Shown: positions 1 through 64,000 of the stretch, piece after piece
How the letters are laid out: every line of letters starts with the position of its first letter
Numbering within the stretch: position 1 is the stretch's first letter
From: Zanthoxylum bungeanum
Taxonomy: Eukaryota; Streptophyta; Magnoliopsida; Sapindales; Rutaceae
DNA: 64,000 nt
Reading direction: 5' to 3'
Assembly: GCA_019454045.1 (NCBI GenBank)
Contig: SKCR01032789.1
Location: 277,923-341,922 of the forward strand
Notes under the pieces: generated by a model
What the model was told of the DNA's origin: nothing
The model's input: the letters and a program-made list of their open reading frames with translations, nothing else
The model's database searches: none
Translations under genes and position numbers: made by a program

Positions 1-1529
1 TTAAGCTTTCATTATGAATTAGTTCATGATATGTGCTAATTGTTTGCGCAGCGAAAGTAGTGTGAGCTTATTAAAGGTTTGACCTTTACAGTATGACGGT
101 GAGAAAAGTTATACTCAGCAATTTATTGTAGATTCTGAGAAAACTTATCTCTAGTCACGCTAATTGAACAATTAAAGATATATTGGTTAATGTTGATATT
201 AAACTGTACACTTTAGCTAAAGAATGCAAAGTGGCATTTTTTAATGACTTATTAAGATAAGAGATCAGTTGTGATTTCTTTGTTTGAAGAGTTCATTCTG
301 GAATGGCCCTAGAGTTTGTGTTCTGCTGAGATCGCAGTTTAGTGTGCTAGCTTATAGAGCCTATTGTATACTCGGATAAGTCTTCCGGAAATCCGTGTTC
401 TCTATTTTTTATATCAGTCAAATTGTATAATCTTGTCAAGTATAGAGAATACATATGTGATTGAAAGGTTAGTGGGAGCGTATAAATTACTTTCTAGTGT
501 TATATATCCTAACGACATTATCATTATTATAGTAATAATGAGATGTTTATGAGGTAAAAGGTTTACATAAGTCTTCTTTACCCCGTGAAAGCAATGAGAG
601 TAGTCTCCGTTATATACGATATAAAGTTTTATATATAAGATATAAGACTAAGAGACTTGTGAGATACTCCTATTAGTCGTGCATTATATATGATCTAATA
701 AAAGACACAACAAGGCTATCTGTATGACAGTTAGTATAACTGTTTGACAGTTAATGTGTGTCTTGTATATAATATTCATCTTTCGTAAATGATGATTCAT
801 TTTTTGAAAAAAGAAATATTGATTAGAATGTCTAATCAATTTTCAGTATCATTTGATGATGACATAATGAATACTTTATTATGTGCGATTAAAGATATCG
901 ATTTAATCGTAATTGTTACGAGTTATTTTTGATACCCTATAGACCATTGGATGGATCTTGAAACATGTTTTTTGTGATCTTTGAGATATTAAGAACGAGT
1001 TTCTTATTCATGGAGCATTTAGTCTGCAACCGTTTGGGTCATATTAGTTTTGAGTCTAATTATGACATTAGATAGTCTTCGTCATAAAGAGTCTCAATAG
1101 ATGCAGTGGGAGTGTCACAGAGGATTCTACTTTGTGAGTGAAATTAGATGCAACTTATGAAGTATTGACTTATGAAGTTACATAGTGACCTTATAAATTA
1201 AAAGTTTTGGGTTGGTGTTGTGCTTGAAGTTGTCTGCATAGTATTTTGGATTTAATCCCTAAATACCTGGACAACTCAGAAGCTGTAGCACAATACTGAT
1301 GTAACATCAGAGTCATATTAATGTATGATTTAGATTCTATAAAATATGAATGATGCTGACTATGGGAAACGATGGAGTTTGTTTGACAAAATCAATATGT
1401 TATAGCGGACCTATTTCTTGTTGCCTACCTCTTAAGTGTTAGGTGAGTTTTTGAGAGCCATGAGTATATGATACACATTGAGATGTGTATATGATACCAT
1501 GGATTGGAAATAGAGCAAGTGGGAGAAAT
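1..1529 (+). mobile_element. Element F: decayed copia interior (3' part), non-autonomous
   Basis: This is the 3' end of the interior of an LTR element whose 5' part lies outside the window. It aligns by eye along its whole length with 47460-48986 of the complete element H. No open frame survives. The stretch around 100-550 still follows the order of copia reverse transcriptase as seen in elements C and E: a relic of the segment before FLNGF..ED near 230-260, then the region before the YVDD box near 510-540. Stops and indels are throughout. F and H share the same non-coding version, so the decay predates their spread. The block ends in a purine-rich tract followed directly by an LTR start. Confidence 0.75.
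1516..1529 (+). other. Polypurine tract of element F
   Basis: A purine-rich stretch (AAGTGGGAGAAAT) lies immediately before TGTTGGGG, the LTR start. The same tract sits before the 3' LTR of H at 48973-48986. This is the usual copia plus-strand primer position. Confidence 0.75.
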
Positions 1530-2599
1530 TGTTGGGGTTGGTGCTCAGAGCGCCAATCTGGACCGTATTTATGTCTGATTCATGAATACGAACATCCCAT
1601 TTTTCCATGATATTACTTTCTTTATGGTTGCACCTCTTGTTTTTATATACGTATTCAATCTGATTACGATTAGATTGAAACTAAATGTGGTTTAGTGATA
1701 TGTTTATATTAGACAAAGGCCCGATAATATATGAAGCAGTACACAGTTACAAAGTTAGTTTGTAATTGACATTGGGAAGTGTCACTGCTAAATGTATATT
1801 ATCAAATATAGTTCATGGTCAAGATTTACTAACATGGGTCGGTTAGTCAAATCTGTTGAGACCAGTACATGTCGTATATCGAGACTTGGTCCGATGGTTT
1901 ATACCAATGAACCATGAGTCTAGGGAGACTTGTATAGACGAGTAGGTGTTTATAATGGATAAACACTGAGCGACACACCGAAGATTCTTAATGGATGGTA
2001 CACCAACGTCAAAAAGAATCTTCTCGGGTTGAGTAGCATAGTGGTTCTTCGACTTGAGATACCACTGTGGATGTATTAGACATCCTCCACACTTAGATGG
2101 CAGTCACGTCACCGATCTATTTAGATCAGACCTCCGCCTATTCGTTGGGTGTGGACCGATCCTTAGGATATCCTGTGTGTATCAAGATAGGATCCATCAG
2201 TTCTGTGTACAAAGCATAGGTAGTCCATATATGATTAGCAGTCTGTTAAATATGTGGCCACAGTATACTTCGGAAGTGAGTTCCGAATGTTATTTAGAGA
2301 TTGCTAATAGATACGTCGACGGGATAATATCTATAGAGATTTGACGTTTACATCTATATCTCTGGTATTATCCGGATACATGTGACAGATGGATTATACG
2401 TATGCAATGACCTCGACCTGTATGATTCAGCTAGTTTATCCATGGTCGTCATAATTTACGGGTGGGTAAATTATGGACACGAAATTGGATTTTGTGATGG
2501 ATATACCTGAATCTAGAGAGTCTCACTAATGAAATATACTCGTAGAGCACTATGGCAATTTTTATGAATAATGGTGATTATTTATAAAGTCGTTTAAAG
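1530..2599 (+). repeat. Left arm of a ~1.07-kb inverted repeat
   Basis: This is the reverse complement of 3440-4508 with only scattered mismatches and small indels. The spacer is ~840 bp. The arms begin at the LTR end and stop sharply after GTCGTTTAAAG (near 2599), marking a rearrangement junction. A transcript through both arms could fold into a long duplex. Confidence 0.9.
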
Positions 2600-3439
2600 G
2601 TTAAACGAAAAATACATGTGTTGGGACCCAATTATCATTTCCTAATTTTTTGTGTATTTGCATTTAATGTTAGATTTTATCAAATACACATTAATTAATT
2701 ATCAAATTGAGATATTTGACTAATATAATAAATATATATGTATTTGGATATTTATTGTAAATATAATACATATATATATAATATATTTGTATTTAAATAA
2801 TTATTTAATTATTTAATGTTAAATAATTAAATTAATTAAAGATATAAATATATTAAGTTTGTGATATTTTGGGAAATGCTTTAGTTGCCATTGTTGACTT
2901 GTTTGAAATCATTAAAGTGTAATGATAAAAGCAAATGCAAGTTGATAAAGCTTTAATTAAAACAAAAGCAAAATATCTAGATATTTTATTTATTTCTTCT
3001 CACCACATTCGGCCAAGGCTTATTTGGAGGAGATATAAATTGTTTTGTTTCAATTTTAAGGTTTAACAAGTTCATTTTACGTAAAACAAACACAAAAGTA
3101 GTTGAGAGAAAAGCTTGAAGGCTAAATGAAGATGGCTTGGAAAATCATGGTTTTTTAAGTTTTTCTTCAAAGTCTTCAACATGAAAATTGTTTCTAACAT
3201 GCTTAGCATCATTTTATGTTGCTTTGGTGTTGTCTCTCTTCTTATAGTTTGTGTTTATTTTGGTTGTGAACTTTGATGAAAGATTGATGCATGTAAGTAA
3301 GCTTGAAATGGTTTCAAAGCTTTACTTTTGATTTTTGGAAAATCAAGTTTTCATTCTAGAGTTGGTAACCCACTCCTTGGTGACCTAGAATTGTTCTAGA
3401 GTTGTTTCAAAGTGGTGAGGCTAGATTGGTGAAGTATTA

Positions 3440-4508
3440 CTTTAAACGACTTTATAAATAATCACCATTATTCATAAAAGTTGCCCTAGTGCTCTACGAG
3501 TATATTTCATTAGTGAGACTCTCTAGATTCAGGTATATCCGTCACAAAATCTAATTTCGTTTCCATAATTTACCCACCCATAAATTATGACGACCACAGA
3601 TAAACTAGCTGAATCATACAGGTCGAGGTCATTGCATATGTATAATCCCTCCGTCACAGGTATGCAGATAATACCAGAGATATAGATGTAAACGTCAAAT
3701 CTCTATAGGTATTATCTCATCGACGTATCTATTAGCAATCTCTAAATAACATTCGGAAATCACTTCCGAAGTATATTATGGCCACAGATTTAACAGACTG
3801 CTAATTATATATGGACTACCTATGCTCTGTACACAGAATTGACGGATCCTATCTTGATACACACAGGATATCCTGAGGATCGGTCCACACCCAACGAACA
3901 GGCGGAGGTCTGATCCAAATAGATCGGTGACGTGACTGCCATCTAAGTGTGGATGATGTCTCATACATCCACAGTGGTATCTCAAGTCGAATGACCACTA
4001 TGCTACTCAACCCAAGAAGATTCTTATTGACGTTGGTGTACCATCCATTAAGAATCTTCAGTGAGTCGTTCAGTGTTTATCCATTATAAACACCTGCACA
4101 TCTATACGAGTCTCCCTAGACTCATGGTTCATTGGGATAAATCATCGGACCAAGTCTCGATATATGACATGTACTGGTGTCAAAAGATTTGACTAACCGA
4201 CCCGTGTTAGTAAATCTTGACCATGAACTATATTTGATAATATACATTTAGCAGTGACATTTCCCAATGTCAATTACAAACTAACTTTGTAACTGTGTAC
4301 TGCATCATATATTATCGGGCCTTTGTCTAATATATACATATCACTAAACCACATTAGTTTCAATCTAATCATAATCAGATCGAATACGTATATAAAAACA
4401 AGAGGTGCAACCATAAAGAAAGTAATATCATGGAAAAAATAGATGTTCGTATTCATGAATCAGACATAAATACGGTCCGGATTGGCGCTCTGAGCACCAA
4501 CCCCAACA
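3440..4508 (-). repeat. Right arm of the ~1.07-kb inverted repeat
   Basis: Inverted copy of 1530-2599, from CTTTAAACGAC at 3440 to CCCCAACA at 4508. It directly abuts the truncated gypsy element A at 4509. Confidence 0.9.
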
Positions 4509-5690
4509 GAAATAATCACTTTACCTCCACTTTTTCCTCAACGACTCTAGAAAAATAAATTAGATAAACAGTTTGCTCGATTCTTGGAGGTGTTCAAAAA
4601 GCTGCATATCAACATTCCATTTGCAGAAGCCTTTGAAGAAATGCCCAGCTATGTCAAATTCATGAAAGACATTTTTTTCACGAAAACGGTGATTGGGAGA
4701 TTACGAGAAAATATCATTGACGGAGGAATGCAGTGCCATCATTCAGAGGAAACTTCCCCCGAAGTTGAAAGATCCTGGAAGTTTCACAGTTCCTTGCACC
4801 ATTGGAGAACATTATATTGGTAAGGCTTTATATGATTTAGGTGCAAGTGTTAATTTAATGTCTTTTTCTATTTACAGGAAACTACAAATCGGATAAGCAA
4901 TGCCTACCTCAGTCTCTCTCCAACTTTCTGATCAAACGCTTGCATTTCTGAGAGGTGTCGTTGAAGATGTGCTGGTCAAAGTCGACAAACTCATTCTCCC
5001 AGCAGATTTCATTATCCTTGACATAGAAGAAGACAAAGATGTTCCTATCATCATTGGGAGACCATTCTTGGCTACAGGTCGATCTATGATTGATGTGCAA
5101 AAAGGAGAACTAACTATGAAAGTGCTGGACCAAGAAGTTACCTTCAATGTTTTCAAAGCCATGAAATTCCCGAGTGAAGAAAATGAGGAAGAATGTTTCA
5201 GAATTGATGTTGTTGATAGTATCATTCATGATACTGATACAGTTCCCACGGACAAACTTGAAGCTTGCATCACTAACATGACTGACAGCGAGCTAAATGC
5301 TGAAATTTTGGAATGTATCAACTATCTTGACAAGCCATTCCGATTCAAATCGACACCACCAGTGGAAAGTCTGGAACTTCCGAAGAAAGATCAAATCAAG
5401 CCCTCAATTGAAGAACCATCGCAGCTGGAGCTGAAGCTATTACCGAGTCATCTCAGGTATGTATTTCTTGGAAACTCTTCTGAATTACCTGTTATTATTT
5501 CTTCTTCGCTAACATTGGAGCATGAAGAAAAGTTACTGAGAGTGTTACGAGAACACAAGAAAGCCATTGGCTGGACTATAGCAGACATTCGAGGCATTAG
5601 TCCATCATTTTGTATGCACAAGATTCTGATGATGACGAGTACAAACCCACAGTGGAGCTCAACGGAGATTAAATCCAATCACGAATGAGG
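4509..5690 (+). pseudogene. Gypsy gag tail and aspartic protease (element A), degraded
   Basis: The reading frame shifts near 4700-4800 and has a stop at 4894-4896, then stays open over 4900-5688. The recognisable segment around 4570-4890 includes LEVFKKLHINIPFAEA, a KLKDPGSF stretch and the protease box DLGAS (here YDLGASVNLM, near 4830-4860). Downstream comes PIIIGRPFLATGR, typical of the Athila/Tat protease C-terminal part. The same region is intact in element B (33345-34607). In a live element this would be part of the Gag-Pol polyprotein that the protease cleaves. The frame breaks show this copy cannot make it. Confidence 0.8.
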
Positions 5691-8319
5691 TCGTGAAGAA
5701 AGAAATCATTAAATGGTTGGATGTTGGCATCATCTACCCCATCTCAGACAGTAGTTGGGTGAGTCCTATGCAGTGTATACCAAAGAAAATAGGAATTAAT
5801 GTAGTCCAAATGAAAAGAACAAGATGATTCCAACAAGAACGGTGACTGAATGGAGAGTATGCATGGACTACCGAAAGCTGAACAAAGCAACAAGGAAAGA
5901 TCATTTTCCGCTGCCATTTATTGATCAGATGCTAGACAGACTAGCGGGACATGAGTTCTATTACTTTCTGGACGGATACTCGGGGTACAATCAGATTGCC
6001 ATCGCCCCAGAAGATCAGGAGAAAACTACATTTACATGTCTGTATGGTACTTTTTCTTTCCGCAGAATGCCATTTGGACTATGTAATGCTCCTGCCATAT
6101 TCCAACGTTGGATGATGGCCATCTTCTCAGACATGCTAGAACAGAGTATGGAGGTTTTTATGGATGACTTCTCTGTGTTTGGAGATTCTTTTGACCACTG
6201 CTTGCAAAATCTGGAACATGTGTTACAAAGGTGCGAAATACAAACTTGGTACTCAATTGGGAGAAATGTCATTTTATGGTGCATGAAGGCATTGTTCTTG
6301 GACACCGGATCTCACAAAAGGGAATCGAGGTAGACAAAGCAAAGATCGAGATAATTGAAAAACTACCTCCACCCACATCTGTCAAAGGGATTCGAAGTTT
6401 TCTCGGACATGCTGGCTTTTACTGGAGATTTATCAAATACTTCTCAAAAATTGCAAAACCTCATTGCAATCTTCTGGAGAAAGATGTGCCTTTCAATTTC
6501 ACCAAAGAATGCAGGAAGCCTTTGAGATCCTAAAACAGAAGCTGGTCTATGCCACCATCATAGTAGCACCAGATTGGACCCTTCCATTTGAGGTGATGTG
6601 CGATGCTAGTGATTTTGCTATAGGAGCAGTTTTGGGACAACGCAAAGCAAAGATCTTCCATGCTATTTACTATTCCAGCAGAACTCTGAATGAAGCTCAA
6701 CTCAACTACTCAACCACTGAAAATAAGTTGCTTGAAGTTATGTTCGCTTTTGACAAATTCTGATCTTATCTGATGGGTCCCAAAGTGGTGGTCTACACAA
6801 ATCATTCAGCAATCAAGTATTTGATCGCAAAGAAAGATGCCAAACCTATTGACTCGTTGGATACTTCTTCTGCAAGAATTTGACGTGGAGATCAGAGACA
6901 GGAAATGGACAGAAAACCAAGTGGCATATCATTTATCGAGGCTAGAGAATGGAGATACAGCTGGCAAAGAACTAACAATCAAAGAAACTTTTCCAGATGA
7001 ACAGCTGTTTGCCATGAAACAGCAGGAAGTCCCCTGGTATGCTGACTATGTAAACTACATAGTGTCAGGAAAATGGCCGTTGGAATTGACAACTCATCAA
7101 AGGAAGAAATTCTTCAAAGAAGTCAAGCACTATGTCTGGGATGAACCGTACCTGTTCAAACGCTGTGCTATTCAATTACTGAGACGATGTGTTCCACAGG
7201 AGGAGGTCAACAGTATTCTGCAACATTGTCATTCATCACCATATGACGGACACTTCAGCAGGAATAAAACTGCAGCCAAAGTCCTACAATCAGGTTTGTT
7301 TTGGCCCACTCTATTTAAAGATGCTTATCTGTTTGCTCTTCAATGTGACAGGTGCCAGAGAACTAGAAATATTTCTAGAAGAAATGAATGACCATTGCAA
7401 AAATTCTGGAAGTGGAGATATTTGATGTATGTGAGATTGATTTTATGGGACCCTTTGTTCCATCATTCGGAAACCTGTACATACTTGTTGCAGTGGACTA
7501 CGTCTCCAAATGGGTTGAAGTAATTCACTGTCATCCAATGATTCAAAAGTGGTGATCAAGTTCCTGAAAAAGAATATTTTCACTCGCTTCGGAACACCTC
7601 GGGCAATTATCAGCGATGGTGGCTCACATTTCTGCAACAGATACTTCGATGCACTCCTATCCAAATACGGAGTTACTCATAAGGTTGCCACAACCTATCA
7701 TCCACAATCAAACATGCAAGTTGAAGTTTCAAACAGGGAGATCAAAAGAATCTTGGAGAGAACCGTTGGATCAACAAGGAAGGACTGGTCTGAAAAACTG
7801 GATGACGCATTATGGGCCTACCGGACAGCTTACAATACACCCATTGGTATGTCCCCATATCAAATGGTGTTCGAGAAAGCATGCCATCTCCCATTTGAGC
7901 TTGAACACAAGGCGTACTGGGCACTAAAGAAGTTAAATCTTGATCCACAAGCTGCAGGAGAGAAAAGACTTCACCAACTTAATGAGTTGGAGGAATTTCG
8001 CCTACAAGCTTATGAGAATGCCAAACTGTACAAAGAGAAGCCCAAGAAATTGCATGACCGAAAAATAGTGCGCAAACAATTGGAACCAGGGCAGCAAGTG
8101 TTGTTGTACGATTCAAGGTTGAAACTTTTTCCTGGAAAGCTGAAATCAAAATGGTCAGGTCCATTTGTGATTACGCAGGTGTTACCTTACGGAGTTATTG
8201 AGATATACAATCCCAAGTCAAGCAACACATTCAAGGTCAATAGCCAGCGTGTCAAGCACTACTGGGGAGAATCATTTGAGCGACAAAAAGAAAGTGTCAC
8301 ACTTTCAGATCCAGCCTAA
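5691..8319 (+). pseudogene. Gypsy reverse transcriptase-RNase H-integrase (element A), degraded
   Basis: Pieces lie in shifting frames. Reverse transcriptase (5824-6333) has YRKLNKAT, FLDGYSGYNQI, the MPFGLCNAPA block and the catalytic FMDD box at 6157-6168. It runs on in another frame to about 6530. RNase H begins near 6540 with FEVMCDASDFAIGAVLG. The integrase zinc finger (HCHSSPYDGHF .. CDRCQR) is at about 7220-7360. The catalytic core starts near 7436 with DFMGPF in a broken frame, continues in the open frame 7549-8319 with ISDGGSHF and VEVSNREIK, and ends in a basic C-terminal domain ([15 protein letters not shown]). At least four frame breaks or stops interrupt it, so it is not translatable as one protein. 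Element B has lost nearly all of this region. Confidence 0.85.
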
Positions 8320-8700
8320 CGTTCGGGAAATCATGTCTAGCTGACGACATCAAACTTAGCGCTAGCTGGGAGGCAACCCAAGCAATTTGTGTATATATTG
8401 TGATGTGGTGTGTTTTAATTTTTGTGTGTTTAGTTTTTGCAGGTTAAAACGCATTTAGGAAGAAGAAGCTCTCGCAAATCTTCACAAGCAATTTCATTCT
8501 CTCCCTCAAAATTCTCTGATAAAGGTCTACAAAGCTCGCATGGAACAAATGAGACTTCTGACGATCCATGGTATTCCTAATGATTTCGTTGGGTAATCGA
8601 AACACGGGTCTGATTAGCAGGTGAGTATTCTGATTCTTGTAATTCTTAATTGCCTGAATTTGGAAGAAGCACCTATACAAAGAAACGTAGAGCTAAGCAA
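8320..8700 (+). other. Post-integrase leader of the cargo region (element A)
   Basis: This begins with the conserved sequence CGCTAGCTGGGAGGCAACCC that follows integrase in this retroelement group. Around 8527-8600 it holds a decayed reading frame (VYKARMEQMRLL .. GIP), related to 33072-33260 in B. A one-base loss against B near 8585 breaks it. It ends at AGCAG|GTGAGT (8616-8626), a good match to a plant splice donor and conserved in B. Confidence 0.5.
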
Positions 8701-8907
8701 ATGGGTGTTTGTTACAAATGTGCACGCTGTAATTGCAATACTCGTTGTCGTTGTTTAGGAATGGTATCTGATAATCGCGAAGATAAAATTAAATTCATTA
8801 GGGATGGCTTGAGTAAAGAGTCTTTAGATGATATATCTTTGACTCTTGAGACGAATCCCAGTGGATATGTTCATAAAGCCATTCGCAAAATACATACACA
8901 ATTCTGA
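8701..8907 (+). CDS. Small cysteine-rich hypothetical protein (element A cargo)
   Basis: I do not recognise this protein. From the first ATG it encodes 68 residues. The open frame extends upstream to 8650 without an ATG and includes a basic KKRRAK run. The N-terminus holds seven cysteines in about 20 residues (MGVCYKCARCNCNTRCRC), as in a zinc-binding knuckle or a small disulphide-rich domain. The rest is polar (DNREDKIKFIRDGLSKESLDDI). The spacing does not fit the retroviral CCHC knuckle. It lies between integrase and the LOG gene. The same sequence is recognisable in B (32792-33046 minus), where short indels shift the frame. It could be a second captured host fragment, an accessory or envelope-like remnant, or an exon of a spliced cargo transcript. 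Confidence 0.45.
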   Translation: MGVCYKCARCNCNTRCRCLGMVSDNREDKIKFIRDGLSKESLDDISLTLETNPSGYVHKAIRKIHTQF

Positions 8908-9192
8908 AAAGAAAGACAACAGTTAAGTCTCGGGAATCTGACTCTAAAAGACCTTGTTTGCCAATTTATAAGAAAATTGGATGGGAAGCTTGTCCCTGAC
9001 GCATAGACGTCATTCAAGCTGTTACATTATTGTAAATATTATATCTCTTTATCTTTTCTTAATAATTGTGATTTGTTTTGTTATTTTCTCCGACAGGATC
9101 CATGCTACTTTTTGACTTTCACGATTTACTATTTTGCCACTAATCGTCCTTTGGAAGATACATGTGCTATTATTACTCACCCTTTTCAGGTT

Positions 9193-9200
9193 CTATAAAT
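9193..9200 (+). promoter_or_regulatory. Candidate TATA box before the LOG pseudogene
   Basis: CTATAAAT lies 58 bp upstream of the LOG ATG. The same motif sits at a similar distance in element B (32488-32495). It could be a core promoter brought along with the captured gene, or chance in AT-rich DNA. The overlapping CCCTTTTCAG|G at about 9181-9189 also looks like a splice acceptor. Confidence 0.35.
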
Positions 9201-9257
9201 TCAACTCATCATTGCACTCTTGAAGGCATCCAGAGCTAAAAAAAGAAACACAAAAAT

Positions 9258-9910
9258 ATGGAAGCCACTTCAAGAAGACGAGTTGTAAACATTTGTGTGT
9301 TTTGTGGTACCAATGTTGGTGTTAAACCAGAATACATAGCAGCAACACAGGAATTGGGTCGAGTCTTAGCTGAAAGGAATATGCACCTAGTATATGGAGG
9401 AGGCAATCTTGGACTAATGGGGATCATTTCAAAGGCTGTACATGATGGAGGGAGTCAAGTCTTGGGAATCATCCCAAAACCCTTGGCAGAGGCGAATTTG
9501 ATAGGACCATCAAATGGCGAGGAACTAATCGTGCCAGGTATGTCTGAACGACTGGTAGAGATGATTAACCATGCTGATGCTTTTATTGCTTTGCCATGAG
9601 GCTTGGGCACGATGGAAGAAATTTTTACAGTACTATCTTGGGCAAACTTGAACATATACCAGAAACCGCTTGGACTGTACAATATTGATGGATTTATGAT
9701 TTTCTTTGTGTGTTTCTTGATGATGCCCGGAGAAATGGGTTCGTGTCAAAGCCTGTAAAAGAACTCCTCTTTACTGCCAGAACTGCCCCAGATTTAATTG
9801 ACCAAATCTTAGCCTTTGAACCTCAAATTGACCCCATTCTTTCCAAGATAAATTGGTCCGATGATGATCGTGGTAAGATGCGTCGAATAAATCTGAATCT
9901 TAACATTTAA
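9258..9910 (+). pseudogene. LOG-like: LOG-type cytokinin riboside 5'-monophosphate phosphoribohydrolase, broken
   Basis: LOG enzymes release active cytokinin bases from their riboside monophosphates in the cytosol or nucleus. The sequence starts MEATSRRRVVNICVFCG and has the nucleotide-binding YGGGNLGLMG stretch and SERLVEMI. An in-frame TGA (9597-9599) replaces the first glycine of the signature PGGxGTxxE, leaving P-stop-GLGTMEE. About 100 bp later one base is lost near 9695 relative to B, shifting the frame. The C-terminal part is open again over 9710-9910, ending in KMRRINLNLNI. No intron is present, whereas plant LOG genes normally have several, so capture through RNA is likely. It lies in the same orientation as the retroelement, between integrase and polypurine tract. 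It can only make a truncated 113-residue product without the active-site motif. Confidence 0.9.
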
Positions 9911-11240
9911 CTTTTCATTTAGATGTAGAATTTCACCTAACCAGGTACGGTTTTCTAAACTCTTCTTCTACTGTTTAAGATATTGGGGACAATTTCTCAT
10001 TTAGGTTTGTGAGAGGAGAATAGTTAAATTGTATCTTTTTCTTATTGTTTTATTTTTGGTCAAAATTTTTCGAAAAAGCCAAAAAAATTGAAAATTTTTA
10101 CAAAAACCAAAAAAATATTTTGTGTTTTTATTTGATTAATCAGGTGAAATTGGTGTGAGATAGCCGAGTAAGGAATTTCCACTCCTGAGACGTATCTCAA
10201 CCTATTTCAGAACAAATTAATTTTTGTTTATTTCATTTTAAATTATTTAATTTGTGAATTCTCCATAATACTAACTAAAATGAATCTTCATATGCTCAGT
10301 TGACAAGTATTATCAACATACATGGTAACATACAGACATGAGCTGTAATTGAAAAGTTTGTAATATTCAGTGCTCTAGTATAATTGGAGGAAACATCTTA
10401 TAAAAAACGATGGGATAAAAAAAAAAAAAAAAATGTATAACAAAAAAAACAAAAAAACGTCTGAGATACGGGTTATTAAGTCTGTAAGGGTGTCTTAACA
10501 CCTAGTGCCCTAAAACCAACTGGTTTGGGAGTCACTGGCTCAAAGCTCGTTACATGGATCAAAGATGTTGCCAAAAAATATATATATCTGAAGTCTGAGT
10601 AATTAAGTCCGTAGGGGTGTCTTAACACCTAGTGCCCTAAAGCCAACTGGTTTGGGAGTCACTGACTCAAAACTCTCTACGTAGATGGAAGATATTGTAT
10701 GTAAATAAAAATCAAAAATCAAAAATCAAAGTAAAAAATCAGAAAAGTCAGAAAAATTATTTCATTGCTTAAAAAAAAGGTGTGAAATCTGATATAACTT
10801 CAGGACAAAAATATTACTTTCTTCTCAACTGCACTTGTGACTATTGTGGGAAAAAATGAGTTGATTAATATTTTGTTGACTGTGTATATGGAGAATGGTA
10901 AAAATAATCGGAGAATTTACTTATTCGGTAATTTAGAATGAAACAAAACAACTATTGACTTGGATTAGATGTTTCATCTGTTTAGTCACTAACTTCTTTA
11001 TTCTATTTTCTCTTGTCTTTTTGCTTTTGTGTGCATTAGTTTTATTATCTTTTTACTTTTGTAAAATGTTTGTGGGTATCGTTGCTGTAAGCCTTCACGA
11101 GACTACAACTCGTCCACTAGAGACACCTAGGGGTTTAAAGGCTTGTTGCATACGCTAAATGTAACTGTGATCCCTACGAAAGTGGCTTAGTTTAATTTTA
11201 TTTTTATTTTGTTGCTTTGCTCGAGGACTAGCAAAATGTT
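9911..11240 (+). other. 3' untranslated region of element A
   Basis: AT-rich, with no convincing gene. It contains A-runs near 10419-10460, the duplicated segment listed separately and a conserved CACGAGACTACAACTCG..CACTAG stretch near 11096-11120, which has a counterpart in B near 30250-30275. The 67-codon ORF at 10955-11158 is hydrophobic but has no recognised family and is probably chance. Confidence 0.6.
10459..10697 (+). repeat. Two direct ~105-bp repeats in the 3' region of A
   Basis: Copies begin with GTCTGAG at 10459 and 10593. Each holds two small inverted repeats, GGTGT-CTTA-ACACC and AAACCA-AC-TGGTTT (the second less perfect in copy 2). The same pair is kept in element B at 30668-30916, so the duplication predates the split of the two elements. 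Confidence 0.85.
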
Positions 11241-11255
11241 AGGTTTGGGGGGGTG
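11241..11255 (+). other. Polypurine tract of element A
   Basis: AGGTTTGGGGGGGTG lies directly before the LTR start TGATGAGTGG. The equivalent in B (30114-30126) has the same core. Confidence 0.85.
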
Positions 11256-13282
11256 TGATGAGTGGAAAATATATCAATATTTACCGCCTCTTTTACTTAA
11301 TATTTTGTTTAGTTTCTCGGGTTTGATGAACGTATTGATATGTTTTAGTTTATTTTGCAGATAAAATAATATTGGGACTCAATGAAATCATTTAGGACAA
11401 AATGTGGGTCAAATAAGGGCAAATATTGGACTTGACATATTAATTTTGGAGATTGGAAACTTGAAAGGACTTTTTAACGAAATGCAGTTTTGGAAATTTC
11501 AATTTTGCGCATCTGTTGTATTTTGGGCATAACGTTTTACTCCGATATCGGATTGAGCTGATTCAAGTTCCAGTTTAAAGAAGACTCAAAGATCTACAAC
11601 TTTTAAAAATACAATAATTTCGAATTCTGAAGATTTCATGACCGAAATTGATGAAACATCCGTAAGTGTGTTATGTGTAATTATTAAAGTCATTTTAAAA
11701 GCAAAAAATAAATTAATAAATTAATAAATAAATAATAAAAATTATCAAATCATCACCAAACATGATAGCAATTAGTGGAGCAATTAATAATGGATTTTCT
11801 GGAGTAATTAGTGGAGCAATTAATAATGGATTTGGTGGAGAATTTGATGGATGATTTAAAGAAGGCAAATTTTTGCCTACAAATACCAAGCTATTTCATT
11901 TGTAAATTCATACTTCTTTTCTTTACTAAGAAGATTGTATCTTGTTTGTTTATTTACAGCTTTCAGTAATTAATTTCCGCTTTCACACTTTTTTTTCTTT
12001 ACTTTTCAGTTTTTACTTTTCGCAATTTACTTTTACGTATAATACTTTCCTTTCTTTACTTTTCAGTTTTTACTTTTCAAGCAATGAGGAGGTAACTCCC
12101 CCTTGCTGGGGTAAAAGGTAAAGCTTTTATTATTGCTATTTAGATTAATCTCCCATAATTATAATATATAAACTATTTAAAACCTGACTTAATGAGGATA
12201 CCGTCTGGTTGGTCGGTTGGTAATTAATTATTAATTTGACTTAATCATGATACCGTCTATATGGCTGGTTGGTAATTATCACGCAAAGTTAATATATTAT
12301 ATTAAGAGAGACATCTAAAATAGTAGTAATAAAAGTTGATCATCTAACCCCCAGCATCTTCTTTTATTGTACTTTTACTTTATTTACTTTTCAGCAATTT
12401 ACTTTTCAGCAATTTACTTTTACTTTATTTAATTTTTAATTTTTACTTTTACTTTATTTATTTTTTACTTTTACTTTATTTACTTTTCAGTTTCTAATTT
12501 TCAGCAATTTACTTTATGTCTTTTATTTTATTTAAGTTCTTACTACCCGTAATATGTGTCGTAACTAAGCCAATTATCTAGGTTATGATGAAATCCAATA
12601 TCACCGGTTTATAAGGGGTTAAATTACATTTTGGGTAATATAAAAGTTTATTTATTGAGCCTTAATCCTAATACTTTTTATTAACTGACCATTAATAAAA
12701 TTGAACTGGTAAACTTAAAATGAACTTGGAAAAGATATTTTAGGTTAAAGATCTTAGACTCAATAGCTCACGATCTTCCTTGAGGATAGATAACCCTTTA
12801 ATAGATTTCCTTACAGGATAGGAATATACCTGTCGGGCGGGGGTAGCCATAATTGGAACTTAATCTTAATGAATTCAGATAACTTGGTTAACATAGGGAT
12901 ATGATTATTGGGTTATACTGGGTATTTGTATTTGACCATTTAAAGAGGCTTTTACATAATTTTGTGTTCCAGGATAATAAATCAATATATTACACAAACG
13001 TAAAATAACCACTTCATCTTTTAAAAGATGTTGGAAGGATTCACAACCCTGGATAGTTTTATAAATTTGAATTTTCTTCAATTTACTTTCAAGCAATTTT
13101 ATTTACTTGTTTTAATTTTAAAGTCATCACTCAATCAAACAATCAATCAATTAGATACTTGTAAACATTTAACTTCATAGATTGATAACAAAAGGTTTTG
13201 AGTCGTCGTGGGATCGATACTTTTTATACTACTTGAACGATACGTGCGCTTGCGTTATACGAGTGTGATTTCGCACCGGTCA
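11256..13282 (+). mobile_element. 3' LTR of element A
   Basis: The 2027-bp LTR starts TGATGAGTG and ends GCACCGGTCA, parallel to B's LTRs (TGATGAGTGAT .. CGCCGGTCA). It includes repeats of GGAGCAATTAATAATGGAT (about 11770-11850), of TTTACTTTTCAGCAATT-type units (about 12000-12100 and 12360-12520) and of TACCGTCT..GGTTGGTAATTA (12185-12275). The terminal ~60 bp (ACGTGCGCTTGCGTT .. TGTGATT) is well conserved with B. It is followed by ACAAG, the presumed target duplication. Confidence 0.85.
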
Positions 13283-14290
13283 ACAAGCTTTGAGAATTTT
13301 CTCCAAGCTTCAAGAGTTCTCTAGAAAAAATTAAAATTAATTCAAGAAGACAATTAAAGCCACGAAGCTCCTCCTCTCTGTTAAGCCATTCTCGTCAGTT
13401 TAAGCTATTCACGCACAACTCTCCCTTGTTCAAAATTTCTTGCTTCTTTCGCTCACCATTTTACTCATCAAGCTCTCTCTAGCATTATTTCATTCCCCCT
13501 AGCCTTCTAGCTTGGTGATGAAGTTCCTTTGGTGTTGATAAAGCAAGTACATCAAGCCCTCTTCTCCCTTTTGATAGACTGTAGCAGAGATTTGGATTTT
13601 AAATTTTTGCTGATTTTAGAGGCAAGTATTCTTCTATTTCATGCTTTTTTGGACTAGTTAGCTTAAAAATTATTCTTATTTATTTTGGTTAGGTTTATGC
13701 TGTTATTTGGTGAAATGGGTTTATGAGTTTCTTTTTAATTTCGTGGTTAAGAAGAATTAATAGTTCTAAGGTGATGGTATATTGTTAAAGATAATGTTTG
13801 TTGTATTGTGCTTTGGTGAAGAAATTTTGGAGATTGGATGGTAAGGTAGTTTCGGCTAGCCTAAGGGGGAATCTTGGAGAAAGCTCTCTTGTTAATTCAT
13901 TAATAAACCTTGTTTATGGGTAACTAGTAATGTAAGATTAATGGGTTCTTATTGTTTGCATCTAAATTGGAAAAAAATATATATATATATATTCAGGATT
14001 GATTGTATAGGTGTATTCTGCCATGAGTATTTCTCCATAGAGGAGTATTCAATTGATGGTGGTTATGAGTTTATGTTGATGATTATTTGTAGTTGAATGA
14101 AGGAAGAAAGAGTAAGCTTGGTTAATGTAGTGTAATGCAAGGATAATATTATTGATTAAGATGGTGTATTAGAGAATAAGTAAAATATTAAGCTGGTAAT
14201 GGTATTAGATTCGGCCATATAGAATGGGGTTGGGGACTGTTTTTTTTTTATATGAGGTTTGATGACTTGAGTCATGTAGTTGTGCAAAGA
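13283..14290 (+). mobile_element. 5' LTR remnant of element G
   Basis: It is nearly identical to the 3' LTR parts 17423-17456 plus 20401-21378, which shows the uninterrupted site of the hAT insertion. The homology stops at GTGCAAAGAT, directly before the primer-binding site. About 1.7 kb present in the 3' LTR (about 21379-23080) is missing here, so this LTR has probably lost its tail by deletion. Its head was separated by the insertion of A. Confidence 0.75.
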
Positions 14291-14306
14291 TGGTATCAGA
14301 GCATGG
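14291..14306 (+). other. Primer-binding site of element G (initiator tRNA-Met type)
   Basis: TGGTATCAGAGCATGG is complementary to the 3' end of plant initiator tRNA-Met and directly follows the LTR remnant. Confidence 0.8.
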
Positions 14307-17148
14307 TCTTGGGCTCGGTGGCTGCAGAAGGAGGGTGATAGTGTATTATATGTGTGGTATGTCCGGCGTACCCATATAAGGGGCTACACTCCAGTATCCT
14401 TGATTCTTTAGTATGTTTATCTTTACCATAGTATATGATATACCATAGAGATAAGTGAGCCTAACCATAGATAATTTTCTAACTAGAGCCAGAAATAAGA
14501 TATGTGAATGCGCGACAGAGTGTTGAATTATGTTCAGAATTAGTTTTCCCCCACTGTAGGATGGTGGGGTAGTAAGTTGAGGTTGTTCAGGAAAGAGAAT
14601 AGAGAGAGAATCTTTGAAGCCTAATAGATATTTCAGAGAAGTAAACAATCACTAAGCTATATAGTACTTTTTGTATTAAACAAGTGCTATGGTGTAGAGG
14701 TACCTACATATTAGTAGTAGAATTGAAGTTCACTATGAAATCCAAAGCATATGTAGTGCTCCCAACTTCCTAATAGTATCCATTTCTGGCTCACCAGGCA
14801 ATATCTATGTTCATTTCTATTAAAGTCTTTCTATCCAAATAAATGAATATACCATCCCCCACGTTGTGATTCTTTCTAGAATAATAAAACTATCTAGCAA
14901 AAAATATATATATATAGGGTACATGGTTAAGGCATCAAGGATGAAAGCTAGTCACCTTAAAAGCATAAATATCATGTATAGAGATTGATAAGCATAATAG
15001 AAATTAATGGATTATTTTATAAGAAATTCGAGACTCTGCTCCTTTTCTTTTGACTATTCTTCGATAAGAGGCCAAATAAACCCCAACCATAAGTAATCCA
15101 TTCTTTCAAGTACTAGTGCTTCCTTGTCATCCAAGGTTTTGATTTTTGAAAATCAACTCGATTCTTAGACACCGCCAGAACTCAGTACTAGTCACCTATC
15201 GGTTTGAGAAATGTTAACAGAAGATACAAAGGATTTTAGGATATAGTATGTTAACAACGACCATACTCGGTTTAGAATATTTGGATTATGGGGTTAGGCT
15301 GATCGGGTAATACATAAAAGAAGATCATAATAAAAGTACCTCTCCTAAAAGGAGCAATATATTAATTAAGTATGAACCGATGTTGAATCGAGGGATTCAT
15401 ATATCGAAAGGTCTAACCAAAGATGGACTTATATAGACTAATAAGCTTAGTGCGTCAGTCCATATTAACGATAAATGTGAGTGATATCATTTGAAGAGTA
15501 TTAGAAGTATGTGGAAAAAAATTCACTGGACTTCTTGAATGCTTTTCCCGAAAATATTTGGAGAGTTGATAAACTATTAGTATATTGAGAATACTAACTA
15601 GTGAGAAAGGAAATTTTAGGAATCACGAGAGGTGATGCTCCAAGGAGAAAAGGCCTGAAGGCAGTAAAACGTAAATTGTGTAATAGCTTTTGATATAGAA
15701 TAAAAAGCGATATATAGTTTCGTTCTTATAATCGTGGTAGATAAGAATTCTTGGACAAGAATTAACGGGATCGAACCGTAAGGTTAGTATAATGAGAACT
15801 TGGAATTATGCGCATGCCCACTCATCCCAACTTTTCCTATAAACATGAGTAAGACAGGAGACCAAATAGCTTGCTTTAATCAATTAAAGGGTAGCAAATA
15901 ACAACAAGAGGTTTGGAGTAACCGCTAGATGACAGTAATAGAAAACATGATGAATCTCTTTAGTACCACATCTGTGATTGAAACTTGAACAAAAAAGACC
16001 ATAATCACAAAACCAGCACCTAGCAACCCCCCCTACTAAAGCTCTTTAATTTGTGATAACTTATTTAATTCTAATACCTCCAGTACTACAAGTCAGCTGC
16101 AAACTCCACTGAAGACACTGGGACTTTCAGAATGATTTATCAAGTATGTTATTTGAAAAAACAATAGATCGAGACTTGAGTAGACTCAGTTTTAAGACCA
16201 TCGCCTATAGTGATTTCTTTGAGTACCGACTCTAGTGGGACTTAAGGAGTTGAAAGTACAAAAACTATCCCAAGTACCTTAATGTATTTCCATGGAATCT
16301 TTCGGTATAATCTAAAAAAAAATTTAATTAGAGTGATAAGATCCTTTAGCATGCAGGATTCAATACGGGCACCATTAAGAACAAATAATGTCATCAAGAA
16401 TTAAGGACTGGTTCGTTATATGTATAAGAGTAATTGTTTCTTTCAAGAAACAATATTAGATTGGGATAGTATCGATAAGTACAAAGATTAAGGACACTCT
16501 AGATACGATACTTTGGATCAGCTAAGAACGACGCAATTATTAGCACTAACTTAGATATATAGTGATGCCTACAACGTTTGCAAATGAGATGAATAAAACT
16601 AGCGAGCCCTTTTAGGATTCACTAAGAATGTGGCTACCATAAATAATTGGTCATATTTGTAATGAACAAGATCATAAAGAACATCTTTAAGTTTCGTACT
16701 AAGTTTTCCAAAAGGAGAGTAGCATCATTAGAGAGGAAAATGACATGCAATATCAAATAAATTGGTGACATAGATTTCCAAGAATTGGGATAGTGTGAGA
16801 TAAGTAGTGTTTGATTGTGTGTTGGATAGTTGATATTACAAAGACTTGGAACCAAGGAAGAGTGAGTTGTATGAACTAGGTTTTCTCTAACTAGAATATG
16901 ATTTCAAATTCAGATCCGTTATACATGAAACTGATCAAAATAACCTCCATATAAGGAATAAAGAATATAGCTTTTATAAATTTTTTCAGATTTCGGTAAA
17001 CTAGTAATGTTGCGAAGTATAAACAACCACCTGAGAACCTTGAAAGGTCATTAAAAGATTAATTCTTGGGTTGCTGTGTAACTTGAGCATGAGATTTATT
17101 CCAAGTCCAATATGATTCGAGGACGAATAATTTTTAATGGGGGAGAAT
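14307..17148 (+). mobile_element. Non-coding interior of element G
   Basis: No reading frame with recognisable gag, protease, RT or integrase motifs was found on either strand. The largest open frames (14346-14648 minus, 16634-16855 minus) show no family features. The block ends with GATTCGAGGACGAATAA and a purine tract (AATGGGGGAGAAT, 17136-17148). It is shorter than the 4-5 kb usual for a coding gypsy interior. Confidence 0.6.
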
Positions 17149-17464
17149 TGTAACGACCAAATTTGACTACATGGTAAAAATCGTATGTTGATAATTCAAT
17201 ATAAATTTTATTTTTTCTCTCTGAACTTAAAGAAAATTTTGGAGACGATTTAGTGGGCTAATGGGCCTTTATTTGGAATTGGGCATAAGGGGCCTAGCAC
17301 TAGCAAAGAGGGCATGGTGCAAAATAAAGGCCCAATATTATTTTAAATATTAGCAATACTTAAAACACATTCAAGGCTCAAATGGAACAAAAACCCAAGC
17401 CCATCCATCCCTTAAGTTTCGGACAAGCTTAGAGAATTTTCTCCAAGCTTCAAGAGTAGACCCG

Positions 17465-17710
17465 GCCACGGTTCCGGTTCGGAACCGGAACCGAACCGGT
17501 TGGAACCGGAAGGTTCCGGTTCCGGAACCGAACCGGAATGGGACCGGTTCGGTTGGGGTTCCACCCCAACTCGAATCGATCCGAACCGGTGGAACCGTAC
17601 GGTTCCACCGGTTCGGACGGTTCCAACCGGAACCGAACGGGTCGGTTCCGGTTGGAACCGTCGGGTTCCTATTGGAACCGTAGGGTTCCAACAGGAACCC
17701 TACGGGGCCT
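17465..17710 (+). repeat. Left subterminal GGTTCCG/CGGAACC repeat cluster of the hAT
   Basis: Dozens of overlapping GGTTCCGG, GGAACCG and CGGTTCGG words lie on both strands within ~245 bp. GC content is far above the surroundings. hAT transposases are known to bind short subterminal repeats, and these are candidates. They also create spurious ORFs on both strands at 17371-17816. Confidence 0.85.
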
Positions 17711-18021
17711 AATTCCCCCAACGGCTAGTGCCTTGGGGGATGCAGGGAGCCGTTTGGCTCCCTGCCAAAAAATAAATAAAAAAAATAAAAAAAAATATTT
17801 TTATTATATAAAATAAAAATTACTAATGTACCCCTAATAACGGTAATAAAACGGTTATATTAGGGGCAATTTTGGTATCAAAAAAATTCTAAAATTCTAT
17901 AAATAGGATTCATTTTTCATAATTTCATCACACCAAATTCTCAACTCTCTCATTTTCTATAATTCTCTTATTCGCAATTATTCAATTTTCTTATTTTTCT
18001 TCATAATTTCTCAAATGAAAA

Positions 18022-20073
18022 ATGGCAAGCTCATCTAAGAACATTATGTCAAATATGCCAACCCAAGAGAGCGGCCCTAGTGTCAGTGCACAATCACGGA
18101 GAAGAGAGTTAAGGCTCGGTCTTCGGATATTTTCAAAATTCATTTTACTTTGGAACGCCTAGAAGATGGTTCACAACGAGCAATTTGCAACTATTGTGGG
18201 GTTATCTATAAATTTTCAGGTGGATACGGCAATATGATCAAGCACATGGAAAAACATCATCCGGTTGAATTTGGCATTGATACGACGCAGACTCAAATGG
18301 CCAGGTATGCATCATCTAGTAGAGGTACGAGTAGTGTTGATTTATTTAAATATTCTGATGCAAAAAATAGAGAAGAATTTGCGAAATTAACTTGTATGGC
18401 ACATCTTTCTTTAAGCTTTGGTGAAAAACTTCATTTTACTAATTACGTGCATAATGCTTTAAACCCTGCTGCATGTAGAATGTCTCGAAACACAACAAAA
18501 AACGTCATATTTTCAAATTATATAAAGATGGTAAAATTATTTTAAATGAAATATTTAAAGAGATGAAAGGTCGTATTTCTAATGTTCTGATATTTGGAGT
18601 GACCATTGGCAAACACACTCATACATGGGTGTGACTTGTCATTGGATTGATGCATCATTTACCATGCAAAAAAGACTTATTGCATTTAGAGTTTTTGATG
18701 ACCCACATACTGCACAAAAATTTATAGAATGATGAAGGTAATTTTTGATGAATATGGTTTAGTAGAAAAAATTTTAACAATTGGATTTGATAATGCATCT
18801 GCAAATACTGCATCCATTAATGATTTAAAATCCTTATGTGAACCAAATTTAGGGGGTCGATTTTTTCATATTCGTTGTACATGTCATGTCCTAAACTTAT
18901 GTGTGCAAGACGGTTTAAAATTATTATCTCCTTTCCTTGATCCAATTAAAATGGCACTTAATTGTATTTGGTCATATTCTCAAGTTAGGAGAGAATGGAC
19001 CAAGTTTTGTAAAATAAATGGTATTAAACCGATTAAATTTTCTAGAGATGTTCCAACACGTTGGAATTCTACTTATTTTCTTTTATGTCAAGCATTTCAA
19101 TACAAGATGCATTATGTAGTTTTTTTTCTCACATGTTCAAAATATCACACTTTATCCTAGTCAATGGGATATTTGTGAAAAAAATTTAGATATTTTAAGA
19201 GTTTTTAATGATGCTACTTTAGTTTTTAGCGGTGTTTATTATCCTACAGCACATTTATTTCTTCTTGAGAGTTTGAATATTGTTGGCACTCTCGATGAGC
19301 ATGTTGACAGTGACGACCCTAATGATCTTGTTTTGCTCGAAGCCATTACTGTTATGAAGGTAAAATAGTTGCATTATTTTAGAGAAATTCCTTTACTTTA
19401 TCTTATTACTGCTTGTTTTTGATCCTAGATTTAAATTAGAAGGTTTGAATGGTGGTTTACAAGCTTACTATGGTTATTTAGGAATATTAGATGACATTGA
19501 TATTACGAGCATAATGAAAATTAAGAAGTGATTTAATTATTTTATTTAATGATTATATTGTAAGATATAACTTAGGAACATTAGGTCAATCTAGTAGTAG
19601 CGAACCGGTAATTCAAACAAGACTTATCGCAGGGATCGTTGGTTATTGCAACGAAATAAAAAATCTAGGGATACGACAACTAATAATCCTGAATTAGATA
19701 ATTATTTATCTACAATTTTGAGTTTTCTAATGAAAGTTTATGCAGTAAAAATTTTAAAATCCTTGAATGGTGGAACCGGCATCAAAATATATATCATGTT
19801 TTATCTATTATTGCTAAAGAGATCTTGGCAGCACCTATTTCCACCGTTGCGGTTGAGCAAGCCTTCAGCTTGAGAGGTAATATATTGGAAGCTAGACGAT
19901 CTTCATTACATCCAAGCACTCTAGAAGCAACAGCTTGTGTGGATGATTGGACTCGAGCTGATCTGAGGCAACAAGAAGATGCCCCCGATGATTGTGAAGA
20001 TTTGTTCGATAATGCTTCTGCAACAAGTGCAAGCGGAACCGGAGCCGAAGGATCAACTGATAATGATGATTGA
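18022..20073 (+). pseudogene. hAT transposase, broken
   Basis: From the ATG at 18022 (MASSSKNIMS) a frameshift near 18110-18150 leads to a BED-type zinc finger (CNYCGVIYKF .. IKHMEKHH, about 18187-18260). The middle part at 18729-19160 has the RNase H-like core phrases IGFDNASANTAS, the HIRCTCHVLNL segment and PTRWNSTYFLL. The C-terminal dimerisation region (PISTVAVEQAFS .. RRSSLHPSTLEA .. DW) is at 19825-20073. Stops and frameshifts separate the pieces (near 18545, 18630 and 19160-19820). A live enzyme would cut at the inverted ends and insert with 8-bp duplications. This copy cannot act alone. Confidence 0.9.
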
Positions 20074-20285
20074 TAATTGTAAAATTATAATTTACAAAGG
20101 GGATATGTCTAAAAGACTAAAACTTGTAATGGAACTACATGAGCTTTGATTCCTCTCACCCTTGAAGATACGTAGGCAACTTAAATTTTTAAAAATTTAA
20201 GCTCAAGCTCTTCAATGTAATAAATTTTTTTATTTATAAATTTAATCTCATTTTTATATTTTAATTAATTTAAAAAAAAAAAAAG

Positions 20286-20400
20286 GAACCGAACGGTTCG
20301 GTTCCGGTTCGGTTTTAGGTTCTGGTTCCACACTTGTGGAACCGGAAACCGGCCGGTTCGGTTCGGTTCCGAACCGGAACCGAACCGCCGGCCGGGTCTA
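20286..20400 (+). repeat. Right subterminal GGTTCCG repeat cluster of the hAT
   Basis: The same word family as at the left end (GGTTCGGTTCCGG and complements), about 100 bp long, runs into the terminal GGCCGGGTCTA. Confidence 0.85.
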
Positions 20401-23118
20401 TTCAAGAGTTCTCTAGAAAAAATTAAAATTAATTCAAGAAGACAATTAAAGCCACGAAGCTCCTCCTCTCTCTTAAGCCATTCTCGTCAGTTTAAGCTAT
20501 TCACGCACAACTCTCCCTTGTTCAAAATTTCTTGCTTCTTTCACTCACCATTTTACTCATCAAGCTCTCTCTAGTATTATTTTCATTCCCCCTAGCCTTC
20601 TAGCTTGGTGATGAAGTTCCTTTGGTGTTAATAAAGCAAGTAAATCAAGCCCTCTTCTCCCTTTTGATCGACAGTTGCAGAGATTTGGGATTTTAATTTT
20701 TTGCTGATTTTAGAGGCAAGTATTCTTCTATTTCATGCTTTTTTGACTAGTTAGCTTAAAAATTATTCTTATTTATTTTGGTTAGGTTTATGCTGTTATT
20801 TGGTGAAATGGGTTTATGAGTTTCTTTTTAATTTCGTGGGTTAAGAAGAATTAATAGTTCTAAGGTGATGGTATATTGTTAAAGATAATGTTTGTTGTAT
20901 TGTGCTTTGGTGAAGAAATTTTGGAGATTGGATGGTAAGGTAGTTTCGGCTAGCCTAAGGGGGAAATCTTGGAGAAAGTTCTCTTGTTAATTCATTAATA
21001 AACCTTGTTTATGGGTAACTAGTAATGTAAGATTAATGGGTTCATATTGTTTGCATCTAAATTGGAAAAAAATAAATATATATTCAGGATTGATTGTATA
21101 GGTGTATTCTGCCATGAGTATTTCTCCATAGAGGAGTATTCAATTGATGGTGGTTATGAGTTTATGTTGATGATTATTTGTAGTTGAATGAAGGAAGAAA
21201 GAGTAAGCTTGGTTAATGTAGTGTAATGCAAGGATAAATATTATTGATTAAGATGGTGTATTAGAATAAGTAAAATATTAAGCTGGTAATGGTATTAGAT
21301 TCGGCCATATAGAATGGGGTTGGGGACTTTTTTTTTTATGAGGTTTGATGACTTGAGTCATGTAGTTGTGCAAAGATTGTATAAATGAGGAAATAGTTGT
21401 CTAAGATAACAAACCGGTGAGATTTGGGGATTTGACACTAAGTGTTCGATGAAATACCACACTAAATAAAAACTTAGCAGTACAACAAGTTTTATTCAAG
21501 ATAATATGTATTTTAATGTGCTGAAAAATATGGGAGTGGTGATCAAATTAAATAAAGTTAATAAATGGGTTAAATTGGTATGTTGGGCAGTATGTTTAAT
21601 GAAGTCACATTCTGGACAGGTTGTTATAAACTGGATGTAACTTAAGTTTTTGATGTCCAAATAATGAACAGTTAAATTCTGAATAAAATAGAGATATAAG
21701 AGAGTAACATATCCAAAAATCAGAATTTTTGGACTTAGGATGAAGCCAAACAAAATTTGTGAAGTTGGTGACCTGCTGCGAATAAGCCCAGTTTGTTTTC
21801 TGATCACCCCTGAATATCGACTTAGAACTTGAATTTCCGAAATCGAAACTGAGATCCGTAAAAATCAAAATAAACTAGACACTTAAAGGTCATTTCTATT
21901 AAAATTTTAGCCCTATATTCCATTCCAGTTAGTTGCACTGAATTTTCGAAGTTAATTGTAGAGCAGAAGATTTTAACGGTAGGTAGAATTTGGAATTTCG
22001 CTATTACACTTGCGTAACTCAAAATCTAAGCCGTAAAATTCTAAGATGCCATAAATATATCATATGTTCAGAAATATTAAGAGTCCACGCATTACAATTC
22101 TTTTATGCCATATGAAAATGTTCCGAGTTATAGAAACTAATAATTATTTGGGCTTTAGATCGACTCCAGGATACTCGACGGTCCTCCACACCGTGTACCG
22201 CTCTCGAATTGCCATAGCATTGTGAGTGGATGCTTTGTTTTATGTTTTCTTGACTTATGTTTTAAATTTCTTTTCAAGTTTTGAGGTTTTAAATTGATGA
22301 AGAGTATGCATGATGTTTTTATGCTTCCGTCTCAGCGCTGGTTTACTACTTTTGTGATTTCTGAGCTATTTATATGTTTCCGCTGAGATGATCGATCATT
22401 GTTATGTTTCCGCCCCAACGCTCGTTGCATGTTTTTATGTTTTTATAAGTCATCATATGTTTCTGTCGGGGTGCTGTTAGGGTCTCGTCCATCTGAAATG
22501 GCATGACCCGCTACCTTGTCGACATGGGATTAGTCGTTCCTCGTTCTGTCTATGTGTGCAACTTGGTCTCGTCTATCTGATATGTTTTTGACGATACATG
22601 CATAAAAAATGATTTATGGATATTTTTTATAATTTTTTTATGGTTTGTTATTTTTAGTATCCACTCACTAGGTCGTTCAAATGATCTGACCCCCAACACC
22701 ACAGTTTGTTTTGCAGGTAACTTTATCTTGTGAGCCATAGTCGAACAAGAGTCTGAGATCGAGGAATTGAGTTACTGCAGTCACTAGAGTATGGGTATGT
22801 CATGCTAAATTATTGTTCGCATTCAGATAGAATATATATATGTCGGCGTGAGTCAAGTCTAGAGGTATATAATGTCATCTATATAAGGTATAAGTATTTA
22901 TTTAAAGTTTGTAAGTTGTTTATACGATGTTATTTAGTTCAAGAAATAATTTAATAAATGTCTATTATAGTAATATTGTCAAATGAATAGTTAAGAAAGT
23001 TTAATGATAGTCAGAGGCTTAGGGTGGTGGTGAGGATCCATCACTTGCCGGTAATGTCTCCGCACTATGGGTGTTATACAAATCACTCGACCCGAGCTTA
23101 AGCAGAACAGATAAAACC

Positions 23119-24482
23119 TGTTAGAGTTGGTGCTTGGAGCGTCAATCTGAATAATGTATTATATATTGTATTTTATTTTTTATTAATAAAATAACTACAT
23201 TTTCATTTCAACCTTGTTAATGGTAATTATTATGTCATAATGCATATAAGTTTGATATATAAATATGCTGAAAATGATATCGACCTTAGAATAGTCATGT
23301 AGTAATATTGGACACTAGGTGATCCATTATTGGGATAGTATTATTATTATAAATGATTCTTAAAGTAAATATTCATATTCATTGGTTTTAGAATACAGTC
23401 GAATTCCTAAAGCTTATAAGACTAGCACATGTCGTATATATGAATTAGAGTTCTAATGGTCTAATCCAATGGACCATGAGCAAGAGAAACTCGTATAGAC
23501 ATATGGGTATTTGTTAGAGAAAATACCGAATGACTCACATGTGATTCCCAACCGTTTGATGTACACACCACCGTCAATAGGAATCTCCTCGAATCGAGTA
23601 GCATATGTGATCATATGACTATAGGATAACATTGAATTTGTGTGTGATCCTCCACATTTTGATGTCATGTATGTCAGATACCTTTCATGGTATGACCGCT
23701 AGATGTTAGTTGGGTGTGGACCGATATACTCGTTAATCAAATGTGTATCAAGATAGGATCTGTCGGCTCGTATGTGTACCATAAGAAGTTAAGGTATCCA
23801 TGTGAGTAATTCACGATTCTTACTACTTTGGCCAAAATCGATCACATATAGTTGATCACATATTTCAAAAATAGTGTTCTGATTAGCTGTAAAAAATCGT
23901 GGACATGTCAAAAATATGAGATGTGCGCCTTGGAAACTTGACGATGTAATCTATGTTTCCTAAGCACAACTCGAATAGCATGCGATGTAGGGATTGTTAA
24001 ACATATGAGATGATATCGACTTGTAAAGTTTATAAAGGTCGTTCGTGTTCTTCGTAAATTCAGAGGTGTCCGAATTGCATAGATATGAACTAGACTTATA
24101 TGACGAACATGTCTAAACTTGAAAAGCCCCATAATATGAAGTTTACTCATTGAGCACTTGGGTAGCCGATAATATTTGATAATAAATAATATTTGATATT
24201 ATAATTATCATTCAAAGTAATTAAATATTATTGGATAATATTAATTATTTACTTGACCAATTGGGATTAATTGGATTAATCAAAAATCACATAAGAGTTT
24301 TGTTGTAATTTCATAACTATCTCTACCATTGGAGGGTATTTTGGTATAATAATATGTGTATTTGGCTTGATTTAATTGAATTAAGTCAAAGTGGTAGACA
24401 ATGAACTAATTAAGTGGTTAAACTTTGTCTAGATTTAATTGGATTAAATCAAAGTGGTAGGCAAAGTTGATTAGTTACATGT
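23119..24482 (+). mobile_element. 5' LTR head of element E
   Basis: It starts TGTTAGAGTTGGTGCTTGGAGCG and matches the reverse complements of C's LTRs and solo LTR D from their starts. About half of the ~2.6-kb LTR is present. It fuses to integrase sequence near 24483 at a short shared TATTAA(AT), so one deletion removed the LTR tail, primer site, gag, protease and the integrase N-terminus. Confidence 0.8.
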
Positions 24483-26192
24483 ATTAAATCGTGTCACTCA
24501 TTATGGTTCAACATACTTCGTGACTTTCTCGGATGATAAGTCAAGATATGGATATGTCTATTTGATGAGACATAAATCAGAAATATTTGAAAAGTTTAAT
24601 ATATTTTGAAATGAAGTTGAAAAATAAACCGAGAAATTCATCAAGTGCATTTGATCAGATCGATATGATGAATTCATAAGCTAAGAATTCAGAAGTTATT
24701 TAAAGGAGGATGTGATTATCACCTAATATATCCCACCAAGAACTCATCAATACAATGGTGTGTCTGAGCGAAGAAATCATACTTTATTAGATATGGTATT
24801 ATTAGAGATGGCAATTTCGCCCATAAACTCGCAAACCCGCAAAAACCCACCCGCAATGGGTAAGATTTGGTAAATACTTAAGCGAGTTTGGTGCGGGTTT
24901 GATAATTTAAAACAAAACCCGCTGCGTGTTTGGTAATTAAGCAAAACCAGCGGATACCCACCACGGGTATCCGCTACCCGCAAGCTTAATTTTTTATGTT
25001 ATTTTATATCTGTAGGGCAAAAAAATCCCTCATATAAAATGACTCGCTAACTTACAATTTTTGAATTGCTCTCTCTTAATATTTTTGAATTACTTTTAGT
25101 CATGGTTCAATAATTTTGATGATATGAATTTAACATAATGAAATATATTCAGCTAGTGATTCATGTATTTAATTGTGATAATAGGAATTTGACATTATGT
25201 TATAAATATTTTAAACAATTATTTATGTGTCCTAATTTGTAAACTATCAAATACATTTTTTTTGTATGTTATGAAAAATTATCAATATTTAATTAAAAGA
25301 TTTTATTATTAAGAGCATAAAGGAATTCAATATTTTAAAAACCCGTAAAAAATCCGCTGGGTACCAGTGCGAGTTTGGTAATTTATTTTTATATGCGGTG
25401 CGGGTTTGGTAATGAAAATTAAAACCTGCAACGAGTATGGTGCGGGTTTGGTAATTTATTTACATATGCGGGTGCGGGTTTGGTAATGGAAAACCCGCAC
25501 CAAACCCTACCCACTGCCATCCCTAGGTACAATCTATGATGAGCTACAAAAATCTTTCATATACCTTTGAGGTTATGTTTTACTTACTGTTGCCCACATA
25601 CTTAACAAAGATCCATTGAAAGCTGTTTCTATGACCTCATATCAGATATGGTACAGTAGAAATCCAAGTCTTAGATATTTAAATATTTGGGGTTGTCATG
25701 CGTATGTTAGAGTCTTACAGCGGAATAAACTAGCACATTGGGGGTATAAATTCAGGTTCGTTGGATATCCTGAAATTTCTATAGGATATCAATTATATGA
25801 TTCTGAGAAACAAAATGTATTCAAAATGTATTTGTTGCTCGTTTTACAACTTTTCTTGAAAAAGAATTTTTGAGAGAAATGAAAATTGTAGAAAAATTGA
25901 ACTCAATGAGTTCGATCCTAACATAACGGAACCTGAGATGGAACCAGATATCCAACTAGACGAGGGATCTTCGAAACATGATCTACGTAAGTCGAGTAAA
26001 GGGTCGAGACCTTCAAACATACTCTTTTTGACGTCTGATGCAAGCCTCAAAGTACTCCTATTGGAGGAGACAAATTCGACTATGTATAAACAGATAATAT
26101 TGGGTATAGATTCGGGAAAATGGCATGAAGTCATGAAATCCAAATGGATTATATGCATGATAATCAAGTTTGGGACTTGGTTGAGCTTTCTG
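24483..26192 (+). pseudogene. Copia integrase and linker (element E), degraded
   Basis: The integrase core starts with a relic of YFVTFSDDKSRYGYVYLMRHKSEIFE (24510-24600), carrying stops. The MITE at 24803-25525 interrupts it. It resumes with TSYQIWYSRNPSLRYL and WGCHAYVRV (25616-25873, one open segment) and the acidic linker before reverse transcriptase (25900-26190). It is parallel to 51485-52390 minus in C. In a functional element the enzyme would insert the cDNA. Here frameshifts, stops and two insertions abolish it. Confidence 0.8.
24803..25525. mobile_element. hAT-type MITE, ~723 bp, in element E
   Basis: The ends TAGAGATGGCAAT and ATTGCCATC-like CACTGCCATCCCTA are imperfect inverted repeats. 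The flanks GGTATTAT (24795-24802) and GGTACAAT (25526-25533) fit a decayed 8-bp duplication, and the integrase sequence continues across. Subterminal parts repeat GCGGGTTTGGTAAT and AACCCGC words. It has no coding capacity. Confidence 0.75.
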
Positions 26193-28253
26193 TGTTGGGG
26201 CGAATGTGGGACCTCTAGGGTCGGATAGGTGTCCCGTGCAGCGAAAGTGGGTCTAATCCGTGGATATCAAGATGGGTGTATTTTTAAATTATTTTAATGA
26301 AAATTATATTCCTTTGCGAGTCTGTAGGGAAAAATGGGGACTAAATCGGAATTCAGAAACTCCGGAACAGAGAAAATTGAAGTTTCAGCGCTCATGAGCA
26401 TCAGCTCTCGGCACGTCTTGACGCGCATGCTTGGATGCCGCAACGCTTAATTTGGGAGAGTTAGCATCGCGCAATGCAAAAGTTAGCATCGCGACTCTCA
26501 ATTTGTGAGAGCTCGGTGTCGCGCCGCGCAAGGTTAGCGTCGCGACGCCAGAAGGTTTGAAAGCTCAGTGTCGCGACGCTGACCTGTGTAAAATATTGAC
26601 AGAGAGCATTTTAACCTTCAAAACAATTCTAAACACTTCTAATTTTCTCTAAACACTTCAATACACCTAAAATCCAATTTTAACATCAAAACCAACATCA
26701 ACACATGTTATAAAACAAATATACATGTATTCTAAATACATATATGCATTTCTTTGAATCAAAACATAAACCAAAATAGAATCGCATAATGAAATGACTC
26801 ATGAATAATTCTAGGCCACTCAAAGGTGGTCAAGTGATTCTAGAATGGTATTCATAGCTCAAAGCTATCATCTAGAGTTCCAAACTCTAATTTATTATTT
26901 CATGTCCAACATGAACATATTTGACCCCAATTACAAGCATATTGTGTGTATGCTCCCAAAATATCCATACACAATTCATTAGCCTAATTTCTACTTCAAG
27001 TTATGTTATTATGTATCCAATACATAATACATCACTATATGCTCATTAATGAAAACAACTCACTAATGAAAACATAACTTTAGAGAAGATCAAAATCATC
27101 TAGTAAGCTTGATTCCAATATACAATCTTCTTTTCCTTTTTGAAATGTTGTGGAGAACTTCCAAAGTTAGCAAGCTTTACTCCAAGATCTCATTTTAACT
27201 CCAATGCTAGCAAGCTTCATTCTAAAATCTAATCTTAATTTCTCCTTGTTGAAATGTTGTAGAGAACTTATAAATCTTCTCTAAACACTTCCCTTAGGCT
27301 AATATTTCTAATTCTTGCTTGTTTTAGCTTTCACAAGCTTAACTTTCTTAGACTCAAGCTTAATTAAAACATTGCTTAAGCTTGCCTTTTTATAGCAAAA
27401 CTTATGTAATTTTTCATTAATAAAAGTTCTAATCAAATTTTTTATGTAAACTTAATCCAATTATCTAAATATCTATAATTAGGTGTGACTAATCATTTTT
27501 GTCTACCACTTTGATTTAATCCAATTAAATCAAGATAAAGATTAGCAAATGGATTAGTTCATTGTCTACCACTTTGATTTAATCTAATTAAATCAAGTCC
27601 AATACACCTATAATTACATATTTATAATTACCATATATCCTTAAATGGTACATATATTCATGAAATTACAATAAAGCCCTTGTGTGAATTTAGATTAACC
27701 CAATTAATCCAATTATGTCAATGTAAATAGTAAATATTATCAAACAACATTTAATTATTTTAGTTGATAATTATAATATCAAATATTATTTATTATCAAA
27801 AATTATCAGCAACTCAAGTGCTCAACGATTACATTTCATATTATGGACTCTCTAAGTCCAGACACGTTCGTCATATAAACCTAGCTTATATGTACGCAAT
27901 TCGGCCACATCCAAATTTGAGAAAAACATGAATGACCTTTCTGAACTATACAACTCGAGGTCATCATATATGTTTAACAATCTTTCTATAGTAGGCTATC
28001 CGAGTTGTGCTTAGGAAATATAGAATACACCGTCAAGTTTTCGATACGCATATCTCATGTCGATATGTCCACGGTTCTTTACAACTATTCTGAAACCAGT
28101 TCTGATATATGCGATCCACCTTAGGTGATCGGCTTTGGCTAAAGTCTTAAGAATCGTGACTTACTCACATGAATACCTAAACCCCTTATGGTACACATAC
28201 GGGCTGACAGATCCTATCTTGATACGCACTTGATTAACGAGTGCATCGGTCAA

Positions 28254-30113
28254 TGACCGGCGTAATCACACACGTTAAACGCAAGCGCACGTATCGTTCA
28301 AGTAGTATAAAAAGATATCGATCCCACGAGGACTTATTACTTATTCTATTAATTTTATGAGGTTAAGTGATTACTGATATCTAACAAGTTGTTTGATTAA
28401 AATGACGATGATTCTAAATTTAAAACAAGTAAAAGAATTGAGAGTAGATTAATGAGAATTAAAACTATCTAGGGTTGTGAATTCTCCAATACTTATTAAA
28501 TGATGAAGTAGTTAAATCATAGTTGGGTAAAATATTGAGTTATTAATCTGGAATACTAAATTATGTAAAAGCCTCTTTCGAACGATCATTTACAAATACC
28601 TAGAATAATCAAATTGAACCATATGTCTATGTCAATTAAATTACCTAGATTCATTAAGATTGAATTCCAATTATGATTACCCCTACCCCGCCCAACAGGT
28701 ATATTCCTATCCTGTAAGGAAATCTATTAAAGGTTTATCTATCCTTAAAGAAGATCGTGGGTTGTTAGTCTGTGGTCTTTAACTTAAAATCTCTATGTCT
28801 AGTTCATTTTAAGTTTTATTTAGTCAATTTTATTAATGGCCAGTTAATAAAAAGCATTAAGATTATGACTCAACAAATAACTCTTTAATTACCCAAACTA
28901 TAATCTAACCCTTTTTTAAACCAGTGATATTAGATTTTATCACAACCCTAGATATTTAACTTAGTTACAATACATAGTTAAAGCTGATAAAAACTTAAAA
29001 GACATAAAATTAAATTGCTGAAAAGTAATTGTAATAATGAATTGCAATAAAAAGAAATGAAATGCTAAGATAAAAGGAAATAACTTCTACTATATACTAT
29101 TTAGATATCTCCCATAAAATAATAATATATATATACTTGTGATATTTTAAACCAACCGTCCGGAATGGCGGTATCCTGATTAAGTCAAATTCAAATATAC
29201 AATCCATAAGGCGGAACAGAAATATAAATTTAAACCAACCGACCTAGAATGGCGGTATCCTCATTAAGTCAGGTTTAACCAGTTTAAATTGAATAACCAA
29301 CCGACCTAGAATGGCGGTATCTTTTTATTAATTCAGATTTTAAATAGTTTATATATATATTTTTAAGGGAGATTAATCTAAATAGTAAAAGTAAAAGAAT
29401 TACCTTATTACCTCAGCATAGAGACGTTACATACAGTTACCCCTCATGGATGGATAGAATTACTACTACAAAGCGTAAATAAAACTGAATAAAAGAAGAA
29501 AATATGAAGAACTCTCAATTTATTTATAAGGATTTCAGAGGAAGAGGTACATTTGAAACTAAAAATTCGAAATCTATTTATAGGCAAAAAAATCTAATTT
29601 TTTATATTATTTTTCTGATTTTTATTATTTTATTATTTTCTGATTTTTTTTTTTTTTTTTTTTATTATTTTTTTCTGGATCGCTGAATTTTCGACACGTG
29701 GCATGGTGTGCTAAAAAAGACGGCTCGTTGAATCTTTGACATGTGGCATGGTGGTGCAATTACCAAAATACCCTCGGTGTCGGGACGCCCAAAATTACCA
29801 AAATACCCTTTTTGCCAAATTTCACATTTTGCTCCAAATCACCTCCAGAATATCTTGAAACTTTATTTTGGTGTCGGAATGCCCAAAATTACCAAAATAC
29901 CGTGTCGGGATGCCCAAAATTACCAAAATACCCTTTTTGCCAATTTTCACCAAATTTCACAGTTTTGCTCCAAATCACCTCCAAAATGTCCTGAATCTTT
30001 ATTTATAGCTGCAAAATAACACAAAACACATCAAAATATTCACAAAACTCAAGAAACTATACAAAATATCAAGTTAAATGAGTGGGAAATAGTGATACAT
30101 TTATCACTCATCA
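28254..30113 (-). mobile_element. 3' LTR of element B
   Basis: 1860 bp; on the minus strand it starts TGATGAGTGAT (30113) and ends CGCCGGTCA (28254). It is close to a copy of 36145-38001. It holds several GACCTAGAATGGCGGTAT repeats (29150-29330) and the CCAAAATACC repeats listed next. Open frames in it (29741-30019 and others) arise from these repeats and are not genes. Confidence 0.92.
29760..29945. repeat. Tandem CCCAAAATTACCAAAATACC units in the LTR
   Basis: Three to four irregular copies of GTCGG(G/A)(A/T)GCCC + AAAATTACCAAAATACC occur within U3 (plus-strand view). The same array lies in the other LTR at about 37650-37835. Confidence 0.8.
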
Positions 30114-30126
30114 CACCCCCAAACCT
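30114..30126 (-). other. Polypurine tract of element B
   Basis: On the minus strand AGGTTTGGGGGTG directly precedes the 3' LTR start TGATGAG. It is the same as in element A apart from two G residues. Confidence 0.85.
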
Positions 30127-31787
30127 AACATTTTGCTAGTCCTCGAGCAAAATAAAATAACATAATAAAATTTTAACTAAGCCACTTTCGTATGGATCAC
30201 GATTGCATTTAGCATATGCAACAAGCCTTTAAACCCCTAGGTGTCCCTAGTGGACGAGTTGTAGTCTCGTGAGGTTTTACAGCAATGATACCCACAAACA
30301 TTTTTAAAAAGTAAAAAGATAGTGAAACTAATGCACACAAAAGCAAAAAGACAAGCGAAAGAGAATAAAGATGTTAGTGACTAATCAGGTGAAATTTCTA
30401 ATCCAAGTTACTAGATGTTTTGTTTCATTCTAAATTACTGAATAAGTAAATTCTCCGATTATTTTTACCATTCTTCATATATCACAGCCAACAAAATATT
30501 AAACAACTCATTTTTGCCCACAACGGTCATAAGTGCAGTTGATAAGAGAGTAATATTTTTGTTCTAAAGTTTTATCAGAATTCACATCTTTTTATAGTAA
30601 TGGAATAAATTTTCTAATTTTTCTGATTTTTTTTCTTTGATTTTTTCTCTATTTTTTATTTATATACAATATCTTCCATCTATGTAGCGAGCTTTAGGTC
30701 GGTGACTCCCAAACCAGTTGGCTTTAGGGCATCAGGTGTTAAGACACCTCTAAGGACTTAATTACTCAGACTTCAGATATATATACATATATATAAATTT
30801 TTCATCATTTTTTATCCATGTAACGAGCTTTGGGCCAATGACTCCCAAACCAGTTGGTTTTAGGGCACTAAGTATTAAAATACCCTTACAGACTTAATAA
30901 CTCGGATCTCAGATGTTTTTTTTTTTTTTTTTTTTTTTTTTTTATTCCATCACTATTTTTTTAGATGTTTCCTCCAAATGAACTAGAGTACTGGATATTA
31001 CAAACTTTTCAATTTTAGCTCATGTCTGTATGTTACCATGTATGTTGATAATATCTGCTAACTAAGTATATGAAGATTCATTTTAGTCAGTTTAATGGAG
31101 AATTTACAGATTAAATAATTCAAAAGTGAATAAACAAAAATTAACTTGTTTTGAATTAGGTTTGAAATACGTCTCAGGAGTGGAAATTCCTTACACAGCT
31201 ATTTCTTACCAATTTCATCTTTTTAGTCAACATAACAACTACATATTTCTACTAGTCATAAAACTATAATTTACATTTTTTTTTCAAAGGCTCTCGCTGA
31301 CGAAGGATTTTCACAACTAGGACTCCCCACTCAAGGGTTCAAGCGACCAAGTGAACGCACCTTTTTTATACCTTATGGTACGTGCCAACGAATTTATGGT
31401 GTGTGACTAACTGTCGAATGGACTTCCCGTTGTAGATTCCCCAGAGGGAAGGTGGAGCGAGGCTCACTTAAATACCCAAGCCCCTTAGGCTCTTATCGCT
31501 TGTTGTCAGGAATAAACAACGAGTCCTCCAAACTAGTCTGTCACAACACGCTACAAGTGAATGATTATCTAGGTGCCTTCACAGCTTTTCCTTATAAAAA
31601 GGTAGTGAGTGAAGGAAGACACCAAACCATCACCTAGCTTTAAATATGCCCTTTGTTTTTTTTATTATTATTTTTTAATTTTTTTTGTATTTTTCGAAAA
31701 ATTTTGGACTAAAACCAAAAACTAAAAATCAAGATAAAAGGAGAATTAAGAAGATAATACCTGGTTAGCTGAAACTCTACAAGAAAT
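30127..31787 (-). other. 3' untranslated region of element B
   Basis: AT-rich, with long T-runs (30916-30943) and no credible gene. It is co-linear with 9911-11240 of element A. The section 31285-31640, which has a 61-codon plus-strand ORF at 31452-31637, has no clear counterpart in A and may be an added fragment. Confidence 0.55.
30668..30916 (-). repeat. Two direct ~105-bp repeats in the 3' region of B
   Basis: These are the counterparts of 10459-10697 in element A. Both copies have CCCAAACCAGTTGG and (less conserved) GGTGTTAAGACACC-type hairpins. Confidence 0.85.
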
Positions 31788-32444
31788 TTAAAGGTTAAGA
31801 TCCAGATTAATCCGACGCTTCTTACCACGATCATCATCATCGGACCATTTTATCTTTGAAATGATAGGGTCAACTTGTGGTTCATAGGCTATAAGTTGGT
31901 CTAGTAGATCTGGAGCAGACCTGGCAGTAAAGAGGAGTTCTTTCATAGGTTTTGACACGAACCCATTTCTCCGAGCATCATCAAGAAACACACAAAGAAA
32001 ATCATAAAACCCATCAACGTTGAGCAGTCCAAGCGGTTTCTGGTGTATGTTCAGGTTCGCCCAAGATAGTACTATAAAAATTTCCTCCAATGTACCCAAG
32101 CCACCTGGCAAAGCAATAAAAGCATCAGAACGGTTAATCATTTCTACCAGTCGTTCAGACATACCTGGCACGATCAGTTCCTCTCCGTTTGATGATCCAA
32201 TAAGATTTGACTCTGCCAAAGGTTTTGGGATGATTCCCAAAACATGACTGCCTTCTTCTTGTACGGCCTTTGAAACGATCCCCATTAGTCCAAGATTGCC
32301 TCCGCCATATATTAAATGCATATTCCTTGCTGCTAAGACTCGACCCAATTCCTGTGCTGCTTCTATGTATTGTGGTTTAGTACCAACAGTACTACCGCAA
32401 AACACACAAATATTTTCAACTCGTCTTCTTGAAGTGGCTTCCAT
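31788..32444 (-). CDS. LOG-like: Intact LOG-type cytokinin riboside 5'-monophosphate phosphoribohydrolase carried by a retrotransposon
   Basis: It encodes 218 residues without stop, frameshift or intron. I chose the ATG at 32444 (MEATSRRRVENIC) because element A starts at the same codon. The open frame runs 28 codons further upstream without an ATG. LOG enzymes hydrolyse cytokinin nucleoside monophosphates to free base and ribose 5-phosphate, the direct activation step. Visible motifs are CVFCG (13-17), YGGGNLGLMG (46-55), SERLVEM with R98, and the family signature PGGLGTLEE (113-121) with its glutamates. KPLGLLNVDGFYD and an FVSKP segment follow, as in plant LOGs, and the length is usual for the family. 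The C-terminus is basic and ends RRINLDLNL. It lies between the integrase tail and the 3' LTR, in the element's orientation. It may be expressed from the LTR or its own TATA; activity is inferred. Confidence 0.93.
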   Translation of the reverse strand: MEATSRRRVENICVFCGSTVGTKPQYIEAAQELGRVLAARNMHLIYGGGNLGLMGIVSKAVQEEGSHVLGIIPKPLAESNLIGSSNGEELIVPGMSERLVEMINRSDAFIALPGGLGTLEEIFIVLSWANLNIHQKPLGLLNVDGFYDFLCVFLDDARRNGFVSKPMKELLFTARSAPDLLDQLIAYEPQVDPIISKIKWSDDDDRGKKRRINLDLNL

Positions 32445-32487
32445 TTTTTTACTATGGATGTCTTCAAAAGTGCAATGATGAGTTGAA

Positions 32488-32495
32488 TTTATAGT
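32488..32495 (-). promoter_or_regulatory. Candidate TATA box before LOG (element B)
   Basis: On the minus strand CTATAAAT lies about 44 bp upstream of the ATG, as in element A. Conservation is consistent with a retained core promoter. The adjoining TTTTTCAG|G (minus, ending 32498) could instead be a splice acceptor. Confidence 0.35.
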
Positions 32496-32791
32496 ACCTG
32501 AAAAAGGGTGAGTAAAATAATAGCACAAGTATCTTCCGAAGGACGATTAGTAGCAAAATAATAAAATAGATCGTGATAGTCAACAAGATCTGGATCCTGT
32601 CGGAGAAAACAATAAAACAAATCAATTACTAGAAAAAGACAAAGAGATATAATATGTACAAGAAAAGTAACGGCTTGATTGACATCTATGCGTCAGGAAC
32701 AAGCTTCCCATCCAATTTTCTTATAAATTGGCAAACAGGGTCTTTTTGAGTCAGATTCCCTAGACTTAATTGTTGTCTTTCTTTTTGAATT

Positions 32792-33046
32792 GTGTGTGTA
32801 ATTTGTGAAAGGCTATGTGAACATATCCACTGGGATGCGTCTCAAGAGTCGAAGATATCATCTAAAGACTCCTTACTCAAGCCATCCCTAATGAATTTAA
32901 TTTTATCTTCACACGATTATCAGACACCATTCCTAAAGAACGACAACGAGTATTGCAATTCCACCACGCGCACATTTGTAACAAACACCTATCTGCTTAG
33001 CTCTACGTTTCTTTGCATAGGTGCTGCTTCTTCCAAAACCAGGTAA
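32792..33046 (-). pseudogene. Cysteine-rich small ORF of the cargo region, frameshifted (element B)
   Basis: Aligned with 8650-8907 of element A, the sequence keeps GVCYKCAR and CNTRCR in different frames. Two 2-base gains (in the cysteine run and after DNR) and a 2-base loss near SLDDI disrupt it. It has no known function. The decay here contrasts with the intact LOG gene 350 bp downstream. Confidence 0.6.
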
Positions 33047-33071
33047 ATAAGAACTACAAGTCTCAGAAAAC

Positions 33072-33260
33072 TCACCTGCTAGACGGATAGCGTGCTTCGA
33101 TTACCCAACAAATATCAGTAGGAATACCTTTGATCATTAGTAGTCTCATTCGTTCCAAGCGAGCTTTGTAAACTTTCATCAGAGATTTTTGAGGGAAGAA
33201 GGAAATTGCTTGTGAAGACTTGCGATAGCTTCTTCCATTTTGAAATTTCTTTATCTGCAA
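33072..33260 (-). CDS. Hypothetical short ORF upstream of the cargo, possible exon
   Basis: An open frame of about 62 codons lacks an upstream ATG; the internal methionine LMKVYKARLERMRLL is the first good start. The product is basic and unrecognised. Its stop codon TGA overlaps a splice-donor-like CAG|GTGAGT at 33078-33070, which is also conserved in A at 8618-8626. If that donor is used, the frame would continue into a downstream exon. A related but frame-broken version is in A at about 8527-8600. Weak evidence as a gene. Confidence 0.3.
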   Translation of the reverse strand: MQIKKFQNGRSYRKSSQAISFFPQKSLMKVYKARLERMRLLMIKGIPTDICWVIEARYPSSR

Positions 33261-33344
33261 AAACTAAACACACAAAATAAAATCACACCAAAAATTGCAA
33301 TATATACTAAATTTGCATGGGTTGCCTCCCTGCTAGCGCTAAGT

Positions 33345-34607
33345 TTAATGGTCGTCAGCTAGACGTGACTTTTCGAACGTTATGCTGAATCTGAAAGTGT
33401 GACACTTTCTTTTTTGTCGCTCCAACGGTTCTCCCCAATAGTGCTTGACACGTCTGTTTTTAACCTTGAAAATTTTGTTGGAGTCAGGATCATGTATCTC
33501 AACGGCTCTATCTGGTAAAACTTTGGTGATCACAAATGGACCTGACCACCGTGATTTTGGCTTCCAAGGGAAGAATTTCCCCCTTGATTTGTTTAACAGT
33601 ACCTTCTGCCCTGGTTCTAGTTGTATGCGCACTAACTTCTCATCATGTATTTTCTTTGCCTTTTCTTTGTATAATTTGGCATCCTCAAAAGGTTGTTTAT
33701 GAAATTCCTCCCATTCATTGAGCTGGTGGATCTTTCTCTCTCTTGTTGCTTGTTGTGCAAGAATTGGCTCTTTCAGTACAAAAGACGCTTTATCTTCAGG
33801 CTCCACAGGCAATTGACATGTTTTAAGTTTATCAGTAGAACTTTGCATTGCTTTGGAGTTCTGAATGGTACTGTGTATCACATCAAGTCTGAAACATTCC
33901 TCCTTCTTTTCATCGTCTGGGAAATTCATGGCTTTGAAAACATTGAATGTTACTTCCTGGTCTTGTACCCTCATGGTTAATTCTCCTTTTTGTACATCAA
34001 TAATGGTTCGACCTGTAGCCAAGAATGGTCTTCCAAGGATGATTGGCACGTCTGCGTCTTCCTCCATATCAAGGACAATAAAATCTGCTGGGAAAATGAA
34101 TTTGTCAACTTTTACTAACACATTTTCAACAACTCCTCTTGGAAATGCGAGCGTTCGATCAGCAAGTTGCAATGAAACTGAAGTAGGCATTGCTTCTCCA
34201 ATCTGCAGTTTCCTGAATATAGAAAAGGGCATTAAGTTAACACTTGCACCTAAATCACATAAAGCCTTACCAAAATTATGTTCTCCTATGATGCAAGGAA
34301 TGGTGAAACTTCCAGGATCTTTCAACTTTGGGGGAAGTTTTCTCTGAATGATGGCGCTGCATTCTTCTGATAATGCTACTGTCTCATAATCTCCCAATCT
34401 CCGTTTTCGTGAAAGAATGTCTTTCATGAATTTAGTATAACTGGGCATTTGTTCCAAAGCTTCTGCAAATGGAATGTTGATGTGCAGCTTTTTGAAAACC
34501 TCCAAGAATCGAGCAAAATGCTTGTCCAGTTTACTTTTCTGAAGGCGTTGAGGAAAAGGTGGAGGTGGAGTGATCTGTTCTTTTTCCTTTGCTTCTTTTT
34601 CCTCCAT
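33345..34607 (-). CDS. Gypsy protease fused in frame to integrase C-terminal domain (element B)
   Basis: 420 residues from ATG at 34607. Residues 1-60 are the linker and conserved LEVFKKLHINIPFAEAL segment. The aspartic protease box DLGASVNLM is at 118-126, with PIILGRPFLATGR at 188-200. At about residue 285 the sequence jumps to the end of integrase (KIHQLNEWEEF, then WSGPFVIT near 354-361 and VKHYWGEPLERQK near 387-399). Compared with A, about 2.6 kb holding reverse transcriptase, RNase H and the integrase zinc finger and core are deleted without breaking the frame. In full elements this is part of Gag-Pol. The fusion could still cleave Gag, while the other enzymes would have to come in trans. 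It is separated from gag by probable frameshifts at about 34620-34750. Confidence 0.88.
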   Translation of the reverse strand: MEEKEAKEKEQITPPPPFPQRLQKSKLDKHFARFLEVFKKLHINIPFAEALEQMPSYTKFMKDILSRKRRLGDYETVALSEECSAIIQRKLPPKLKDPGSFTIPCIIGEHNFGKALCDLGASVNLMPFSIFRKLQIGEAMPTSVSLQLADRTLAFPRGVVENVLVKVDKFIFPADFIVLDMEEDADVPIILGRPFLATGRTIIDVQKGELTMRVQDQEVTFNVFKAMNFPDDEKKEECFRLDVIHSTIQNSKAMQSSTDKLKTCQLPVEPEDKASFVLKEPILAQQATRERKIHQLNEWEEFHKQPFEDAKLYKEKAKKIHDEKLVRIQLEPGQKVLLNKSRGKFFPWKPKSRWSGPFVITKVLPDRAVEIHDPDSNKIFKVKNRRVKHYWGEPLERQKRKCHTFRFSITFEKSRLADDH

Positions 34608-34699
34608 CTGTTTCTCTGCTTCTTTTGGAACTTCCTCTCATTGTTGTTTTGGCTCCAACATCTTTGTTGATTTCAGTACCACTTTTTAACATGATGGCA

Positions 34700-36007
34700 T
34701 TACATTGCTCTTTCCCATGTTCCTTGGATTTGGTTCTGTGTTGCTGGGAGGGTACCTGGCGGTCTGTAACTCTGAGCATTGGCCAGTTGTCCAATTTGAT
34801 TCTCTAGTGCTTTGATGGAAGCAGATTGGCTTTGAAACATAGCATCGTACTTTTTTAACTGAGCCAACACTTCTGCTATTCCTGGTTCATTTGTCTGCTC
34901 CTGGCCTTTGTTATGTTGCTGAAATCCAGGTGGTGGATAGTTCTGTTGTTGGCCTGAATTGTTGCTCCATGAAAAATTGGGATGATTCCTCCACCCTGGG
35001 TTGTAGGTGTTGGAATATGGATTGTTCCCCTGTCTGTTGAAATTGTTGACATAATTCACCGTTTCTTCATGTTGATTTTGTTCTTTTGCTTCTCCATATG
35101 GTGAATTTGTGGTTCCAATGTTACTTTGCTTGCCTAGAGTCTCCATGAATTTGCATATCTGATCCAGTTTGGTACTGACTGCTGAATTGGCTCCAACCTC
35201 ATAAATTCCAGCAATTCGTTGAATCATGCTCCTTTCTGTTGGCCACAATGAATTGTTGTTGGCCATTTCTTCAATTAGGTCCCAAGCTTGATCTTCTCCT
35301 TTTGCCATTAATGCTCCTCCGGCAGCAGCATCAATTGTGGTTCTCATAATTCCAGAAAGTCCATTATAGAATGTTTGGACTTGAAGCCATTTTGGAATCT
35401 CATGGTGAGGACATTTCCTGAGCAAATCTTTGTACCTTTCCCAAGCTTCGTAGAGAGTTTCTGATTCTTGTTGTACAAAGGATGTGATGTCATTCCTCAA
35501 CTTTCCAGTTCTGGCTGGTGGAAAGTACTTTGCAAGAAATTTGGTGGCTAAAGCGTTCCAAGTGGTGATGGAACCAGCTGGTAGTGAATGTAGCCAAGCT
35601 TTACCTCTGTCCTTCAAAGAGTATGGAAAAACACGAAGTCGCATTGCTTCTTCAGCTTCTCGGTTGTAATTGAAAGTACCGCAAACTTCCAGGAAGTTGC
35701 TGATGTGGGCATTAGGATCTTCAGTTGCATTCCCTCCAAACTGTACTGATTGTTGTATCATCTGAATGCAAGTTTTGATGTCACCTGCATTTGCTGGTAA
35801 GGGAGGAAGTACAATACATGAAATGAGTCTGTCAACCACCGGAATTGTTCTGTCTCGAATAGGAATTGGTGGTGCAACTTGCAAAGGTTCAGGTTCCATG
35901 TTAATAATTGCTTCTTGGCCTTGTCGCCTTTCTCTTCTCAATTGTCTGATGGTTCTTTCAATTTCTGGGTCAAGCGGTTGTAGTTCAAAGCTTCTGGTTC
36001 GTCTCAT
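34700..36007 (-). CDS. Gypsy Gag polyprotein (element B)
   Basis: About 435 residues from MRRTRSFELQPLD. The open frame continues a few codons upstream without an ATG. The retrotransposon gag domain spans roughly residues 90-220, with HISNFLEVCGTFN, the RVFPYSLKDRGKAWL segment and LAKYFPPARTGKLRND. An asparagine- and glutamine-rich part follows (about 300-380) and then a coiled-coil-like KKYDAMFQSQSASIKALENQ segment, usual in Athila/Tat Gag. Gag forms the cytoplasmic particle that packages element RNA. The frame ends at 34700, where related sequence continues in another frame (34531-34794), so a frameshift probably separates it from protease. A CAG| acceptor-like site lies just before the start. 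Confidence 0.85.
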   Translation of the reverse strand: MRRTRSFELQPLDPEIERTIRQLRRERRQGQEAIINMEPEPLQVAPPIPIRDRTIPVVDRLISCIVLPPLPANAGDIKTCIQMIQQSVQFGGNATEDPNAHISNFLEVCGTFNYNREAEEAMRLRVFPYSLKDRGKAWLHSLPAGSITTWNALATKFLAKYFPPARTGKLRNDITSFVQQESETLYEAWERYKDLLRKCPHHEIPKWLQVQTFYNGLSGIMRTTIDAAAGGALMAKGEDQAWDLIEEMANNNSLWPTERSMIQRIAGIYEVGANSAVSTKLDQICKFMETLGKQSNIGTTNSPYGEAKEQNQHEETVNYVNNFNRQGNNPYSNTYNPGWRNHPNFSWSNNSGQQQNYPPPGFQQHNKGQEQTNEPGIAEVLAQLKKYDAMFQSQSASIKALENQIGQLANAQSYRPPGTLPATQNQIQGTWERAM

Positions 36008-36120
36008 TAAGATTGTGATAACCTGAAACACAATAAAACGAAAGTAATAAGAAAAAAGGAAAAATTAGACACAAGTAACGTATCTAACCTTTAAACTAAT
36101 AGTAAAAGATAAAGAAGTCC

Positions 36121-36138
36121 CCCCCGGCAACGGCGCCA
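36121..36138 (-). other. Primer-binding site of element B (tRNA-Asp)
   Basis: The plus strand reads CCCCCGGCAACGGCGCCA, the 3' end of plant tRNA-Asp including CCA. It lies six bases inside the 5' LTR end. This primer is characteristic of Athila-type elements. Confidence 0.85.
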
Positions 36139-36144
36139 AAAACT

Positions 36145-38001
36145 TGACCGGCGTAATCACACACGTTAAACGCAAGCGCACGTATCGTTCAAGTAGTATA
36201 AAAAGATATCGATCCCACGAGGACTTATTACCTATTCTATTAATTTTATGAGGTTAAGTGATTACTGATATCTAACAAGTTGTTTGATTAAAATGACGAT
36301 GATTCTAAATTTAAAACAAGTAAAAGAATTGAGAGTAGATTAATGAGAATTAAAACTATCTAGGGTTGTGAATTCTCCAATACTTATTAAATGATGAAGT
36401 AGTTAAATCATAGTTGGGTAAAATATTGAGTTATTAATCTGGAATACTAAATATGTAAAAGCCTCTTTCGAACGATCATTTACAAATACCTAGAATAATC
36501 AAATTGAACCATATGTCTATGTCAATTAAATTACCTAGATTCATTAAGATTGAATTCCAATTATGATTACCCCCGCCCAACAGGTATATTCCTATCCTGT
36601 AAGGAAATCTATTAAAGGTTTATCTATCCTTAAAGAAGATCGTGGGTTGTTAAGTCGGTGGTCTTTAACTTAAAATCTCTATGTCTAGTTCATTTTAAGT
36701 TTTATTTAGTCAATTTTATTAATGGCCAGTTAATAAAAAGCATTAAGATTATGACTCAACAAATAACTCTTTAATTACCCAAACTATAATCTAACCCTTT
36801 TTTAAACCATGATATTAGATTTTATCACAACCCTAGATATTTACTTAGTTACAATACATAGTTAAAGCTGATAAAAACTTAAAAGACATAAAATTAAATT
36901 GCTGAAAAGTAATTGTAGAATAATGAATTGCAATAAAAAGAAATGAAATGCTAAGATAAAGGAATAACTTCTACTATATACTATTTAGATATCTCCCATA
37001 AAATAATAATAATATATATACTTGTGATATTAAACCAACCGTCGAGAATGGCGGTATCTGATTAAGTCAAATTCAAATATACCAGCCATAAGGCGGAACA
37101 GAAATATAAATTTAAAAAACCGACCTAGAATGGCGGTACCTCATTATGGCGGTAAACTCAAACTTTATTAAAAACCATTGAAAAGAAATAACTTACCGAT
37201 TTCCTAGAATGGCGGTATCTTTTTATTAATTCAAGATTTTAAATAGTTTATATATTATATTTTAAGGGAGATTAATCTAATAGTAAAAGTAAAAGAATTA
37301 CCTTATTACCACCTCAGCATAGAGACGTTACCACCCCTCATGGATTGATAGAATTACTACTACAAAGCGTAAATAAAACTGAATAAAAGAAGAAAATATG
37401 AAGAACTCTCAATTTATTTATAAGGATTTCAGAGGAAGAGGTACATTTGAAACTAAAAATTCGAAATCTATTTATAGGCAAAAAAATCTAATTTTTTATT
37501 ATTATTTTTCTGATTTTTATTATTTTATTATTTTCTGATTTTTATTTTTTTATTATTATTTTTTCTGGATCGCTGAATTTTCGACACGTGGCATGGTGTG
37601 CTAAAAAAGACGGCTCGTTGAATCTTTGACATGTGGCATGGTGGTGCAATTACCAAAATACCCTCGGTGTCGGGACGCCCAAAATTACCAAAATACCCTT
37701 TTTGCCAAATTTCACAATTTTGCTCCAAATCACCTCCAGAATATCTTGAAACTTTATTTTGGTGTCGGAATGCCCAAAATTACCAAAATAACCGTGTCGG
37801 ATGCCCAAATTACCAAAATACCCTTTTTGCCAATTTTCACCAAATTTCACAGTTTTGCTCCAAATCACCTCCAAAATGTCCTGAATCTTTATTTAGCTGC
37901 AAAATAACACAAAACACATCAAAATATTCACAAAACTCAAGAAACTATACAAAATATCAAGTTAAATGAGTGAGAAATAGTGATACATTTATCACTCATC
38001 A
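36145..38001 (-). mobile_element. 5' LTR of element B
   Basis: 1857 bp, starting TGATGAGTGAT at 38001 and ending CGGTCA at 36145 on the minus strand. It is nearly the same as 28254-30113 apart from small indels (for example near 36570 and 37100-37200). GTCAA at 38002-38006 completes the target duplication. Confidence 0.92.
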
Positions 38002-38594
38002 GTCAACACCCAACGAACATCTAGAGCCTATACCATGAAAGATTTTTAACATACATGGCATATAAGTGTGAATGATATCACACAAAATTAATGTTATACT
38101 ATAGTCAAAGGATCACTATGATACTCGACTCGAGGAATTCCTATTGACATGGTGTGTACTTCCAATTATTAGGAATCACATGTAAGTCATTCAGTATTCG
38201 CTTCAACGAATACCCACATGTCTATACGAGCTTCTAAAGCTCATGTTACATCAGGTTAAACTATTGGAACTTCAATTCCAATATACGACATATGCTAGTC
38301 TTCTAAGTTATAAGAATTCGACCGTATTCCAAAACCAATGACTATGAATATTTACTTTAAGAATAATTTATAATAGTAATTTTATCCCAATGTCAGACCA
38401 CCTAGTGTCCAGTATTACTACAATACTATTCTAAAGTCGATGTCATTCTTAGCATATTTATATATCAATCTAATATGCATAATGACATTACCATTAATAA
38501 GGTTGAAATGAAAAAATTATTATTTTATTAATAAATAATAAATATAATGTACAATACATTATTCAGATTAGTGCTCCAAGCGTCAACTCCAACA

Positions 38595-38605
38595 AACTCC
38601 CACTT
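38595..38605 (-). other. Polypurine tract of element C
   Basis: On the minus strand AAAGTGGGAGTT adjoins the LTR start TGTTGGAG, as expected for a copia plus-strand primer. Confidence 0.8.
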
Positions 38606-39671
38606 TCTTAGTGTCATCCGGATGGTACCGTAGTCCCATCGCTTCCACATGTTTATCAAATAACTTTGGAGGTAAGGCCTTAGTAAGCAGGTCTGTTATG
38701 TTATCTTGTCCTTGAACTTTAAAATCATTATGTCTTTTCGTTCGACAATTTCTTTAATCACGTGATATTTCTTTTCCACGTGTTTAGACTTGGAATGTGC
38801 TCTCGGCTCCTTAGCCTGCACAATGGCTCCGCTATCATCACATTACAATGGGATTGAATCCGTAATACTAGGCACAATGCCAAGTTATGTGAGAAAACTT
38901 TCAAATACAAGCAGCTTCTTTATCAGCTTTTAAAGCCACTATAAATTCCGCCTCAGTGGTGGAATCAGCTGTTGAGCCTTCTTTGAACATCGCCAACTAA
39001 TTGCACTGATATTAAGGCTAAATATGTATCCAAATGTAGCATTTCTATCATCTGGATCTCCCTGGAAGTCGGAGTCTGTATAACCATTAACTTGTTGCTC
39101 ATCTTCTTCATATATGAGAAACTTATCCTTATTACCCTTACGATATTTCGGGATATGTTTCACGACTGTCCAATGATCATTACCCGGATCAAATTGATAT
39201 CAACTAGTCATACTGATGCTGAAACTGATGTCAGGTCTTTTACATAGCATAGCATACATAATGCTTCCAACATAAGAAGCATATGATAAGTTAGACATTC
39301 TAACTCTTTCTTACTCAGTTTGAGGTTTCATTTTCTTCGAAAGATGTATGTCGTATCGGAAAGGCACATTTACTGTCTTGCAGTTGGTAAAACCGTACAT
39401 TTCTAATATTTTATCTATGTACGTGGATTACGACAACCCTATAAGCTTCCTAAATTTATCCCGGTAGAGCCTTATACCCACTGTATAGGAAGCTTCACCC
39501 ATGTCTTTCATGGAGATGTTTTTGCAAAGGTAGGTTTCACACTTTGCTTCAATCTTATATCATTCCCAATGATAAGGATGTCATCTATATACAAAACAAT
39601 GAATATTATCATGCTCCCATTAAATTTCTTATAAACACCCGGTTCTTCCTCGTCTTGATGAATTCAGATAT
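38606..39671 (-). pseudogene. Copia reverse transcriptase C-part and RNase H (element C), degraded
   Basis: On the minus strand it begins with a relic of the IKTRKNRVFIRNLMGA segment, then the catalytic LYIDDILIIGND box (about 39600-39560). RNase H-related sequence follows, with YTDSDFQGDPDDRNATFGYIFSLNISAISWRCSKKA (open over 38939-39163) and a last segment ending near the polypurine tract. Several stops and small deletions interrupt it. Upstream reverse transcriptase continues at 41427 after solo LTR I. Confidence 0.8.
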
Positions 39672-41426
39672 TGTAGACATTGCATTTTTGCATAAAGCCC
39701 GTGATGAGCCTCGCATGGAGGTACTACCCGATAAGTTGCGGAAGTCGCGGGAAACGAATGTCGGAAGGGAAAATTAAAAAATAAATACCTTGCCAAATTT
39801 AATTCATTTGTTTAGCCTCGGGTTCGCTCAATTGATCTATGTTTCAAACATTAGCCTCGGCCCAAAACCCATGCAACCCACAAATGGCCACACGCCCAAG
39901 CCCACATCACGAACCCAAGCCCAATCTAAACATTTGTGTTGGGTTGATGGTTGAGTGCTATCCCTTGCGGTATATCGGATGGAAACCCAGACGTAAATTC
40001 CGTAGCCGAATCCGAATGGACGGTAGTACGGTCTGTACTTGGGATACAACTCCACGTACCGCTTGAGGAACTTTCAAGCACGTGTTTCATTTTGGTATTT
40101 AATTTCGTGTTTATTGTTCTGATATTCATACTCTACGTATTTCTTCGTTTATGTATTGTTGATCTAGTGCGCATGGGCTAATTACTTTGGATTAAAGGTC
40201 ATCCATTAGAGGGAAAAGCCAAAAGGCTACCTTTACCACGATATTTTACCGCGCCGGACGAAGTACGTTTGATTGGACGTGAGATGTGTTCAATCGGGCG
40301 TATGAGGTCCCATATTATTGCTTTATTTATTTTCTATGCATTGTTGCTTGATGCGCATGGGCTAATTACGTTGGTTTAAAGGTTTTCTATTTGAGGGAGA
40401 AAAAGCCTAAAAGGCTACCTTTATCACAATATTTTGTCGTGCCTTTTTATTGTTCCGTTATTTACTTTTCGCATATCATTTCTTTGTTTAATCATGTGTT
40501 GTAATGTAATGCGCATTGGCAAATCACGTTGGATTAAAGGTCCTCCGTTTGAGGGATAAAAGCCCAAATGCTGCCTTTACCACGATGTTTTGCCGCGCTG
40601 GATGAGGTATGTTCGATTGAATGTGAAATATGTTCAGTCGGGCATACGAGGTCCCATATAGATGTCGACCTTGGTCGCATCTCTCTTATTCTTATGTCAT
40701 TTACTTTCTGTTAGTTATATCTTTATTTATTTATGTAATGCGAATGAGTTTATTACGTTGGTTTAAATGTCCTCTATTTGAGGGAGAAAAAGCCTAAAAG
40801 GCTACCTTTTACCATAATATTTTGCCGCGCCGGATGAGATATGCTTGGGTGGATGTGAAATACGTTCAATCGGGCATACAAGGTCCCATATAGATGTCGG
40901 CCAAGTCTCTTGGTCGTATCTCTTCTCTTTTATCCTCATTACTCATCTCTTTTCTGTGTCGCATCACTTCATGTTCACTTTCATGCATGACTGTCTCTTT
41001 AGTTATTTCTTTTACATTAGGAACTTAATTATCTCTCTTTAATATCTATGCTTTTACAGTTATTATTTATTTATATTTGCGCATTTATGTATTTGATATG
41101 TTCATGAGATTGCGTGCTCGCTTTTATTTCGTTTACTCATATGTGTGCAAATTTAGATATTGATTAATCTTGCATGTGTATGTTGCGTAAGACTTGGTTA
41201 TATTATTGCATAAATCCGTTCATTCTAATTGACATAAGTAATGAATCATTCCTAACCCAACGGTTTGAGGTATTCCCTTGCGAGGGGTGAGTGCGGCCTT
41301 AAATCATTTCCCAGTTCACGTTGGGTGGAGACTCTTTTATTCTCCGGTTTAGTCCCATGTGGGCTATTCCGTACTCTCGACCGGGCCGCAAGCCCGGGAC
41401 AACGTCGCCCACTTCTGTGTCCTACA
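39672..41426. mobile_element. Solo LTR I (unclassified), 1755 bp, inside element C
   Basis: It starts TGTAGACATTGC and ends GTCCTACA, with copia sequence continuing on both sides (GAATTCATC left, TAATCTAATTATCTC right). The flanks ATAT and ATAAT fit a decayed ATAAT duplication. GC-rich phrases at 41380-41410 and an internal tandem repeat mark it as foreign to C. No interior is present, so a complete element was probably reduced by LTR-LTR recombination. Short ORFs at 39837-40181 lie on both strands and look accidental. Confidence 0.75.
40160..40900. repeat. Four imperfect ~170-230-bp tandem units in solo LTR I
   Basis: Units start with GCGCATGGGCTAATTA or variants near 40171, 40352, 40512 and 40740. 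Each carries GAGGGA(G)AAAAGCC.AAAAGGCTACCTTTA, then TTTTGCCGCGCCGGA and a CAATCGGGC.TA.GAGGTCCCATAT end. The second unit lacks part of its tail. Confidence 0.85.
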
Positions 41427-41960
41427 ATAATCTAATTATCTCATCAAAACGATGATTCCAACTTCGAGATGCATGTTTAAGTGCATAAATAGACTTCTAG
41501 AGCTTACAAACCAGAGTTTGAAGTCTCACTGGATACGAAACCCTCTATTGGTTCCATATAGATATCCTCCTCGAGGAATCCATTTAGGAAAACGGTTTTC
41601 ATATCTATTTGTCATATCTCATAGTCATGACATGCAGCAATGGCTAAAAGAATCATAATGGATTTTTGCATGACTACTGGTGAAAAAGTTTCCTCATAGT
41701 CAATCCCATGATGTTTAGTGTAATATTTGGCTACCAGTCGGGCCTTAAAGATTTCCACTTTCCATCGGGCCCTTGCTTTCTTTTATAAACCCATTTACAA
41801 CCAATATGTTTAACTGTTTCAGGAAGTTCAACTAAGTCCAAGACTTGATTGTCATGCATAGAATCCATTTCGGATTTCATGGCCTCCAGCGATTTTCTAG
41901 AATTGATATCTAATATCGCTTCTTGATATGTAGTCGGATCTGTTTCCTCCAAAATGAGAA
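41427..41960 (-). pseudogene. Copia reverse transcriptase N-part (element C), degraded
   Basis: The open segment 41731-41952 reads EETDPTTYQEAILDINSRK, then ALVKHIGCKWVYKRK-type reverse transcriptase entry (VKHIGCKWVYKRKQGPDGK). Frame-broken sequence follows, with FLNGFLEEDIYME and the FVSSET relic near 41600-41500. It is interrupted by solo LTR I at 41426 and by element H at 41966. Confidence 0.8.
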
Positions 41961-41965
41961 CATAA

Positions 41966-44467
41966 TGTTAGGGTTGATGCTCGGAGTGCCAATCCGAATC
42001 GTATTTATGTCCGATTCATGAATACGAATAATTTCTTTTTCATAATATTACTTATTTATGGAAGTACTTTTTTACTTTTATATACATATTCGATCTAATT
42101 ACGATTAGATTGAAACTAAATATGATTTAGTGATATGTATATATTAGACAAAGACCCGATAATATATTTTGTAGTGCGCAGTTACAAAATAGTTTGTAAT
42201 TGACATTGAGAAATGTCACTACTAGAAGTATATTATCAAATAAAATTCGTGGTCAAGATTTACTAACACGGGTCGGTTAGTAAAATCCGCTGAGACCAGT
42301 AGATGTCATATATCGAGACTTGGTCCGATGGTTTATCCCAATGAACCATGAGTCTTGTGAGACTCGTATAGATCTGTAGGTGTTTATTTGATAAACACTG
42401 AATGACTAGATTTCTTAATAGATGATACACCAACGTCAATATGAATCTTCTCGAGTCGAGTAGCATAGTGGTCATTCGACTTGAGATACCACTGTGGATA
42501 TATGAGATATATTTCAAATTTTGATGGCAGTCACATCACCGATCTATTTAGATCAGACCTCCGCCTGTTCGTTGGGTCTGGACTGATGCTCATGATATCC
42601 TGTGAGTATCAGAGAGAATCTGTCAGTCCTGTATATATGCCATATGTATCATGTACATATATACAATCTTGTAAATCCATGGCCGTGTGTATACTTCGGA
42701 AGCGAGGTCCGAGTGTTATTTAGAGATCATAAATTTGAAAGTCGATTGTATTATACCTTAGGGATTTTACGTTCTTATCTATATCCCCGGTATAATATTG
42801 ATACCCTGTGACGGATGGATTATACATATGCAATGACCTCGACTTGCATAGTTCAGTGAGATTATCTGTGGTCGTCATAATTACGAGTGGGTGAATTATG
42901 GAGAGGAAATTTGATTCCGTGATGGATAAACCTAAACTTAGAGAGTCTCATAATATGAAGTGTACTTGCTGAGTACTTGGGCAACGCGTTATGAATAATA
43001 TAGATTATTCATAATACTTCACCTAATTAAATGAGTTAATTCGAATCATTTAAACGGTTAAACGAAAATATATACATTAGAGGCATTTTGGTCAATTAAT
43101 AATTAATGTGTATTGGTATTTGATACAAGATTTGATTTGATACATATTAATTAATTGTCAAATGAGACTTTGACACATGCCATTAATATATGTATTTTTT
43201 ATTTAATGTAAACAAAATACATATATAATAATAATCACATTAATTAATTATTTAGATGTTTAAATGTTAAAAATTTAGATAATTAAATTATTTTAATATT
43301 ACATAATTTTTATGCAAATATGTTTGATTATTATTGGTTACATGTGACATAATTTTATTAAGCTTAAAGTTTACAAATTGGATTTGTTAAATTAAAGCTT
43401 ATTATTATTTAATTTGATTAAAATGACCAAATAACCATTTTACCCTCCCTTAGTCGGTTTTGGCTTGTATTTAAAGAGAAAAATTTTATTTTCTCCATTA
43501 TTAACCTCCATGGCCGAAACCTCCATATAAGAAAAGCTCCCAAATTTGTTTGAAGAAACAAGGAAGAAATTGGAGAAATCAAGAAAAAATTTAAGGAAAT
43601 TATGAGATTTGGAGGTAATCTTCATAACTCTTAAACTTAGAAAGTTTGTTTCTTGTTCTTGAGCATCTAGACAAGTTCTAGGGTGTTTCTTCCTTTCTTA
43701 TATTTTGGGGCTTTTTGATTTGGCGGATGGATTTGGAGGCTAGATGCATGTGTGAAGTTAGATTAAATGATATTAGTGTAATATTAGTTCAATTTTATCA
43801 TTTGATGACTTGTTGCCATTCTAGAGCGTTATGACCACTCTTGTAACTCCTAGAATTATTCTTGAGTTCTTCATTTGTGGTGACTTTGGTTGGTGTAAAT
43901 ATTAATATAATTAATATTGAGAAAATTAGATTTAAAGCATGAAAAATGATATTTTTGGTCACCAAATCAGATCTGAAATTTCTGTGATTTTGGTGATGAA
44001 AATTATGTTGTATAAATGTATTGGATGTGTTTTGAACATTGGAGTAATTGTTGGAAATTGTTTCGGAGTTGAAATATGCGAAATCGGCGAAAACTGACTT
44101 TACCGGGTGAGTTTCGAGCTTACCGGGTGTCTGCTATCCAAACAGTGAATTGGTCACTGTTCGGGCAGCCCATGAACTACCCAAGTACTATTAGGCTGAC
44201 CTGGGCAGCCCCCATGTGTATTGGTTGGTCAGTTCAGACAAAAACGTGTTTTATGCCATTTTGCGGAAAAACGTTTTCGTAAATGTTTCGTAGTGTTTCT
44301 AACTTATTTATATCGTTATTTGATATCGAATAAATATGTTTAAGTGAAATATAAATGAATTATTCATATTGGATATTGAATAATTTATTCGGTAAGTTTA
44401 AAAGTGTTAAAGTTACGATTTCATCTGAACTATGCGCTTCCGCTGCGCCTGTGCTAAAACCCCAACA
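41966..44467 (+). mobile_element. 5' LTR of element H
   Basis: It starts TGTTAGGG and ends AAACCCCAACA. It is very similar to 48987-51479. The open frame at 42481-42723 (MRYHCGYMRY) recurs in all LTR copies of this family but follows the ordinary LTR drift and is not taken as a gene. Confidence 0.9.
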
Positions 44468-47400
44468 AAACTGGTATTAAAGCAGGTCTGATCCTTCATC
44501 CATTACATTTATCATGCTTGATATATGATATATAATCCAATTTTGATATTTGAACATGCATGTAATTTAGATGTTTCTTAACTTTTCGGTTCTACGTTAA
44601 CGGAAAACATAACGCAGATTTAATGGTTAAGTTAAGTTATGTTTTCCCATGTAGAATTAAACTGTTGAGAAATTGATCTTGATTAAAATCTACATTTTAT
44701 GTAGAGTAGAACCCTCTTTAGGAATATCCCCGCTTAAATAAGGCATTAAAGTAACTAGTATTATGAATACTTATTTCTTGGTCCGCCTTGTCAGTACGGA
44801 TGCAAATGATTTACTGATGCTGTAGTTGTATCGTGCCAAAGTTGTGCAGTTATGGCTGATGGTAGTTTATTTGCGGCTGTAGAACTTATATGATAAGAGA
44901 CAAATTCAAGTGAAAATGGAAATCCTGAACGTGCCAAAGCTGTCAAGACTACATCGGTAGCTTGAGTTTGTCACTGACAAGTGAAGCCTTGATACACCTC
45001 CTTGTGAACGTGCCAAAGCCGTCACAACGAGAAACGGTCATGACTGAAATCAGGAGTCACAGTGAGTGTGATTGACAATGAGTTGTCTACCTATGAATAT
45101 ACGTAGGCGAGAACGTATCAAAGCTGTAAGTCGAAATATATTCATGGGGTCCACTTCTCACTATGGAATTCAATTTAATTATTGGATTCCCGTTTTCCGT
45201 TGAGAATTACGGTATTATAAAAGTAGTAGAAGGCACTGCTGGGTTAAAAATCCATAACTAAGGCAGTGTGTAATATTATGAAAATAGTCGTTTATGTTTC
45301 CTTTATTCTATTGTGTATATAGAATTAAACTTCTAATCCACTGCATGCATATTATTTGTATATGTTTTCTGACTTTCCTTATGGTTGCAGATTTCTAGAA
45401 TAGGTTCTAGATTTAGAGTAGGCTTGGATATTGGTAGATTAGTCAAAACCATCGGGAACTGTTGTTCCAATTTCCTTGAAAATTAATATGGTTAGTGACT
45501 TAGTTTCTAAGTCACGATAGGTAATCTAAATAGATATCTGTTTTAGGATATAATTCTGAAGAGATAATAGTTTCTTTTGCAGTAAGAATCGACGTGAATT
45601 AGTTCATGTCTCTAGATTCTTGACTAGCATTAAGAAAACTCCATTAGGTATTTATTTATCTGATAATGACGATTCTTGGCTTTAGTGACCTTTAGAGGTA
45701 GTGTGTCTGACACAATTTGCTAATCAATTATTTGCAAATGTTGTGAATAGTTGAAGGCAAATTATAAAGCTAAAAAAAGATATATGTATAGTTATGTAGA
45801 GAATATCGATTCTCACAATACGACAACTATAGGTATTGGATTCCAGATCTCCCTTCTAGTTATTTAAGATTTTATTTAATGATTGTTTTGATATTTGATA
45901 TCAGAACTTGCGACTATCGGATAGTTAATTGTTCTTTATAAACAATTGCTACATATTTTAATACGACTAGTAGTGTCATTAACGAAGAGATAAACATTAA
46001 GAAAAATTTTCGGTTAACTAAATAATTTAGAACAGTGTTTTATGAGATTTTATCACTTAGACATTAGATGCTTATTCCGTATGATAAATGATGGTCTGAT
46101 ACGAGATCACACCATATATCCTTATCCATTTAATGAATATTTTATTCTGGGAATGTGATTAAATCTCATTTAACCAATGATCGTCATTGGACCACAGATT
46201 TATTAAACTAATACATTGGATGTATGTAGTTTAATGAATTATAAATTACCTTGGATAATTTTCTTTACTTTGTAACTTAGTTAATGAGTTGTCATGACTT
46301 AGTTACGTGTTTCTAAAAGAATGCATATTGAACGTCTTAAATGGTTCGAGAACTTTCAATATGTTTCTGATGAAACGCTAATATAATATTTTGAATGGTT
46401 CAAAGATATTCGATTTTGAAATTTTTAAAACTATCTTTTTAAAATTCATCATGAGTCTTTGAATAGTTCAAAGATGTTTGATACGATCAAACATATGAAT
46501 CTATGGCAATTAGTTCTAAGATTATTCAATGAATATGATTCTTACTCAATATTATTCTTCTATGATTCCATCGTGATGAAATTGGTCAGTGGGAGAAATC
46601 AAATCTTATACGATTTGATTCATTTGATATTGAGTGTTACCGAATTAGTTTCAATACTCTTGGGGATATGCTCCAGTAACACTAATTCATCCTTTTTATT
46701 AATGTTCCATTAGTTTCTACAGTTATATATATGATATGTATAAGTAGAAAATTTGAATCTTGAAAAGTTTGAGATTTGAATCTTTCTTTTATATAATGGT
46801 TATATAATTGAAAAGTACTTGCGCCTCGGAAGTACAAGTAAAAATTTATTACCGAATTAGTTTCAATACTCTTGGGGATATGCTCCAGTAACACTAATTC
46901 ATCCTTTTTAATTAATGTTCCATTAGTTTCTACAGTTATATATATGATATGTATAAGTAGAAAATTCGAATCTTGAAAAGTTTGAGATTTGAATCTTTCT
47001 TTTATATAATGGTTATATAATTCAAAAGTACTTGCGCCTCGGAGGTACAAGTAAAAATGTATCATTTATTCTATTTAATAGAATATTGTATTCTATTTGA
47101 TAGAATATTTTTTCTACGATCTCGAGTAATAAAATTATTTTATTACTTGGCGTGTAACATCAGATGTTGACGATTATAGAAAAGACTTGACTTATTGAAG
47201 TTAAATGTGAGAGTGATAAACTATAAATGAAACTACGTAATTAATAAGATGAAAAGACCCTTAGACATCTTCCATATAAATCCAATAGGATGTCAGAATC
47301 ATGTGCGAAGTATTTGATACTAAATAGTTCTGTTGTTTTCTTATCGAAGAAAATTATCTTATAACTTACAGTAAGAGCGATATTTGATATCGATTTCGAA

Positions 47401-48986
47401 AGTTAGCATTGAATCATAGACTTAAGATTGTTCATAGCTTACTACGATCAAGTTTTGAACTTAATTGAGCTTTCGTTATGAATCGTTCATAAAATGTACA
47501 AAGAGTTTGCGCAGCAAAAACAAAGTGAGCTTATTAAAGGTTTGACCTTTATAGTATGACAGTGAGAAATGTAATACTCAGTAATCTATTATAGATTCTG
47601 ATGAAACTTGTCTCTAGTCACACTAATTGAATAATTAAAGATCTGTTGGTTAATGTTGATATTAAACTATGTATTTTAGCTAGGAATACAAAGTGACATT
47701 TCTGAATGGTTTCTTCGAAGAAAATATCCATTGTGATTTCTTTCTTTAAAGATTTCATTCTAAAATGGCCCTGTAGTTTGTATTCTGCTAAGATCGCAGT
47801 TTGATATACTAGCTTTTAGAGCCTATTGTGGACTCAGATGAGCTTTCCGGAAATCTGTGTTCTCTAATTTTGATATTAGTCAGATTGTATGAATTTTATC
47901 AAAGCATAGATAATACATATGTGATAGTATGATCCAATGGGAGCGTACAAATTTCTTTATAGTATTGTATATTCTAACGACATTATCATTGTTAATGTAA
48001 TAATGAGATGTTTGTGAGGTAAGAGATTTACCAAAGTCTTCTTTTCTCCGTGAAAGCAGTGGGAATAGTTTCTGTTATATTTGATATAAAGTTTCATATA
48101 TGATATAAAACAAGAGACTTGTGAGATACTCTCATTAGTCGTGCATTAGAAATGATCTAATAAAGGACACAACAAGACTATATGCGCGACAGTTAGTATA
48201 ACTGTTTCACGGTTAGTGTGTCTTTTGTATATAGTATTCATCTTTCATAAATGATGATTCATTTGTCGAAAGAGACATTGATTAGAATGTCTAGTCATCT
48301 ATGCATCATAAGATGATGACATAATGAATACTATATTATGTGGGATTATAGATATCGATTTAATCGTAATTGTTACGATCTATTTTGATACAATGTACAC
48401 AATAGGATGTGTCTTGAAACATGTTCTTTGTTATCTTTGAGATATTAAGAGCGAGTTTCTTATTCATGGAGAATGTAATCCGTAACCATTAGGATCAAAT
48501 TAGTTTTGAGACTAATTATGACATTATATGGTTTATGTCATATAAAGTCAGAAAAGATGTAGTGGGAGTGTCACAGATGATTCTACTATGTTAGTGGAAT
48601 TAGTTGTAACTTATGAAGTATTGACTTATGAAGTTACACAGTGACTTTATATATTAGAAGTTTTGATATTAGTGTTGTGTTTGCAGTTGTCTCATAATAT
48701 TTGGATTTGATCTCTAAATACATAGACAACTTAGGAGCTGTAGCACAATATTGATGTCGCATATGAGTCATATTGATTTATAACTTAGGTTATACAATAT
48801 ATATGAATGATGCTGGCTAATGGAAACGATTGGGTTTGTTGGACAAACTCAATATGTTATAGCGGACTTAGTTGTTGTTGCCTACCTTTTGAGTGCTAGG
48901 TCAGCACTTGAGGACCATGAGTATGTAATACATATTTAGATGTGTGTATGATACCGTGGATTGGTAATAGAACAAGTGGGAGAAAT
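44468..48986 (+). pseudogene. Interior of element H with fossil copia pol
   Basis: The primer site TGGTATTAAAGC (44472-44483, initiator tRNA-Met type) follows the LTR. A leader has four spaced GCCAAAGCCGTCA-like words (44835-45130). Frames are closed throughout. At 47520-48010 the order of copia reverse transcriptase is still traceable against C: GAAATGTAATACTCAG, the CTCTAGTCAC block, a FLNGFFEENIH relic at about 47698-47730, and CATTATCATTG near the YVDD box. An RNase H relic (GTTTCTTATTCATGG) is near 48450. The polypurine tract AAGTGGGAGAAAT ends at 48986. Length matches a normal copia interior, so coding capacity was lost by mutation rather than by one large deletion. Confidence 0.7.
46637..47060 (+). 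repeat. ~212-bp tandem duplication inside element H
   Basis: Two copies begin with TTACCGAATTAGTTTCAAT at about 46637 and 46849 and differ at few bases. The minus-strand open frame at 46682-47065 reads through both copies and is a by-product of the duplication. Confidence 0.9.
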
Positions 48987-51479
48987 TGTTAAGGTTTGTG
49001 CTCGAAGTGCCAATCCGGATCGTATTTATGTCTGATTCATGAATACGAATAATTCATTTTTCATAATATTACTTATTTATGGTAGTACTTCCTGCTTTTA
49101 TATACATATTCGATCTAATTACGATTAGATTGTAACTAAATATGATTTAGTGATATGTATATATTAGACAAAGGCCCGATAATATATTTTGTAGTGCGCA
49201 GTTATAAAATAGTTTGTAATTGACATTGTGAAGTGTCACTACTATAAGTATATTATCAAATAATGTTCCTGGTCAAGATTTACTAACACTGGTCGGTTAG
49301 TAAAATCCGCTGAGACCAGTACATGTCATATATCGAGACTTGGTTCGATGGTTTATCTCAATCAACCATGAGTTTTGGGAGACTCGTATAGACCTACAGG
49401 TGTTTATTTGATAAACACTGAACGACTTACCGAAGATTTCCTAATATATGGTACACCAACGTCAATAGGAATCTTCTCGAGTCGAGTAGCATAGTGGTCC
49501 TTCGACTTGAGATACCACTGTGGATATATGAGATATCCTCCACACTTTGATGACAGTCACGTCACCAATCTATTTAGATCAGACCTCTGCATGTTCATTG
49601 GGTGTGGACTGATGCTCATGATATCCTGTGAGTATCAGATAGAATCTGTCAGTCCTGTGTACATGGCATATGTATCATGTACGTATTTGCGATCTAGTAA
49701 ATCCATGGCCAATGTATACTTCGGAAGTGAGTTCCGAGTGTTATTTAGAGATCGTAAATTTGAAAGTCGACTATATTATACCTTAGGGATTTGACGTTCT
49801 TATCTATATCCCCGATATAATATTGATAGCCTGTGACAGAGGGATTATACATATGTAATGACCTCGACTTGCATAGTTCAATGAGATTATATGTGGTCGT
49901 CATAATTTACGAGTTGGTGAATTATGGACACGAAATTTGATTATGTGACGGATAAACCTAAACTTAGAGAGTCCCACAATATTAAGTGTACTCGTTGAGC
50001 ACTTGGGCAACGCGTTATTAATAATATAGATTATTCATAATACTTCACCAAATTAAATGAGTTAATTCGAATCGTTTAAACAGTTAAACAAAAATATATG
50101 CATTAGGGGCATTTCGGTCAATTAATAATTAATGTGTATTTGTATTTGATACAAGATTTGATTTGATACATATTAATTAATTGTCAAATGAGACATTGAC
50201 ATATGTCATTAATATATGTATTTGTTATTTAATGTAAATAAAATACATATATAATAATAATTACATTAATTAATTATTTAGATGTATAAATGTTAAATAT
50301 CTAGATAATTAAATTATTTCAATACTACATAATTGTTATGCAATATGTTTGATTATTATTGGTTACATGTGGCATGATTCTATTAAGCTTAAAGTTTACA
50401 AATTGGATTTGTTAAATTAAAGCTTATTATTATTTAATTTGATTAAAATGATCAAATGACCATTTTGCCCTCCCTTAGTCAGTTTTAGCTTGTATTTAAA
50501 GAGAGAATTTTATTTTTTCCATTATTAACCTCCATGGCCGAAACCTCCATAAAAGAAAAAGCTCCCAAAATTTGTTTGAAGAAACTAGGAAGAAAGTGAA
50601 GAAATCAAGAAAACGTTTAAGGAAATTATGAGATTTGAAGGTAATCTTCATAACTCTTAAACTTAGAAAGTTTGTTTCTTGTTCTTGAGCATCTAGACAA
50701 GTTCTAGGGTTTCTTCATTTCTTATATTTTGGGCCTTTTTGATTTAAAGGATGGATTTGGAGGCTAGATGTATGTGTGATGTTAGATTGAATGATATTAG
50801 GGTAATATTAGTTCAATTTTATCATTTGATGACTTGTTACCATTCTAGAGTGTTATGACCACTCTTGTAACTCTTATAATCGTTCTTGAGTTCTTCATTT
50901 GTGGTGACTTTGGTTGGTGTAAATATTAATATAATTAATGTTGAGAAAATTGGATTTAAAGCATGAAAATGATATTTTTGGTTACCAAATCAGATATGGA
51001 AATTTTATGATTTTGGTGATGAAAATAATGTTGTATAAATATATTGGATGTGTTTTGGGCATTGGAGTAATTGCTGGAAATTGTTTCGGAGTTGAAATAT
51101 GCGAAAATGGCAAAAAACAGCTTTACCGGGTGAGTTTCGGGCTTATCGGGTGTCCGCTGTCCAAACAGTGAATTGGTCATTGTTCGGGCAGCCCATGAAC
51201 TACCCAAGTACTATTGGGGCAGCCCCATGTGTATTGGTTGGTCGGTTCAGACAAAAACGTATTTTATGTCATTTTGCGGAAAAATATTTTCGTAAAAGTT
51301 TCGTAGTGTTTCTAACTTATTTATGTCGGTATTTGATATCGAATAAATATGTTTAGGTGAAATATGAATAAGTTATTCATATTGGATATTGAATAATTAT
51401 TCGATAAGTTTAAAAGTTTTAAAGTTACGATTTCGTCTGAACTGCGCGCTTCCGCTGCGCCCGCGCTAAAACCCCAACA
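48987..51479 (+). mobile_element. 3' LTR of element H
   Basis: 2493 bp, starting TGTTAAGG and ending ACCCCAACA, followed by CATAA. Differences from the 5' LTR are scattered substitutions and small indels, more than between B's two LTRs, suggesting an older insertion than B. Confidence 0.9.
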
Positions 51480-51484
51480 CATAA

Positions 51485-52974
51485 AGGCTCACATAAGATG
51501 TTAAAAACAATCTCTCAAGAGGCCTTGATATTCTATTCAACTTACATAAAACCTGTGTTTAGATCCTTAACCTAATTGGATCTTTGGTTCCATCTCAGGT
51601 TCCTTAATGTTGAGATCAAACTCATCGAGTTCAATTTTTCTACAATCTCCACTCTCTCTCAAAACTTTCTTTACAAGAAAACTGGCAAAATGAACAAAAA
51701 AAAATAAATTTCGTCTTTCATAATAATAGAATTGATATCACATTGAATTTTCAGGATATCCAACGAACATATATTTATACCCATTAGGTGCTAGTTTATC
51801 CTGCTACGCAGCTCTAACGTATGCAGGTCAATCCCAATTCCTTAAATATATAGACTTGGATTTCTATCGTACTATATCTGATATGGGGTCGTAGAACTAG
51901 CTTTCGATGGAAATCTATTAAGTATGTGGGCAACAATAAGTAAAGCATAACTCCAAAGGTAATATGAAATATATGTAAAGCTCATCATGAATTGTACCAT
52001 GTCCAATAAAGTATATTTCTTCACTCATACACACCAATGTGTTGAGGCATTCCTGGTGGGCTATATTGGGCGAGAATCTCATTCCCCCTTAAATAACTTC
52101 TGAATCCATCATTCACAAATTCACCACCTAGATCTGATCGAAGGTACTTCATGAATTTACCGGTTTATTTTTCTACTTCGTTTCGGAATATTTTGAACTT
52201 TTCAAATATTTCTGATTTATGTCTCATCAAATAGACATATACATATCTTGACTTATCATTCGTGAAAGTCACGAAGTATGTTGAAACATCATGAGCGGCA
52301 TAATTTAATGGACCACACACATCACTATGTACTAGTTCCAATAAATCTTCAGCACAGTGTCCAACACCAAGAAATGGGGCCTTTGTCATTTTTCCTTGGA
52401 TACATAACTCACAAATTGGATAAGGATCTAAGGTAAGATCTTAAATCAAACCATCATTAACCAATATTGATAGACGTCTAACACTTATGTAACCCAATCT
52501 CATATGTCATTATTCAGTATTATTTAATTAAGATCTTTTACTTGTATTTTCTTCAACATTAAAGACATCTCTACATGTTTCCAAAACTTAATAACCGTTA
52601 GATAAATAACATTCACATATCAAATAGTTGTCTTTATAATATAAACATAAAGCATTATCTTTAATGTTTATTTAATATCCATCTTTATCTAATATCGGTA
52701 AATATATTATCTGTCTGATAAGAGATGGTACATAATAACAGTCATGTAAACTTAATTTACTTTCATTAAGGAGATCGAGATCAACTGTTCCATTGACTTT
52801 GATATCCAATATCTTGTCATTTCTAACTCTAAGTTGGATCTCCCATTTGTTTAGCTTTCTTTTAACTCTCATGACTTGCATGGAAATGCAAATATAAGTA
52901 GGACTACCGGTGTCTAACACCCAACCACTATTTTCATTTAAGACTAATGAGATGTCAATAATAGGAAAAATACA
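51485..52974 (-). pseudogene. Copia protease and integrase (element C), degraded
   Basis: The protease is in an open segment (52920-52672) starting MLDTGSPTYIC, with the catalytic DTG triad, and continuing to DCYYVPSLIRQ. Next comes a broken GAG-pre-integrase zinc region (HMRLGYIS .. CELCIQGK, about 52500-52400). The integrase core is open at 52389-52165 (LLELVHSDVCGPLN .. YFVTFTNDKSRYVYVYLMRHKSE) and then degraded to 51485, where element H interrupts. These would process the polyprotein and insert cDNA. Stops and frameshifts make it inactive. Confidence 0.82.
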
Positions 52975-53685
52975 AAGCGTACATGGGGTTCCTGCTTTTC
53001 CTTTCAGCTATGGACAATCTTTCTTCCAGTGTCCAAACTTCTTCCAGTGTAGACAAGCATCACGAGATACATGCGGTCTTGCAGTTTGTTTCTTGGAATC
53101 TTTATTCTTATTCCCATTTTAATCTTCTCGGACTTCCTAGAAGTCTTTGAAGAGCTTGCTCCACATGGAGGTACAAAGTGAGATTCTCTTTCATCAAATC
53201 ATGTTCTTCTAAGCGTAGCATGTTTTGAAGCTCTTCATATGTGGCTTGCATAAAATGCATCACAAAGCTAGCATATGTACCGAGTAAAGAATACATAATC
53301 AGATTTTGGCCTAGCCTTTCATTTATCATAATGTCATGTCATTCCAAATATGAATCTGGTATATCATGTTCAAAACATGAATGCTAACTGCTCATTTATC
53401 CTTGAGCGTATAGTGGAATAATTCCTTAGACCTTCGATATATCTCATTTTCTTGATTTGCTTCGAACAACTCATTGAATGTTCTCATAATGCTCCAAACA
53501 TTGGGTACATCTATGTATTATTTGAGCAAATTAGGAACAATTTCGACAAACATTGGATTGAGCATAACATACTCATCGTTCTGACTCCAAGACAATGCGG
53601 ATGTTCATTTTCCATTCAAAATAATTCTCAGTTCCTTTCAATTTATTAGTATCCAAAGTCACATTAATGGATTTGCGGCAACCAT
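52975..53685 (-). pseudogene. Copia Gag (element C), degraded
   Basis: The presumptive start is MVAANPLM at 53685, soon followed by TGA. Relics include the NKLKGTENYFEWKMNIRIVLES-type segment near 53650-53580 and an open part at 53329-53108 (MINERLGQNLIMYSLLGTYASFVMHFMQA). A degenerate zinc knuckle near 53060-53010 (CLHWKKFGHWKKDCP) has its second cysteine replaced by tryptophan. In intact relatives Gag packages the RNA. Confidence 0.75.
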
Positions 53686-54417
53686 CTATAAGACAACAAT
53701 TAAACACAAGCATAATATTTTTCATTTCAATATAAAAACACTAATACGATTATGGATTTTAAATCTATTAGTGCCCCCCCCCCCACTATTTATGTAATTC
53801 TGTAATTTCCCTTAACGGAAAAATAGAAATTTGACAATCAAAATTTCATAGCGGGAAGTGGATCCCAAGACATTTACTCCAGCCTCACACTAATGACAGT
53901 ATTGGCCTTCATAAACTCATTAGGTAGACCTTAAAGGTCAATCACATCCACATGACTCTTTGTTGGTCTTAAACCATTTTTGATCCTCACACTAATGACG
54001 GTCTTGTATTAAGACGTGTTCTGGGTGTATACTTATCAATTTATACTAATGAGCTTCATAAGTACACCCTCACAATCTCATCATACTACATCTAATATTT
54101 TACCGGAGCGACCTAAGTTCCGAGCACTTATACCCTCACACTAATGACGGTCTTTGGCATAAGTAGTAAGACCTCATTCATTTTTGTTTTGAAAATACTG
54201 ACCATCCAATATTATTAATAATATTACTTAAATATAGAATCTTAATCATAAGAGATTTATGACAATCAAGTCATTAACATTATTGGGTCAAAATAAAAAA
54301 TTTTAATTTAAAACATGCAATGCATATCCAATATGACTTATACATAATTAAATTAAACTTATAGAGGCATAGATTCAAAAACATGTCAAACATGAAACAC
54401 GTGTTGCTTGGTTAAGA
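53686..54417 (-). other. Leader of element C with repeated motif
   Basis: Untranslated region between primer site and gag. The plus strand shows CCTCACACTAATGACGGT or a close variant near 53884, 53985 and 54134, spaced about 100-150 bp, plus a partial copy near 54040. A 12-C run sits at about 53775-53786. No gene is visible. Confidence 0.65.
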
Positions 54418-54432
54418 CTTACTCCGATACCA
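54418..54432 (-). other. Primer-binding site of element C
   Basis: On the minus strand TGGTATCGGAGTAAG begins three bases after the LTR end, a variant of the initiator tRNA-Met site TGGTATCAGAGC. Confidence 0.75.
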
Positions 54433-54435
54433 TTT

Positions 54436-57400
54436 TGTTGGGATAGATGTGGGAACCTTAGGGTCGGATCGGTGCCATGCTCAGCGGAAATGGGTCTAAC
54501 TCATGGATATCAAGCATGGGTGTATTTTTTAAATTATTTTAATGAAAACTACATTCCGTTACGAGTCTGTAATGAAAAACGGGGACCAAATCAGAGTCCA
54601 GAAACTCCGGAATGGAGAAAATTAAAGTTTCAACGCTCATGAGCATCAGTTCTCGGCACTTCATGATGTGCATGCTTAGGTGTCGCAACGCCCAATCTGC
54701 GAGACTCAGTGTCGCGCCGCGCAATGGTTAGAATCGCAACTCTCAATCTGTGAGAGCTCGGCGTTGCACCGCGCAAGGGTTAGCATCGTAACGACATAAG
54801 TTCTAAAAGCTCACGTCGCTGACCTGTGTAAAATGTTGGCAGAGAGCATTTTAACCTTCAAATCAATTCTAAACACTTTAAATTCTCCAAACACTTCAAT
54901 ACACCTAAAATCTAATTTTAACATCAAAACCAACATCAACACATGTTATACAACAAACATACATGTATTCTAAATACATATATACATTTCTTTGATTCAA
55001 AACATAAACCAAAATGGAATCCCATAATGAAATGACTCATGAAGAATTATAGGTCACTCAAAGGTGGTCAAGTGATTCTAGAATGGTAGACATAGCTCCA
55101 AGCTATCATCTAGAGTTCCAAACTCTAATTTAATGTTACATGTCCAACATGAACATATTTGACCCAATTACAAGTATATTATGTTTATGCTTCCAAAGCA
55201 TCTATACACAATTCATTAGCATAATTTCAACTTCAAGCTATGTTATTATGTATCCAATACATAATATATCACTATATGTTTCATTAATGAAAACAACTCA
55301 CTAATGAAAACATGGCTTTAGAGAAGATCAAACACACCTAATAAGCTTGATTCCAAGATCCAATCTTCTTCTCATTGTTGAAATATTGTGGAGAACTTCC
55401 AAAGTTAGCAAGCTTGATTACAAGATCCAATCTTGACTCCAATGTAGCAAGCTTCATTCCAATATCTAATCTTGATTTCTCCTTGTTAAAATGTTATAGA
55501 GAACTTCCAAAGCTTCTCTAAACATTTTCTTTACTTAGGCTAATAATTCTAATTTTTGTTTGTTTTAGCTTTCACAAGCTTAACTTTCTTAAGCTCAAGC
55601 TTAATTAAAACCTTACTCAAGCTTTCTTTTTATATCAAAACTTATGTAATTTTTAATTAATAAAAGTTATAATCAACTTTTAGGTTTACTTAATCCAATT
55701 TGTCTTAATATGTATAATTATGTGTGACTAATCATCTTTGTCTACCACTTTGATTTAATCAAATTAAATCAAGACAAAGATTAGTAAATCGATTAATTCA
55801 TTATCTACCACTTTGATTTAATCTAATTAAATCAAGCCAAATACACCTATAATTAAATATTTATAATTAACAAAATATCCTCAAATGGTAGAGATATTTA
55901 TGAAATTATGACAAAGCCCTTGTGTGATTTTTGATTAATCCAATAAAATCAATTCGGTCAAAATAAATAATCTTTGTTATCCATTAACACTTAATTTATT
56001 TAGTTTATAATTATAATATCAAATATTATTTATTATAAAAAATTATTGGCTACCGAAGTGCTCAACGAGTACACTTCATATTGTGAGACTCTCTAAGTCT
56101 AGACACGTTCGTCATATAAGCCTAGCTTATATGTACGCAATTCGGCCACCTCCGAATTTACGAAGAACAAGAATGACCTTTCTGAATTGTACAAGTCGAG
56201 GTCATCACATATATTTAACAATCCATGCATCGTATGCTATCCGAGTTGTGCGTAGGAAACATAGATAACACCATCAAATTTCTGAGGCGCACATCTCATG
56301 TCAACATATCCACGATTCTTTACAACTAATAAGAAACCATCTCTGACACATTCGATCCACCCTAGGTGATCGACTTTGGCATCAAAATATTAAGAATCGT
56401 GACTTACTCACATGGATACCTATATTAGAGCGGATGTGGACCCATAGGGTCGGATCGGTGTCCCACGCAGCGGAAGTGGGTCTAACCCATAGATATCAAG
56501 CATGAATGTAATTTTAAATAAATTAATGGAATACTATATTCCATACTATATTCCATTACGAGTGTATAGGAAAAAACCGAGACTGAAATGGAGTCTGGAA
56601 ACTCAAAAACGGAAGAAAATAAAATTCGACGCGCGAGTGCGCTACAGTGCGCATTGTAACGCTCAGACCAAATTCATTTTTTTTATTTGATGCTTTGTTA
56701 AGCATCAAAGCATCAGCTCACTGAAAATTCTCCAGATAGCTGATACAAATAGGATATTTTACCATATTTATTTCCAATCTCCCCTAAATACTTTCAAACA
56801 TCCAAAATTAATTTTTAACATCAAAACCAACATCAACACATGTTATAAAACAAAATATCAAGTTTTTTCAAAATATCAAATATTTTTTTTCAAAAAACAT
56901 AAATTTATTCTAAATACGCACTTGCGTAAATTTTGAATTCAAAACACAAACCAAATTAGAATCCCACAATGAAATGACTCATGAACAATTCTAGGTCATT
57001 CAAAGGTGGTCAAGGTTTTATAGAATAAGAGTCATAGCTCTAAGCTTTCATCTAGAGTTTCAAACTCTAATTTTTAAATTTATGTCCAACATAAATATTT
57101 TGACTCAATCACAAGCATATTGTGTTTATATTTCTAAAGTATCATAACACAATTTATTAGCTTAATTTCAACTTTAAGATATGTTATTATGTATCTAACA
57201 CATAATTCATCACTATATGTCTCACTAATGAAAACTTACTAATAAAGAACATTGCTTAGGAGAAAATAAAATATTACCTAGTAAGCTTGATACAAAGATT
57301 CAATCTTCTTCTCATTGTTGAAATTGCTGGAGAACTTTCAAGATTTGCAAGCTTGACTCCAAGATCCAATCTTGATTCCAATGCTAGCAAGCTTCACTCC

Positions 57401-59706
57401 AAGATTCAATCTTGATTTCTCCTTGTTGAAATGTTGTAGAGAACTTTCAAAGATTCTCTAAACACTTCTCTAACTTAGGCTAATTTCCTCTAACTCTTGC
57501 TTGTTTTAGTTTTCTTAAGCTTAAAATTCTCAGGCTCATCTAGCTTAATTAAAATCTTCTTCAAGCTTGCTATTTATAGCAAAACTTAGACAATTTTTAA
57601 TTAATAAAAATTGTCTATCAACTTTTAGGTGGGATTAATCTAATTTGTCCAAATATGTATAATTAGGTATGACTAATCACGTTTGTCTAGGACTTTGATT
57701 TAATCTAATTAAATCAAGACAAAAATTAGCAAATGGATTAGTTTATTGTCTACCACTTTTATTTAATCCAATTAAATCAAGCCAAATACATATATAATTA
57801 CATATTTATAATTACCAAAATATCCTCAAAATGGTAGAGATATTTATGAAATTATGATAAAGCTCTTGTGTGATTTTAGATTAATCCAATTAATCCAATT
57901 AGGTCAAAGTAAATAATCAATGTTATCCAATAACACTTAATTATTTTAGTTGATAATTATAATATCGAATATTATTTATTATCAAAAATTATCGGCTACC
58001 AAAGTGCTCAACGAGTGTATTTTATATTGTGTGACTCTCTAAGTCTAGACACGTTCGTCATATAAGCTCAGCTTATATGTACGCAAATCGGCCACCTCCG
58101 AATTCGCGAAGAACACGAACGACCTTTCTGAACTATACAAGTCTAGGTCATCACATATGTTTAACAATCCCTCAGTCAAAGGCTATCCGAGTTGTGCTTA
58201 GGAAATATAGAATACACTGTCAAGTTTTCAAGACACACATCTCATGTCGACACATCCATAATTCTTTACAACTTAATCACAAACCATTTCTGATAAAAGC
58301 GATCCACCCTAGGTGATCACATATGTTTAATAATTCTTTACAACTTCAGAATCATGACTTACTCACATGGATACCTAAACCCCTTATGGTACACAAACGA
58401 GTCGGCAAATCCTATCTTGATATGCACTTGAATAATATGTGTATTGGTCAACACCCAACAAACATCTAGAGGCCAGACCATGAAAGGTTTCTGATATACA
58501 TGGCATCAAAGTGTGGAGGATCTCACAGAAAACCAATGCTATCATATAGTCAGAGGATCACATATGCTACTTGACTCGAGGAGATTCCTATTGACGGTGG
58601 TGTATACTTCTAACTATTAGGAATCACCTGTGAGTCATTCAGCATCCGCTCCAATGAATACCCACATGTCTATATGAGCTTCACATGCTGATGGTACATC
58701 AGGTTAAACCATTGGAACTCCAATTCCAATATATGACATGTGTTTGTCTTCTGGGTTATAGGAATTCGATCGTATTCCAAAACCAACGACTAGGAATATT
58801 TATTTTAAGAATAGTTTATAATAGTAATACTATCCCAATGTCGGACCACCTAGTTTCCAGTATTACTACATGACTATTCTAAGGTCGATGTCATTCTCAG
58901 CTTATATATATCCATCTAATATGCATAATGATATTACCATTAATAAGGTTTGAAATGAAAATATAGTTATTTTATTAATAAATAATAAAATATAATGTAT
59001 TATACATTATTCGGATTGGCGCTCCAAGCATCAACTCCAACAACCTATACCTATATGGTACACATACAGACTGACAGATCCTATCTTGATACACACTTGA
59101 TTAACGAGTGTATCAGTCCACGCCCAATGAACATCTAGCGGTCAGACTGTGGAAGGTCTCTAACATATATGGCATCAAAGTGTGGAGGATCTCACACAAA
59201 ATCAATTTTATCATATAGTCAATGGATCACATATGATACTTGACTCGAGGAGATTCCTATTGACGGTGGTATATACTTCCAACTATTAGGAATCACCTAT
59301 AAGTCATTCAGTATTCGCTCCATCTAATATCCACATGTCTATACGAGCTTCCAAAGCTCATGGTGCATCGTGTTAAACCATTGGAACTCCAATTCCAATT
59401 TACGATATGTGTTAGTATTCTAGGTTATAGGAATTCGGTCGTATTCTAAAATCAATGACTAGGATTATTTATTTAAGAATAGTTTCTAATAGTAATATTA
59501 TCCCAATGTTGGACCACCTAGTATTCAGTATTACTACAAGATTATTCTAAAGTCGATGTCATTCTTAGCATATTTATATATCAATCTAATATTCATAATG
59601 ACATTACCATTAATAAGGTTTGAAATGAAAACGTAGTTACTTTATTAATAAAATAATATTATACAATATATTATTCGGATTGGCGTTCCAAGTACCAACT
59701 CTCACA
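54436..59706 (-). mobile_element. 5' LTR of element C, split by solo LTR D
   Basis: On the minus strand it starts TGTGAGAGTTGGTAC at 59706 and ends ATCCCAACA at 54436. Without D and one ACCTA it is 2646 bp, agreeing with the 3' LTR (2649 bp). It repeats the GC-rich GTTAGCATCG/GTCGCGCCGCGC words at 54690-54800. No gene was found. Confidence 0.85.
56423..59042 (-). mobile_element. Solo LTR D of the copia C/E family, TSD ACCTA
   Basis: 2620 bp, starting TGTTGGAGTTGATGC at 59042 on the minus strand and ending ..CCGCTCTAATA at 56423 (the usual TG..CA end is mutated). Exact ACCTA duplications lie at 56418-56422 and 59043-59047. It is inserted into an LTR of its own family and has no interior, so an original element was lost by recombination between its LTRs. 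Confidence 0.88.
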
Positions 59707-61178
59707 TTTTGAAGGAGTTAAACATATTAGTTGTAAATAAGTTTATAAAAAGAAGTTAGGGCCCGATGAAAAGGTATAAACCTTTAAGTCCCGATTGGTA
59801 GAGAAATGTTACACTCAACATCCTGAGATTGACTATGAGGTAAATTTGTCGCCAGTCGCTATGCTAAAATCTATTAGGATACTCTTAGTCGTTGTTGAAT
59901 ATCATGAATATTAGATATGACAGACGAATGTGAAAACCGCGTTCCAAATGGATTCCTCGATGAGGATATCTATATGGAATAACTAAAGATTTTCGTATCC
60001 AGTGAGACTTCAAACTTGGTTTTTAAGCTCAAGAAGTCTATTTATGGACTTAAACATTCATCCTGAAGCTGGAATCGTCATTTTAATGAGATAATTAGAT
60101 TATCTAGATTCATCAAGAACAAGAAAGAACTGTGTGTTTATAAGAAAGTTAGTGTGAGCTAAGGGTGGCAATGGGTCGGGCCGCGCCCATTTTGGCCCGG
60201 GTGCCCGGCCCGACTCGGGTCCGGGCTTTAACTGGCCCGATTTTTATTAATAAAAAATCAATTTTTTTAATTTATTATATAAATATATATATATAACTTA
60301 TTATATAAATATAAATAATATTTTTTTAAGCTCGGGCCGGGCCGAGCCCGGGCTTAATGTGATAGGCCCGACCCGAGCCCGAGTCGGGCCTCTACTCCAC
60401 GGGCCCGGCCTGGGATTTTTTACCCCCGGGCCCGGGCTTTTCTGTCACCATTAGTGTGAGCTTGACAATATTCCTTGTTTTATATGTAGACGATATCCTT
60501 ATCATTGGGAATGATATAAGATTGATGCAAAGTGTGAAAGCCTACCTTTGCAAGAACTTCTTTATGAAAGACATTGGTGAAACTTCCTATATATTGGGTA
60601 TAAGGCTCTACCGAGATAGAGTAATGAAGCTTATAGGGTTGTCGCAATCCACGTACATAGATAAAATATTGGAATGGTACGAGTTTACGAACTACAGGGC
60701 ATTAAATGCATATTTTCGATAAGATATACATATTTTGAAGAAAATGGCACCTCGAACTGAGGAATAGAGATTTAGAATGTCTAACTTGCCATATGCTTCT
60801 TATATTGGAAATATTATGTATGTTTTTTTTTGTACAAGACCCGAAATCAATTTTGGGTTTTAGTGTTACTAGCTGATATCAATCTAATCAGGGTAATGCA
60901 TATTGGACGGTCGTGAAACATATCATGAAATATCTTAAAAGTACCAAGGATAAGTTTTTAATTTATTGAGAAAATGAGCTACAACTTAAGGGTTATACAG
61001 ACTCCGATTTTCAGAGAGATCAGGATGATAGAAAGCCTACATCTGGATACTTATTTACCATTATTAGCAATGCGTTTAGTTATCGATGTTCAAAACAAGG
61101 CTCTATAGTGGATTCTACAACTAAGGTGAAATTTATAGCAACTTCAGAAGCTGCTAAAGAAGCAAAATGAATGCGTGG
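59707..61178 (+). pseudogene. Copia reverse transcriptase and RNase H (element E), degraded
   Basis: It resumes after element C with the VKHISCKWVYKK relic, then the NGFLDEDIYME-like segment (59950-59975). The MITE at 60159-60452 interrupts it. It is open again over 60456-60722 with FLVLYVDDILIIGNDI (catalytic YVDD) and SYILGIRLYRDR. The RNase H relic LKGYTDSDFQRDQDDRKPTSGY lies at about 60985-61045, ending near AAKEAK at 61160. It is truncated before the expected polypurine tract and 3' LTR. Confidence 0.82.
60159..60452. mobile_element. GC-rich hAT-type MITE, ~294 bp, in element E
   Basis: The ends CTAAGGGTGGCAATGG and CTGTCACCATT are imperfect inverted repeats, and AGTGTGAG duplicates flank it (60151-60158, 60453-60460; identity extends to 11 bp, so the exact edge is uncertain). 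The interrupted copia frame continues exactly when it is removed. Both ends are packed with GGGCCGGGC / GCCCGGGCC words around an AT-rich centre. It has no ORF. Confidence 0.8.
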
Positions 61179-61210
61179 GTAGCCTCCTCGCTAGCACTAA
61201 GTTTAACAAC
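61170..61210 (-). mobile_element. Scrap of Athila-type post-integrase sequence
   Basis: TGGGTAGCCTCCTCGCTAGC and the following bases resemble 33317-33346 of element B (plus-strand view). Only ~35 bp is recognisable. It marks where element E is truncated. Confidence 0.4.
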
Positions 61211-62068
61211 TTTATACAATTCCTAGATCTGAATTCCTAGATCCGATCGGGGTATATCCAGATTCAAAATTCTGGGACCGAGTCCATAATTTTATACAAA
61301 TATAATTGTAGAAAAATTATTAAAAAAAAATAGATTTCCGGATCCAATCTGGGTACACCCGGATCTAGACTGAGAACACCCTTATCTAGATCCATATATT
61401 TTTCCCGAATATGGATACGAACTCAGATCTATCAAAATATATCCCGGCCTGGACCATCAGATCTGGGTCTAAGTCCAAATTTTGTCATTCCTTGAAGTGA
61501 GCTATGAAAATTTTAGAAAAAAAGAAAAAATATTTTGTAAAATGACTTATACAATTGTATTTTGTAAGTCATTTTTTTTTTCAGAAAATGACTTGAATTT
61601 TTATTAACCATAAAATAGTTTACATTAACCAAATAAGTAGACTTCAAACACCGTAAAATGTGAAAAATATTTTTTGAAAATCATTTTACTGTTATACAAA
61701 CACCATAAAATGTGGACAACGTTTTTTGATAATCGTTGGCTTTTATAAATTATGGTTCACTTTCTTAGTTATTTGTCAATATAACTATTCGGGTTAGTAG
61801 TTCGGTGGTCTCATGCTCTTGAATAAAACTTGAGTATGTGAGTTTGAGTATCTACAGGAACTCACGTGTGAATTTTTAAAAAAAAAAATTATATAATATA
61901 GTCTAATGATAGCAACTCAATTTCTCCCCCACCCATGTGAGTGAGGTTTGAACCTTATCTATACATTTGGTTCAATGTGGGAATGCGTTTAAGATGAGGC
62001 GACCATAAGCTTATCATGAAGGGAGAATAGAGAGAGAGTGAATGAGTTTAAATGTCAGAAATTATATA
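61211..62068. other. AT-rich flank with small repeats
   Basis: No gene. 61225-61480 repeats CTAGATC(C/T)G and ends GACAAAATTTGG on the minus strand, suggesting another old MITE. At about 61539-61579 AAAATGACTTA..TAAGTCATTTT forms a hairpin. At 61795-61890 GGTTAGTAGTTCGGTGGTC and GAGTTTGAGTATC, followed by an A-run, resemble A and B boxes of a tRNA-derived SINE, but the match is weak. Confidence 0.4.
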
Positions 62069-62547
62069 TTTGGTTGAATGGGAGAATGAGCATGAGTTTT
62101 GGGTAAATAAATTTGAAAATTATATTAAATGTCTTTTTATCATTTTCTTATTAATTTGGAACATTAATTGGAATATCCATTATGGCTTACAGAGATGGCT
62201 AAAAATCTCTCAAAAGACAACTAATGTTAAAAATAAAAATAAAAATACAATTTTGGTAAATTAATTGATTTAACGGGCTAAAATAAATTATATCTGATGG
62301 TTAAAATTTAATCAAGTCAATGGTTATTTGGTAATTTTTAATAATTATGATATTCTTCTCAAGCCCAATGTGGTAATAGAAATACCACTTATATGAAGAG
62401 AATTGCTTATTGCCACATGAGGAGAATAAGGATTCGAAGCTCACGCTCAATCGCTCATTGACTTTTTAAAAATTCAACTAAAATGAAGGAATGAGCATAT
62501 GCTAAATTCATTCACTCGGCTCATATTCTATTCTCCTTAACCAAACG
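62069..62547. mobile_element. Possible MITE with ~30-bp imperfect inverted ends
   Basis: TTTGGTTGAATGGGAGAATGA near 62070 is mirrored by the reverse complement of 62505-62545 (TTTGGTTAAGGAGAATAGAAT), each followed inward by GAGCAT words. The interior is AT-rich without a gene; the ORF at 62052-62264 lies inside it and looks accidental. Target duplication was not resolved. Confidence 0.45.
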
Positions 62548-63820
62548 TAGCATATATCTCTTATTTTCATTAAAGATATTTTACCAATTGAACTAACTCT
62601 CACCCAAAAAAAAAAAAAAATATTTACTTACCACTACATTTATTTTATTTTCTATATTGAATGTAATATACTAGTTAAAGCAGCACAATTTTAGTTTTCT
62701 TTCATATTATTCATAAAATAATTTCAAATAAGTAAAATACTTCTAATTTATAACTCTCTCAAAGAATGTAATTAATTTTTATGTTTTAATTTTTTAAATT
62801 AACATAATAAATGTATTTAATAATTATAAGGATATAAATATCAAATTACTATATATTTAAGATATTTTTTAATTATAAAAATAAACAACATAAAACTTAT
62901 ATTCAAACACTGAAAAAGAAAAACAAACATGTTGTTTATATATATATATATATATATATTCAAATCTATTCAGACTTTAACGAAATTTAAACATATTCAT
63001 ACATGAGGATTACTTTTACACTACTCTTAAAAGATTTTATTATTATATTTTTCTAAAAGATGAAATATATAAATTTAAATGGAGTGCTTTAGCACTAATT
63101 TTAGAAGAGTTTAAAGGATGATTAGGGATTGAAGTCCCTCCTGGTCCTTGACTAGGTCCCTTCTCTTGGTACTGATATGCTTTCATGCTTTGTGCATTTT
63201 GTATCTGCTAATACCAAATTTCTACTCAATTGAGTTTTTTTTTATTTATCATATTTATTGAGCTTAATCTATACAGCTGTCATCAGTTGCTTTAATTTAA
63301 TGTTTTTCATCTAAAGCATATTTATACAACTTGCAAGTCCTTGGCCTTATCGTCATATGAACTTTAATAATTAAAACTTTGTCTTCAATTACCTAATTTA
63401 TTTATTTATTTATTTATTTATATATGCATTTTAATCAATTATCACATGAGCTAGACGACCGTTGAAATCAAATTTAAAACACGTGGAAGCTCTGCAAATT
63501 GATCTTTTTTTTAGGATCCTAAGTATCTTTAGTTCTCTACTGCATGCTATGACCTGGCAAATCATGTGCCCACATCATTTTCAATAAATTTTTGCAATTT
63601 CAATCACGTTCTGGAATCTATGCGTCATTGTATTATTTTATTTATTTATTTATTTTTGTCTATAATGAATTTGAATCTAAATCTTTTACCACAAGTATTC
63701 TAATAGTAATCTACGTTTAAAATTTAGATATATTATTTAATAATTATCAATCACCATTTATAAAAAAAACTCAATATATAATTCAGTTTAATACCAAATC
63801 TAAATCCTTAATTAATTAAT
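62548..63820. other. AT-rich sequence without recognisable gene
   Basis: It includes an (AT)n run at about 62937-62959, A-run 62606-62620 and TTTA-type tetranucleotide runs near 63403-63421 and 63636-63652. No open frame with family features was seen on either strand. Confidence 0.5.
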
Positions 63821-64000
63821 TATGTGTTGATCAAGTGTTTGAATTGATTGGTTAATTTGGTTATTTAACTTGAAATAACTTGTGTCAAATTAAATTTATA
63901 CTGAATTAATAATCATGTGATAAATGAAATTAATTAATTATGTGTTGATCAAGTATTTGAATTGATTGGTTAATTTGGTTATTTAACTTGAATTAACATG
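63821..64000. repeat. ~119-bp direct repeat at the window end
   Basis: TATGTGTTGATCAAGT and about 55 further bases at 63821 recur at 63940 with few changes. The second copy runs to the window end, so the full repeat number is unknown. Confidence 0.75.

Follow-up and report, generated by a model that had tools for sequence, protein, structure and literature searches.

A LONELY GUY-family gene carried by a large family of Ty3/gypsy retrotransposons in Zanthoxylum bungeanum

A YgdH (LONELY GUY, LOG, family) domain is listed in gypsy consensuses of Citrus sinensis and C. clementina and, under less strict filtering, of Populus trichocarpa, in a listing that the source states to agree with Steinbauerova 2011 (PMC9289625). 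Because of this entry, LOG-bearing gypsy elements are a known kind, and the elements described here resemble those of citrus and poplar in having a LOG-family domain in a plant gypsy-type context (PMC9289625). The published listing gives the domain only (PMC9289625); intact genes, copy number, selection, minimal elements and a partner gene come from the present analysis, and what is added is the scale, the selection pattern, the minimal elements and the viral type of the partner gene. Gypsy elements of orchids with an ORF for an ALKBH5-like m6A demethylase likewise kept an extra enzyme ORF through rounds of replication; the orchid enzyme differs from LOG, and its activity was shown in vitro (PMC9289625), whereas that of the LOG described here is a prediction. 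In the parts of the literature covered by our search for LOG or carlavirus-type genes in retrotransposons, LOG-family domains were found only in PMC9289625, and the partner gene was not found. The word cytokinin is absent from the main text of two reviews, one of extra ORFs in plant LTR retrotransposons (PMC7264820) and one of gene capture by plant transposable elements (PMC13317346).

The env-like Athila elements, or endogenous plant retroviruses, share with the present elements the gypsy gene order and an extra ORF between integrase and the 3' LTR, a likeness drawn from gene order. Only 16% of Athila elements are reported to have ATHILA ORF-1 (PMC6317226). This domain is not among the Pfam matches of the scanned frames of our two elements, whose extra genes encode a LOG enzyme and a cysteine-rich nucleic-acid-binding protein (CRP) and no env-like protein.

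Carlavirus-type NABPs act in nucleic-acid binding and silencing suppression. CRP shares their domains (PF01623, PF05515) and in the Z. bungeanum genome is borne by LTR retrotransposons. We propose, with a probability of roughly 0.55, that LOG serves a large Ty3/gypsy family as an accessory gene, that it originated from spliced RNA, and that it is selected on propagating elements as an enzyme favouring dividing cells.

Two LOG-bearing elements in the window

The window, a stretch of 64,000 nucleotides of the Z. bungeanum genome, contains two related elements, termed A and B (Table 1). Element B has the two LTRs, target-site duplication, primer-binding-site-like and polypurine stretches and gag gene of an LTR retrotransposon. 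Reverse transcriptase, RNase H and the integrase core are absent from B, which departs from the autonomous gypsy order of protease, reverse transcriptase, RNase H and integrase, and the element cannot supply its own reverse transcriptase or integrase. Its LTRs are 95.6% identical by BLAST, where gaps are counted, and 97.4% identical over 1,830 ungapped columns, with a K80 divergence of 0.027. At substitution rates of 1.3e-8 or 7e-9 per site and year, this places the insertion about 1.0–1.9 million years ago, and the recent mobility and young LTRs proposed in the earlier note hold. The GTCAA duplication is exact, as that note had read it, and the joined flanks of B match another repeat copy of the window (58241–58654) in one piece (80.7%, 414 columns), which represents an empty site.

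Table 1 Positions of the LOG-bearing elements A and B and their parts in the window
Feature	Position	Strand	Basis
Element A, 5'-truncated relative of B: pol pieces, broken CRP, broken LOG, 3' LTR	4515..13282	+	homology
A reverse transcriptase piece (RVT_1)	5800..6330	+	Pfam
A integrase region: H2C2 and rve matches, then tail	6825..8319	+	Pfam
A CRP gene, open piece (PF01623; PF05515 slightly under cut-off)	8650..8904	+	Pfam
A LOG copy, one in-frame stop and one frameshift	9258..9910	+	comparison with LOG-B
A 3' LTR	11256..13282	+	LTR comparison
Element B, non-autonomous Ty3/gypsy LTR retrotransposon with LOG	28254..38001	-	LTR comparison, target-site duplication
Target-site duplication GTCAA, two copies	28249..28253 and 38002..38006	.	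sequence
B 3' LTR	28254..30113	-	LTR comparison
B polypurine tract adjoining 3' LTR	30114..30125	-	sequence
B cargo gene LOG, intact intronless frame of 218 codons	31788..32444	-	profile, structure-sequence and fold matches
Acceptor-like site upstream of LOG	32485..32506	-	core TTTTCAG/GT in 9/9 copies aligned from three types of element; putative function
B CRP gene, broken	32686..33239	-	DNA homology to A 8457-9009; ends read from the sequence
B protease fused in frame to integrase tail	33345..34607	-	assigned by eye and from homology to A; frame gives no Pfam match
B gag frame (PF03732)	34700..36031	-	Pfam
B primer-binding-site-like stretch, tggcgccgttgccg in element sense	36125..36138	-	sequence, candidate; recurs in locus L021
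B 5' LTR	36145..38001	-	LTR comparison

The LOG gene of B (LOG-B) occupies the env-like position between the integrase tail and the 3' LTR and runs from ATG to stop in the sense of the element, encoding 218 residues with the PGGLGTLEE motif at residues 113–121. An intact, intronless LOG frame with this signature and placement had been claimed in the earlier note, and profile and structure comparisons bear it out. LOG-B matches Pfam PF03641 (E 4.8e-35) and NCBIfam TIGR00730 (164.6 bits; cut-off 96.35), which identifies a LOG-family domain. Against the NCBIfam equivalog NF058542, LOG-B scores 118.2 bits (cut-off 300), and Populus LOGL10 likewise falls under this cut-off with 122.7 bits. The nearest solved structures by sequence are Arabidopsis 2a33 (E 6.6e-59) and 1ydh. 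The predicted structure has a mean pLDDT of 86.9, and its top Foldseek match is again 2a33 (2a33_B, TM-score 0.95 by target and 0.76 by query).

Element A carries a broken LOG at the same place in the element. The dN/dS between LOG-A and LOG-B is 0.26 (bootstrap 0.16–0.43), compared with 0.16 for the protease and 0.19 for the integrase tail. The two elements have not diverged evenly along their length: K80 amounts to 0.30 in the integrase tail, 0.18 in the protease, 0.20 from LOG to the 3' LTR and 0.23 in the part of the LTR compared, and to only 0.12–0.13 from the integrase stop through LOG. This unevenness suggests that the CRP-LOG block may have moved between element backbones by recombination. 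Elsewhere in the window, positions 18081–19157 (+) hold a frame with a BED zinc finger (PF02892) and, after it, a second open frame, which together we take to resemble a hAT-type transposon remnant.

CRP lies between integrase and LOG. The open piece in A scores 26.9 bits against Carla_C4 (cut-off 20.9) and 21.8 bits against Viral_NABP, below the cut-off of 23, and the related protein P0256 exceeds both cut-offs (22.6 versus 20.9 and 24.8 versus 23), as expected of a carlavirus-type NABP. We found 67 relatives, Orobanche gracilis and Striga hermonthica among their sources, and 25 of them were aligned; at an E-value of 0.01 or below, Carla_C4 is matched by 21 of these and Viral_NABP by 19. No stop interrupts CRP in 145 of its 150 best-scoring genome matches. 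Judged by these domains, CRP in this element family is the kind of gene that plant RNA viruses are known to have. A CAG/GTGAGT stretch upstream of the CRP zinc motif was considered as a splice donor and rejected, because in relatives it codes for conserved CRP residues. One relative (P0259), labelled Clostridioides difficile and located on a contig of 293 bases, is a member of the plant CRP family and is probably plant contamination. A search of viral contigs for LOG gave three pattern stretches and no relative.

Abundance, element types and origin

The genome-wide count of LOG copies that the earlier note had proposed was made across 51,709 contigs with 3,956,113,105 bases. Searching for a degenerate DNA motif that encodes GNLGLMG gave 7,045 + 6,991 = 14,036 exact matches, a number that counts places in the assembly, and the reversed pattern used as a control gave none, so the abundance is not due to chance. 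The usual plant LOG motif, MH(Q/E)RKAEM, has 26 matches of host type. Counts of LOG genes made in large plant genomes can thus be flooded by element copies. In a protein search, the best-scoring 150 matches cover 218/218 residues at 94–100% identity, and 148 are free of stops; this share is not counted as evidence for selection, because the matches are the best-scoring ones, and an unranked sample was used instead. The sample comprises the first 60 places of the motif list in contig order and presupposes an intact 20-base motif. All 60 are LOG by tblastn; 11 have complete frames and 49 are broken, with a frameshift gap in 42 and an in-frame stop in 34. Arg98 and an unbroken PGGxGTxxE are both kept in six of the 11 complete frames (L044, L054, L063, L069, L081, L088). 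Extrapolated from these 60 places, and if the sample is typical, the genome would contain ~2,600 complete LOG frames, ~1,400 of them with the motif and the Arg.

Twenty loci of ~8.5 kb, picked from the 150 best matches and thus by protein similarity, reveal several types of LOG-bearing element. LTR sequence of the A/B family is present at all 20. Reverse transcriptase, integrase, CRP, LOG and LTR follow in order at four loci (L009, L010, L011, L026), of which L009 and L010 share their flanks exactly and probably represent a single locus assembled twice; reverse transcriptase precedes integrase in these four and in A. Six loci have the arrangement of B (L012, L013, L014, L016, L017, L020), and the joint between protease and integrase tail also occurs in P0121, an ENA protein representing 10 member sequences. 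Because of its presence in P0121 and at these loci, we regard this arrangement as a propagated form and not as a private deletion. Nine loci (L015, L019, L021–L025, L027, L028) have LOG with no protease, reverse transcriptase, integrase or CRP detected in the stretch read, and one (L018) is nested and mixed. CRP is open over 186–190 residues from stop to stop at six of the 20 (L009, L010, L012, L013, L016, L017).

The LOG-only loci have an LTR on both sides in six of nine cases and on one side in three (L015, L019, L028), with a weak gag-like match in five. LOG is complete in seven and has stops in L023 and L027. The LTRs of L021 are 98.9% identical around an open LOG, but a clean 5-base duplication is missing; at L027 a CCTAC duplication is present, yet LOG contains a stop. 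The stretch common to LOG-only elements and B starts 157 bases before LOG and extends, with gaps, as far as the 3' LTR or close to it. All nine aligned copies have the acceptor-like core TTTTCAGGT upstream of LOG, and eight of the nine have an outer site, GACAGGATCC; these sites would fit a spliced LOG message. When five of the 11 complete copies of the unranked sample were read with extended flanks, all five had element context, four with an LTR ~0.9–1.3 kb downstream of LOG and one with an upstream integrase tail and CRP. LOG copies in element context, which the earlier note had also wanted counted, are therefore documented in both the best-match and the unranked set. Two further arrangements were seen: an integrase-core piece directly upstream of a complete LOG (L092, 1271–2062), a further rearranged element form, and an LTR downstream of LOG followed immediately by another primer-binding-site-like stretch (L019, 6282–8189), as in tandem elements sharing an LTR.

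Two of the 26 host-type loci were read, and in each LOG matched in six separate pieces with the best query, revealing introns. The intron-split structure of host LOG genes points to spliced RNA as the probable source of the element LOG, whose direct donor was not found among the loci read. A 43-row tree groups LOG-A and LOG-B with P0001–P0004 in one clade (100/100), joined next by P0005. This group is nested in a clade of 21 rows, just outside of which lie Populus LOGL10 and proteins from Paulownia, Reevesia and Diplodiscus. Close LOG records are mostly short ENA contigs. Two annotated Xanthoceras sorbifolium proteins (P0008, P0016) consist of two LOG pieces around a stretch that by eye resembles a retrotransposon gag-protease linker; in these gene models, tandem LOGs may have been fused with sequence of an element.

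Active site and selection

In CgLOG, Arg99 and Glu122 are the proposed catalytic residues, Lys100 of the proposed prenyl site is also assigned to the adenine site, and alanine at the tested AMP-binding and catalytic residues, Ser19 excepted, nearly abolished activity (PMC4979012). LOG-B keeps both proposed catalytic residues (R98, E121) together with the PGG-motif residues for adenine and phosphate, that is, PGGxGTxxE is accompanied by the proposed catalytic pair. The proposed prenyl site, Met96, His97, Lys100, Glu125 and Trp129 as in AtLOG3, reads M, S, L, I and W in LOG-B, so that two of five residues are kept. Populus LOGL10 has the same Ser and Leu, which therefore came largely with the donor clade. 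The catalytic Arg is replaced by Gln in eight copies of the sample of 60, including L075, and in six of 40 aligned rows. L075, with an LTR 1.3 kb downstream (read as L091), has this Gln and neighbouring residues in common with P0009, so the P0009 group is probably element-borne too. The distant LOG lineage with Gln at this position comprises L075/L091, P0009, P0011, P0012 and P0018 and is element-borne in L091.

LOG might be selected for a role other than cytokinin release: its substrate could be another nucleotide, or it could serve as a binding protein, for instance to adjust nucleotide pools or RNA metabolism during replication. We regard this as possible, if less than an even chance: three of five prenyl-site residues differ, one lineage changed Arg to Gln, and the Ser and Leu of Populus LOGL10 mean that the donor clade may be atypical. 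It is countered by the retention of Glu121 in 56 of 59 readable copies and in all 11 complete ones, and by a predicted fold that is the LOG fold. With three of five pocket residues differing, cytokinin is plausible and unproven as the product, and release of cytokinin from ribotides by the element LOG is likewise plausible. What had been described as an unusual, cytokinin-producing cargo therefore stands as a LOG cargo; a LOG domain in gypsy elements has precedent (PMC9289625), and the altered pocket weakens the claim about the product.

Selection was examined by N/S counts in the 44 of 60 sampled copies with at least 80% nucleotide identity to LOG-B over at least 500 columns, leaving out variants seen exactly twice. 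Private variants, found in a single copy, have an N:S of 240:86 = 2.79, which lies within the neutral expectations of 1.96 for transitions, 3.26 for all changes and 4.45 for transversions. Variants in three or more copies have an N:S of 114:116 = 0.98, which differs from the private class with Fisher p 8.3e-9. Transversions alone give 3.97 for private and 1.77 for shared variants (neutral 4.45; p 0.0067), so methylation-driven transitions do not explain the contrast. The codon set comprised nine of the 11 complete sample frames (L047 and L048 were missed by a start/length filter) and 18 of the 20 loci (without L023 and L027, which contain stops). Among eight complete unranked copies (28 pairs) dN/dS is 0.31, and against the distant complete copy L075, whose frame is 64.5% identical to LOG-B, it is 0.11–0.18 at dS 1.3–1.9. 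The low dN/dS of best-match element classes 1–3 is biased, because these loci were chosen by protein similarity. Together, these data suggest purifying selection while elements propagate and neutral decay after insertion, with the reservation that shared variants may include repeated hits and that the copies are related.

A passive passenger, caught once and intact merely through recent amplification, would also yield some of what is seen: B-like (class 2) copies are near-identical, with identical LOG in L012–L014, the LTRs of B are young, and most of the unranked copies are broken. Eight catalytic or motif sites in the 11 complete copies are barely above average in conservation (0.898 versus 0.868), which fits a passenger and speaks against a strong role of catalysis. 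Set against this are the N/S of shared variants, far below that of private ones, and a frame still complete in the divergent L075 at low dN/dS, and we consider a passenger improbable. Camouflage, in which small RNAs against a captured host sequence would also silence an essential host gene and so shield the element, is an idea described in a review on gene capture in plants (PMC13317346). It is a very unlikely account of LOG, given that LOG-B has just ~38–60% protein identity per exon to the two host LOG loci read, a comparison that is partial because the direct donor is not among them, and that the mutation pattern points to the protein. A host LOG split or flanked by unrelated insertions, the outcome that the earlier note named as refuting its reading, is refuted for the site of B by the LTRs, target-site duplication and empty site, as well as by LOG at the same position in A, LTR context at other loci and the introns of both host LOG loci, and no point in its support was found.

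What the elements may gain from LOG

On our preferred reading of LOG as an accessory gene, a spliced RNA copy of a plant LOG from a LOGL10-like clade would have been captured and carried in the env-like position. Selection on propagating elements would keep it functional, and copies would decay once inserted. LOG would probably be translated from a separate RNA, spliced or subgenomic, and probably act as a nucleoside-5'-monophosphate phosphoribohydrolase. The likeliest benefit would be more active cytokinin locally, or a related change in nucleotide metabolism, favouring dividing or meristematic cells, where new insertions arise and are inherited. The neighbouring CRP probably provides a nucleic-acid-binding function of viral type. 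A diffusible product alone does not explain the retention of LOG on minimal elements, because LOG could act in trans.

A bolder version, which we put forward as speculation and consider rather unlikely, is that this retrotransposon lineage manipulates the hormone state of its host, with LOG and the viral-type NABP raising cytokinin or division competence in the cell lineages where they are active, so that insertions reach the germ line. If true, LOG-only elements would be satellites that keep LOG alone and borrow other functions, and the family would in principle be a plant analogue of viruses or T-DNA with effects on host growth.

Genes captured by plant retrotransposons are commonly regarded as debris or as a source of raw material for the host. 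From its sequence pattern, the LOG of these elements looks like a gene that the elements use and not a stray passenger. A host-derived enzyme gene that bears, in the sampled copies, a signature of selection during element spread makes the element's own gain testable.
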